A stretch of 64,000 nt of DNA from assembly GCF_026914265.1 (NCBI RefSeq), contig NC_069133.1, positions 2,455,566-2,519,565 on the forward strand, written 5' to 3'. The notes beneath the pieces were generated by a model that made no database searches, was not told where the DNA came from, and worked only from the letters and a program-made list of their open reading frames with translations. Below, in pieces: positions 1-64,000 of this stretch; the first letter of the stretch is position 1; the number at the start of each line of letters is the position of its first letter. The DNA comes from Mya arenaria. Its lineage: Eukaryota > Mollusca > Bivalvia > Myida > Myidae. The position numbers were made by a program, and so were the translations under genes.

Positions 1-79
1 GATTTATGCTTGTGAACGGCATAAGTTTTCCTAAAACTCATTTATGCGTTCTATCGAATATTATATCGTCGCTGCTTCG

Positions 80-770
80 CACATGTGTCCATCCACCTAT
101 TCGTGTCCGGGTTTCTCCCAGCAACTTCCGACTTGTTTGCAATGAAACTGTATGGGAAGCTCAACCAACAAAAGTTAGTGGTCAAAATGTTCGTGTGTCC
201 AATGAGAAGGCAGTATTTCCCATATTTCCCAATACCTTTGTTTCAGTGAGTCAGCAGTTGTTCATTTAAATCATGCACAGCGATTTATATAATAATGATA
301 GAATGCAGACCACTAGAGGTGTTAAAGGTTGCTTGTATATCCTTATACAAAATAAATGGCTATGCGACAGCTTCGCATCGAATCATTCATTTTTCTAACA
401 ACCTTTAACCATTACGAGATGCGTATCCTATCAGCACATTTCGGCTCGGTGATTTTTTACAGAATGATGGCCGTTGATTTCTATATAGTATAATAAAGGA
501 ATAGTCCGTCCCACTATTCCGGGCTATTTCTCAGCAACTATCTGCTTGATAAAATGAAACATTATGAGAAACCTTACTGACAAGAGGAATGCCTTTATTA
601 TGAGCACGCTCCGGTTGTATGAGGTATGGCCCTAATAATTTCTATATAGTGTGACATTGGTCCATTTGTGACCAGGCTTATTCTCAGGGACTACAGGAAC
701 TTTATGTGAGCTTTACTAACAAGAAGTGATGCGCAAATAATCATTTCCTTCCGGTTTGATGATTTGAATT
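80..770. repeat. Degenerate ~160-bp dispersed/tandem repeat, three poor copies
   Basis: Three stretches (about 80-230, 485-630 and 640-770) share an order of words: a 'cagcaact'-like block, a 'caatgaaac/tatgagaa' block, then 'ttacta/gacaagag' and a 'ctccggttgtatga'-type block. The similarity is visible by eye but low, which suggests old interspersed repeat units rather than a gene. No coding potential was recognised. Confidence 0.4.
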
Positions 771-924
771 TGATCCCCGATGAGATAGCATAGGGTCGCC
801 GCTTTGTCAGTCCGTCCATCACGACGTCTATTCTTCTTTCTGGCGAAAAACTTAAAACAGCTGAGACAAAGGCAAAGGACACACATTCAGTGCAAAATGA
901 CAATAATCATATCTTCAGTCATTG

Positions 925-1395
925 CTGAATTATCTCCCCTTTCACTTTCTCAGTATGCACTAATAATCTTCTTGTCCAGACTGTTGAGTATTGCATGGAG
1001 TTATATAAAGCATTACACTAGATAGAAATGAACGAGAGGAAGTGCAGTGCACAATAACATTAATTCAGCCTTCATTGTTTACTAAATTATCTCCCTTTAC
1101 CTTAGTTTTATGCTTATTTTTTGTCCGTAACATAACTCCAAAAATAGTTGAGATTTTCACCTTTAAATTCATGTACAGCTATGGGGAGTAATGCAGTGTT
1201 CACATAATCAGTACTCAATCTTTGGTATTTTTAGAGTTATTGTCCTTTGATAATTTAAATAACAATTATTTGTCCGGATCATAACACCAAAAGTCTTTGA
1301 GATAAGCAGTGCTCAGGAACTCTGTCTTTGGGAGTATTACAGGTATTGTCATGTGTTCATTTTATACTTATCTTTTGTCCGGATCTTACACTGCT
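925..1395. repeat. Degenerate ~110-160-bp repeat units with 'tttgtccggatcataac' motif
   Basis: The words 'cttgtccagac', 'tttttgtccgtaacataac', 'atttgtccggatcataacac' and 'cttttgtccggatcttacac' recur near 975, 1115, 1268 and 1372, each after a 'ttat...tcctttga/cctt'-like stretch. This resembles the decayed tandem core of a bivalve interspersed element. No terminal structures remain. Confidence 0.45.
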
Positions 1396-2996
1396 TTAGT
1401 ATCAAACTCTTCAAACTTTTTTTGTTCTTATTTCGGCTGGGAATATGGCAGTCTGTGAATACTTCATATCCACTTTGTACTTCCCTTCCATCGACTGTCT
1501 TCTTCCGCTTAAAATGAATGATTAGAACCACTTTGTATATGTTAGAGCTCATTTTGGCGATCTACAGAAAATGGAGCGAGCGCAGCATTGATTGTCGGGC
1601 AATGGTGAATTATCGCGACTTTGTGAATATGTTATAAATGCAAATAAGATTGATTGATATTTGTACAAAAATGGAAAAGCACCAACACATAATACTTTTC
1701 GTTTAAAAACATAATCAAATTGTTGATTTAGAGTATAAGAATTACCTAGGTATGTTTGCATGGTACAGATATTTACTGGGATTACCTCGTTAAGGAAGCT
1801 TATTAGTGCTATCAATTGTGATTGGGTTGTTTTTCATTATCTGTATATTTCTGAATTTCTGATTTATGTATATTATGATAAGCTGTATATGCTTTAATCA
1901 AAACAAAATTAATGCTATGTTATATTATGTTCAGTTCCTTATTCATAATGATCAATACAAGCACATTTTGGTACTGGATTTGTTTAATTTGTTGTATATT
2001 ATAAAGAGCATTTTAAAGGAAGAAACGTCATTACATGAGATTTTATCGCAATATTCCATTTATTACATATCTGTCTTTCTGATTATTCCTTTTAATTTTT
2101 CGGTTTTAATTGGATTTAATTTTACCGCCATCTGTCAAATGTAAAAATGTGGAATGGATTGCGCGTATGAATGTGTTACGTATTTTTGTGTATTGAAGTC
2201 AAGGGAGGCCACTACAGCGAAACAAAGTCAGAAGTTACAGAATTCACTTTATTGAGCAAAATAAGAAGAAAATAGTTCATATATCTTAGCAAATATAACA
2301 AATTGCTAATACGAAAACAATTACTATAAAATGTCACAGCATAAAATAACAACAGAAAAAACGGTACTTATTTTACGAGTATATGCTAATCGTCATTTCA
2401 TGTAGACGTTAAACACGGCCATTTTTAACGAATTGAGTATTCGTGGGATTTTTTGACGATCATATAATGCGAAATTGAGGGAAGTTCATGAGTCAATTGC
2501 TATTTCTATCGATGACGCGAATTCGTCTTCTTCTTTGTATTGGCCAGCTGCTCATTTTTATGATAATTCTAATTTATGAACTTCGAAATTGCAAACATCT
2601 AGTTGTCTAGATAGTTTGGAAGTGTTCTCTGGTTCGTGCTTATCGTCATGTTTCTTTGGGTGAGTAAAGTTAGATAATTTTATGTCTAATGTATTTTGTA
2701 TAGAAGTTGACAGGTTTTACCAGTTTTTTTGTCACGCTATTTTTAGCAACGCGAAAGTAGTTCCGAGACTACACAGTGTACTCGCATGATACGGAATCAG
2801 AAAACGACAGAATGATGATACGGATTTTTCAATACGGCGTGCTGTATTTTCACTGTTGGATTTGGAAAAGGAAATTGATAGGCATATAATAAACTTCCGG
2901 ATAAGTAAACCGTCGGTGAGCATACATCGTTCGAATGATAGCTTTTTTGCTAATGACGTCACAATAGTATACATTTGATTAACATACAGTCGAACC
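1396..2996. other. AT-rich DNA, no recognisable gene
   Basis: Open frames here are short (up to about 108 codons), low-complexity and on both strands, and none resembles a known domain. No RNA gene or tandem array was seen. Confidence 0.5.
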
Positions 2997-3160
2997 CCGT
3001 TGGCTCGAACTCCCAGGGACCGGCGAAAATACTTCGAGCGTCGGAAAATTCGAGCCAAGCGGGATTGTTTACCTTCAGTATAAAGGAATCGGTCCTCTAA
3101 ATCAAGTTCGAGCCAACGAGAATTCGAGCCAAGCGAGTTCGAGCCAACGGGTTTCGACTG
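2997..3160. mobile_element. Pogo-like MITE with 26-bp TIRs and TA target duplication
   Basis: The 164-bp element starts CAGTCGAACCCCGTTGGC and ends with the reverse complement of CAGTCGAAACCCGTTGGC. The terminal inverted repeats extend about 26 bp with one mismatch. It is flanked by TA on both sides (2995-2996 and 3161-3162). The CAGT termini and TA duplication fit non-autonomous Tc1/mariner-superfamily elements of the pogo/Tigger kind. The interior is built from further TTCGAGCCAA words in both orientations, so most of the element can fold back. It encodes no protein. Confidence 0.85.
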
Positions 3161-3162
3161 TA

Positions 3163-6100
3163 GTTAGTTGTGCCTGGGAAACTGAAACCTTGGTCTTGTG
3201 CAATGGAAATATAAGTTGAGCGGTGTAAATCTCCTAGCTTATATATATGTAACCAGGTCTGACCCCCTGGATAAAGATCATGAAGAGATCAATCATGGGT
3301 GCCATATACACATTTACATACGGCCCACATTTGCAAGAGACAAACGTTCTTTTTGGGTTAATACAGCTATTAAACAGTACATACACTGGGTGTATTAGCT
3401 CCTCGGAGCTGTCATGGGAGCTGGAAACCGTTTAGCTGGAGCACAATGGTATTAAAGTTGGGTTGGTCAATACGTCTTCGCATCGAACGCTTATACAGAT
3501 CACTTTTGCTCCTATAATTATTTCATCTGTTATAAAATTGCATTTTAGAATACAACCTACACGTTCAGCCAATGAAATTACAGATAGGCAATCGTTAAGT
3601 ATTAGGCTTATTTATTAAGAATGGCAACATTCGCGGGTGTTTAAAGGTCCGCCTTCTGTCACTCATCCGAAACACTCTCCCTGTGTCAGGTTTTGCGTTG
3701 ACAACGTGTCAGCCAATAGGGTTGAATTCTTTATCAGCTGGATGACCTGAAGTAAAATATTTATTATGAAGAAGGGCTCGTTCGTTCACTCTATCTATCT
3801 TAATCAGTAAGATTTTGCTTCATGCTATCGGACCATTACTTCCACGACCACCAGTTACAATAATTTATTGTGCTAATCGCGTTAAATAGGCCATTCTTAA
3901 CGCCAAAATATAAGAAGACTAACACTCGTCAAGTGTGTAAATGCGTATAAAATACAGTACATAGATTTAGCAACAAAGAACCTGGAATGATCATAAAAGT
4001 GCACCATGAATGTATAAAAAATAAAAATCGGTCATTTTAGAATTCAGAGAACGAGGATATCAACCGTCGTGTCCAATGGTTCTGTCATAATTCGATTAAA
4101 TTGTCTGTAACGGTATTATGTTAAGCTTGTCCGCATATGATAAGGCTTCAAGGTTTATTTGAACAGATGCTGTCAAACTCCATTGCTCATTTGTCTAATC
4201 TGATTCAAGCACGCACACTAAACAACCTCTGAACAAATGTTCTTTGGCGACGATGGGCTTTGATAGTAATACAGAAATAAAATCAAATAAATTGACAGAA
4301 GAGCTTAGATGCACACACAGGTATGTGGTCAATGACTTTATTTTATTACGTGAACATTTCAGTATAAAGTCTATATAGTGAGATAACTGATTTTTCTTCA
4401 TATGTCGAAATATTCTGCCATCAGCATCACCATTTGCCATCTTCTCTTAACAACAAAATATCCGGACTAAATATAATGGTATTTTATAGCAATGTCACTA
4501 AAACACCAACCACCAGAACAATGCTACATATCTATATCCATAAATTACCTCGTCAGTTCGCATATTTCACATGGTAAATTTCTAGTTGCAATATTGGAAA
4601 TATAACTAACTTTTCTGCAGATTAAAGAAACCACAAGGCATAGATCACACCATTTATGACATCAGCACAACGACTTTGCAAGATTATTGAATTAGAGAAA
4701 TAGAGATCGTTTTATGTTAAGTGGCCAGGTGATTAATCATTAAGAGTCAAAGGACCACAAAGGATGCCAGTTTAAAAGTTTCTGTGAAAAATTGTTGTTG
4801 AAAAATATATGATGGAGTAAATAGGGCCGCAGAACTGACGGGAAAAATCAACATAGTAATTAACTTTCGTTGGTTATCAATACGTAATCAAGTTTTTTGT
4901 CAACCGATTGGTAAGATTAACCGGTGTTAATTCTGCAGAAGCATAGGTGGCAGTCAGGGGTGATACGGAGCTCCAAAACTGTTGACCACTTGCCCAATAA
5001 ACCTAAATGTTTAAGTAATAAAACCGTAAATGGGCATGTTTGTGCATCCAAGCTCTCGAAGGCAAATGTATGCACCGATTGATTTTGTTTTAATTCCTAG
5101 AAACAATCAGGCCTCATTGTCACGAAAGTACTTAAGTCAATTTTCAACTCAGTTCACCACATAAAAGCATTGTATGATTCAAAATATTTGTATATATAGA
5201 TACATAGAATGTGGGGATAAAGACCAGTTGTCAAAAACTTTAAAGACAAAATAGCAAAAATACACTTTTACTTATATGAACTGAACTCAAATGTACTCAA
5301 TTATCTTTTTGAAACAAACAATATATACGGGCAATAGTAACTTGAAATAAGTAGGAAATATAAAGAAGTTCAAATTTCTTTTACTCATATAAATCAAATA
5401 ACTTTCACATAAGTATTTCCATATTATTTAAATAATTTACATTTGATTCTCCTGATGTAGTTCGTAATTTAGAATTTTGCTTTCGCTTCTAGGTTCCAAA
5501 ACCCTGCAATTATAAACAAAAAAAACACCATGAGCAATTATTCATTTATATCTAAGTTTTAATAATTGAGTAGTTATCTTCACTTTGCGAGTATAGATGT
5601 ATTTATCTTTCGAACTTAAACCACCAGTTCATTAGCTTTGTCCTTCATATTATTCCATTGTTGTGTATATAGAAACATGCATTATTTGACATTTATATTG
5701 TACCTTGGTACCAATTAAACCTGCTGTACATATATGTTATGCTCTCCATATATGGAGAAAACAAAAGATCTATCTGTATTAGAATCTTGACTAAAATTGT
5801 TTTATTAACACATTTTATGTGAGAATGTGCTTTGAAGAAGAGTAGAAGAGAGAAAAAAACATATGCAATTTTGAATAAGTTTGATGTCAATAACAAGTGG
5901 TAAAATGCGTTGTGATTGAGAAAATAATGTATTGGACAATGGGTAAAAAAGACCTTGGATACCTTCGTATTATCTGTATTATAAACAATGGTTCTCACCA
6001 TTTGACTGATATAACCACCTATGACGTGAAGCACGCCCACGGTCTCTTGCATGAGAATGGCTCTGGGGCTAACTTAATTCGTGATTCAAGCAAATTAATA

Positions 6101-8870
6101 CCTTGTCATGTGCACAAGATGTCTGAAGAGGGAACGGATGGCAGTGGATCCCGGACATTGTTGTGGTTAATTTCCTGTTCTTGAGAACATCGTTTACAAA
6201 ACTAGGTCAAACCCATAAATTAAGCTCGCATTTATAAGAAAAAGCCGTTGTGAGCATTACACTTCAAGGACGGTAAAATATCAATGTAACCTAATTGGGA
6301 TAAAAAACAACAAAGCAGCATCAGGAAATTGTTGCACAGTCTTCAAAGGTATTGAAGCAAAAACTACATCTTACATTATACATTTTGCTTTCTAACATTT
6401 ACATCTTGCTTTCTGACAATTATGTATCGACTTATTACAAGTTATGTTGGTCACCTTCCTTCATGCTATATTCCATATATATTATTTTAAGTTAATACCG
6501 GATTGTGATAATTTGCTACAAATCATTAAGAAACTTAATATTCTAATAACCGAAGCGCACATGTAATTATTAAAGCAAGCACTTACATAGTCGAATGTAA
6601 AACAGCTCCGTTTTGTATTAAAAACGTTTGTTTGAAACTTCGGAAACTCCCGCCATTATATCGCAGAGCCACATGGTATAATGATATACAACACAAGAAT
6701 AATGACGTATTGCATCATGCTTGCTAAATTTGGCTATGCAGTATTCGTCTTATTGCTTGCTGACATTTGTCATTCATGTTAAACATTGAACAAATAAGGC
6801 CAGGAAAGAAGGTTAATCAGGAAGTAAGCTATAAAGCTAGGTAGAGTAAAACGATAGCTAAAATAGGAATATTTATCACGAGTATATCTGAGATTATTGA
6901 ATAAATTGGAAATTAACCGCCAAGTAATTCTTAGAACATACGATAGAACACGTTTAAGCGAACGTTGAATGCTACTTTGGCTCAGCCAATATACACGCAA
7001 GAAACAATACATGTGCTCCAGGGAGAATGCAAGATGCACTCAGAAAGCAGGATATACGGCAAGATTTAATTTTTTTGCTTCAATACCTACCTTTCCATAA
7101 CTTATACTGGTATCTGCATATGTCTGCTTTATGTAGCATTTTTTGTTGTTTTTGGTTTATTTGATACTATTTGTAGTAGTTGTTTTAATTTCATTTTTTT
7201 ATATTAGAGGAACAAGGTCCAGATAGATTCATAAAAAAGGAATGTGTTCATTAAATGCATTATTATCTTTAACTCATTCGACTTTAATGATAAAACCCCC
7301 TATGATTTATGTAAAAATAAAAAAAATAACCTTTATAACTATGGTAGTGGATATCAGCCAGTTAAGCCATGCTGCTGTATGACAATTCTCAACTTTGTTT
7401 GCAAGTGCATTCGTCCAAATGGTAAGTGCCTCCATGCAAACGCATGTGTTTATGTGTACAACCCTGTAGTTGCATTTAATTTATTGCATAGTGCCTTCGT
7501 CTAAATGATAAGTGTCAAATGTCAAGTTTTCACTTTTAATTAACTTCTGTGTTTAAAGAATACACAACTACAACTACTTCAAGATGTCAGGAAGCAAGAA
7601 GTAAATGTCAGAGGCAAAATGTACAAGTTTCGTTCTCGGTGATTTAATGCACTACTTCTGGTTGGTGTACATTGGCTGAACGTCTGTTTGCACATTGTCC
7701 TACAAACCATCAACACTTCACTCGCCGAGTTGCTACGAGCGGACGGTCCATGCTATGTACCCTGCTCAGTTACCTTCTTCAGCAAGCACTATTGCTTCAC
7801 CCGTATACACTCATCTTTGATCCTACTCAACACCCCCCACCCACCCCCCACACACACACCTCCAAATATTGCACAAACGGACAAATTAAGCCGGACCTTT
7901 TTCAACTTTGTTTGTGAATAGAAATGATTTAAAATGAAAAGTTTATTGTAAATAAACTTCGAAAATGGCAAGAATAATTGAATACCATACGGGTTGAGGG
8001 GGTCCCGCCCATGCAAAAATTGATTGAGGGTTTTTTGTTAACAGCCTACATTTTTTACATTTCATTACGGAAAACATAACTAAGCTTCTTTAAAAGGGAC
8101 TAACTTTTCGATCTAAATTTCAACATAACTTAAGAAGAAATACCGCAAAGTTTTATAATTATTGCGAGGTTTTCGATCATCTGACCTTGTGACATCATTT
8201 TGGCACGATCAGGCCCAGAATGCAATCGCATGATAGGAATAGAAACTATTAGTGCGCGTGCACGAAACAATCAACAAAGTTCTAAATAGACCTAACACGA
8301 AGGCGTATTATTTTCGAAAAGCTTCACATGAAATACAGAAATTATAAAAAGAAATTATACACGACTCAACAGCAAAGATTTTGAACAAAATTATGATGTA
8401 AAGAGAAAATAAATCACCAAAGGCAATCAGCAATTCAAATTATATTCTAAAAATAATTATTAACATCTTCACAAAAAAAACATGTTCGGCTATCCAGTTA
8501 CGACATCACGCGCAGAACCTAATATTTTGCTGTAATGATTCATGTATATTAGTCGTGTCGACCTCGTGCAGACTTCAGTATAAGGCTATCACTTAAAAAC
8601 CGTAAGATTTTGAAACTTAATGGGGATGCTACCATAACAAGTAAACACGCATAGTATGTGTAACTTAAAACCTTTGCTTACATCATGTTAACGACCACCG
8701 ACACCGGACGAAAATTGTGTGAGTCTTTTTTTGAAAACGCTAGTACGTATATCCCTTTCATAGAATTCTATTTTTGGTTCCAATGTAAGTATCTAGCTAT
8801 TACCCCGCATGAGGGGAATATCAACAAATAAATGACTCACCAATATTTCTGAAAAATACGGAAATAATCT
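3163..8870. other. Intergenic AT-rich DNA, no supported gene
   Basis: No frame longer than about 120 codons was recognised, and none shows a domain, codon bias or plausible splice context. A short C/CA-rich tract sits near 7831-7860. A 'cgttaaa..ggccattcttaacg'-like word near 3880 resembles one near 2405, a faint dispersed repeat. Otherwise nothing was seen. Confidence 0.45.
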
Positions 8871-8943
8871 CAAGTATAAAACACACGGAAAATATTATGA
8901 GAGAGGATAACTACTGCATGAATTATTTATATTTTTTACGAAA

Positions 8944-10752
8944 ATGTCTGATAAAGAAACAAAAATCGACAAGGAAACCTCTCAATAAACATGTGGATCA
9001 GAAGTCAATTAGTGATCGAGATGTTAACTTGCGCAAACAGGCGAACGTGCATACGGACGGCCGGAAAGATTGCCGGACTCCTGAAACGCTTGCCGGCGTC
9101 ACTGTATGAAAGCAGAGCGACGGCACCGCGTCCGCCGGTCGAGTTGAATGCCCCCGCACAGGTGACAGGGCAGCGAAGTGCATCAACAAAAATAAGCATT
9201 GATGTAAATATGACAGACATGCAGGGAGCGCAGATCAAAAGAGAAAGGGATGCGCGAGATGCGGGTCGGTCTATCGCGCGAGATAAAGACAAGGGACTAG
9301 AGGACGCGAAGCTCCACGTGCCGCCTTATAATGTTTACAAAGATAATTGGCTAAACCGAAAGCTCAACAGAGTGGGACTTCCGCTGCGTACCGCCCGTTA
9401 CAATTCCGACATCGGAAGAACCACCGTCGTCATGTATACGGACAGCCCTATCAACCGGAATCTTAACCGCGTCGGGATACCGGGGATAATTTTCCCAGTT
9501 ACCAACAAGAGCACTGTGACTGTGGCCATACCTATAACGATGGATAAGATATTCAACAGTGATCAGGTTTGTAGTCTTTATTTGTAATTTAAAAAGATAC
9601 GTAAACGTTTTGCGTCTGTAATGTTCACTAGCGGTTCAAGGGGGGGCATATCAGGCGCCCCTACCCCCCTTAAATCGTCGAAGTTTACTATTTATTTCAA
9701 TAAACGATAAAAAAAAATGCCCAGAATGCACCATTTCGGACTAGAAATTGCATTGGGGGAAGTACCCCTAACCCCATATGTTAACACTTTCAACAAAATA
9801 AATTTCGGTTCTGAGGGAAGGGCGTAAGTCAAAAGACTACGCACCTAAGTTACTCCTTATCATACGTTCAATCCTGGATCAGCCGCTGATGTTTAACACG
9901 CTTTTTGATTCCAGTTTTGAAATAGCAGCAATGTGCTTAAATATAAATGAGGAGTGCAGCCAAATACATGTATTAATTTATTCCTTTAATAAGTTAACAT
10001 TTTTAATTCTTTATTATTTCGTCTTCCAGATGGAGTCATTCAGCAGCAACCGAGATATCCGTCAGCCCATTTGTTGTAAAAAACATCCAAATAATGTCCG
10101 GTACAACGGGTTCTGTGACGGGAGCCCAAATATTTGTATAGCCATGGAGTATATGTCGATGACGTATGACGCTTTACATTTAAGGCACGATATTGACTTC
10201 ACAGAAAGCGAACGTTTGCAAATAATTCGCCAGATGTGTGAAGGTATGAAATATCTGCATTCACGAGATATGCCCCATGCAGACCTGAAATCTGAAAGCG
10301 TGCTACTGATTTACATGAAAGGCAAAGAACGCGTGGCTAAACTGTCCGACTTCGGACTATATAACGTTCATATGACGTCATCAGTAGCTGTCGCGAAAAT
10401 AACTCAAAAGTCTATGATTTCGAGATACTCCGCACCGGGAGTCCTTTGTGGGGAAATCCTGAAGATACCGGATATGATGGAAGCGGATATCTGGTCGCTC
10501 GCGCTCCTACTCCATGAGGTGTTTTTCGACTAGGAGCCTTACTTCGACACGTCGTATTAAACCTTGCTTCAAGAAGTTGGGACCAAGGGCGTCACACCCA
10601 AGGGGCCTTCTGATGATAACCATACCGTTAGTGTTACGCAGAAAAAGGCACTAAGCTTCAATCCGGCAAAGAGGCCTGACATTATTACCTACATGTGTCT
10701 AATATTGAAAGAAATTGACAGCATTTACAAGGACTATGCGTTGGGTATCTGA
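8944..10752 (+). pseudogene. Kinase-like gene copy 1, ATP-binding lobe deleted
   Basis: Two-exon gene related to copy 2 (16937-19010). Exon 1 ends at 9566 (GATCAG|gtttgt) and exon 2 starts at 10030 after a pyrimidine-rich tract and 'cttccag'; the phase is 0. Exon 1 encodes an unrecognised basic region with two LNRVG(L/I)P motifs. Exon 2 holds protein-kinase C-lobe features: an YMSMT hinge-like stretch, HADLKSESVLL where HRDLKxxNVLL is expected (Arg to Ala), an intact DFG, RYSAPGV where APE is expected, DIWSLALLL, and a late FNPAKRPD. Compared with copy 2, about 300 bp is missing just after CGAGATATCCGT, which removes the Gly loop and the Lys region. In-frame stops follow at 10531 (TAG) and 10558 (TAA). 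A near-start ATG at 8944 runs into a stop by 8985, but from ATG 8991 the frame stays open through the splice to 10533 (359 codons). The fold looks TKL/RIP-like, but the family is uncertain. Confidence 0.75.
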
Positions 10753-11110
10753 GAGGCTGCGAAAGTTTACTTGTTTTTTGTTTTTTTGTTTACCAATCAT
10801 ACATTTTCTTGTTTGGTATTCGTCAGCTAGAATTGCTTTGATGTCTTTGGTGAGTTAGCTTAGAGTATTTGAGGCCTAACATTGCCTCGACTATGTTTTA
10901 GTTGATTTTATGTGCATTTTATGAATTCATATATATCATGTAATCTCGTGTTTGTCAAAAAGCAGCTAGAAATGAGGTTAATTTCTGAAAAATAGTACCG
11001 TTTTTATTTTTTTATATTTTGTTGTCTTTTTCCATGAAGATCTAGGCATTTTGAACAAAAATTTAAACAAATATTTAATAACATTTTACCAATATGTACT
11101 GTACATAGAA
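10753..11110 (+). other. 3'-flank/3'UTR-like sequence shared by both kinase-like copies
   Basis: From the stop region onward the sequence aligns with 19011-19390 (shared words include 'gagaggctgc', 'atcatacattttct', 'catgaagatctaggcatt'). The duplication therefore included downstream sequence, as expected for segmental DNA duplication and not for retroposition. Confidence 0.6.
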
Positions 11111-12671
11111 ACAGATAAGGTGCGTATTTGCGTAAATACGCTTTTAAAATGAGAGAAAACGAAATTGCTATAAAAATCGATGAGTAACAAAACGCATTAG
11201 AAAAGGCAGAATATGCAAAGAATTAAAAAGGGATGCGTAATGAATTAATTTTAGAATTGGAAACTCAATTCGTCTAATTCGGCGACCTCGAACTTTTAAA
11301 ACTCAGTTGAAAATAGATAATAGTTTCCGTAATTTGCCGATCATAATCGAAGGCCTCGGGGTTTGAATAAAGACGCTTTCGTTGATTAACGAGTAAATAA
11401 GATGTTAGCCGAATGCAGGCGGGAACTCACGTGTTTATGTGCAAGCTTTTCCACGAACATGTCATCTAAAATGTGTTTGTTTTAAAAATCTAGTTTATTT
11501 TATAATGTCAACTATACGCTGTACAACAACTTTAAACACTCAGTTTCACTCATTTTTAATAATCAAGTTGTTACCAGTTAGTGTTTCCAAACACCCTAAT
11601 AAAAGACAATTGACACCACGCCGATAGCGATAATGCTATGCCTCACGTGACCTCTTATTAAGGGCCCTCCGACAAGTACGCAGAATCAGACGATAAAAAA
11701 TACAAATTTATACTTGACAATCAGATAAAAATGCATAGAACATTGTAAAACATAGCAATAAAAGCAAGTATAACATTTGATAAGTTCATTATTATCAATT
11801 ATATGCAATGAATGATTCAAGTAGAAATAAAGCATGAACTTTAAAATAATTCATTCCAAATAACATCGGAATTTTGTTACAGTAGAATAACAGTCTGTTT
11901 TTTAAAACTCTAATTTAGGGAAACAAAACATGTATTAATTTCCTTTCCGATTGTCAACAAAAAACGACGTTTGTATTGATCCATTGTCAAAACTCAATAG
12001 ATTTCGCTGTTTTTCTTCCTTTATCCATTAAGAATCACCTGTTTAACACAAGTGTAATGAATTATTATTATTGATTTAACTACCTTAATGTTTCTTTCAA
12101 TGAATAAATATCCATATTAAATGAAATGCAAAACTGTTTTAACAAGCAACATAGAAGTAAGAAATGACAATAGTCATTATAAATGCACAGATTTTTACTT
12201 TTATTTGCGTCATTTACAAAGATGATTTTGTTATATCTATGCGTATACACTTTTTGTTCCCATTAGTTACATATCAGATATTTTATTAAATTTAATAAAA
12301 AATGTAACTCAAATCAACAAGTCGTCTTTTTCACTACCATGTCCAAACAAACATAACTACAAATGTATGTGCTTCGGATTTAAAACATTACGCACAAGAA
12401 GGAGACAAATTTCAAAATTCAAATTAACCGCACGATATCGTCAATATTATACACTAATACTCATAATAATATTTCTTGTTTTAAGACTGACGGTAAATAT
12501 ACGAATATTATATACGGTTACAATTAGACATTTCGAGGGTTAAAATAGTCTTCTAAAAAGTCCCTGATTATCAAACAAATGCAAATAAAATGCATAATTT
12601 GAGCAGCATTACGGGAAAATGACGGTATTTCGGATTTTGTTTACTGTTTTTACTATCTCTCAGTTATGAGA
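11111..12671. other. AT-rich intergenic DNA, nothing recognised
   Basis: Very AT-rich, with only short frames and no domain. No RNA gene or terminal inverted repeat was noticed. Confidence 0.45.
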
Positions 12672-12743
12672 ACCATTTGTTTTGTTCAATATATAGTCAA
12701 CAGCGTTACCATTTGTTTTGTTCAATATATAGTCAACAGCGTT
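12672..12743. repeat. Exact 36-bp tandem duplication
   Basis: Two adjacent identical 36-bp units (12672-12707 and 12708-12743) begin accatttgttttgttc and end agtcaacagcgtt. They lie just outside the SINE target-site duplication. Confidence 0.85.
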
Positions 12744-12757
12744 ACTACTGTTAATAT

Positions 12758-13228
12758 TGTTTTTTTTTTGTTTATTTGAGTTTATCAAGGTCTGTCCGCG
12801 CCCATTGGCTGCATTATTGCTTGACCCCGCCGTGACGCCATCACGACTTAAATTGTGTTTAAAAGCCATAAGTGCGAGAGATAGAAGTGACAGCAATTCG
12901 TAGTCAAATCCAGACATTGGAAGACTTGAAGAAACAGAGTGAGATACAAGAGATCCGGGTGCAATACCCTAGCTCTTTGCGAAGAGACCTCTTGGTTCTT
13001 TAACGTGCTCGGTGTAAAGCACCGATATACAGGATACAACTTTTCTGGGTTGAACCAGTACTGAGTACACCATTTTTCCAAGCACTACACTTTAAATGCC
13101 GAGCGCGCCAGGCAAGGGAGCTACTTGTACCAGCTTTTAACGTCTTTCGGTATGACGCGGCCCGGGATCGAACCCACGACCTCCCGCTCCGTAGGCGGAC
13201 GCCTTAACCACAAGGCCACTTAGACGGT
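12758..13228 (-). mobile_element. Complete tRNA-derived SINE (~471 bp) with 12-bp TSD
   Basis: Read on the minus strand, the element begins near 13228 with a tRNA-like head: CCGTCTA, then AGTGGCCTTGTGGTTAAGG (A-box region), then GGTTCGATCCC (B box, at 13164-13174 on the plus strand). A roughly 380-bp unrelated body follows, ending in an A-rich tail (AAATAAACAAAAAAAAAA). It is flanked by the identical 12-mer TACTGTTAATAT at 12746-12757 and 13229-13240, the target-site duplication left by LINE-mediated retroposition. The internal A and B boxes imply RNA polymerase III transcription on the minus strand. The body includes a ggtgctttacaccgagcac segment; I cannot name the SINE family. The intact duplication suggests a fairly recent insertion. 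Confidence 0.87.
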
Positions 13229-13240
13229 TACTGTTAATAT

Positions 13241-13604
13241 GTGCAGATTTTCGGAGGTCATGGCGAATAGCAACGGCAACTGATAAGCCCCGCCTTATAT
13301 GGACACTGATTGGTCAGTCGGGTATCGACCAGCTAGTTTGACTGACAGGTCGCGTCATCTTAATTGTTCACTGTTGTTACTCAATTTAAATCAAAACGAT
13401 GGGGTAATAAAAACTTGAAATACTCATTTATAATGACTCATTTGACCTACCTGATCAAAACAAAAAACCCAAATGATTTGTGTACAAAACTAGTTTCATC
13501 TATCAAGTGTATCATGTACTGTCCCCTTTAAGAGGCGTAACCGTGAATATGGGGTAAACTGCTTTCTATTAAAATATCGTGTGAACTTTTATTGAATGGA
13601 TTAT
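13241..13604. other. Spacer between SINE and minisatellite
   Basis: No gene, RNA or repeat was recognised in this stretch. Confidence 0.4.
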
Positions 13605-16130
13605 GCTCGTAGTTTGACGGGTGTCTCCGGATTCTGCTCTTAGTTTTACTGGTGGCTCTGGATTCTGCTCTAAGTTTTACTGGTGTCTCCGGATTCTGCT
13701 CTTAGTTTTATGGGTGTCTCTGGATTCTGCTCTTAGTTTTATGGGTGTCTCTGGATTCTGCTCGTTGTTTAACAGGTGTCTCCGGATTCTGCTCTTAGTT
13801 TTATGGGTGTCTCTGTATTCTGCTCGTTGTTTAACGGGTGTCTCCGGATTCTGCTCTTAGTTTTATGGGTGTCTCTGGATTCTGCTCGTTGTTTGACGGG
13901 TGTCTCTGGATTCTGCTCATTGTTTGACGGGTGTCTCTGGATTCTGCTCGTAGTTTTATGGGTGTCTCTGGATTCTGCTCGTTGTTTGACGGGTGTCTCT
14001 GGATTCTGCTCGTTGTTTAACGGGTTTCAACGGATTCTACTCGTAGTTTAAATGGTGTCTCCGGACTCTGCTCGTAGTTAAACGGGTGTCTCCGGATTCT
14101 GTCCGTTGTTTTATGGTTATCTCCGGATTCTACTCTTAGTTTTACGGGTGTCTCCGGATTCGGCTTGATGTTTAACGGGTTTCAACGGATTCTGCTCGTA
14201 GTTTTACAGGTATCCCCGGATTCTACTTGTTGTTTTACGGGTGTCTCCGGATTCTGCTCGTAGTTTAACGGGTTTCTCCAGATTCTACTCGTAGTTTTAC
14301 GGTTGGCTCCGGATTCTGCTCGTAGTTAAACGGGTGTCTCCGGATTCTGTCCGTTGTTTTATGGTTATCTCCGGATTCTACTCTTAGTTTTACGGGTGTC
14401 TCCGGATTCGGCTTGTTGTTTAACGGGTTTCAACGGATTCTGCTTGTAGTTTTACGGATATCCCCGGATTCTACTTGTTGTTTTACGGGTGTCTCCGGAT
14501 TCTGCTCGTAGTTTAACGGGTTTCTCCAGATTCTACTCTTAGTTTTATGGGTGTCTCCGGATTCGGCTTGATGTTTAACAGGTTTCAACGGATTCTGCTC
14601 GTAGTTTTACAGGTATCCCCGGATTCTACTTGTTGTTTTACGGGTGTCTCGTGATTCTGCTCGTAGTTTAACGGGTTTCTCCAGATTCTACTCGTAGTTT
14701 TACGGTTGGCTCCGGATTCTGCTCGTAGTTAAACGGGTGTCTCCGGATTCTGTCCGTTGTTTTATGGTTATCTCCGGATTCTACTCTTAGTTTTACGGGT
14801 GTCTCCGGATTCGGCTTGTTGTTTAACGGGTTTCAACGGATTCTGCTTGTAGTTTTACGGATATCCCCGGATTCTACTTGTTGTTTTACGGGTGTCTCCG
14901 GATTCTGCTCGTAGTTTAACGGGTTTCTCCAGATTCTACTCGTAGTTTTACGGTTTGCTCCGGATTTTGCTCGTAGTTTACCCAGTTTCAACGGATTCTG
15001 CTCGTAGTTTTACACTTATCTCCGGATTCTACTTGTTGTTTTACGGGTGTCTCCGAATTCTGCTTGTAGTTTAAGGGTTTCTCCAGATTCTACTCGTAGT
15101 TTTACGGGTGGTCCCGGATTCTGCTCGTAGTTAAACGGGTGTCTCCGGATTCGGCTTGTTGTTTAACGGGTTTCAACGGATTTTGCTCGTAGTTTTACGG
15201 GTATCCCCGGATTCTACTTGTTGTTTTACGGGTGTCTCCGGATTCTGCTCGTAGTTTTACGGTTGGCTCCAGTTTCTGCTCGTAGTTTACCCAATTTCAA
15301 CGGATTCTGCTCGTAGTTTTACACTTATCTCCGGATTCTACTTGTTGTTTTACGCGTGTCACCGAATTCTGCTTGTAGTTTAACGGGTTTCTCCAGATTC
15401 TACTCGTAGTTTTATGGATGGTCCCGGATTCTGCTCGTAGTTTAACTGATTTCTTCGGATTTTGCCCGTTGTAAGATGGGTGTCTTTGGAATCTGCTCGT
15501 CGTTTCATGGGTGTCTCCGTATATTGCTCGTAGTTTTACGGGCTTCTCCAAATTCTGCTCGTAGTTATATCGGTGGCTCCGGATTTTGCTCGTAGTTAAA
15601 TGGGTTTGTCCAGATTCTACTCGGTTTTCTACGGGTGGCTCCGGATTCTGCTCGTAGTTTAACCGGTTTCAAAGGATTCTGCTTGTAGATTTACGCTTAT
15701 CTCCGGATTCTACTTGTTGTTTTACGGGTGTCTCCAAATTCTGCTCGTAGTTTAACGGGTTTCTCCAGATTCTACTCGTAGTTTTATGGATGGCTCCGGA
15801 TTCTGCTAGTAGTTTAACTGGTTTCTTCGGATTTTGCCCGTTGTTAGATGGGTGTCTTCGGAATCTTCTTGTCGTTTCATGGATGTCTCCGGATTCTGCT
15901 CGTATTTTAACGGGCTTCTCCGAATTCTGCTCATAGTTATATGGGTGGCTCCGGAGTTTTACGGGTTTCTCAGGCTTCTGCTCGTAGTTTTATGGGTGGC
16001 TCCGAATTACGCTCGTACTTTTACGGATGTCTCCGGATTCTGTTCGTAGTTTCATTGGTGTCTCCGGATTCTGCTCGAGGTTAATGGGTGGCTCCGAAAC
16101 CTGCCCGTAGTTTTACGGGTGTCTCCGGGC
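13605..16130. repeat. 31-bp minisatellite, ~81 units, with higher-order repeats
   Basis: Tandem units of the type gtgtctccggattctgctcg + tagttttacgg recur every 31 bp. Because 31 is not a multiple of 3, three units make a 93-bp (31-codon) pseudo-peptide repeat, which explains the long open frames here. Unit variants (ctgctcg/ctactcg/ggcttg; tctcc/tcaac/tcccc) recur in blocks. For example, the run 'aaacgggtgtctccggattc' + 'tgtccgttg' appears at about 14080, 14330 and 14732, showing duplication of multi-unit segments. The array lies between the two kinase-like copies. Confidence 0.9.
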
Positions 16131-16139
16131 ACTTTTAAG

Positions 16140-16870
16140 CAGCGTAAAGTATTCAACTAAGATAACTCTTTAAACGGGCCCCGATGCCGGGTCCAGGATT
16201 TGACATTAGAGTGTGCATACTTCAGGGCGATCAGCGCACTATATGGGCATGCACCCCCTTCCCAAGGAATCCCCCCACCCCCAACAAAAGACTTTACTCA
16301 AGGCAAGGAATGTTTGGGTGCCTTTTCGACGAACCTTTTGGCTGATTGTAGTCTAAACTTGTGTATTTTGGTGCAGTTCTTGCATAATTTCTCTGTCGTA
16401 TTGACATGAAATGCTCCCTTGGACAAAACCTACGAGTGTTAATTTTCCATTGGGGTATTTCTGTCAGAAGCGTTTATAAGGCAATTAGGAAAAATGAATA
16501 TATTTTTCATTATTGATGAAGATAATATTTTTACTAACACATGATATACATTTCTGCGTTTTATCCTGATTAACGATATTATGTTGCAGTAATTTCGGGA
16601 ACCCCCCCCCCCCCCCCCCCACACACACACCCCAAAGTAATCTGAGCGTCTATAAAAAAAGCTTATTGTTATACTGTCAGAAGATAGGTAAACTTACCTT
16701 CTAAAAACAAATTATGAACCAACAAGTTGTTTACAGTTGAAATCCTGAAATATGAGTGGGATGGATTTCAATTTAATGTATTCAAATATTTAGCACCCCA
16801 TTTAGATAGCATATCTATGCGTCTAAAGGGAAACAAACCACATAGCTTAACTTGAAAAAAGGTTAGTTTT
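16140..16870. other. Spacer with poly-C/CA tract
   Basis: No gene was recognised. A run of 19 C (16602-16620) is followed by (AC)5. The run length may be unreliable in the assembly. Confidence 0.5.
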
Positions 16871-16936
16871 AATATACACGGAGAATATAAAGAGAGATGG
16901 TATGTACTTCATGGACTATTTATAATTCTTACGAAA

Positions 16937-19010
16937 ATGTCTAATAAAGAAAAACATTCTTCAAGGAAACCCTTCAATAAACACGTGGATCAGAAGTCAC
17001 GTAGTGTTCGAATGTTAACTGCGGCAAACAAGTAACGGGCACACGGACGGTCGGAAAGATGGCCGGACTCCTGAAAACCTTACCGGTAAACGCATGATGT
17101 CACTCTATGCAAGCAGATCGAGGAGAATGCCCCCGCACACGTGCACGGCAACGAAGTGGACCTGCTAAAACACGCACCGATATAAATATGATATTCAAGC
17201 AGGGAGAGCATATCAAAAGTGAACCGGATGCGCAGGTTGTGGGCCGGTCTATCGCGCGAGATAAAGACAAGGGACAAAAGGACGCACAGCTCCACGTGCC
17301 GCCAACGCAGCCTAAGGTATACAAAGACAATTGGCAAGCCAAAAGCTCAACAAAGTTGGAGTGCCGCTGGGATGCGCCTGTTACAATTCCGGGACCGGGA
17401 GTTGCACCGTCGTCACGTATGTGGACAGCCCCAACAACCGGAATCTTAACCGCGTCCGGCTACCACGGGGAAGTGTCCCAGTTACTTACAAGAGCACTGA
17501 GACTGTGGCCATACCTATAATAATGGATAATACATTCAACAGTGGTCAGGTTAATAGTCTTTATTTGTAATTTGGAAAGATACGTATACGTTTTGCGTCT
17601 GTAATGTTCACTAGCGGATTAAGGGGGGCATACCCGGCGCCCCCCCCCCCCCCCTAAATCGTAGAAGTTTACTAAGTTCAATAAACGAGAAAAAAAGTAA
17701 TAAATAATGCCAAAAATGCACCATTTAGGACTAGAAATTGAACAAAATAAATTTAGGTTCTGAGGGAAGGGCGCAAGTCAAAAGGCTACGCCCCTAAGTT
17801 ACTCCCCCTCTAACGTCAAATCCTGGATCAGTCCCTGATGTTATACACGCTTTTTGATTCCAGTTTTGAAATAACAGCTGTGTGCTGAAATACAAATGAG
17901 GAGTGCAGCCAAATACATGCATTAAATGTATTCCTTTAATAAGTTTACGTTTTTAATTCTTTATTGTTTCGTCTTCCAGAGGGAGTCATTCAGCAGCAAC
18001 CGAGATATCCGTACGGATCTTCCTGTGATTTCTGGGGATACATTCAAGGTCGCGTTTGAACAGGCTCTGTACAGAATCAACCGGAGGAGCGTGATTGGTT
18101 AGCTAGCAAGAAATCATTCGACCAGAACCTTAAAGGATTGGCCCACTTTTCGGGGGCACTTCCATATAAGGAGATAAAATTGCGAAGTCAAATCGTTGAG
18201 GGCAACTCTGGTGATGTTTTTTTTTTTTGGAGTATGGATGGACAATGTACTGGCAATAAAAGAACTTCGTGGTGTGAAAATGGACCAAAAACGAGTGAGA
18301 GCTTTCAGTGCAGAAATGGAGCTCATTTGTGGTATAGCACACCCAAATATTGTCCGGTACATTGGATTTTGTGACGAGAGCCCGAACATTTCCATAATCA
18401 TGGAGTATATGTCGATGACGTTGTATGACGCTTTACATTTGAGACACGATATTGACTTCACAGATAACGAACGTTTGCAAATAATTCGTCAGATGTGTGA
18501 AGGTATGAAATGTCTGCATTCACAAAATATGCAGACATGACACCTAAACAAGTGTTACTGAATTACCAGAATGGCAAAGATTGCGTGGCAAAACTGTCCG
18601 CCTTCGGACTCAGCAAAATTAAAAATAACGTTGATATGACGTCATCAGTGGCTGGCGCGAAAACAAATCAAAAGTCTGCGATTCCGAGATACTCCGCACC
18701 GGAAGTCCTTTCTGGGGAAATCCTAAAGATACCGGATATAATGAAAGCGGATATCTGGTCGCTAGCTCTTCTACTCCATGAGGTGATTTTTGAGGAGGAG
18801 CCTTACTTCGACATGTCGTACAAAACCTTGCTTAAAGAAGTTGGGACCAAGGGCGTCACACCCAAGGGGCTCTCTGATGTCCATACTGACGATACCGTTA
18901 GTGTTGCGCAGAAAAGGGCACTAAGCTTCAATCCGGCAAAGAGACCTGACATAACCTACATATGTCAAATATTGAAAGACATTGATAACATTTATAAGGA
19001 CTGTGCATAG
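16937..19010 (+). pseudogene. Kinase-like gene copy 2, full-length but frameshifted
   Basis: Paralogue of 8944-10752. Exon 1 (ATG 16937) ends at 17549 (GGTCAG|gttaat) and exon 2 starts at 17980 after 'cttccag'. Here the kinase N lobe survives: a VEGNSGDV Gly-rich loop, then LAIKELR with the expected catalytic Lys, HPNIVRYIGFCDESPN, YMSMTLYDAL, and the C-lobe stretch RYSAPEVLSGE, DIWSLALLL, FNPAKRPD. Breaks visible: a stop soon after the start (about 17033), a 1-nt loss near 17333 relative to copy 1, a frame change near 18090, a T12 tract at 18217-18228 that puts Gly loop and Lys in different frames, and a frame change at the catalytic loop near 18535 that destroys the HRD motif. DFG reads AFG. 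The T12 shift could be a sequencing error, but the set of lesions indicates a pseudogene. The terminal stop is TAG 19008-19010. Confidence 0.78.
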
Positions 19011-19390
19011 GGTATCTGAGAGGCTGCCAAAGTTTACTTGTTATTGTTTGTTTGTTTTCTAATCATACATTTTCTGGCTTTGGTATTCGTCAAAAAGAAG
19101 CTAGAATTGTTTTCATGTCTTTGATGAGTTCGCTTGGAGTATTTGTGGCAAAATATTGCCTCGACTATGATTTAGTTGATTTTATTTGCATTTTTATGTA
19201 TTCACATATTTCATGTTATCTCATGTTTGTCGTTGAAGTTCATTTCTGAAAAATAGTATCGTTTTAAAATATGTATTTTATATTTTGTTGTATCGTCCTT
19301 TTCATGAAGATCTAGGCATTTCGAAAAAATAATTAAACACATATAACATAACATATTAATTATATGTACATTTATAGATGTCAAATTAGT
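19011..19390 (+). other. 3'-flank homologous to 10753-11110
   Basis: Shares ordered words with the flank of copy 1 and marks the distal edge of the duplicated segment at about 19380. Confidence 0.6.
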
Positions 19391-20500
19391 TTTGTATTTT
19401 GTACTCAAAACAGCTGTATTTTTTTCCGAGCAAAATCCATTTCCTCTCGGGCTATGGCAGTGTCCACAAAGAATTTCAGGAACCTAAACTTCGAAATCAT
19501 ATACCTCAAATTCTTAACATACTTTCAAACATAAAGTTATACTTGGGAATGACAGTATAACAATAGTGCAACGCATCAAACTTAGTGCTCTCGTCTGTAT
19601 TTTTGTTCGGTTGATTTAAGGGCATAACTCAATACTTTTATAGCAAGAGTTATGGGCCCTGTTTCTCTTTTTCACGGTCTGCCGACTAAATTGTTTCGAG
19701 GGCAAAAAATAAACACTAAATTTTACCTATATATTTCACTTTCAGAGTATGAGCATGAGTCTTGTTTACGAGTCAGGGGCCATGATTACGAACAGTCTTA
19801 AATGTGAGTTCAGACTCAAGTAGAATTGTAGTAGGCTTTGTTCTACATTCGTTTATTACAATTATTAAAACTATCTCAAGAAAATAACACTGTACAGGTT
19901 ACCCAAGTTTTAGGATTTTTTTTTAAATATGGGTATATTTTTTGGTATATTTGTTCGATAACAGTTTATTTTGTGACAGTGTATAGATATTATATTAAAC
20001 TGCTCTAACCCAATATGTATTCATTCTCATTCGTCATGATAAATTTGTTGTACGCGTCAGCAAATTAGATTATATTAAGATGTGTAAACATGCTCAACGC
20101 CAGATAAACGGGAAAGCAGTGGACCGTTTCAATAAATATCGAAAGGCTTAAAGGTACTCGCTCGTGTTTTTGTAAAATGCACTTTTTAGTATGACGTTAT
20201 AAAGTGTGGCAAATCGTTATGAGTGTAAACATCTAGGATACCAAAAGCTTGACTCCTACAGCCAATGTTGATATTACACCTACCACACCGACAGTCTGTC
20301 AGCGCTTTTAGCGCTTTGATTCAATATATGCTTACGGTAGCTGGGTGAATATTTGATCACGTTCTCCTCCGTGTCCGGGCCATCAAAACATTATTCATTT
20401 TATTTGTTTTTGTTTTTTTTCCATATTCAGGTCAACTTACATTCATAAACAAACACTGAGAAATATTCTTTGGGTGTTAACTAAACACCTTCGTGAATTT
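19391..20500. other. Intergenic AT-rich DNA
   Basis: No gene was recognised. Short low-complexity stretches only. Confidence 0.4.
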
Positions 20501-20767
20501 ATCAAAGTATGAAGTGTGTACCTCCCTCCAATTTGCGTAACGGTGCTATGTCCTGAACAGCGATGTAGATCCTACCATTCCTTATGTGACACTTATAACT
20601 ACCTTAAATTGTAAAGTCAATGTAAAAAACAAACAATGCTTATATTTATTTTGTTATACAACATTGTAGCTCTTTAAATTATCTATAATAAATATTTATA
20701 TTTATTTTAAAAAGTGTCATTACTTTTATTTGTCAACATCGTTACGGCATCTAGCCGTTGTATCGGT

Positions 20768-21004
20768 ACTCATAAGATCCCGGTGAATTTGAATTTTGCC
20801 GCGCAATAAACTTCCTTTTAGTAATTAACTCATCAGAGCCCGGTGAATTTGAATTTTGCCGCGCAATAAACTTCCTTTTAGTAATTAACTCATCAGAGCC
20901 CGGTGAATTTGAATTTTGCCGCGCAATAAACTTCCTTTTAGTAATTAACTCATCAGAGCCCGGTGAATTTGAATTTTGCCGCGCAATAAACTTCCTTTTA
21001 GTAA
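20768..21004. repeat. Four-unit 60-bp tandem repeat, near identical
   Basis: The unit containing cccggtgaatttgaattttg, ccgcgcaataaac and ttccttttagtaa is repeated four times at exactly 60-bp spacing. The last three are essentially identical; the first differs in its leading bases (actcataagat for actcatcagag). Each unit contains AATAAA on the plus strand. The array lies about 350 bp upstream of the decayed transposon-like gene. Confidence 0.92.
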
Positions 21005-21353
21005 GTAAAATATTAAAGTTATCTTTATTATATGTCTACACGGTTCATATGTTTTCAATGTACATTGGTAAGATATTCATATTTTATAATCAAATACATT
21101 TAAAGACATGATTATAATTCCATTTCGATTAAGTCATATGATTTCGCGTCAATTACATGCCGTCTCTTCATGGTGCAATGCATCATTGTCGGCACTGTTA
21201 CGTTCGACACCGTTACGATAATTTTGTAACAGTGTTGCCTGTTTCGTAACGGCGTTGACAATTCAATACTATTACTTCTTAAACCATTTAAATGTGTATG
21301 CACACTTTTATTCGAAAGTTCAGTCTGAGTGATACTGTTCCTCTCAATGTGGT

Positions 21354-24107
21354 TTGTTTTATCTTATTTCAGATATATTCAGCATGAGTCATTCTGGTGA
21401 CAGCGATACTGAGAGCACTTATGAGACAAACATCCAAAGTTATAAATGCCACATATGTGATCTTAAGCCTAACCTTATCACTCTTATTCACATTCTTCAG
21501 CAAATAATAAATGCCGGACCATATCTTTTAACATTACCCAATGGTGAGATGTATGTTCGGTGCAAGTTTCAGGATTGTGAGCGATATTTCCATTTGCTTT
21601 GTATCCATCCAACTTTTCCGGACGAGGCTTTAAATGATACACACCTAGCTGACCTACAAGAAAATGGTATCCACTGTCCAAAATGTGAACCTGGAGTGCA
21701 TTTGAACAAACTTATATGATCAATTTGTTATTTCAACACATACACAAAAAATGGCATTAACAGCGAAAGAACGAATGCGACGGTATAAAAATAAAATCAA
21801 ACAAGACCAAGAAAGACATGCTGAATACCTACAAAAGGAGAAACTACGATGGAAGAAGAGAAGGGAGGAGAACAAACTGCCGCCATTAAAATGAGACATG
21901 AATGAACGAGCCCAAAGAGTAAAACGAAAGCAAAGGAGAAAGGAAATCAAAGAAAGGAGAGAAAACAAACGCCATAGAGACGAACTTATTAGAAATGCGT
22001 CAGTGATCATTTCTCCACCTACTAGTCCTACTCATTCAGTAGAAGAAGTGAAAACACACCGGAGGCAAAACGTGGACGAAAGAAAGTTAAACGAGATCGG
22101 GCAAACGCTTATAAAAAGATAAAGAAGCTAGAAGAAGAGTTAATGAAGAAAACAAGAGAAGCAGACAAATACCGAAAACGATATGAAAGACTCAATAAGA
22201 AGAATGAAAAGATAACTGAGCAAAATAAACAATACAATATTATTGGTATCTTTAAAGAGAGCAAATTACGTGGAAAGCTGAAAAAACAGTTGCTATTGCA
22301 TTGTGTTGTTGCAGAACAAATTAGAAGGAAGATGAAGAACAAGAAAATACTAAATGCAGAGGAAAAGAGAGTGCTTTCAAGTGTTGTAAGCTAAAAAGTA
22401 CTAAAAACGTATAACCTCATGGGTACCGCAAATGAACTGTTAGGTATAACACAAAAACGAACACAATATCATAGTATGAAACAAAATGAAAATCGCTTTC
22501 GTCGGCGAAAATATAGAAATTCAGTAAGTGATAAAGTAAAAGAAAGGGTTAGAATGTTTCTAGAAGAAGATATTAACAGCAGAATGATTCCAGGAAAGAA
22601 GGATACGAAAAAAAAATAAAAAATAAAGAAACAAAAGAGAGTTCTCACAAACAGCATGAAATCGTTGCACAAACAGTTTTTGTCACAAAATGACGAAATG
22701 AAAGTCTCTTATGCAATGTTTTGCAAATTGAGCCCGTTTTGGGTTGTCGACCCTACATGTGAAAAACGAGATACATGTACTTGCAAAATACATGCAAATG
22801 TTGAGTTTAAATTTTCCCGATTGAAACAGCATGGCGTTTTGAAATGTAAGACTCTAAAAGATGCGTGCAAAGTCTCTGTTGCAGCGAAATGAAAAAGGAA
22901 TGTATGTACAGGGAATGTTGCCACTGTAAAAATAAAAGGCTAGAAACTAATGAAGATGAAGATAGAAAACAAGTGTGGGTGTATTTTTGGCAGAATCGAC
23001 ACGAACAGAGAATAATTAAAGATAAAACTCAAAATGTTCAAGTTACAGTTAAAGAAAAGGTCCACTGTACCTTATCAGTTCTAGTTGACGAAATGAATGA
23101 AGTTCTTAAAAGCAAGTACTGTCGACATGTGTACAATATAACACATCAGCATAAACAGCTTAACAATTTAAAAGACACTTTAACTGACACAGAATGTATT
23201 GTTCATATCGACTTTAGCGAAAATTATGCTTGTAAAATGAGTATCGAAGTCCAGGGAATGCATTTTGGGGCTTCGCGTAACCAAGCATCATTACACACAG
23301 GTGTACTATATTTGAAGGGTAGACAACCGACATCATTTTGCAGCATTTTCAATAACACCAGACATGATCCAGCCAGTATAGGGGCACATTTACATCCAAT
23401 ATTACAAGAAATAAAAGTTGATTATCCAGATATTGACACAGTTAAATGAGTCCGCTATTGCTGTAAAACTCTTTTATATCACAAGTGATGTGATTACAAA
23501 GATTGACGAAGAACTTTCAAACGTTGCAACAATTCCTGTCAAAGGCACAATGCTTATTCATCAGGTCATCTGTAGTAGCAAAAGTGAATGCATATATGTA
23601 AGAGACCTTTCATGTTTTTGTAATGCATCGAAATTATGCAAATGTGTGATCTTTAGGAAGGTAGTTTTGGTCAAATCTAATAGCAACGGACAAGGTGTCA
23701 TTTTAGGATCAGCTATTTCTTCGAATAGCGCTATTGGCGGATCAAGCACATCATGTATTAGGACAGAATCAGCTGATCATACATCAACAAATGACGTATG
23801 AGACACTTTGGGGACTTCGGCTGAGTATGAATTCTCTGTCGAGGCTGTTAAAAAATGGGTGGTTGGTGAATATGACGGCTTGCCATACCCGGGGATTGTT
23901 CAAAATGTAGACCATGAGTCGGTGGAGGTAAAAGTCATGCATAGCATTGGCAAAAATCGGTATTGTTGGCCTGCAAGGGATGACATATTTAAGTATGACT
24001 TTCATGATGTTGTGACAGAGTTTGAAGGAATGGAGAGTGTTACTGGTCGTCACATGCAGCTCCCTTTTAATGTCTGGGACAAGGTTTGCAAGAAATTGGA
24101 TTTGTAA
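21354..24107 (+). pseudogene. Decayed transposon-like gene (PHD-like, coiled-coil, HIDFSENY core)
   Basis: A series of plus-strand frames reads as one protein interrupted by stops and frame changes. Segments in order: (1) 21354-21719, a Cys/His-rich PHD-like module (CHIC...C...C..YFHLLCIHP...HCPKC). (2) 21751-22394, a highly charged basic coiled-coil region starting MALTAKERMRRYKNKIKQ, with a TGA at 21892, a frame change near 22060 and a stop at 22392. (3) 22419-23446, with SRMIPGKKDT, FWVVDPT, clustered Cys (CTCKIHAN; CMYRECCHCKNK), HVYNITHQH, VHIDFSENYACK and HFGASRNQASLHTGV. (4) 23451-23798, VKLFYIT..., CFCNASKLCKC. (5) 23808-24107, a small-barrel (Tudor/agenet-like) stretch WVVGEYDGLPYPGIV...NRYCWPARDDI. 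This matches, from memory, a multicopy invertebrate family of unnamed proteins, probably DDE-transposase derived. The segment normally expected between HDPASI... and VKLFYIT is missing. There are no introns. Confidence 0.65.
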
Positions 24108-24367
24108 ACGGCAAAGTACAATATTACAAATCTACAAGATATTTAGATTTTATTCAGTAGTTTTATGATGTGTTTGCTTGTTGTTCAAAAGCTTTAAGAC
24201 ATTCTTACAAGTTTTGTTTAAATTTAAATGTTCTAACACAAGTAACATGCGCATAATATATGTACTCTAGAAAACATGTATGTATTGCAATTTTGTAAGC
24301 CTTAAACTGTTATAAACATGTAAACAAGTTTTTATTGTTCTGTAGTTTTCGTTTGAGTGTGTGTGTT

Positions 24368-24373
24368 AATAAA
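24368..24373 (+). promoter_or_regulatory. Possible polyadenylation signal AATAAA
   Basis: AATAAA about 260 nt after the end of the last coding segment of the decayed gene, in a T/GT-rich context. A candidate only; AATAAA is common in AT-rich DNA. Confidence 0.3.
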
Positions 24374-25150
24374 GTTAATAACTATGTTTATTAAAAACAA
24401 AGTAAAAAGTGTCACTTTGTTATGCCAAAGATATCCATGTACAATTTTCGCCAAAAAGCTGTTTAAAATATATTGGCGAAGGCATTTGGAGTCGGTCGTG
24501 CAAAACTTTACGATGAATACAGGTAGCATTAACGATACAACTATAAGAATGACGACGACCAGGTCTTATCTTGGTAGAAAGGTGATGAAAACACCGTTAC
24601 GCTCACATCAACACCGTTACATCTCATGTCATTGAATTTATTTATTAACAAAGAGACAAAAACGAAAAAACTTAAGCCTATTGAGTTTCATTGTATGCAA
24701 ACAAACATTTCTGCAAGTAATAAATTTTCTCATCAGTCATATAAGTTCTCAAGAGAATGTGCAACTGTATTATTTTTTCCGAAAAACAAAAGTTAACACC
24801 GTAACGTTAAACTCTTAAAAGATCTCAGCTGCAATTAGTTGTTGTCCTTAAATACTGTCATGATACTTATGATATTTATAGGTTTGTTGAAGAGTAATTT
24901 TGATTCATTTGAAAATTATGACTTATTGGAACGTTTTATGTGCTATTGTCTGTATCGGTGTTAATATCTAAAATTTTGGGGGCATCGACAACTGTGTATA
25001 CCACATGAGTACCTTTCATTCCACGTTGTGCCTAACGAATGAGAATAACCTTATTGTATGTACTTTCAATAATAACTAACAAAATTATAGATTATTTAAT
25101 GTTTATTTGAGGTGTGTTCCTAAACACGGAAAGGAACATAATCAAATATT
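24374..25150. other. Flank of the transposon-like gene, scattered ACACCGTTAC motifs
   Basis: No gene. Contains ACACCGTTAC twice (about 24593-24622) and AACACCGTAACG at about 24795, matching motifs on the other side of the transposon-like gene. Confidence 0.45.
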
Positions 25151-25155
25151 CCCCC

Positions 25156-25213
25156 AGCTATAGCACGGACCTATAAACCATTTATAGTTGGTTTATAGTT
25201 CCGTGGCTATAGG
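25156..25213. repeat. Near-perfect 24-bp palindrome with 8-nt loop
   Basis: Left arm (25156-25180, ending cacggacctataaacca) and right arm (25189-25213, starting tggtttatagttccgtgg) are reverse complements over about 24 positions with one mismatch and one gap; the loop is tttatagt. It could be a small foldback element or extrude as a hairpin. No function is assigned. Confidence 0.75.
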
Positions 25214-25601
25214 AATAAGTCCCTCGCTATGTGATCCTTAATCTTTCATAGCGTGCTGTTTTGGCACCGTTCTTCAATGCGTTTTGTAGTCCGCATCCCA
25301 TATTAAGAGATGACTACATGTAATAAATGAGTGGAAGATTCGACATAATCAATCACTTGACCGGCAAATGTTACTAATAATGGTACTGTCAAACATTTTG
25401 TGGAGAACGACAAGCAACAAGACTGGTGATGACCAGAGGGTGTCACAGCAACGAGTGCAATGTCGCCTGCGAGGGTAGGATTCTCTGCAGCATCTGTACC
25501 AACTTTGCGCCATAACCAGGTTTTTTCTAATCGATTAATTAAGCAGGATATTATTTGGACTAAATAATTAAGACCTGATAATACCCCCTTGGCAAACAGA
25601 T

Positions 25602-26045
25602 CTACGAATATCTACGTACTATATTGACCTTAAGGGTCATAACAACTGGTTTCCCACCGTATAAAATGTGTTCATTTAACACCGAGTCTGGACGGAGCAC
25701 TTTTCTACGTTTTAATCTTTTAATTGCAACCCTTATTTCATGCTCTGAAATTTCTTTATTAAATGGAGTATCATCTGATACCGATTCTCGAATGTTTTCA
25801 TAAATTCTGTCATTTACTTAAAGTTCAAACTTATAGTGCGATTCATTATAGCAAACATCAATTACAGATTGGTATCAAATCCATCCTTTATCGCCTCACC
25901 CTCGTAATTTACATCATCAACCTCGAGTTTTTGAACACCGTTAGAGCTTTTAATTTTTAACTTAGTAAGAAATTTTAGGGACTTTCTCAAAGATTTAAGG
26001 ACTCACTTTACATATTTCATGTTGGCAACTATTTCTTTTTTTCTT
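25602..26045 (-). mobile_element. Non-LTR retrotransposon fragment (start of reverse transcriptase)
   Basis: The minus-strand frame from 25817 to 25602 reads FNKEISEHEIRVAIKRLKR, then RKVLRPDSVLNEHILYGG. This is the conserved lead-in to the reverse transcriptase domain of CR1/Jockey/L2-type LINEs, where the typical pattern is EI..AI..LK..KA.GPDG..NE. Upstream on the minus strand (26045-25818) another frame is partly open but carries stops. The fragment is truncated, lacks the catalytic YADD region, and is not functional. Family placement is from motif memory. Confidence 0.6.
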
Positions 26046-26076
26046 TGTGTGTGTGTGTGTGTGTGGGTGTGTGTGT
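26046..26076. repeat. (GT)n microsatellite
   Basis: GT dinucleotide run with one interruption. Confidence 0.9.
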
Positions 26077-26166
26077 TCTTTCCGAAGGCTACATATTAAA
26101 TAAGACGTGTGCTACGTTTTGTTTTATAATATGATGAATATGTCTTAATGTGCTACCTTCTTTAAA

Positions 26167-26168
26167 TA

Positions 26169-26216
<48 letters not shown>

Positions 26217-26230
26217 GTTGTTGTTGTTGC
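26167..26230. repeat. (ATT)n then (GTT)n compound microsatellite
   Basis: About 16 ATT/TTA units followed by about five TTG units. Confidence 0.92.
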
Positions 26231-26970
26231 AACTCAGTTATTTTACTCACTTTTCTGAACACACACCAAACAGCATGTCACCAGCTCCTGTCGCATTATC
26301 GGTTTTATAAAAAAACAAACATACGTTTCGGAGAGTCTCCGCTGAGTTGCTGGGATTTTGCTCGTTTCAATCTTTAAAAAGAATCGTCGTTTGGGTTGAG
26401 CGGACGCCCATTTCTCATCCATTGTAATCGTTTGTGTTTAGAAGTTAAATACAATTGTTTTGTGAATGGTAAATGTAAATATTGAAGTTTTAAGAACTAT
26501 AAAAAGAACATAAACACAGAAAATGCACCTTTACAACAGAACATTCAAATACAATAGCTGTGGGCGGACTCTTACAAATGATTACAATACATTAATGTAT
26601 TAATGGCATATACACAAACAATGTTTGTCCATGCCATTTTTTCATTGATTGGTAGGGCCTAAAAAGATAGATTTGGAGTCCGTTATAAAAAAAAGAAAAA
26701 ATATAAGTGTGTGTTTTGATATGTTGTTTAAAACGTTTAAAGCTTTATACATAAGGTTACTCTTAACACCAATATCCAATGATGACAATGACATTCTTAT
26801 ATAAAGCCTACCTACCCTACCTGTTTTTGAAAAGGATGTAACCCTAATCAAACCATTGTTTTTGCCTAGGGTGAATTTTCTTGTGGACTTACAGTATGTA
26901 CATGTGCTTTTTGTGAAAAGGAAATACTCGGATAATGTGCTTTAAAGGTATGTAACCATTATACCCTTAC

Positions 26971-28384
26971 AACAAGAGGCCCAAAAGGGCCTATGCTCTA
27001 CTGGCATGGCTCTTGTGGTCATTTTCAATCCAGAGCATGTACGTTTGAGTTATAGGCAACAAATATATAGTTCACTTTTAGCGTTTGGGTTAGCTGAAAA
27101 CGCTGCACGTTCAACATCTGAGGACAGGAAGTGTTGTACGCAGATTAGTTGCATGAACTATTTTAATATGTGCCAAGTAAAGGTTATCTGAGGGTAAAAA
27201 ATATTTGCTTTCAACACTGTACTCATCGTCAAAATTTCATTTCTGTAGCTTTAAAAATAAAAAGTCAAGGAAATCCTTGGACAACATTATTGCTTGTTTG
27301 CGAAACTGTTCACATGGTCAAAATTTCATTACTGTAGCTTTAAACATTAATAAGTAAGTCAAAAGGGGTGGGGCCAGCTTTTGCCCAAGGGGCATTATTT
27401 CAAATGTTTTCAATTGCATCATATGATGCTCCACAACAAATATCAAAGGTATGAGCCTTGTGGTTTGAAACAAGAAGATTTTGAAAATATTTCTTAAATA
27501 AGTCTCTAGGAAAATAGTGACACCCAGGGCAGTGCCAGTTTTGACCCAAGGGGCATAATTTAAAATAGCAAGGATTTGCATAGTGGTTTCAGACAAAAAG
27601 GTTTTTAACATTTCCCAATTTAAGGGGGGGGGGGGAGGAGTCCGTCCCTTTAAAAGAAAAGAGTACTCTTCCCTGGGCCTCCGCCAACATCGCCGAGGTC
27701 GTTTGCATTTCCGCACTGGTCCCTTGCGGGACAATCTCCGTGGGGGGGGGGGGGCAGTAATGACCCCAGGAGCATAATTTTAACAAACCTTCACAAGCAA
27801 TTGTGACTTTACATGTAAACTTGGCTAAAAATAGACTTCGCTCATGTAGACTTGGCTAAAAATAGACATGAGCTTAAAATAGCATTTTTTATACTTTCAA
27901 GACCCATAATCCAGGCATGCATGGGCAGATCTGGCTGGTTTTGAAAAGGAACCGAGTTCTAATGGATATCTAAATACTGTACAAGTTTCATCGGGAAACA
28001 ATCAAAACTGAAGACTGTATCATGTTCACAAGCAATTGTTTACAGACAAACTAATTTTTTAATACTTTCAAGGCCCATAATCTAGGCATGCATGGTCGGA
28101 TCTGGCTGGTTTTCGAAAGGAACCCAGCTATAATGGATATCTAAATGCTGTACAAGTTTCATCGAGATACAATCAAAACTGAAGACTGTATCTGTTCACA
28201 ACCAATTGTTTACACAATAGCATTTTTTTATACTATCAAGGGCCATAATCTAGGCATGCATGGGCGGATCTGAATCGTGTTCACCAGCAATTGTTTACAG
28301 ACGCACGAACGCACTGATGCACATACTACGTACACATTACCATCGCATAAGCTCTTCTGGCCTTTGGCCAGTAGAGCTAAAAAC
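26971..28384. mobile_element. Pearl/HINE-like element 2 with terminal hairpins
   Basis: Starts AACAAG then AGGCCCaaaaGGGCCT (palindrome), followed by GCTCTACTGGC (26995-27005). Ends with the hairpin AGCTCTTCTGGCC-TTT-GGCCAGTAGAGCT (28350-28378) and TAAAAA. The right arm is the exact reverse complement of the 5' subterminal GCTCTACTGGC. The interior has about 170-bp repeats (the word 'ataatctaggcatgcatgg' and variants at about 27907, 28078 and 28246) and a short GCAC-rich tract before the 3' hairpin. This layout matches bivalve pearl/CvE elements, regarded as Helentron-associated interspersed elements; that placement is inference. A G-run-bounded GC-rich stretch (27624-27752) interrupts one core unit. 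No protein is encoded. Confidence 0.75.
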
Positions 28385-28589
28385 AACATACTGTTTAACA
28401 GAACTTTTAGTGCTTTATTTGACTTATTACATTTTATAATACAATGTAGACTCTTCTAAAGATCTTAATCAATTATAACAGACAAACATGTATGTTGTAC
28501 TCGACGAACTCTTAATAAAAAACATATGCATAACAGCAACATCAGAACTAAACAATCCCCATTTCTTCTGTAAACTATGAATACAATTA

Positions 28590-28800
28590 AAGGGACTCAC
28601 AGTTTTAAGGACTCTCTCGCAGATTTAGGGACTTACTCAACATTTTTTATGTTGGCAACTATTCTTTCTTCGTTGAAATTCAGTCTTTTTACAACAGCAA
28701 CTGATAGATGCTCATTAGAACATAATTTTGTAAATCTAAGCCTAAAGTCATTGGATTTTTCGATAGCATTACTATTGTTTAATTGTCAGCTAAATAGAGC
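28590..28800 (-). mobile_element. Possible second piece of the non-LTR retrotransposon
   Basis: About 62 bp here (ending 'atgttggcaactattctttc') is a diverged direct copy of 25976-26040. On the minus strand the adjoining frame reads FRLRFTKLCSNEHLSVAVV and RIVANIKNVE before a stop, while the 25976-26045 copy reads IVANMKYVK. It may be the upstream part of the same retroelement split by later insertions, or a second copy. Weak evidence. Confidence 0.35.
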
Positions 28801-29540
28801 GATTTCTGTCACATTTCCAAATTTTCAATAACAATAGAGCTCAAATTTTGACTTTGAGTTTGATGATGTATTAAATTATTATCATTCAAAAAATCCTTTT
28901 GTTCATGTTTTAAACAAAATTAATAATTTCAATGTCTGACTCGATGAAACCTGATGACACATTAAAAAAATCAAAAAAAAATCATACAAGTATAATTCCA
29001 GATGTAAATGTACATGAACAGAAAATTTTATCAATCATTGCAAATGTATATCATGTAAAATTTCTCAATTACCCAAATGACTTGTAACACAAAAGCTACA
29101 TTTTCAGCCTAATAAAGTTGAATATTGGCCTTTTAAAAACTACTACCTTTTATTGTTTACAATTGCATTTAAACAATTTAATGGAACTGACATAATAAAT
29201 TTACCAGTTTATCCTATATTGTAAAATGTTAAAGGCTACGAAGCGCACGCTCCATCATTCTTATTTGTTAAGATCATGCATGTTCAAACTATAACTTATG
29301 ACTTAGAAACATAATTTCTCAATGTTGACTAAAATAATGTTTAAAAATCATTTACAGTAGTGTCAGCAAGCTGGGACCCAAACTATGATTTCATGTCAAA
29401 ATGAAGTAATTGTTAATTATAATTCTTAACAGTTAAGGATGATAATTATTCTAGATTGATAGTCAATTTCCATGGCTGGAAAAGTAGGCAATTTTCTAAT
29501 CTAGATTTCGGGAATCATTAATAATTATTTCAGAAAGCTA
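28801..29540. other. AT-rich sequence downstream of NOP14
   Basis: No gene was recognised. It lies 3' of NOP14 on the minus strand. Confidence 0.4.
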
Positions 29541-29549
29541 TTGTTACAC

Positions 29550-29555
29550 TTTATT
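29550..29555 (-). promoter_or_regulatory. Candidate NOP14 polyadenylation signal
   Basis: TTTATT on the plus strand, AATAAA on the minus strand, 137 nt past the NOP14 stop codon. This is a plausible distance for a short 3' UTR. Other AT-rich hexamers exist further on. Confidence 0.45.
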
Positions 29556-29691
29556 CATAAATGTCATTTTCAATAATGTGACTGTTGCAGCTTGAACATA
29601 TAAACCAGGCATTTGTATGAACATGCACTTTGGCAGTTCATGTATCACACTAGTCGCCATGAGGAGTTAACAAATTAAATCCACCCTCCCG

Positions 29692-29876
29692 TCAAGTCTT
29701 GTCATCAGTTTTCTCCTTGATGCCAAGTTTCATTCTCTTATATTCGCCCTCCTGGTGGGCTAGCCCACCCATGATTTCCCGCACCCTACGTTTTCGCGCC
29801 TCATCCTTGGACATCTGGTCCCGCAGTTTTTCACGTGCCAGGAAGCGTGTGTCTTTCTTCAGCTCCCTCGCAGCAC
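29692..29876 (-). CDS. NOP14: NOP14 terminal coding exon
   Basis: Acceptor ttccaaag|GTGCTGCG; encodes AARELKKDTRFLAREKLRDQ onward and stops at TGA (29692-29694) after KEKTDDKT. The charged C-terminal tail is typical of the family. Confidence 0.93.
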
Positions 29877-32800
29877 CTTTGGAAGAAAAATGAACATTTA
29901 GGCAAAGGCATTATATTTTGTATGCAAAAACAAAGAAAAAGCAAAACCTATTGATGTACATAATGCACCATATCAATGTACATAATGCACCATGTTAATT
30001 CACATAATGCACGATGTCAATGTACATAATGCACCATATCGTTTTACATAATGCACCATGTTAATTCACATAATGCACCATGTCAATGTACATAATGCAC
30101 CATATCGTTTTACATAATGCACCACGTTAATTCACATAATGCACCATATCAATGTACATAATGCACCATATCGTTTTACATAATGCACCATATCAATGTA
30201 CATAATGCACCATATCAATGTACATAATGCACCATATCAATGTACATAATGCACCATATTAATGTACATAATGCACCATATTGATGTACATAATGCACCT
30301 TATCAATGTACATAATGCACCATATCAATGTACATAATGCACCATATCAATGTACATAATGCGCCATGTTAATTCACATAATGCATCATATCAATGTACA
30401 TAATGCACCATATTGATGTGCATAATGTGCCATGTTAATTCACATAATGCATCATATCAATGTACATAATGCACCATATTGATGTGCATAATGCACCATG
30501 TTAATTCACATAATGCACCATGTCAATGTACATAATGCACCATATCGATGTACATAATGCACCATATTGAATTACATAATGCACCATGTTAATTCACATA
30601 ATGCACAATATCGATACACCATATTTATGTACATAATGCACCATATCAATGTACATAATGCACCATTTTGATGTACATAATGCACCATCTTCATTCACGT
30701 AATGCACCATATTTATGTACATAATGCACCATATTTATGTACATAATGCACCATATTTATGTACATAATGCACCATATTTATGTACGTAATGCACCATAT
30801 CAATGTACATAATGCACCATTTTGATGTACATAATGCACCATCTTCATTCACGTAATGCACCATATTTATGTACATAACGCACCATATCGATGTACATTA
30901 TGCACCATGTTAATTCACATAATGCACCATATCGATGCACATAATGCACCATATTTATTCACATAACGCACCATATCGATGTACATTATGCACCATGTTG
31001 ATTCACATAATGCACCATATCGATGCACATAATGCACCATATTTATGTACATAATGCACCATATCAATGTACATAATGCACCATTTTGATGTACATAATG
31101 CACCATCTTCATTCACGTAATGCACCATATTTATGTACATAATGCACCATATCAATGTACATAATGCACCATTTTGATGTACATAATGCACCATCTTCAT
31201 TCACGTAATGCACCATATCAATGTACATAATGCACCATATTAATGTACATAATGCACCATATTGATGTACATAATGCACCTTATCAATGTACATAATGCA
31301 CCATATCAATGTACATAATGCACCATATTAATGTACATAATGCGCCATGTTAATTCACATAATGCATCATATCAATGTACATAATGCACCATATTGATGT
31401 GCATAATGTGCCATGTTAATTCACATAATGCATCATATCAATGTACATAATGCACCATATTGATGTGCATAATGCACCATGTTAATTCACATAATGCACC
31501 ATGTCAATGTACATAATGCACCATATCGATGTACATAATGCACCATATTGAATTACATAATGCACCATGTTAATTCACATAATGCACAATATCGATGCAC
31601 CATATTTATGTACATAATGCACCATATCAATGTACATAATGCACCATTTTGATGTACATAATGCACCATCTTCATTCACGTAATGCACCATATTTATGTA
31701 CATAATGCACCATATTTATGTACATAATGCACCATATTTATGTACATAATGCACCATATTTATGTACGTAATGCACCATATCAATGTACATAATGCACCA
31801 TTTTGATGTACATAATGCACCATCTTCATTCACGTAATGCACCATATTTATGTACATAACGCACCATATCGATGTACATTATGCACCATGTTAATTCACA
31901 TAATGCACCATATCGATGCACATAATGCACCATATTTATTCACATAACGCACCATATCGATGTACATTATGCACCATGCTGATTCACATAATGCACCATA
32001 TAGATGCACATAATGCACCATATTTATGTACATAATGCACCATATCAATGTACATAATGCACCATTTTGATGTACATAATGCACCATCTTCATTCACGTA
32101 ATGCACCATATTTATGTACATAACGCACCATATCGATGTACATAATGCACCATTTTGATGTACATAATGCACCATCTTCATTCACGTAATGCACCATATC
32201 AATGTACATAATGCACCATATTAATGTACATAATGCACCATATTGATGTACATAATGCACCTTATCAATGTACATAATGCACCATATCAATGTACATAAT
32301 GCACCATATCAATGTACATAATGCGCCATGTTAATTCACATAATGCATCATATCAATGTACATAATGCACCATATTGATGTGCATAATGTGCCATGTTAA
32401 TTCACATAATGCATCATATCAATGTACATAATGCACCATATTGATGTGCATAATGCACCATGTTAATTCACATAATGCACCATGTCAATGTACATAATGC
32501 ACCATATCGATGTACATAATGCACCATATTGAATTACATAATGCACCATGTTAATTCACATAATGCACAATATCGATGCACCATATTTATGTACATAATG
32601 CACCATATCAATGTACATAATGCACCATTTTGATGTACATAATGCACCATCTTCATTCACGTAATGCACCATATTTATGTACATAATGCACCATATTTAT
32701 GTACATAATGCACCATATTTATGTACATAATGCACCATATTTATGTACGTAATGCACCATATCAATGTACATAATCCACCATTTTGATGTACATAATGCA

Positions 32801-35800
32801 CCATCTTCATTCACGTAATGCACCATATTTATGTACATAACGCACCATATCGATGTACATTATGCACCATGTTAATTCACATAATGCACCATATCGATGC
32901 ACATAATGCACCATATTTATTCACATAACGCACCATATCGATGTACATTATGCACCATGTTGATTCACATAATGCACCATATCGATGCACATAATGCACC
33001 ATATTTATGTACATAATGCACCATATCAATGTACATAATGCAACATTTTGATGTACATAATGCACCATCTTCATTCACGTAATGCACCATATTTATGTAC
33101 ATAACGCACCATATCGATGTACATTATGCACCATGTTAATTCACATAATGCTTTCTATAAACCATGTTTCACTCTACCTTTCATCTCCTTCTTGTACTTG
33201 TGCAGCAGTTTCTGTTTCTCATTGAAGTCCTTTGTACCTCGACGACCTTTCTTCCGCCCATCAAACCTGAAAGATTCGATGATTAAATGTTCAACAAGGC
33301 AATTAGAATACCAAGTTTGGTGATAACTGGTTGTATGCCAGCCAAATTTGGAGAGTGGACACTGTTAATACAGTTTTTGCCAAATCAAGGGTCATAACTC
33401 TATAGAGTTACTGAGGTCACATGGCTGGTTATCAATCCTCTCAAAGGTATTATGCCCATACACATTTTGACAAAATTTTGTGATGACTGGATAAAGGCTT
33501 CTAAAGTTATTGATCGGACAATACAAACATTAGGTAATTTCTATAAATAAAGGGCTATAACTCTCTTGTATGGCTGGTTATCAAACCGGTCCGAGATATT
33601 AAGCCCATCAAACATACTGGACTATTATTACATCAATAAGGACAGTACTATTTGTTTAATTATTGGCAATTCAAAGCCATAACTCTTGTTTCTATTACAT
33701 CTCTGACTAAGTTTAGCAACAATCATGAATACATTTAGCACCTTGCACTCAAAGAAAGGGACAGTGATTTTTTATATAGATAGTTTATATGTTTATTTTA
33801 TACATGTAGTTAATTGTGTTAAGTGCAAACAGCTTACTTCTCCTCCACCTTAGGTTCAAACATTTTCAGTGGTTTGGGTTTCTTCTTCTGCATGGCAAGG
33901 GGTTGTCTGCTCTTGCTAGAATACTCTTCACACTGGGAGACAAGTAACTCTATTCTGGTCTGCAAAGATAGGAAAACACATTGTCAAAACTGGGAAAATA
34001 TTTTCTTGATCTAACTTCATAACAACACAATTTGTTGTCTTGGGCCAGTGGTCTATATATATATATAACCTATTTAGTTAAAACAAAATTGCACATTAGT
34101 CTGATACAGTAAAATAAGCAATTTCTTTTCCTTTTTTCAACAAGAGTGCCAACTATCACAAAATACATCCACCTTAATTTTAGGACACTAAGTTGGTTGA
34201 TAAGTGATTGTACATTGAGCCAAATTTAGAGAGTGGACACTGTAAATGCAGTTTTTGCCAACTCAAGGGTCACAACTCTAGAGAGATTGAGGCAACATAG
34301 CTGGTTATTGAACCTGAACAAATTCTGACCCCATTTTGTGATGAGTGGACAAAGGCTAAATGTCTTTATCAGACGAGAACAATTTCAGGTTATTTATATA
34401 ACTAAAGGGTGATAACTTTTGAGTGACTAGGGTGATATAGCTGGTTATCGACCTTGTTTGTGATATTATGCCCATACACATCCAAATTTGGTGATGACTG
34501 GACAAGGGCTCCTAAAGTTATTGATCGTACAAGAGCAATTGTGAGGTAATTGAAATAAAACCTTTGCAGTTAAGTATACTCATCCAAATTACTTTTCATA
34601 TAGTGTTGTAATACAAAACATTTCAATAAAATGTGTACAGATGAATTTTATGCCTGCATTAAGAAAGGTTATGAATATAGGAAAAGTAATATGCAAAGCA
34701 CACTGGAACAAAACGTTCAGTTACCCATCAAAATGGAATAATTGATACTATGGGCAAGACACAAGTCATTTGAAAATACCCTGTAAAACTACAGATCTTC
34801 ACAATGGATTGATTTGGCATGATATCTTTATAAGTTGTAAGGAATAAATATCATCCCATAGTTTTAATGGTGTATGACAAGGGGGTTAATAGTTGGCATG
34901 CATTTTTCTGGTAGACACAGAATGAGCCATTCCATTCATTACATATTGACGCCTGACTTATTTAAGATATGAGATAAGTTCAAAGAATGCCTAAGAATTG
35001 AATTTGAATGAGAATAATTGCAAAAGGTGGATATTTTATGCAGGTGTTGCCAAGCAACGGGGGTCAAAGTTTGAAAGCTGTATATATGGATAGTTTTATA
35101 TGGTATTCTTTCGTGATTTAACTGGTCTGAGTTACTGAAATAATGTCCAGAAATGCCTTCTACGTTAAATTTTCAAGTGACACTGGCTTTGTTAAGCCTT
35201 AAAGTTTTAAGTTGTTATCATAGTTTATTGATTATTTCGCATTTCAAATGACCATAAAATCAATTAATCTGACATGACAACAGATTGTAAATTATATGTA
35301 TTGCTAGATATTCATAATACAAGGTAGGTACATATTGAACTCAAAGAAATGTACACAATGGACATTCAGGTTGAAAGAGAATTTCACCCTCTACAATACA
35401 TTTCCAATATATGACAACAAAATTTTGTATTGATATAAAGATGAAAATAAATATCTTAAGATCTTTAGCATTGAAGTTAGTGCATCACAAGGAAAAACAA
35501 GAGGGCCATGATGGCCCTGTATCGCTCACCTGTAGCTTTGCTAAATAAAGTGAACATTCTGACCTATTATCATAAAGATCCAATGAAAAGTATGGCCCCT
35601 AGAGGCCACTCTTTTATTTGTCCCACTGACCTAGTTTTTTACCCCACATGACCCTATCAGTAGGCAATGCTTCAAACCAAATATTTAAGACCTAGTCCTT
35701 GTGGCTTCAGACAAGAAAATTTTAAAGTTTTTTCCTATATAAGCCTATGTAAAACTTGTGACACCCAGGGTGAGGCCTCTTTTCACCACAGGTGCACAAA

Positions 35801-38800
35801 TTGAACAATCTTGGTAGCAGGCCACTAGGTTATGCCACATATAAAATGGCAATGTCTTGTTGGTTTAGACAAGAAGTTTTTTGTTCTATATAAGCCTATG
35901 CAAAACTTGTGACTCCCCCCAGGATAGGGCCTCTTCTCCCCAGGGGCATAAATTGAACAATCTTGGTAGAGGACCACTTGGTTATGATACATACCAAATA
36001 TTGAATGCGTAGGCCTTGCATTTTCAGACAAGAAGATTTTTAAACACTTTCCTTATATAAGCCTATATCGAACTTGACCTACATTTTATAGAGATGATCA
36101 TTCTGACCAAGTTGCATTGAGATTAGGCTAAAATTGTGACCTCTATTGTGTTCACAAGGTTTTTCTACTAATTGACCTAGTGACCTAGTTTTTGACCTGG
36201 GTTGACCCAATATGGAACTTGACCTAGCTTATGTTAAGATGATCATTCTGACCAAGTTTCATTAAGATAAGGGTAAAATTGTGACCTCTATTTTGTTCAC
36301 AAGGTTTTTCTAATAATTGACCTAGTGACCTAGTTATTGACTTTGATGACCCAATATCGAACTTGACCCAGATTTTATAGAGATGATCATTCTGACCAAG
36401 TTGCATTAAGATTAGCCTAAAATTGTGACCTCTATTGTGTTCACAAGGTTTTTGTACTAATTGACCTAGTGACCTAGTTATTGACCGCGGATGACCCAAT
36501 ATCGAACTTGACCTAGATTTTATAGAGATGATCATTCTGACCAAGTTGCATTGAGATTAGGCTAAAATTGTGACCTCTATTGTGTTCACAAGGTTTTTGT
36601 ACTAATTGACCTAGTGACCTAGTTATTGACCGTGAATGACCCAATATCAAACTTGACCTACATTTTACAGCGATGATCATTCTGACCAATTTGCATTGAG
36701 ATTAGGCTAAAATTGTGACCTCTATTGTGTTCACAAGGTTTTTCTACTAATTGACCTAGTGACCTAGTTATTGACCGCGGATGACCCAATATCGAACTTG
36801 ACCTAGATTTTATAGAGATGATCATTCTGACCAAGTTGCATTGAGATTAGGCTAAAATTGTGACCTCTAATGTGTTCACAAGGTATTTCTACTAATTGAC
36901 CTACTGACCTAGTTTTTGACCCCAGATGACCCAATATCGAACTTGACCTAGATTTCATAGAGATGATCAGTCTGACCAAGTTTCATAAAGATTAGGTCAA
37001 AATTGTGACCTCTGTTGTGTTCACAAGGTTTTTCTAATAATTGACCTAGTGACCTAGTTATTGACTGCGGATGACCCAATATCGAACTCGATCTAGATTT
37101 TATAGAGATGATTATTCTGACCAAGTTGCATTGAGATTAGGCTAAAATTGTGACCTCTATTGTGTTCACAAGGTTTTTGTACTAATTGACCTAGTGACCT
37201 AGTTGTTGACCGCGGATGACCCAATATCGAACTTGACCTACATTTTATAGAGATGATCATTCTGACCAAGTTGCATTGAGATTAGGCTAAAATTGTGACC
37301 TCTATTGTGTTCACAAGGTCTTTCTACTAATTGACCTAGTGACCTAATTATTGACCGCGGATGACCCAATATCGAACTTGACCTAGATTTTATAGAGATG
37401 ACCATTCTGACCAAGTTGCATTGAGATTAGGCTAAAATTGTGACCTCTATTGTGTTCACAAGGTTTTTCTACTAATTGACCTAGTGACCTAGTTTTTGAC
37501 CCCAGATGACCCAATATCGAACTTGACCTACATTTTATAGAGATGATCAGTCTGACCAAGTTTCATAAAGATTAGGTCAAAATTGTGACCTCTATTGTGT
37601 TCACAAGCAATTGTGAACGGACGGACGGACGGACGGACGGACGGATGGACGACGGACGAAGAGTGATCACAAAAGCTCACCTTGTCACTACGTGACAGGT
37701 GAGCTAAAAATAGTTCTATCACTTTCTTATTTTAAGTTTCCTTGAACTAGGAAGCAATTACTGACACAATTTGGAAGAAGGAAATAACAGCTGCTGACAG
37801 CACTATAATTACATATGAATCATTAAACAATGAGATTTAGAGCCACATTTATAGTTGGTCATCTAATGATTACCACATGATGTCAATTAGTCGGAAGAAT
37901 TTCCCTTTGGGATTGCTCCATTAGTAGAAATAAATGACAACACTGTTTCAAACACTTCCTTAATGTGAAAAAAGGAAATTAAAGCCTTCTTCCAAGAACA
38001 TTTTCCAGGTAAAATATTTTTTTATTTCCGGACTTCCAAGAAGCTATGTTTAAAAAAATAATAAAATCAAAATCAAAGCTGAACATAATTTCAATGGAAA
38101 AGAAGAGCTTTATTATTTGTGTCAGACGCACTTCTATGTGGATTAGGGACTCCTTGTGACCCCATATCAGTAACATTTGAAAGGGTCTTATGTGAATGAC
38201 AGAATATGTAACGATTACACAATGATGTGTATCAATTGATACCAAAATTACATGGCAGGCATCCAAATTTAACATAATTCCCAATGGCTCAATGTAATGG
38301 CAAGGTTATTTTCAAAATAAGAAACCAAAAGAGCAGTTCATATCATTAAAGCTGCACTCTCACAGATCAATTGTTTTGACAACTTTTTTATGTTTTGTCT
38401 AGGCATGAGCCATTTGTGTATAAATCTCTGGAAACCAGGGATAATTAGCTAAAGCTAAAAGCGTTACTACCGCTTTAAGAAAATGAAATGAATCAAACAA
38501 TTGAGATCAGTTCTATTGTACGTTATCTAATACACTGATGCCAAAATTAGCTGATTCTGAGACCAAAAAGAAGAAGTCAAAACTGTCAAATTGTGAGAGT
38601 GCAACTTTAGTTTTTCCCACCCAAGGGACAGATAAAATCCATCACTTTGCCAATGCAAGATTTTCTTTGCTCTCACTAAAAAATCAACAAGGAATTTGTT
38701 TGCCTTCTAAATCAATAGCTTTACATTCACATAACAAAACTTTATTCATAAATTTAATCAGTTAAGTTCCCTCAATGGCCATCTCATCAATGCACATATT

Positions 38801-41800
38801 CCATGAACGCTTTTTTCATCAATGATTCTGAGTAGTTATAGTATTGATTTCAAAACTCATTCATGACTTTATTGTTTAGTTTAAAGCTGCACTCTCACAG
38901 ATATACCGAAAAACCATTTTTATAGCTTTAAAAATAAAAAAAATTGTCTTGGAAAAAGCAATTTACTGTGTAAATATCTGCAAACCAATCATATAAGATT
39001 GCTGACAAAAAAACAGAACAAAGATTTTCATATTTCCGTTCGAAAATTAATGTTTTCTGGCTTAAACCGTTACTAACAGTTTAAGAACAAGAGCTGTCAC
39101 AGAGACAGCACGCTCGACTATTCCGCCGCTTTTCAGTGTAAGGATTGAAAAGTTTTGGCTAAACATGCATGTATCACTGTTAGATTAGATTTCAATGCAA
39201 TACATGATGTGCGGAGATATTAACATAAATGTGGTAACATGCAAAATTTTAAGCAGAATTTTTAAGTCTAATAATAAAGGGCCATTATTTGCAAAACACA
39301 GTTATCTAACTTGATTATTCAATTAGGTTGGGTGGTTAAATACCATTGTATAAAGTCTTAATGCAATACATCAAGTAGTTGCTGAGATATTATCCTATAT
39401 GTGCTAACATGCAAGACCTTAACCAGAATTTCTAAGTCGCATAATAAAGGGGCAAAAATTATATAATATGAAAGATAGAGTTATCTTACTTGATTACCAG
39501 AAGGTTAAATGGTTGGGAGCCTGTGTGTAAAGTTTCAATGCAATACATGATGTATTTGTGAAGCATTGACTTAAAAGTGGTAACATGCAAAACCTTTATC
39601 AGAATTTCTATGTTGAATAAAAAAGGGGCCATTATTTGAATTTAATGCAAACTAGAGTTATCTAACTTGGTTATTTAAATAGATTGGATGGTTGAGTACC
39701 ATTTTATAAAGTCTCAATGCAATTCATCCAGTAGTTGCTGAGATATTAACCTATGTGTGCTTACATGTAAAACCTTAACCAGAATTTCTGAGTCAAATAT
39801 AAAATTAAATGCAAACTAGATATCTAACTTGGTAAATTAAGTAGGTTGGATGGTTGAGTACCATTGTATCAAGTCTCAATGCAATACCTCAAGCAGTTAC
39901 TGAGATATTAACCTATGTGTGCTTGCACGCAAAACCTTAACCAGAATTTCTAAGTCAAATAATCAAGGCCTATTATTTGCATTAAATGAAAACTAGAGTT
40001 ATCTAACTTGGTTAATTAAGTAGGTTGGATAGTTGAGTACCATTGTATCAAGTCTCAATGCAATACCTCAAGTAGTTGCTGAGATATTAACCTATGTGTG
40101 CTTGCACGCAAAACCTTAACCAGAATTTCTAAGTCAAATAATAAAGGCCTATTATTGGCATTAAATGCAAAGTAGAGTTATCAAACTTGGTTAATTAAGT
40201 AGTTTGGATGGTTGAGTACCATTGTATAAAGTCTCAATGCAATACCTCAAGTAGTTGCTGAGATATTAACCTATGTGTGCTTGCACGCAAAACCTTAACC
40301 AAGGGGTGACGCCGACACAGACACCGACGCCGACGCTTGGGTGAGTAGTATAGCTCTCCTTATTCTTCGAATAGTCGAGCTAAAAATGCATAAAACTTAA
40401 ATATAAAAATATGCGATCTAATTTTTTGTCAGCAGTATTAAATAACTGGGTTCCATGGAATTTCACAAAAATTGGCTTGTTCCAAGACAAAACAAGAGCT
40501 GTCACAGTATGTGACGAATGCCCCCGAATGTGACATTGACCTATGAACAAGGTCAGTACATGAAAAGTTGATCTTGCCTTTACGTGTCAAATACATATGG
40601 CAAGTTATTTTAAATTGCCTCTGAACATAAAAAATACCACCCATACTTGACAACCTACACTGTTATGTCCTTATATTCAGAATTCCCTTGTGAATAAACA
40701 CTTAGTGTATCTTTCACCTTAGAGGTAGGGACATGGGTCTTACACACGACACGTCGTCTTGGTATGTGGAAAACATGTAGCAAGTGATTTTAAAATCTGT
40801 CCATACAAGAGAAAGTTACAGCCCGGACACGACAACCTATACTCTATGTCCTTATGTGCAGCACTCCATTGTGAATAAACACTAAGTGTGACCTTGACCT
40901 TTCAGGCAGGGACACGGGTCTTGCACGCGACACGTCGTCTTGGTATGTGGAACACATTCGGCAAGTTATTTTAAAATCTGTCCATACAAGAGACAGTTAC
41001 AGCCCGGACACGACAACCTATACTCTATGTCCTTATATGCAGCACTCCATTGTGAATAAACACTTAGTGTGACCTTGACCTTTGAGGTAGGGACACGGGT
41101 CTTGCACGCAACACGTCGTCTTGGTATGTGGAACACATGTGGCAAGTTATTTTAAAATCTGTCCATACAAGGGAAAGTTACAGCCCGGACACGACAACCT
41201 ATACTCTATGTCCTTATATGCAGCACTCCATTGTAAATAAACACAAAGTGTGACCTTGACCTTTGAGGTAGGGACGTGGGTCTTGCACGCAACACGTCGT
41301 CTTGGTATGTGGAACACATGTGGCAAGTTATTTTAAAATCTGTCCATACAAGAGAAAGTTACAGCCCGGACACGACAACCTATACTCTATGTCCCTATAT
41401 GCAGCACTCCATTGTGAATAAACACTAAGTGTGACCTTGACCTTTGAGGTAGGGACGTGGGTCTTGCACGTGACACGTCGTCTTGGTATGTGGAACACAT
41501 TCGGCAAGTTATTTTAAAATCTGTCCATACAAGGGAAAGTTACTGCCCGGACACGACAACCTATACTCTATGTCCTTATATGCAGCACTCCATTGTGAAT
41601 AAACACTAAGTGTGACCTTGACCTTTGAGGTAGGGACACGAGTCTTGCACGCGACACGTCGTCTTGGTATGTGGAACACATGTGGCAAGTTATTTGAAAA
41701 TCTGTCCATACAAGGGAAAGTTACAGAGCCGGACAGACGGACGGACAGACAGACGGATGGTGCGATTTTAATATGCCCACCTTGGGGGCATAAAAATAAA

Positions 41801-44800
41801 AAAGTTGTAAAAATGTTCAATCTGTGAGAGTGCATATAAACTGCTTTTGCAAGGAATACTTTCAACTTATTTTGTGACACTCACTTAATATTCAATTCAA
41901 AAAGGTGTCATATTGCTCATCGAAAAGATGACCCCTAACTGTATGAAATGTTACCTGTATAGACTCTGGGTAGTTGTCTGTGGGCAGACATTTACACATG
42001 GAGACCACTGACCCCTAACTGTATGAAATGTTACCTGTATAAACTCTGGGTAGTGTTCTGTGGGCAGACATTTACACATGGAGACCACTGACCCCTAACT
42101 GTATGAAATGTTACCTGTATATACTCTGGGTAGTGTTCTGTGGGCAGACATTTACACATGGAGACCACTGATCCCTAACTGTATGAAATGTTACCTGTAT
42201 AGACTCTGGGTAGTTGTCTGTGGGCATACATTTTCACATGGACACCACTGACCCCTAACTGTATATAATGTTACCTGTATAGACTCTGGGTAGTGTTCTG
42301 TGGGCAGACATTTACACATGGAGACCACTGATCCCTAACTGTATGAAATATTACCTGTATAGACTCTGGGTAGTGTTCTGTGGGCAGACATTTACACATG
42401 GAGATCACTGACCCCTAACTGTATGAAATGTTACCTGTATATACTCTGGGTAGTGTTCTGTGGACAGACATTTACACATGGAGACCACTGATCCCTAACT
42501 ATATGAAATGTTACCTGTATAGACTCTGGGTAGTGTTCTGTGGGCAGACATTTACACATGGAGACCACTGACCCCTAACTGTATGAAATGTTACCTGTAT
42601 AGACTATGGGTAGTGTTCTGTGGGCATACATTTACACATGGAGACCATTGATCCCTAACTGTATGAAATGTTACCTGTATAGACTCTGGGTAGTGTTCTG
42701 TGGGCAGACATTTACACATGGACACCACTGACCCCTAATTGTATGAAATGTTACCTGTATAGACTCTGGGTAGTGTTCTGTGGGCAGACATTAACACATG
42801 GAGACCACCGATCCCTAACTGTATGAAATGTTACCTGTATAGACTCTGGGTAGTGTTCTGTGGGCAGACATTTACACATGGAGACCACTGATCCCTAACT
42901 GTATGAAATGTTACCTGTATAGACTCTGGGTAGTGTTCTGTGGGCATACATTTACATATGGAGACCACTGATCCCTAACTGTATGAAATGTTACCTGTAT
43001 AGACTCTGGGTAGTGTTCTGTGGGCATACATTTACACATGGAGATCACTGACCCCTAACTGTATGAAATGTTACCTGTATAGACTCTGGGTAGTGTTCTG
43101 TGGGCAGACATTTACACATGGAGACCACTGATCCCTAACTGTATGAAATGTTACCTGTATAGACTCTGGGTAGTGTTCTGTGGGCATACATTTACACATG
43201 GACACCACTGACCCCTAACTGTATGAAATGTTACCTGTATATACTCTGGGTAGTGTTCTGTGGGCATACATTTACATATGGAGACCACTGATCCCTAACT
43301 GTATGAAATGTTACCTGTATAGACTCTGGGTAGTGTTCTGTGGGCATACATTTACACATGGAGACCACTGACCCCTAACTGTATGAAATGGTACCTGTAT
43401 AGACTCTGGGTAGTGTTCTGTGGGCAGATATTTACACATGGACACCACTGATCCCTAACTGTATGAAATGTTACCTGTATAGACTCTGGGTAGTGTTCTG
43501 TGGGCAGACATTTACACATGGACACCACTGATCCCTAACTGTATGAAATGTTACCTGTATATACTCTGGTTAGTGTTCTGTGGGCAGACATTTACACATG
43601 GAGATCACTGACACCTAACTGTATGAAATGTTACCTGTATAGACTCTGGGAAGTGTTCTGTGGGCAGACATTTACACATGGACACCACTGACACCTAACT
43701 GTATGAAATGTTACCTGTATATACTCTGGGTAGTGTTCTGTGGGCAGACATTTACACATGGAGACCACTGACCCCTAACTGTATGAAATGTTACCTGTAT
43801 AGACTCTGGGTAGTGTTCTGTGGGCAGACATTTACACATGGACACCACTGACCCCTAACTGTATGAAATGTTACCTGTATAGACTCTGGGTAGTGTTCTG
43901 TGGGCATACATTTACACATGGAGATCACTGACCCCTAACTGTATGAAATGTTACCTGTATAGACTCTGGGTAGTTGTCTGTGGGCATACATTTACACATG
44001 GAGACCACTGACCCCTAACTGTATGAAATGTTACCTGTATAGACTCTGGGTAGTGTTCTGTGGGCAGACATTTACACATGGAGACCACTGATCCCTAACT
44101 GTATGAAATGTTACCTGTATAGACTCTGGGTAGTGTTCTGTGGGCAGACATTTACACATGGAGACCACCGACCCCTAACTGTATGAAATGTTACCTGTAT
44201 AGACTCTGGGTAGTGTTCTGTGGGCAGACATTTACACATGGACACCACTGATCCCTAACTGTATGAAATGTTACCTGTATATACTCTGGTTAGTGTTCTG
44301 TGGGCAGACATTTACACATGGAGATCACTGACACCTAACTGTATGAAATGTTACCTGTATAGACTCTGGGAAGTGTTCTGTGGGCAGACATTTACATATG
44401 GAGACCACTGATCCCTAACTGTATGAAATGTTACCTGTATAGACTCTGGGTAGTGTTCTGTGGGCATACATTTACACATGGAGACCACTGACCCCTAACT
44501 GTATGAAATGGTACCTGTATAGACTCTGGGTAGTGTTCTGTGGGCAGATATTTACACATGGACACCACTGATCCCTAACTGTATGAAATGTTACCTGTAT
44601 AGACTCTGGGTAGTGTTCTGTGGGCAGACATTTACACATGGACACCACTGATCCCTAACTGTATGAAATGTTACCTGTATATACTCTGGTTAGTGTTCTG
44701 TGGGCAGACATTTACACATGGAGATCACTGACACCTAACTGTATGAAATGTTACCTGTATAGACTCTGGGAAGTGTTCTGTGGGCAGACATTTACACATG

Positions 44801-47800
44801 GACACCACTGACACCTAACTGTATGAAATGTTACCTGTATATACTCTGGGTAGTGTTCTGTGGGCAGACATTTACACATGGAGACCACTGACCCCTAACT
44901 GTATGAAATGTTACCTGTATAGACTCTGGGTAGTGTTCTGTGGGCAGACATTTACACATGGACACCACTGACCCCTAACTGTATGAAATGTTACCTGTAT
45001 AGACTCTGGGTAGTGTTCTGTGGGCATACATTTACACATGGAGATCACTGACCCCTAACTGTATGAAATGTTACCTGTATAGACTCTGGGTAGTTGTCTG
45101 TGGGCATACATTTACACATGGAGACCACTGACCCCTAACTGTATGAAATGTTACCTGTATAGACTCTGGGTAGTGTTCTGTGGGCAGACATTTACACATG
45201 GAGACCACTGATCCCTAACTGTATGAAATGTTACCTGTATAGACTCTGGGTAGTGTTCTGTGGGCAGACATTTACACATGGAGACCACCGACCCCTAACT
45301 GTATGAAATGTTACCTGTATAGACTCTGGGTAGTGTTCTGTGGGCAGACATTTACACATGGACACCACTGATCCCTAACTGTATGAAATGTTACCTGTAT
45401 ATACTCTGGTTAGTGGTCTGTGGGCAGACATTTACACATGGAGATCACTGACACCTAACTGTATGAAATGTTACCTGTATAGACTCTGGGAAGTGTTCTG
45501 TGGGCAGACATTTACACATGGACACCACTGACACCTAACTGTATGAAATGTTACCTGTATATACTCTGGGTAGTGTTCTGTGGGCAGACATTTACACATG
45601 GAGACCACTGATCCCTAACTGTATGCAATGTTACCTGTATAGACACTGGGTAGTGTTCTGTGGGCAGACATTTACACATGGAGATCACTGACCCCTAACT
45701 GTATGAAATGTTACCTGTATAGACTCTGGGTAGTGTTCTGTAGGCATAAATTTACACATGGAGATCACTGATCCCTAACTGTATGAAATGTTACCTGTAT
45801 AGACTCTGGGTAGTTGTCTGTGGGCAGACATTTACACATGGAGACCACTGATCCCTAACTGTATGAAATGTTACCTGTATAGACTCTTGGTAGTGTTCTG
45901 TGGGCAGACATTTACACATGGAGACCACTGACCCCTAACTGTATGAAATGTTACCTGTATAGACTCTGGGTAGTGTTCTGTGGGCAGACATTTACACATG
46001 GACACCACTGACCCCTAACTGTATGAAATGTTACCTGTATAGACTCTGGGTAGTGTTCTGTGGGCAGACATTTACACATGGACACCACTGACCCCTAACT
46101 GTATGAAATGTTACCTGTATAGACTCTGGGTAGTGTTCTGTGGGCATACATTCACACATGGAGACCACTGACCCCTAACTGTATGAAATGTTACCTGTAT
46201 AGACTCTGGGTAGTGTTCTGTGGGCAGACATTAACACATGGAGACCACTGACCCCTAACTGTATGAAATGTTACCTGTATATACTCTGGGTAGTGTTCTG
46301 TGGGCAGACATTTACACATGGAGACCACTGACCCCTAACTGTATGAAATGTTACCTGTATAGACTCTGGGTAGTGTTCTGTGGGCATACATTTACACATG
46401 GAGATCACTGATCCCTAACTGTATGAAATGTTACCTGTATAGACTCTGGGTAGTGTTCTGTGGGCAGACATTTACACATGGAGACCACTGACCCCTAACT
46501 GTATGAAATGTTACCTGTATAGACTCTGGGTAGTGTTCTGTGGGCAGACATCAACACATGGAGATCACTGACCCCTAACTGTATGAAATGTTACCTGTAT
46601 AGACTCTGGGTAGTGTTCTGTGGGCAGACATTTACACATGGAGACAACTGACCCTAACTGTATGAAATGTTACCTGTATATACTCTGGGTAGTGTTCTGT
46701 GGGCAGACATTTACACATGGACACCACTGACCCCTAACTGTATGAAATGTTACCTGTATAGACTCTGGGTAGTGTTCTGTGGGCAGACATTTACACATGG
46801 AGATCACTGATCCCTAACTGTATGAAATGTTACCTGTATAGACTCTGGGTAGTGTTCTGTGGGCAGACATTTACACATGGAGACCACTGACCCCTAACTG
46901 TATGAAATGTTACCTGTATAGACTCTGGGTAGTGTTCTGTGGGCAGACATCAACACATGGAGATCACTGATCCCTAACTGTATGAAATGTTACCTGTATA
47001 GACTCTGGGTAGTTGTCTGTGGGCATACATTTACACATGGAGATCACTGACCCCTAACTGTATGAAATGTTACCTGTATATACTCTGGGTAGTGTTCTGT
47101 GGGCAGACATTTACACATGGAGACCACTGACCCCTAACTGTATGAAATGTTACCTGTATAGACTCTGGGTAGTTGTCTGTGGGCAGACATTTACACATGG
47201 AGATCACTGATCCCTAACTGTATGAAATGTTACCTGTATAGACTCTGGGTAGTGTTCTGTGGGCATACATTTACACATGGAGACCACTGACCCCTAACTG
47301 TATGAAATGTTACCTGTATAGACTCTGGGTAGTGTTCTGTGGGCAGACATCAACACATGGAGATCACTGACCCCTAACTGTATGAAATGTTACCTGTATA
47401 GACTCTGGGTAGTGTTCTGTGGGCAGACATTAACACATGGAGACCACTGACCCCTAACTGTATGAAATGTTACCTGTATATACTCTGGGTAGTGTTCTGT
47501 GGGCAGACATTTACACATGGAGACCACTGACCCCTAACTGTATGAAATGTTACCTGTATAGACTCTGGGTAGTGTTCTGTGGGCAGACATTTACACATGG
47601 AGATCACTGATCCCTAACTGTATGAAATGTTACCTGTATAGACTCTGGGTAGTGTTCTGTGGGCAGACATTTACACATGGAGACCACTGACCCCTAACTG
47701 TATGAAATGTTACCTGTATAGACTCTGGGTAGTGTTCTGTGGGCAGACATCAACACATGGAGATCACTGATCCCTAACTGTTTGAAATGTTACCTGTTTA

Positions 47801-50800
47801 GACTCTGGGTAGTTGTCTGTGGGCATACATTTACACATGGAGATCACTGACCCCTAACTGTATGAAATGTTACCTGTATAGACTCTGGGTAGTGTTCTGT
47901 GGGCATTCATTTACACATGGAAATCACTGACCCCTAACTGTATGAAATGTTACCTGTATAGACTCTGGGTAGTTGTCTGTGGGCAGACATTTACACATGG
48001 AGATCACTGACCACTAACTGTATAAAATGTTACCTGTATAGACGCTGGGTAGTTGTCTGTGGGCATACATTTACACATGGAGATCACTGACCACTAACTG
48101 TATAAAATGTTACCTGTATAGGCTCTGGGTAGTGTTCTGTGGGCATACATTTACACATGGAGACAACTGATCCCTAATTGTATGAAATGTTACCTGTATA
48201 GACTCTGGGTAGTGTTCTGTGGGCAGACATTAACACATGGAGACCACTGATCCCTAACTGTATGAAATGTTACCTGTATAGACTCTGGGTAGTGTTCTGT
48301 GGGCATACATTTACACATGGAGACCACTGACCCCTAACTGTATGAAATGTTACCTGTTTAGACTCTGGGTAGTGTTCTGTGGGCATACATTTACACATTG
48401 AGACCACTGATCCCTAACTGTATGAAATGTTACCTGTATAGACTCTGGGTAGTTGTCTGTGGGCATACATTTACACATGGAGACCACTGACCCCTAATTG
48501 TATGAAATGTTACCTGTATAGACTCTGGGTAGTGTTCTGTGGGCAGACATTTACACATGGAGACCACTGATCCCTAACTGTATGAAATGTTACCTGTATA
48601 GACTCTGGGTAGTGTTCTGTGGGCAGACATTTACACATGGAGACCACTGACCCCTAACTGTATGAAATGTTACCTGTATAGACTCTGGGTAGTGTTCTGT
48701 GGGCAGACATTTACACATGGAGACCACTGATCCCTAACTGTATGAAATGTTATCTGTATAGACACTGGGTAGTGTTCTGTGGGCAGACATTTACACATGG
48801 AGACCACTGATCCCTAACTGTATGAAATGTTACCTGTATAGACACTGGGTAGTGTTCTGTGGGCAGACATTTACACATGGAGATCAATGACCCCTAACTG
48901 TATGAAATGTTACCGTATATAGAATCTGGGTAGTGTTCTGTGGGCATACATTTACACATGGAGACCACTGACCCCTAACTGTATGAAATCATACCTGTTT
49001 AGACTCTGGGCAGTTGTCTGTGGGCAGACATTTACACATGGAGATCACTGACCCCTAACTATATGAAATGTTACCTGTATAGACTCTGGGTAGTGTTCTG
49101 TGTGCAGACATTTACACATGGAGACCACTGATCCCTAACTGTATGAAATGTTACCTGTATAGACTCTGGGTAGTGTTCTGTGGGCAGACATTTACACATG
49201 GAGACCACTGACCCCTAACTGTATGAAATGTTACCTGTATAGACTCTGGGTAGTGTTCTGTGGGCAGACATTTACACATGGAGACCAATGATCCCTAACT
49301 GTATGAAATGTTACCTGTATAGACACTGGGTAGTGTTCTGTGGGCAGACATTTACACATGGAGATCACTGACCCCTAACTGTATGAAATGTTACCTGTAT
49401 AGACTCTGGGTAGTGTTCTGTGGGCATACATTTACACATGGAGACCACTGATCCCTAACTGTATGAAATGTTACCTGTTTAGACTCTGGGTAGTTGTCAG
49501 TGGGCAGACATTTACACATGGAGATCACTGACCCCTAACTGTATGAAATGTTACCTGTATAGACTCTGGGTAGTGTTCTGTGGGCATACATTTACACATG
49601 GAGACCACTGACCCCTAACTGTATGAAATGTTACCTGTATAGACTCTGGGTAGTGTTCTGTGGGCATACATTTACACATAGACACCACTGACCCCTAACT
49701 GTATGAAATGTTACCTGTATAGACTCTGGGTAGTGTTCTGTGGGCAGACATTTACACATGGAGACCACTGACCCCTAACTGTATGAAATGTTAATTGTAT
49801 AGACTCTGGGTAGTGTTCTGTGGGCAGACATTAACACATGGAGACCAGTGACCCCTAACTGTATGAAATGTTACCTGTATAGACTCTGGGTAGTGTTCTG
49901 TGGGCAGACATTAACACATGGAGACCACTGACCCCTAACTGTATGAAATGTTACCTGTATAGACTCTGGGTAGTGTTCTGTGGGCAGACATTTACACATG
50001 GACACCACTGATCCCTAACTGTATGAAATGTTACCTGTATAGACTCTGGGTAGTGTTCTGTGTGCAGATATTTACACATGGATACCACTGATCCCTAACT
50101 GTATGAAATGTTACCTGTATAGACTCTGGGTAGTTGTCTGTGGGCAGACATTTACACATGGAGACCACTGACCCCTAACTGTATAACATGTTACCTGTTT
50201 AGACTCTGGGTAGTTGTCTGTGGGCAGACATTTACACATGGAGACCACCGACCCCTAACTGTATGAAATGTTACCTGTATAGACTCTGGGTAGTGTTCTG
50301 TGGGCAGACATTTACACATGGACACCACTGATCCCTAACTGTATGAAATGTTACCTGTTTAGACTCTGGGTAGTGTTCTGTGGGCATACATTTACACATG
50401 GAGACCACTGATCCCTAACTGTATGAAATGTTACCTGTTTAGACTCTGGGTAGTTGTCTGTGGGCAGACATTTACACATGGAGATCACTGACCCCTAACT
50501 GTATGAAATGTTACCTGTATAAACTCTGGGTAGTGTTCTGTGGGCAGACATTTACACATGGACACCACTGATCCCTAACTGTATGAAATGTTACCTGTAT
50601 AGACTCTGGGTAGTGTTCTGTGGGCATACATTTACACATGGAGACCACTGATCCCTAACTTTATGAAATGTTACCTGTATAGACTCTGGGTAGTGTTCTG
50701 TGGGCAGACATTTACACATGGAGATCACTGAAAACTAACTGTATGAAATGTTACCTGTATAGACTCTGGGTAGTTGTCTGTGGGCATACATTTACACATG

Positions 50801-53800
50801 GAGACCACTGATCCCTAACTGTATGAAATGTTACCTGTATAGACTCTGGGTAGTGTTCTGTGGGCAGACATTTACACATGGAGACCACTGATCCCTAATT
50901 GTATGAAATGTTACCTGTATAGACTCTGGGTAGTTGTCTGTGGGCAGACATTTACACATTGAGATCACTGACCACTAACTGTATGAAATGTTACCTGTAT
51001 AGACTCTGGGTAGTTGTCTGTGGGCATACATTTACACATGGACACCACTGACCCCTAACTGTATGAAATGTTACCTGTATAGACTCTGGGTAGTGTTCTG
51101 TGGGCAGACATTTACACATGGAGACCACTGACCCCTAACTGTATGAAATGTTACCTGTATAGTCTCTGGGTAGTGTTCTGGGGGCAGACATTTACACATG
51201 GAGACCACTGATCCCTAACTGTATGAAATGTTACCTGTATAGACTCTGGGTAGTGTTCTGTGGGCATACATTTACACATGGAGACCACTGACCCCTAACT
51301 GTATGAAATGTTACCTGTATAGACTCTGGGTAGTGTTCTGTGGGCATACATTTACACATGGACACCACTGACCCCTAACTGTATGAAATGTTACCTGTAT
51401 ATACTCTGGGTAGTGTTCTGTGGGCAGACATTTACACATGGAGACCACTGACCCCTAACTGTATGAAATGTTACCTGTATAGACTCTGGGTAGTGTTCTG
51501 TGGGCAGACATTTACACATGGAGACCACTGATCCCTAACTGTATGAAATGTTACCTGTATAGACTCTGGGTAGTTGTCTGTGGGCAGACATTTACACATG
51601 GAGACCACTGATCCCTAACTGTATGAAATGTTACCTGTATAGACTCTGGGTAGTTGTCTGTGGACAGACATTTACACATGGAGACCACTGACCCCTAACT
51701 GTATGAAATGTTACCTGTATAGACTCTGGGTAGTGTTCTGTGGGCAGACATTTACACATGGAGACCACTGATCCCTAACTGTATGAAATGTTACCTGTAT
51801 AGACTCTGGGTAGTGTTCTGTGGGCAGACATTTACACATGGAGACCACTGATCCCTAACTGTATGAAATGTTACCTGTATAGACTCTGGGTAGTGTTCTG
51901 TGGGCAGACATTTACACATGGAGACCACCTGATCCCTAACTGTATGAAATGTTACCTGTATAGACTCTGGGTAGTGTTCTGTGGGCAGACATTTACACAT
52001 GGAGACCACTGACCCCTAACTGTATGAAATGTTACCTGTATAGACTCTGGGTAGTGTTCTGTGGGCAGACATTTACACATGGAGATCACTGACCCCTAAC
52101 TGTATGAAATGTTACCTGTATAGACTCTGGGTAGTTGTCTGTGGGCAGACATTTACACATGGAGACCACTGACCCCTAACTGTATGAAATGTTACCTGTA
52201 TAGACTCTGGGTAGTTGTCTGTGGGCAGACATTTACACATGGAGACCACCTGACCCCTAACTGTATGAAATGTTACCTGTATAGACTCTGGGTAGTGTTT
52301 TGTGGGCAGACATTTACACATGGACACCACTGATCCCTAACTGTATGAAATGTTACCTGTTATAGACTCTGGGTAGTGTTCTGTGGGCATACATTTACAC
52401 ATGGAGACCACTGATCCCTAACTGTATGAAATGTTACCTGTATAGACTCTGGGTAGTGTTCTGTGGGCAGACATTTACACATGGAGACCACTGACCCCTA
52501 ACTGTATGAAATGTTACCTGTATTAGACTCTGGGTAGTTGTCTGTGGGCAGACATTTACACATGGAGATCACTGACCCCTAACTGTATGAAATGTTACCT
52601 GTATAGACTCTGGGTAGTGTTCTGTGGGCAGACATTTACACATGGAGCACCACTGATCCCTAACTGTATGAAATGTTACCTGTATAGACTCTGGGTAGTG
52701 TTCTGTGGGCAGACATTTACACATGGAGACCACTGATCCCTAACTGTATGAAATGTTACCTGTATAGACTCTGGGTAGTGTTCTGTGGGCAGACATTTAC
52801 ACATGGAGATCACTGAAACCTAACTGTATGAAATGTTACCTGTATAGACTCTGGGTAGTTGTCTGTGGGCATACATTTACACATGGAGACCACTGATCCC
52901 TAACTGTATGAAATGTTACCTGTATAGACTCTGGGTAGTGTTCTGTGGGCAGACATTTACACATGGAGACCACTTATCCCTAATTGTATGAAATGTTACC
53001 TGTATAGACTCTGGGTAGTTGTCTGTGGGCAGACATTTACACATGGAGATCACTGACCACTAACTGTATGAAATGTTACCTGTATAGACTCTGGGTAGTT
53101 GTCTGTGGGCATACATTTACACATGGACACCACTGACCCCTAACTGTATGAAATGTTACCTGTATAGACTCTGGGTAGTGTTCTGTGGGCATACATTTAC
53201 ACATGGAGACCACTGACCCCTAACTGTATGAAATGTTACCTGTATAGACTCTGGGTAGTGTTCTGTGGGCAGACATTTACACATGGAGACCACTGATCCC
53301 TAACTGTATGAAATGTTACCTGTATAGACTCTGGGTAGTGTTCTGTGGGCATACATTTACACATGGAGACCACTGACCCCTAACTGTATGAAATGTTACC
53401 TGTATAGACTCTGGGTAGTGTTCTGTGGGCATACATTTACACATGGACACCACTGACTCCCTAACTGTATGAAATGTTACCTGTATAGACTCTGGGTAGT
53501 GTTCTGTGGGCATACATTTACACATGGAGATCACTGACCCCTAACTGTATGAAATGTTACCTGTATAGACTCTGGGTAGTGTTCTGTGGGCATACATTTA
53601 CACATGGAGACCACTGATCCCTAACTGTATGAAATGTTACCTGTATAGACTCTGGGTAGTGTTCTGTGGGCAGACATTTACACATGGAGACCACTGACCC
53701 CTAACTGTATGAAATGTTACCTGTATAGACTCTGGGTAGTTGTCTGTGGGCAGACATTTACACATGGAGATCACTGACCCCTAACTGTATGAAATGTTAC

Positions 53801-56800
53801 CTGTATAGACTCTGGGTAGTGTTCTGTGGGCAGACATTTACACATGGAGACCACTGATCCCTAACTGTATGAAATGTTACCTGTATAGACTCTGGGTAGT
53901 GTTCTGTGGGCATACATTTACACATGGAGACCACTGATCCCTAACTGTATGAAATGTTACCTGTATAGACTCTGGGTAGTGTTCTGTGGGCAGACATTTA
54001 CACATGGAGATCACTGAACCTAACTGTATGAAATGTTACCTGTATAGACTCTGGGTAGTTGTCTGTGGGCATACATTTACACATGGAGACCACTGATCCC
54101 TAACTGTATGAAATGTTACCTGTATAGACTCTGGGTAGTGTTCTGTGGGCAGACATTTACACATGGAGACCACTGATCCCTAACTGTATGAAATGTTACC
54201 TGTATAGACTCTGGGTAGTGTTCTGTGGGCAGACATTTACACATGGAGACCACTGACCCCTAACTGTATGAAATGTTACCTGTATAGACTCTGGGTAGTG
54301 TTCTGTGGGCATACATTTACACATGGAGACCACTGACCCCTAACTGTATGAAATGTTACCTGTATAGACTCTGGGTAGTGTTCTGTGGGCAGACATTTAC
54401 ACATGGAGACCACTGACCCCTAACTGTATGAAATGTTACCTGTATAGACTCTGGGTAGTTGTCTGTGGGCAGACATTTACACATGGAGACCACTGATCCC
54501 TAACTGTATGAAATGTTACCTGTATAGACTCTGGGTAGTGTTCTGTGGGCATACATTTACACATGGAGACCACTGACCCCCTAACTGTATGAAATGTTAC
54601 CTGTATAGACTCTGGGTAGTGTTCTGTGGGCATACATTTACACATGGACACCACTGACCCCTAACTGTATGAAATGTTACCTGTATAGACTCTGGGTAGT
54701 GTTCTGTGGGTATACATTTACACATGGAGATCACTGACCCCTAACTGTATGAAATGTTACCTGTATAGACTCTGGGTAGTGTTCTGTGGGCAGACATTTA
54801 CACATGGAGACCACTGATCCCTAACTGTATGAAATGTTACCTGTATAGACTCTGGGTAGTGTTCTGTGGGCAGACATTTACACATGGAGACCACTGATCC
54901 CTAACTGTATGAAATGTTACCTGTATAGACTCTGGGTAGTGTTCTGTGGGTAGACATTTACACATGGAGACCACTGACCCCTAACTGTATGAAATGTTAC
55001 CTGTATAGACTCTGGGTAGTGTTCTGTGGGCAGACATTTACACATGGAGACCACTGATCCCTAACTGTATGAAATGTTACCTGTATAGACTCTGGGTAGT
55101 GTTCTGTGGGCAGACATTTACACATGGAGACCACTGATCCCTAACTGTATGAAATGTTACCTGTATAGACTCTGGGTAGTGTTCTGTGGGCAGACATTTA
55201 CACATGGAGACCACTGACCCCTAACTGTATGAAATGTTACCTGTATAGACTCTGGGTAGTGTTCTGTGGGCATACATTTACACATGGAGACCACTGATCC
55301 CCTAACTGTATGAAATGTTACCTGTATAGACTCTGGGTAGTGTTCTGTGGGCATACATTTACACATGGACACCACTGACCCCTAACTGTATGAAATGTTA
55401 CCTGTATAGACTCTGGGTAGTGTTCTGTGGGCATACATTTACACATGGAGACCACTGACCCCTAACTGTATGAAATGTTACCTGTATAGACTCTGGGTAG
55501 TGTTCTGTGGGCAGACATTTACACATGGAGACCACTGATCCCTAACTGTATGAAATGTTACCTGTATAGACTCTGGGTAGTGTTCTGTGGGCAGACATTT
55601 ACACATGGAGATCACTGATCCCCTAACTGTATGAAATGTTACCTGTATAGACTCTGGGTAGTGTTCTGTGGGCAGACATTTACACATGGAGACCACTGAC
55701 CCCTAACTGTATGAAATGTTACCTGTATAGACTCTGGGTAGTGTTCTGTGGGCATACATTTACACATGGAGACCACTGATCCCTAACTGTATGAAATGTT
55801 ACCTGTATAGACTCTGGGTAGTGTTCTGTGGGCAGACATTTACACATGGAGACCACTGACCCCTAACTGTATGAAATGTTACCTGTATAGACTCTGGGTA
55901 GTGTTCTGTGGGCAGACATTTACACATGGAGACCACTGACCCCTAACTGTATGAAATGTTACCTGTATAGACTCTGGGTAGTTGTCTGTGGGCATACATT
56001 TACACATGGAGACCACTGACCCCTAACTGTATGAAATGTTACCTGTATAGACTACTGGGTAGTGTTCTGTGGGCAGACATTTACACATGGAGACCACTGA
56101 CCCCTAACTGTATGAAATGTTACCTGTATAGACACTGGGTAGTGTTCTGTGGGCATACATTTACACATGGAGACCACTGATCCCTAACTGTATGAAATGT
56201 TACCTGTATAGACTCTGGGTAGTGTTCTGTGGGTAGACATTTACACATGAAGACCACTGATCCCTAACTGTATGAAATGTTACCTGTATAGACACTGGGT
56301 AGTGTTCTGTGGGCATACATTTACACATGGAGACCACTGACCCCTAACTGTATGAAATGTTACCTGTATAGACTCTGGGTAGTGTTCTGTGGGTAGACAT
56401 TTACACATGGAGACCACTGACCCCTAACTGTATGAAATGTTACCTGTATAGACTCTGGGTAGTGTTCTGTGGGCATACATTTACACATGGAGACCACTGA
56501 CCCCTAACTGTATGAAATGTTACCTGTATATACTCTGGGTAGTGTTCTGTGGGCATACATTTACACATGGAGACCACTGACCCCTAACTGTATGAAATGT
56601 TACCTGTATAGACTCTGGGTAGTGTTCTGTGGGCATACATTTACACATGGAGACCACTGACCCCTAACTGTATGAAATGTTACCTGTATAGACTCTGGGT
56701 AGTGTTCTGTGGGTAGACATTTACACATGGAGACCACTGATCCCTAACTGTATGAAATGTTACCTGTATAGACTCTGGGTAATGTTCTGTGGGCATACAT

Positions 56801-59800
56801 TTACACATGGAGACCACTGACCCCTAACTGTATGAAATGTTACCTGTATAGACTCTGGGTAGTGTTCTGTAGGCATACATTTACACATGGAGACCACTGA
56901 TCCCTAACTGTATGAAATGTTACCTGTATAGACTCTGGGTAGTGTTCTGTGGGCAGACATTTACACATGGATCACTGATCCCTATCTGTATGAAATGTTA
57001 CCTGTATAGACTCTGGGAAGTGTTCTGTGGGCAGACATTTACACATGGAGACCACTGACCCCTAACTGTATGAAATGTTACCTGTATAGACTCTGGGAAG
57101 TGTTCTGTGGGCAGACATTTACACATGGAGACCACTGACCCCTAACTGTATGAAATGTTACCTGTATAGACTCTGGGTAGTGTTCTGTGGGCAGACATTT
57201 ACACATGGAGATCACTGATCCCTAACTGTATGAAATGTTACCTGTATAGACACTGGGTAGTGTTCTTTGGGTAGACATTTACACATGGAGACCACTGACC
57301 CCTAACTGTATGAAATGTTACCTGTATAGACTCTGGGTAGTGTTCTGTGGGCATACATTTACACATGGAAACCACTGATCCCTAACTGTATGAAATGTTA
57401 CCTGTATAGACTCTGGGTAGTGTTCTGTGGGCATACATTTACACATGGAGACCACTGATCCCTAACTGTATGAAATGTTACCTGTATAGACTCTGGGTAG
57501 TGTTCTGTGGGCAGACATTTACACATGGAGACCACTGATCCCTAACTGTATGAAATGTTACCTGTATAGACTCTGGGTAGTGTTCTGTGGGCAGACATTT
57601 ACACATGGAGATCACTGATCCCTAACTGTATGAAATGTTACCTGTATATACTCTGGGTAGTGTTCTGTGGGCATACATTTACACATGGAGACCACTGATC
57701 CCTAACTGTATGAAATGTTACCTGTATAGACACTGGGTAGTGTTCTGTGGGCATACATTTACACATGGAGACCACTGATCCCTAACTGTATGAAATGTTA
57801 CCTGTATATACTCTGGGTAGTGTTCTGTGGGCATACATTTACACATGGAGATCACTGATCCCTAACTGTATGAAATGTTACCTGTATAGACACTGGGTAG
57901 TGTTCTGTGGGTAGACATTTACACATGGAGACCACTGATCCCTAACTGTATGAAATGTTACCTGTATAGACACTGGGTAGTGTTCTGTGGGCATACATTT
58001 ACACATGGAGACCACTGATCCCTAACTGTATGAAATGTTACCTGTATAGACTCTGGGTAGTGTTCTGTGGGCAGACATTTACACATGGAGACCACTGACC
58101 CCTAACTGTATGAAATGTTACCTGTATATACTCTGGGTAGTGTTCTGTGGGCATACATTTACACATGGAGATCACTGATCCCTAACTGTATGAAATGTTA
58201 CCTGTATAGACACTGGGTAGTGTTCTGTGGGTAGACAATTACACATGGAGACCACTGATCCCTAACTGTATGAAATGTTACCTGTATAGACACTGGGTAG
58301 TGTTCTGTGGGCATACATTTACACATGGAGACCACTGACCCCTAACTGTATGAAATGTTACCTGTATATACTCTGGGTAGTGTTCTGTGGGCATACATTT
58401 ACACATGGAGATCACTGATCCCTAACTGTATGAAATGTTACCTGTATAGACACTGGGTAGTGTTCTGTGGGTAGACATTTACACATGGAGACCACTGATC
58501 CCTAACTGTATGAAATGTTACCTGTATAGACTCTGGGTAGTGTTCTGTGGGCAGACATTTACACATGGAGACCACTGACCCCTAACTGTATGAAATGTTA
58601 CCTGTATATACTCTGGGTAGTGTTCTGTGGGCATACATTTACACATGGAGACCACTGATCCCTAACTGTATGAAATGTTACCTGTATATACTCTGGGTAG
58701 TGTTCTGTGGGCATACATTTACACATGGAGACCACTGACCCCTAACTGTATGAAATGTTACCTGTATAGACACTGGGTAGTGTTCTGTGGGTAGACATTT
58801 TCACATGGAGACCACTGACCCCTAACTGTATGAAATGTAACCTGTATAGACTCTGGGTAGTGTTCTGTGGGTAGACATTTACACATGAAGACCACTGATC
58901 CCTAACTGTATGAAATGTTACCTGTATAGACTCTGGGTAGTGTTCTGTGGGCAGACATTTACACATGGAGACCACTGATCCCTAACTGTATGAAATGTTA
59001 CCTGTATAGACTCTGGGTAGTGTTCTGTGGGTAGACATTTACACATGGAGACCATTGACCCCTAACTGTATGAAATGTTACCTGTATAGACTCTGGGTAG
59101 TGTTCTGTGGGCAGACATTTACACATGGAGACCACTGATCCCTAACTGTATGAAATGTTACCTGTATAGACTCTGGGTAGTGTTCTGTGGGCAGACATTT
59201 ACACATGGAGACCACTGATCCCTAACTGTATGAAATGTTACCTGTATAGACACTGGGTAGTGTTCTGTGGGCATACATTTACACATGGAGACCACTGATC
59301 CCTAACTGTATGAAATGTTACCTGTATAGACTCTGGGTAGTTGTCTGTGGGCATACATTTACACATGGAGATCACTGGCTCGAAAATCTCCCGGAATGTC
59401 ATCAAATCTTTGTACATCTTGGAAAACTCAAGCAACAGCCCCAATGTTGTGTTAATAGCTGTTAATCTGCAAAAAAATACATATTTTTTCCCCATGTCTT
59501 TAAATGTAGATTCGGAAACAAAAAAACCCATATCACATTAAATTAGCAGCCACAGTTTGATCGAAACTGTGTATGGACAGTAGCAGAAAATGGAACACTT
59601 TCACTGCCCCCTAGCAATGGCTCTATCAATTTCAAAACGTTCACAAACTAACAAGCTAAACATAATTTTAAAATTGCTTATATAATGTATATACACCCCC
59701 TGTTAAAGCTGTAAACCATAGAACTGCAGAGTGAAAACTTGGCTTGTCTGTTATTTTACAGTGGGAGAAATGGCATATTGTAACAATAAAGCTAGAGTTA

Positions 59801-62800
59801 TAGACCTTGCTATACTTGTGCATAATGTCTCTGGCAACATGTGTACCAAGTTTTATTTGAATATTGAACGTTTTATTTAGTTTGACTGGCCAAGGTTGAA
59901 GATTTTACACAACAACTTTCAAGGCAATACAATGGCTATGACAATGCCTCGACTTCTTCGAAAAACAGATTAGCTAATAAAGGTACATACTTGAACTGGT
60001 CAGTGTTGTACATCTCTATGTCCACTTCTGGGGTCATCATGGTTTGTAGTGACCACTTAATGGTCTCCAGTCTGTAAAGAAACAATTAATGCATTTTGTA
60101 AAAACTAAGATTCCCCTTTAATTATGAGGTTCTATTACACACTAATTTTAAAATGTCTCTAGAGCAAAAATCATATAAAATTATTTATTTTTAAAACCTC
60201 GTTTGGATAGCAGGGTTCATACAGCCAGACTGTTAAAAAAAAATCAAGGAATTCCAATATATAACATTCAAGAACCCTTATTTGATTTTCAAGGATTATC
60301 TTAAATAACAAATATCAACACATATTTTCAAAGACTTTCAATAATAGCAAGCTATGAAAATAATTCATTTTGTGACGTAGACCTGTCAAACATTTAGCAA
60401 TTCTTTAAGGTTTTTTCTGACTTTACAGGGGATTTCAGGGCAGATTCCCCATTCAACTGATGTCAATGACTTTTATTTAAAGTCTTCACCATTTTTAGGT
60501 CAACCAGCCAAGGAACAGCAAGAAACAAAACTTTTGTTGAAAACACAAGACATTCACAACAAAAGTGAAACGAGAAACAAAAACAGACTAAACCGGTCGT
60601 CATGTTAATTATACCACTGGAGTCTAAGACCCATACCCATACCGTTAAACGCACGCCAACAGATTGGAAAAGCACAAAATACTAGCAAAGCATCCACTTA
60701 CATCAAACTTTTTTTGCAAAGATCAACCTTTTGTGTTACAGAAACTTCATTTGGCGCAGAACAAGGAAATTCAAGGAATATATCCAAAATACCGTGCAAG
60801 TGCTTCTCAAGCAGTTTTATACGCAAAATGAAAGTTCAAGTACTGGTTGTTTTAAGGATTTTTTGTTGCAAATTTAAGGGCATTTCATCCAGCAGCCTAA
60901 AATTCAAGTACTTTTTAAGTCTGTGCAGACTCTGGATAGGGACATGTATAAACTATAAAGGTACTTTGATCATGTCCAAATTAATAGAGGGGTGTTAAAC
61001 ACTTAGGGCATAAACAGATCAACACTAACTAGATCATCAAAGGATGAGTGTGATCTAATATTAAGACTTCATTGTACAATTGTTAACTTGTGCTTAGTAA
61101 CTCTTGCTGTAATGATGTTGTGTGAGAGATTGGTCTTGTGTTGAGGGATAAACCAGAGTTACAGTACCCAGAAAATCCCTCCTGTAAGATTTAGTGACCA
61201 CCTATCTCACATATGACCAGGTTGGGAATCAAACCATGGGGAAAACTTGCTAAGAAGAAAATGTCTCGACAAATAAAACATATATGTTGTGATAACTTGG
61301 ACTCCTAGGAATATCAGTGATCTAGATCACAGGAAAAAATTGCCTTGCCCAACAAAATACCCCACATAAGTTTGCATAGACCACGAAAGCACACTTTTTG
61401 TCTTTCAAAAATTGTCAGAATTAATCAATACCAGAATGTTAAAAAAATAAAGTCGTACTTGTCTGTTTTACTGGCGACCTGGAGCAGGTTAATATTTCCA
61501 CCGACTGGTCTGAAAGGGGGTCTCACGTCAGCCACTGTAAAATAACATTGTGATTCATAAAATAAGTTTTATATAAGTTCTTTTCTAAAATAAAATCCGA
61601 GCTAATTCTGGATTGTAAATAGGTCTTACAATTCTTGTGTCTCAGTTAATGCAATCATGCATTTTGGATGCATGATCTTCTTAATTATTTTACATTATTA
61701 CCGTATGTGAATAACAAAATAAGTGCTGCAGAGCCAAAGCCATTTCGTGTCTGTTATTCTTCCATCTAACAAGGCGTATTACTGAACAATGATTAAAACC
61801 AGAATTACTGACCTTCCTTTACATGTGAGTATTGTATCTGTCAACATTTGTAGCAAGTTTCATTTCATATCTTGAACTGTTTTGTGTTATGGCCAAAGTT
61901 AAAGGTTTTGGACGACTGTACAACAACATCAGGTTAGGGTTCAATACCCCGGTACATCAACACTGAGGCTATGAAAATAATACCTCTACATTTCTTCTCC
62001 AAATTCTTAAGTTGTTAGATCGTAGAATAAGCAATGCAGACTTACACTTGTTGGGTTTTTTATTTGAGGCATAAAACAGCAGTCCATGTAGAAAGTTGAC
62101 CACTTCCGGGATGTACCGCTTGGACAGGCTCACATACTGAAACAGTAGCATGCTAAATAGGAATATGTTTTGTAAAAACTGAAAGGAAAAGATCTCATTA
62201 CATGTACCTTGTAGTTTATTTTACACTTATGTACTTAGTAAACATTTGGTCATGCAGAATTGATTCCATATTAAGCTTAAACAGGTGGGTATTTTTTCAA
62301 CCTTCAGAATGATGATTTTTTTAATAAATTCCAGGTTAAAAAAAGACAACTGAATTTAGTAGATTTTAAAAATAATAATATGAGAATTAAGAATTATATA
62401 ACGTACTAGGACAGCTTTAATTTCTAGTTGACTAGACCTTTCAATGAATATATTACCTTTATAATGTTTTCTGGTTTTCATTGGTAAAAATTGTTATTAT
62501 GAGCATAAGTCTGTACATTTGTTTGAACATTAGTTGTAAAGATAAAAAAATGTATTTTTTCTTGTTTTTTTTTCTTCAGGAAAATTTGAAACTAATACAA
62601 TAAATAAATTGGGCCTTAAATAAAATTTTCAGATTTAATTGTAGCAAATAAACATAAAAGACCAAATGACGTGTATGCATTTATTGGCCACCAAATTGAA
62701 TGGAATAGACTGAGCTTCTCTGTGATATGTTTGACACTAGATGGGTTACACTTAAGCTTCAATGGGGTTTGATGGACTCTTGAATTTACTGAATTTGTCT

Positions 62801-63365
62801 GTATATTGCTTGACACCTCATGGACTTTTATGTGAGCCACAATAACAACTTGGACCCCAAGCATACTTTATAATGATTATATGAGCTGGGTATAACCACT
62901 TTCAGAAATGTTTGGTACAAATGAGTTGGTTGCAGCCACAATGTGGTTAACATATCATTGATTAGATTGGGTATAGCATCTCTTGGGCATATTTAAATCT
63001 TTAGAAGATAGATGTTATTGACAAATATGCATACAAGTTTCTAATGAATACCTTCAATATCTTCCAAGTCATTATCAACATTACAGTTCCCACAATGCAG
63101 CATTGCCAATGACACAAAGACCATATGATCTTTGAACATCTCCACTTCTTTTCTTTGGGAAACAAGTTAAAGTTGTGAAGTTCATTATATAAAGATATAC
63201 CTCGAGACAGAGCGTACACAGCAGCTGTCCAGCAAGGATGTCCCGACCGTGATTGACTGGAGACTGACCAAGGATCTGACACATAAACACCATTGCCGAG
63301 GTTGTAACCTCGTGACGGAAATCAGACGTCGGGAACAACTGGGAAACCAGCTTGAACATCATCAG
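29692..63365 (-). CDS. NOP14: NOP14 nucleolar protein, C-terminal eight exons (partial gene)
   Basis: Minus-strand exons in transcript order: 63201-63365, 62046-62136, 61459-61534, 59991-60071, 59322-59466, 33838-33959, 33178-33266, 29692-29876. All introns are GT-AG and the phases agree throughout (0,1,2,2,0,2,1). Together they give 317 codons plus TGA. NOP14 is a nucleolar component of the small-subunit processome needed for 18S rRNA maturation and 40S assembly, acting with NOC4 and EMG1 in yeast. Recognition rests on family hallmarks: SQLFPTSDFRH, LCTLCLEYVSLSKRYIPE, VVNFLHGLLFYAS, KKPKPLKMFEP, LLHKYKKEMKGAARELKKDT, FLAREKLRD and the EARKRRVREIMGGLAHQEGE C terminus. Animal NOP14 is about 850 residues, so this is roughly the last 37%; the rest lies upstream, past 64000. 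The reading frame is intact. Its introns hold a 17-kb and a 3-kb tandem array. Confidence 0.93.
29950..33150. repeat. 22-bp minisatellite (~145 units) filling NOP14's last intron
   Basis: Consensus unit cataatgcaccatatcaatg+ta, with variants at the atcaatgt block (tttatgt, gttaattc, cttcattc, tcgatgc). A higher-order repeat of 981 bp is present three times: the marker 'caccttatcaatgtac' is at about 30297, 31278 and 32259. The array fills most of the 3.3-kb intron and stops 27 bp from the upstream exon's 5' splice site. The unit has no stop codon in the minus-strand frames and 22 is not a multiple of 3, giving spurious MVHYVHQNGALC-type frames. Confidence 0.95.
33178..33266 (-). CDS. NOP14: NOP14 exon
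   Basis: Acceptor tctttcag|GTTTGATG, donor ATGAAAG|gtagag. Encodes FDGRKKGRRGTKDFNEKQ and LLHKYKKEMKG; the KYKKEMKGA stretch spans the junction to the last exon as in other NOP14 proteins. Confidence 0.93.
33318..33720. repeat. Dispersed repeat, core resembling 34140-34550
   Basis: Words such as 'gagagtggacactgt', 'tttttgccaa.tcaagggtca', 'ggctggttatc', 'tatgcccatacaca' and 'tgatgactgga' recur in the same order at 34210-34540. This marks a decayed interspersed element, in NOP14 intronic sequence. Confidence 0.6.
33838..33959 (-). CDS. NOP14: NOP14 exon
   Basis: Acceptor tctttgcag|ACCAGAAT, donor GAGGAGAA|gtaagc. Encodes TRIELLVSQCEEYSSKSRQP then AMQKKKPKPLKMFEPKVEE. It joins PESIQ of the exon 25 kb upstream in phase 0. 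Confidence 0.93.
34140..34550. mobile_element. Decayed pearl/HINE-like element
   Basis: Starts CAACAAGAGTGCCAACT like the other elements (ACAAGAG start), followed by two diverged core units containing 'ctggttat' and 'gatgactggacaa'. The 3' hairpin is not recognisable, so it is probably 3'-truncated. Confidence 0.5.
35497..37710. mobile_element. Pearl/HINE-like element 1, ten 145-bp core units
   Basis: Starts ACAAGA then GGGCCATgATGGCCC and GCTCACCTGT (35524-35533). About ten tandem core units of ~145 bp follow (marker ttgacctagtgacctag at 36172, 36317, 36461, 36606 and onward), then an (ACGG)n microsatellite (37618-37646), then the 3' hairpin GCTCACCTTGTCAC-TAC-GTGACAGGTGAGC (37675-37704) and TAAAAA. 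The hairpin right arm is the reverse complement of the 5' subterminal GCTCACCTGT. It encodes no protein. The arrangement of core array, microsatellite and palindromic end is that of the bivalve pearl type. Confidence 0.82.
37618..37646. repeat. (ACGG)n microsatellite inside element 1
   Basis: About seven ACGG units directly before the 3' hairpin, a position shared by pearl-type elements. Confidence 0.9.
38349..38607. mobile_element. TA-flanked MITE A (259 bp)
   Basis: Left end AAGCTGCACTCTCACAGATC and right end ...TTGTGAGAGTGCAACTT are inverted repeats, flanked by TA (38347-38348 and 38608-38609). Non-coding. The termini and TA duplication fit a Tc1/mariner-type non-autonomous element. Confidence 0.75.
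39087..40386. mobile_element. Pearl/HINE-like element 3, ~175-bp core units
   Basis: Starts ACAAGA then GCTGTCacagaGACAGC and GCTCGACTATTC (39112-39123). About seven core units of 160-180 bp follow (marker 'gcaatac.tcaagtagttgc' and variants from 39196 to 40238), then a GAC-rich microsatellite (40305-40336), then the 3' end TTCGAATAGTCGAGC+TAAAAA. The right arm GAATAGTCGAGC is the exact reverse complement of the 5' GCTCGACTATTC. The left hairpin arm is imperfect. Confidence 0.78.
40491..41796. mobile_element. Pearl/HINE-like element 4, six 182-bp core units
   Basis: Starts AACAAGAGCT then GTCACagtatGTGAC and ATGCCCCC (40518-40525). Six core units at ~182-bp spacing follow (marker gtgaccttgacctttgagg), then a GACGGACAGACAG microsatellite, then the hairpin TATGCCCACCTTGGGGGCATA (41772-41792) and AAAAAT. 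GGGGGCAT is the reverse complement of the 5' ATGCCCCC. Confidence 0.78.
41934..59377 (-). repeat. 80-bp minisatellite (~218 copies) derived from a NOP14 exon end
   Basis: The period is 80 bp over 17.4 kb, with a few 79- and 81-bp units. On the minus strand each unit carries about 55 nt matching the 3' end of NOP14 exon 59322-59466 (encoding SMCKCxPTxxYPESIQ), then CAG|GTAACA (the exon's own 5' splice site), then about 24 nt of intron start (tttcatacagttaggg). The array abuts and overlaps the exon, which forms its last unit. Variants such as gagacc/gacacc/gagatc, gcagaca/gcataca and tgttctg/ttgtctg mark higher-order repeats. Expansion evidently started from a duplication spanning the exon-intron junction. 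Confidence 0.95.
59322..59466 (-). CDS. NOP14: NOP14 exon that seeded the 80-bp array
   Basis: Acceptor tttttttgcag|ATTAACAG, donor TATACAG|gtaaca. Encodes LTAINTTLGLLLEFSKMYKD, then FREIFEPVISMCKCMPTDNY and PESIQ. The unique part ends near 59378; the remaining 56 nt is the homologue of the array unit. The exon reads TDNYPES where most array units would read TEHYPES. Confidence 0.92.
59800..59990. repeat. Dispersed repeat, homologous to 61800-61985
   Basis: Shares the ordered words 'caacat.tgta.caagttt.attt', 'gaac.gtttt', 'tggccaa.gtt', 'tacaacaac' and 'ggctatga' with 61800-61985. Intronic. Confidence 0.6.
59991..60071 (-). CDS. NOP14: NOP14 exon
   Basis: Acceptor tctttacag|ACTGGAGA, donor TTCAA|gtatgt. 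Encodes LETIKWSLQTMMTPEVDIEM then YNTDQF. Confidence 0.9.
60240..60910. repeat. Probable dispersed repeat with 'tcaaggaatt' words
   Basis: AT-rich intronic sequence with recurring 'ttcaaggaa', 'ttcaagtactt' and 'tttcaaggatt' words on the same strand. No coding content was recognised. Confidence 0.3.
61459..61534 (-). CDS. NOP14: NOP14 exon
   Basis: Acceptor attttacag|TGGCTGAC, donor GACAA|gtacga. Encodes ADVRPPFRPVGGNINLLQVA then SKTDK across the junction. Confidence 0.9.
61800..61985. repeat. Dispersed repeat, homologous to 59800-59990
   Basis: Second copy of the repeat noted at 59800; the two are in the same orientation in adjacent introns. Confidence 0.6.
62046..62136 (-). CDS. NOP14: NOP14 exon
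   Basis: Acceptor ctgtttcag|TATGTGAG, donor AACAAGT|gtaagt. Encodes YVSLSKRYIPEVVNFLHGLL then FYASNKKPNK, a highly conserved NOP14 core segment. Confidence 0.93.
62137..63200 (-). other. NOP14: NOP14 intron, nothing else recognised
   Basis: AT-rich intron with no identifiable element. Confidence 0.6.
63201..63365 (-). CDS. NOP14: NOP14 exon (first in window)
   Basis: Acceptor atgttacag|CTGATGAT, donor CTCGAG|gtatat. Encodes 55 codons, LMMFKLVSQLFPTSDFRHEV through LAGQLLCTLCLE. Upstream exons lie outside the window. Confidence 0.92.
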
Positions 63366-63639
63366 CTGTAACATAAAACACCAGGAATACACATTATTGA
63401 GGTATAATGCTCTATTACTAATCTTAGATCATGATTAAAACATTTAAAAAATTAAATCATCTTGAAATCCTAAATCAATTAAGCAGATAAAAACATGCTT
63501 TAACTGCATTTTACACAATATTCTGTCTTAGATTAGTCAAACCACACAACAGAAAACAATAAAACTTTCATATCTATCAGCAACTTGAATTCTGTGAATA
63601 GGTTGTGTCACCTGCAAGGAGCGCCCATTATGTGTTGAG

Positions 63640-63900
63640 TAAATGTCGTCATGAGCATGAACTATTAACCCAAAAATTAATAGGGCCATTGACAAATGTG
63701 CATACACAGTTTAAACTTTACACCAAGTCATTCAAAATTTATTGATAAAAAATGTTGTATTTTTTCTAATAAAGGTCACCATGACCATGGCCTTTGACCT
63801 ATTAACCCCAAAATCAATTGGGGGAATCCACTGACCATGACCAACCTGCATATCAAGACATTTAAAAGCTATTGATTATCACTATGTAAAATATCCTGAA
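63640..63900. repeat. Dispersed tandem-like repeat in NOP14 intron
   Basis: 'gtca.catgagcatga.ctattaaccc.aaaa.taat.ggg' occurs twice (about 63645 and 63775), each followed by 'tgcata' and 'aagtcatt/aagacattt'. These are two ~130-bp units of an interspersed element. Confidence 0.5.
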
Positions 63901-64000
63901 ATGGTAAGTTCTTAATAAAATATAAGAGTGTTTGTACAAGTATGGAAATAATATATTTGTATTGGAGTTGGAATGTTATTGGTAGAAAGTTTATAATGCA

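Follow-up and report, generated by a model that had tools for sequence, protein, structure and literature searches.

An 80-bp unit of NOP14 exon end and splice donor, repeated 218 times from the exon into the next intron in the clam Mya arenaria

Tandem repeats that cross an exon–intron boundary are known from human genes. The name of the 31-bp CBS VNTR, c.1444_1467+7(16_21), denotes a unit in which 24 exonic nt are followed by 7 intronic nt, present in 16–21 copies (PMC2630376). A second CBS variant, c.844_845ins68, is described in the same source as a 68-bp duplication of the intron 7/exon 8 junction in which splicing uses the distal one of the two copies, and gene conversion with the exon has been proposed for it (PMC2630376). 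The variable internal tandem repeats reported from human duplicated genes include minisatellites that lie across exon–intron boundaries and can change splicing (PMC2812944), and in intron gain by tandem duplication the duplicated segment is likewise described as containing a splice junction (PMC4974935). Repeat-rich introns on a far larger scale are found in the Drosophila Y genes, whose gigantic, satellite-filled introns are reported to burden expression (PMC6508621, PMC12965833).

The array considered here, in a NOP14 intron of Mya arenaria, resembles the CBS VNTR in that an exon end and an intron start are repeated in tandem across the boundary and in that its units carry single-substitution variants, but with 218 units of 80 bp, against 16–21 of 31 bp, it has about ten times the copies (PMC2630376). 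Like c.844_845ins68, it indicates that splicing tolerates duplication of a junction; that variant, however, adds one copy, involves an exon start and uses the distal copy, whereas in the clam the first donor appears to be used (PMC2630376). The human variable internal tandem repeats share the boundary-crossing arrangement but average four units of 30 bp and belong to recent paralogues (PMC2812944). As regards intron gain, no new intron is evident in the clam, where an existing one appears to have been lengthened and the deposited protein model shows the ordinary junction only. The clam intron is repeat-rich in the manner of the Drosophila Y introns, and copying of an intron's own exon and donor is not mentioned in the available portions of the two Drosophila accounts (PMC6508621, PMC12965833). 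No bivalve array of the exon-end/donor type was described in the titles and abstract openings listed by literature searches, which is a weak negative. The first-pass annotation of this DNA had called the array unusual, which holds for its scale and for its position in an essential gene, but the CBS 31-bp VNTR has the same design and makes it less unprecedented than was implied. The CBS VNTR reportedly shifts splicing with its copy number. The kind is already known; as far as the literature searched shows, the clam array is new in its scale, in lying in an essential gene and in possibly exchanging sequence with a coding exon.

The C-terminal exons of NOP14 occupy positions 29695–63365, on the minus strand, of the window, by which we mean the whole 64-kb stretch of DNA analysed, and the remaining part of the gene is outside it. 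Joined together, the exons in the window encode 317 residues with a Pfam Nop14 match of 1.2e-90, which bears out the earlier naming of NOP14 as the host gene. A 184-residue exon join matches Nop14 chains of human and yeast. The best database match is Mya arenaria NOP14-like isoform X2 (99% identity over the full query length), and 315/317 residues are identical in an alignment with the deposited Mya arenaria NOP14, which points to the soft-shell clam or a very near relative. Taken alone, the peptide of the exon that borders the array gave a Pfam Nop14 E-value of 0.00019, falling short of Pfam's own cut-off, and no Nop14 match among solved structures. On protein similarity the identification as NOP14 is firm. 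Coordinates of the exons, the intron and the parts of the array are given in Table 1.

Table 1. Features of the NOP14 locus and its 80-bp array (columns: feature, window positions, strand, remarks; a slash marks a splice junction).
NOP14 coding exon, 145 nt	59322..59466	-	last 54 nt are array unit 1; acceptor GCAG/ATTAACAGC, donor TATACAG/GTAACA
Next NOP14 coding exon (TRIELLVSQC...)	33838..33959	-	continues in frame to the NOP14 stop
Intron, 25,362 nt	33960..59321	-	21,032 nt (83%) within TRF arrays
Array, 218 units, unit 1 being the exon's own end	41930..59375	-	TRF and segmentation from the exon
54-nt exon end, common to every unit	59322..59375	-	59375, within the exon, is the first base of unit 1
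Exon's own donor CAG/GTAACA	59316..59324	-	exon end at 59322; deposited junction ESIQ-TRIEL consistent
Unit 155, equal to the exon unit across all 80 bp	46968..47047	-	sequence comparison
Last unit (218)	41930..42008	-	exon part of the type that would encode deposited V, L, DN
Units 2-42, without exon-like CA at unit positions 33-34	56017..59295	-	0/41 versus 31/176 other units
Block duplication, units 176-187 identical to units 190-201	43289..45368	-	12 consecutive identical units, lag 14

Tandem Repeats Finder (TRF) reported a single array at 41929–59377 with a period of 80, 218.0 copies and 95% matches. Segmentation of the minus strand, starting from the exon, also gave 218 units, with lengths of 80 bp (203 units), 81 bp (11), 79 bp (3) and 78 bp (1), in agreement with the ~218 copies first estimated. 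In genomic order each unit consists of the 54 nt that close the exon, with the donor CAG/GTAACA at the junction, and the 26 nt that open the intron. The make-up proposed by the first-pass annotation stands, its lengths of ~55 and ~24 nt being slightly off. As in a CBS-type boundary VNTR, exon end, donor and intron start follow one another in order and the array is contiguous with a functional exon; the claim that it adjoins the real exon is confirmed by unit 1, which begins inside that exon. A count of CAGGTAACA in the window gave 210 minus-strand occurrences, always inside 41801–59500, and none on the opposite strand, which is far beyond chance.

The order of exon, donor and intron bases in the unit is exactly that of the real junction, which supports an origin in situ. 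The exon-derived part of the unit corresponds to conserved protein (Y in 33/34 and P in 34/34 homologues, the best 34 of 120), and this upholds the view that the array was derived from the exon and not the reverse. The opposite history, in which a dispersed satellite landed beside the exon and the likeness to the exon is secondary, is very unlikely. Such a satellite would be in keeping with the presence of three other TRF arrays in the same intron, but the unit contains 54 nt of conserved coding sequence that passes without a break into donor and intron, and CAGGTAACA is absent from the rest of the window on both strands.

Arrays of this length are difficult to assemble, and the published reference is described as built from PacBio reads with short linked-read polishing (PMC10663159); the 14-unit block repeat could itself be a false expansion. 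Against an assembly artefact, whether of the array or of its length, stand the mean difference of 4.5% between units, the distinct variants found in distinct parts of the array and a window without N, and we consider this explanation quite unlikely. If the assembly is right, the 12 identical units at lag 14 show that a block of the array was duplicated recently.

The explanation that we favour, and hold to be probable, is that the array arose by tandem duplication in situ, grew by unequal exchange and has been tolerated through choice of the first donor across a normal 145-nt exon. A duplication inside clam NOP14 would have copied the end of the coding exon, the donor and the first bases of the intron. 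The exon sequence before unit 1 closes with CCA and a unit closes with TCA, which leaves CA as all that the two breakpoints have in common. Unequal exchange and block duplication would then have brought the copies to 218, block duplication being visible in the array and unequal exchange being the mechanism that we infer, and the exon's own end would have remained the outermost unit. Over the 218 units, changes per site amount to 1.4 in the exon-derived part and 1.8 in the intron-derived part (ten sites with a major allele ≤0.95 left out). The copies thus show no clear sign of coding constraint.

The exact donor CAG/GTAACA is present in 210/218 units and CAG/GT at the donor in 215/218, to which an extra G at two unit boundaries (units 89 and 93) adds two further sites, making 217 CAG/GT sites in all. 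The donor nine-mer ranks 2/72 for conservation among stretches of the unit, and the computed U1 pairing of the array donor (−8.5 kcal/mol) is the strongest of seven NOP14 donors (others −2.8 to −6.5 kcal/mol). The decoy donors, intact and highly conserved, are therefore not weak copies, and nothing has disarmed them. When splicing is computed from the first donor, the reading frame stays open through to the NOP14 stop, while each of the other 216 CAG/GT sites would, if used, lead to an early stop (215 within unit 2 and 1 just past the junction with the next exon). By this computation, use of any later donor would ruin the NOP14 protein.

In the deposited Mya arenaria NOP14, which is a gene model, ESIQ is joined straight to TRIEL and array residues are absent. 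A peptide search with an 824-residue read-through query, covering proteins of ~0.55 to 1.75 times the query length, returned normal NOP14 only, any isoforms merged in its 90% cluster of three being hidden. The deposited protein and the peptide search, both based on gene models, point to use of the first donor. The suggestion of first-donor use in the first-pass annotation is therefore consistent with the deposited junction, as far as a gene model can speak for it. Its suggestion of poison transcripts fares less evenly, with early stops predicted from all 216 later sites if used but normal protein as the sole product of the read-through search. Titration of U1 snRNP, also raised there, was rejected as implausible: a vertebrate cell contains about 1 million U1 particles, against ~215 sites on each of a few nascent NOP14 transcripts.

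The same donors could be read as a functional splicing rheostat, in which partial use of the decoys would give poison transcripts that tune NOP14, or in which the U1 sites would shield the long intron from premature polyadenylation. The number of exact donors and the strength of their U1 pairing would suit such a role, as would the lack of AATAAA/ATTAAA in the array (0, against ten in the whole intron). However, homogenisation alone accounts for the high identity of all the sites, the missing poly(A) signals merely reflect a unit that has none, and a poison isoform was not found in the protein search; a rheostat is in our judgement unlikely.

In the reading of in-situ growth and first-donor choice, the array would be harmless as part of the intron because exon definition, over a normal 145 nt from the real upstream acceptor, picks out the first donor. 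Later donors would require either a longer exon (225 nt with donor 2, 305 nt with donor 3) or a poor acceptor of their own. Pyrimidines make up 44–56% of the tracts at seven AG sites in the unit, compared with 62–88% at eight real NOP14 acceptors, but the narrowest gap between the two sets is 9 versus 10 of 16 bases and one real NOP14 acceptor has no long pyrimidine run. With so small a gap, a shortage of acceptor partners for the decoys is a weak argument alone.

The same tracts bear on recursive splicing, in which CAG/GT in each unit would serve as acceptor and donor at once and the long intron would be removed stepwise, leaving the mRNA unchanged. AG/GT does lie at the junction of every intact unit, and a normal protein would be the product, but the tract before CAG has 9/16 pyrimidines with a longest run of 3 and so, by a crude measure, lacks the good pyrimidine tract of a recursive site. 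We regard stepwise removal as highly improbable.

In minigenes with two identical donors, exon definition is reported to result in exclusive use of the upstream donor, which favours first-donor choice in the clam; the same paper recounts the opposite preference for intron-defined splicing, under which the last donor would be favoured (PMC9225289). That preference, the use of the distal copy in CBS c.844_845ins68 and the intact decoy donors count against first-donor choice. Exon-side and intron-side proximity rules accordingly make opposite predictions at this locus, the first donor or the last. The clam gene offers a natural experiment on splice-site choice, with more than 200 near-identical donors after one exon and protein from the first only, and its RNA could test the proximity rules far beyond two-donor minigenes (PMC9225289).

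RNA folding was also considered. The exon unit (59296–59375) has a predicted hairpin that spans the unit, pairs the donor and has its base at the duplication breakpoints, and a two-unit fold gave one hairpin per unit with its base at the unit boundary (z −1.41; 17/200 shuffles as stable). Among 80 rotations the best for the hairpin is 1 nt off the breakpoint phase. The exon-unit fold is modestly better than shuffles (z −2.3; 17/1000), the consensus-unit fold is no better (z −0.7; 232/1000), and the variability of the paired sites is no lower than expectation (circular-shift rank 36/80). Given the results for the consensus unit and the paired sites, the hairpin was set aside as an explanation and is retained as a lead only.

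Comparison with the deposited protein suggested that the coding exon itself may take part in the array. Where that protein has V and L, the window exon encodes I and M, its only two differences, both within the 18 codons common to the array (P = 0.003 for two random differences among 317 residues both falling in those codons, in a post hoc test). Each difference matches an array variant: at unit position 4 (I/V), A is found in 45/218 and G in 172/218 units, and at unit position 22 (M/L), A in 73/218 and C in 145/218, unit 1 included. At the site of the window M, the 34 homologues (the best 34 of 120, including the deposited clam protein) have L in 30 cases and I in 4, and in seven units the exon part would encode the residues of the deposited protein. 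Together with the identity between unit 155 and the exon unit, the two residue differences form the pattern expected of exchange between exon and array, although this is only suggestive, in a comparison of two sequences of which one is known as protein only. The short-read polishing of the published reference could have mixed exon and array bases, which counts against exchange. Nor is the exon any closer to its neighbours than to the array in general (mean mismatches 4.9 for units 2–20 versus 4.7 overall). Both known exon alleles keep DN at positions 33–34, and selection on the exon, or chance homogenisation of one domain, would explain why units 2–42 are without CA while the exon keeps DN.

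A comparable duplication may have occurred in a pearl oyster. From residue 734, the Pinctada imbricata NOP14 model (P0029) contains three head-to-tail copies, of ~30 residues each, of the same exon end. Copies 1 and 2 end YPSQLQ-VSV, and since QVS is the in-frame reading of CAG/GTAAGT, the model has the look of an exon end that was triplicated along with its donor, independently of the clam. Among 189 NOP14 proteins, it is the sole strong repeat (20/20 residues) outside acidic, low-complexity stretches. Other Pinctada-named matches were absent among the best 120 of 873 in a search seeded with P0029. The triplication is known from the protein model alone, in which a gene-model error is possible, and is suggestive and no more.

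These observations allow a bolder reading, which we advance tentatively and think less probable than not: the coding exon may be a live member of the minisatellite, its last 18 codons swapping variants with 217 non-coding copies, and the NOP14 junction, which would have been duplicated independently in the pearl oyster, may be a recurrent birthplace of arrays. If exchange between exon and array is real, a housekeeping protein would be written in part by the concerted evolution of intron DNA, with selection keeping key sites, and the locus would show a minisatellite route to altering a conserved protein.

The window contains further repeats. Three more tandem arrays were reported by TRF in the same NOP14 intron, at 36065–37607 (145 bp), 39293–40301 (179/341 bp) and 40649–41735 (181 bp), the last within a stretch ending GGGGGCATAAAAA that we take to resemble a molluscan mobile element. 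A 22-bp array at 29949–33151 takes up the greater part of the last NOP14 intron, which is bounded by the exon end at 33178 and the exon start at 29876; considered as a second exon-derived case, it was rejected because it begins ~26 nt into the intron and does not include exon. Four ORFs elsewhere in the window gave no Pfam match at E 0.01. On the minus strand, a 60-bp repeat at 20768–21008 (4 copies, 98%) is open in frame within ORF 20754–21035, and several open frames accompany an array with a 31-bp basic unit that extends over more than 2.5 kb at 13598–16128.
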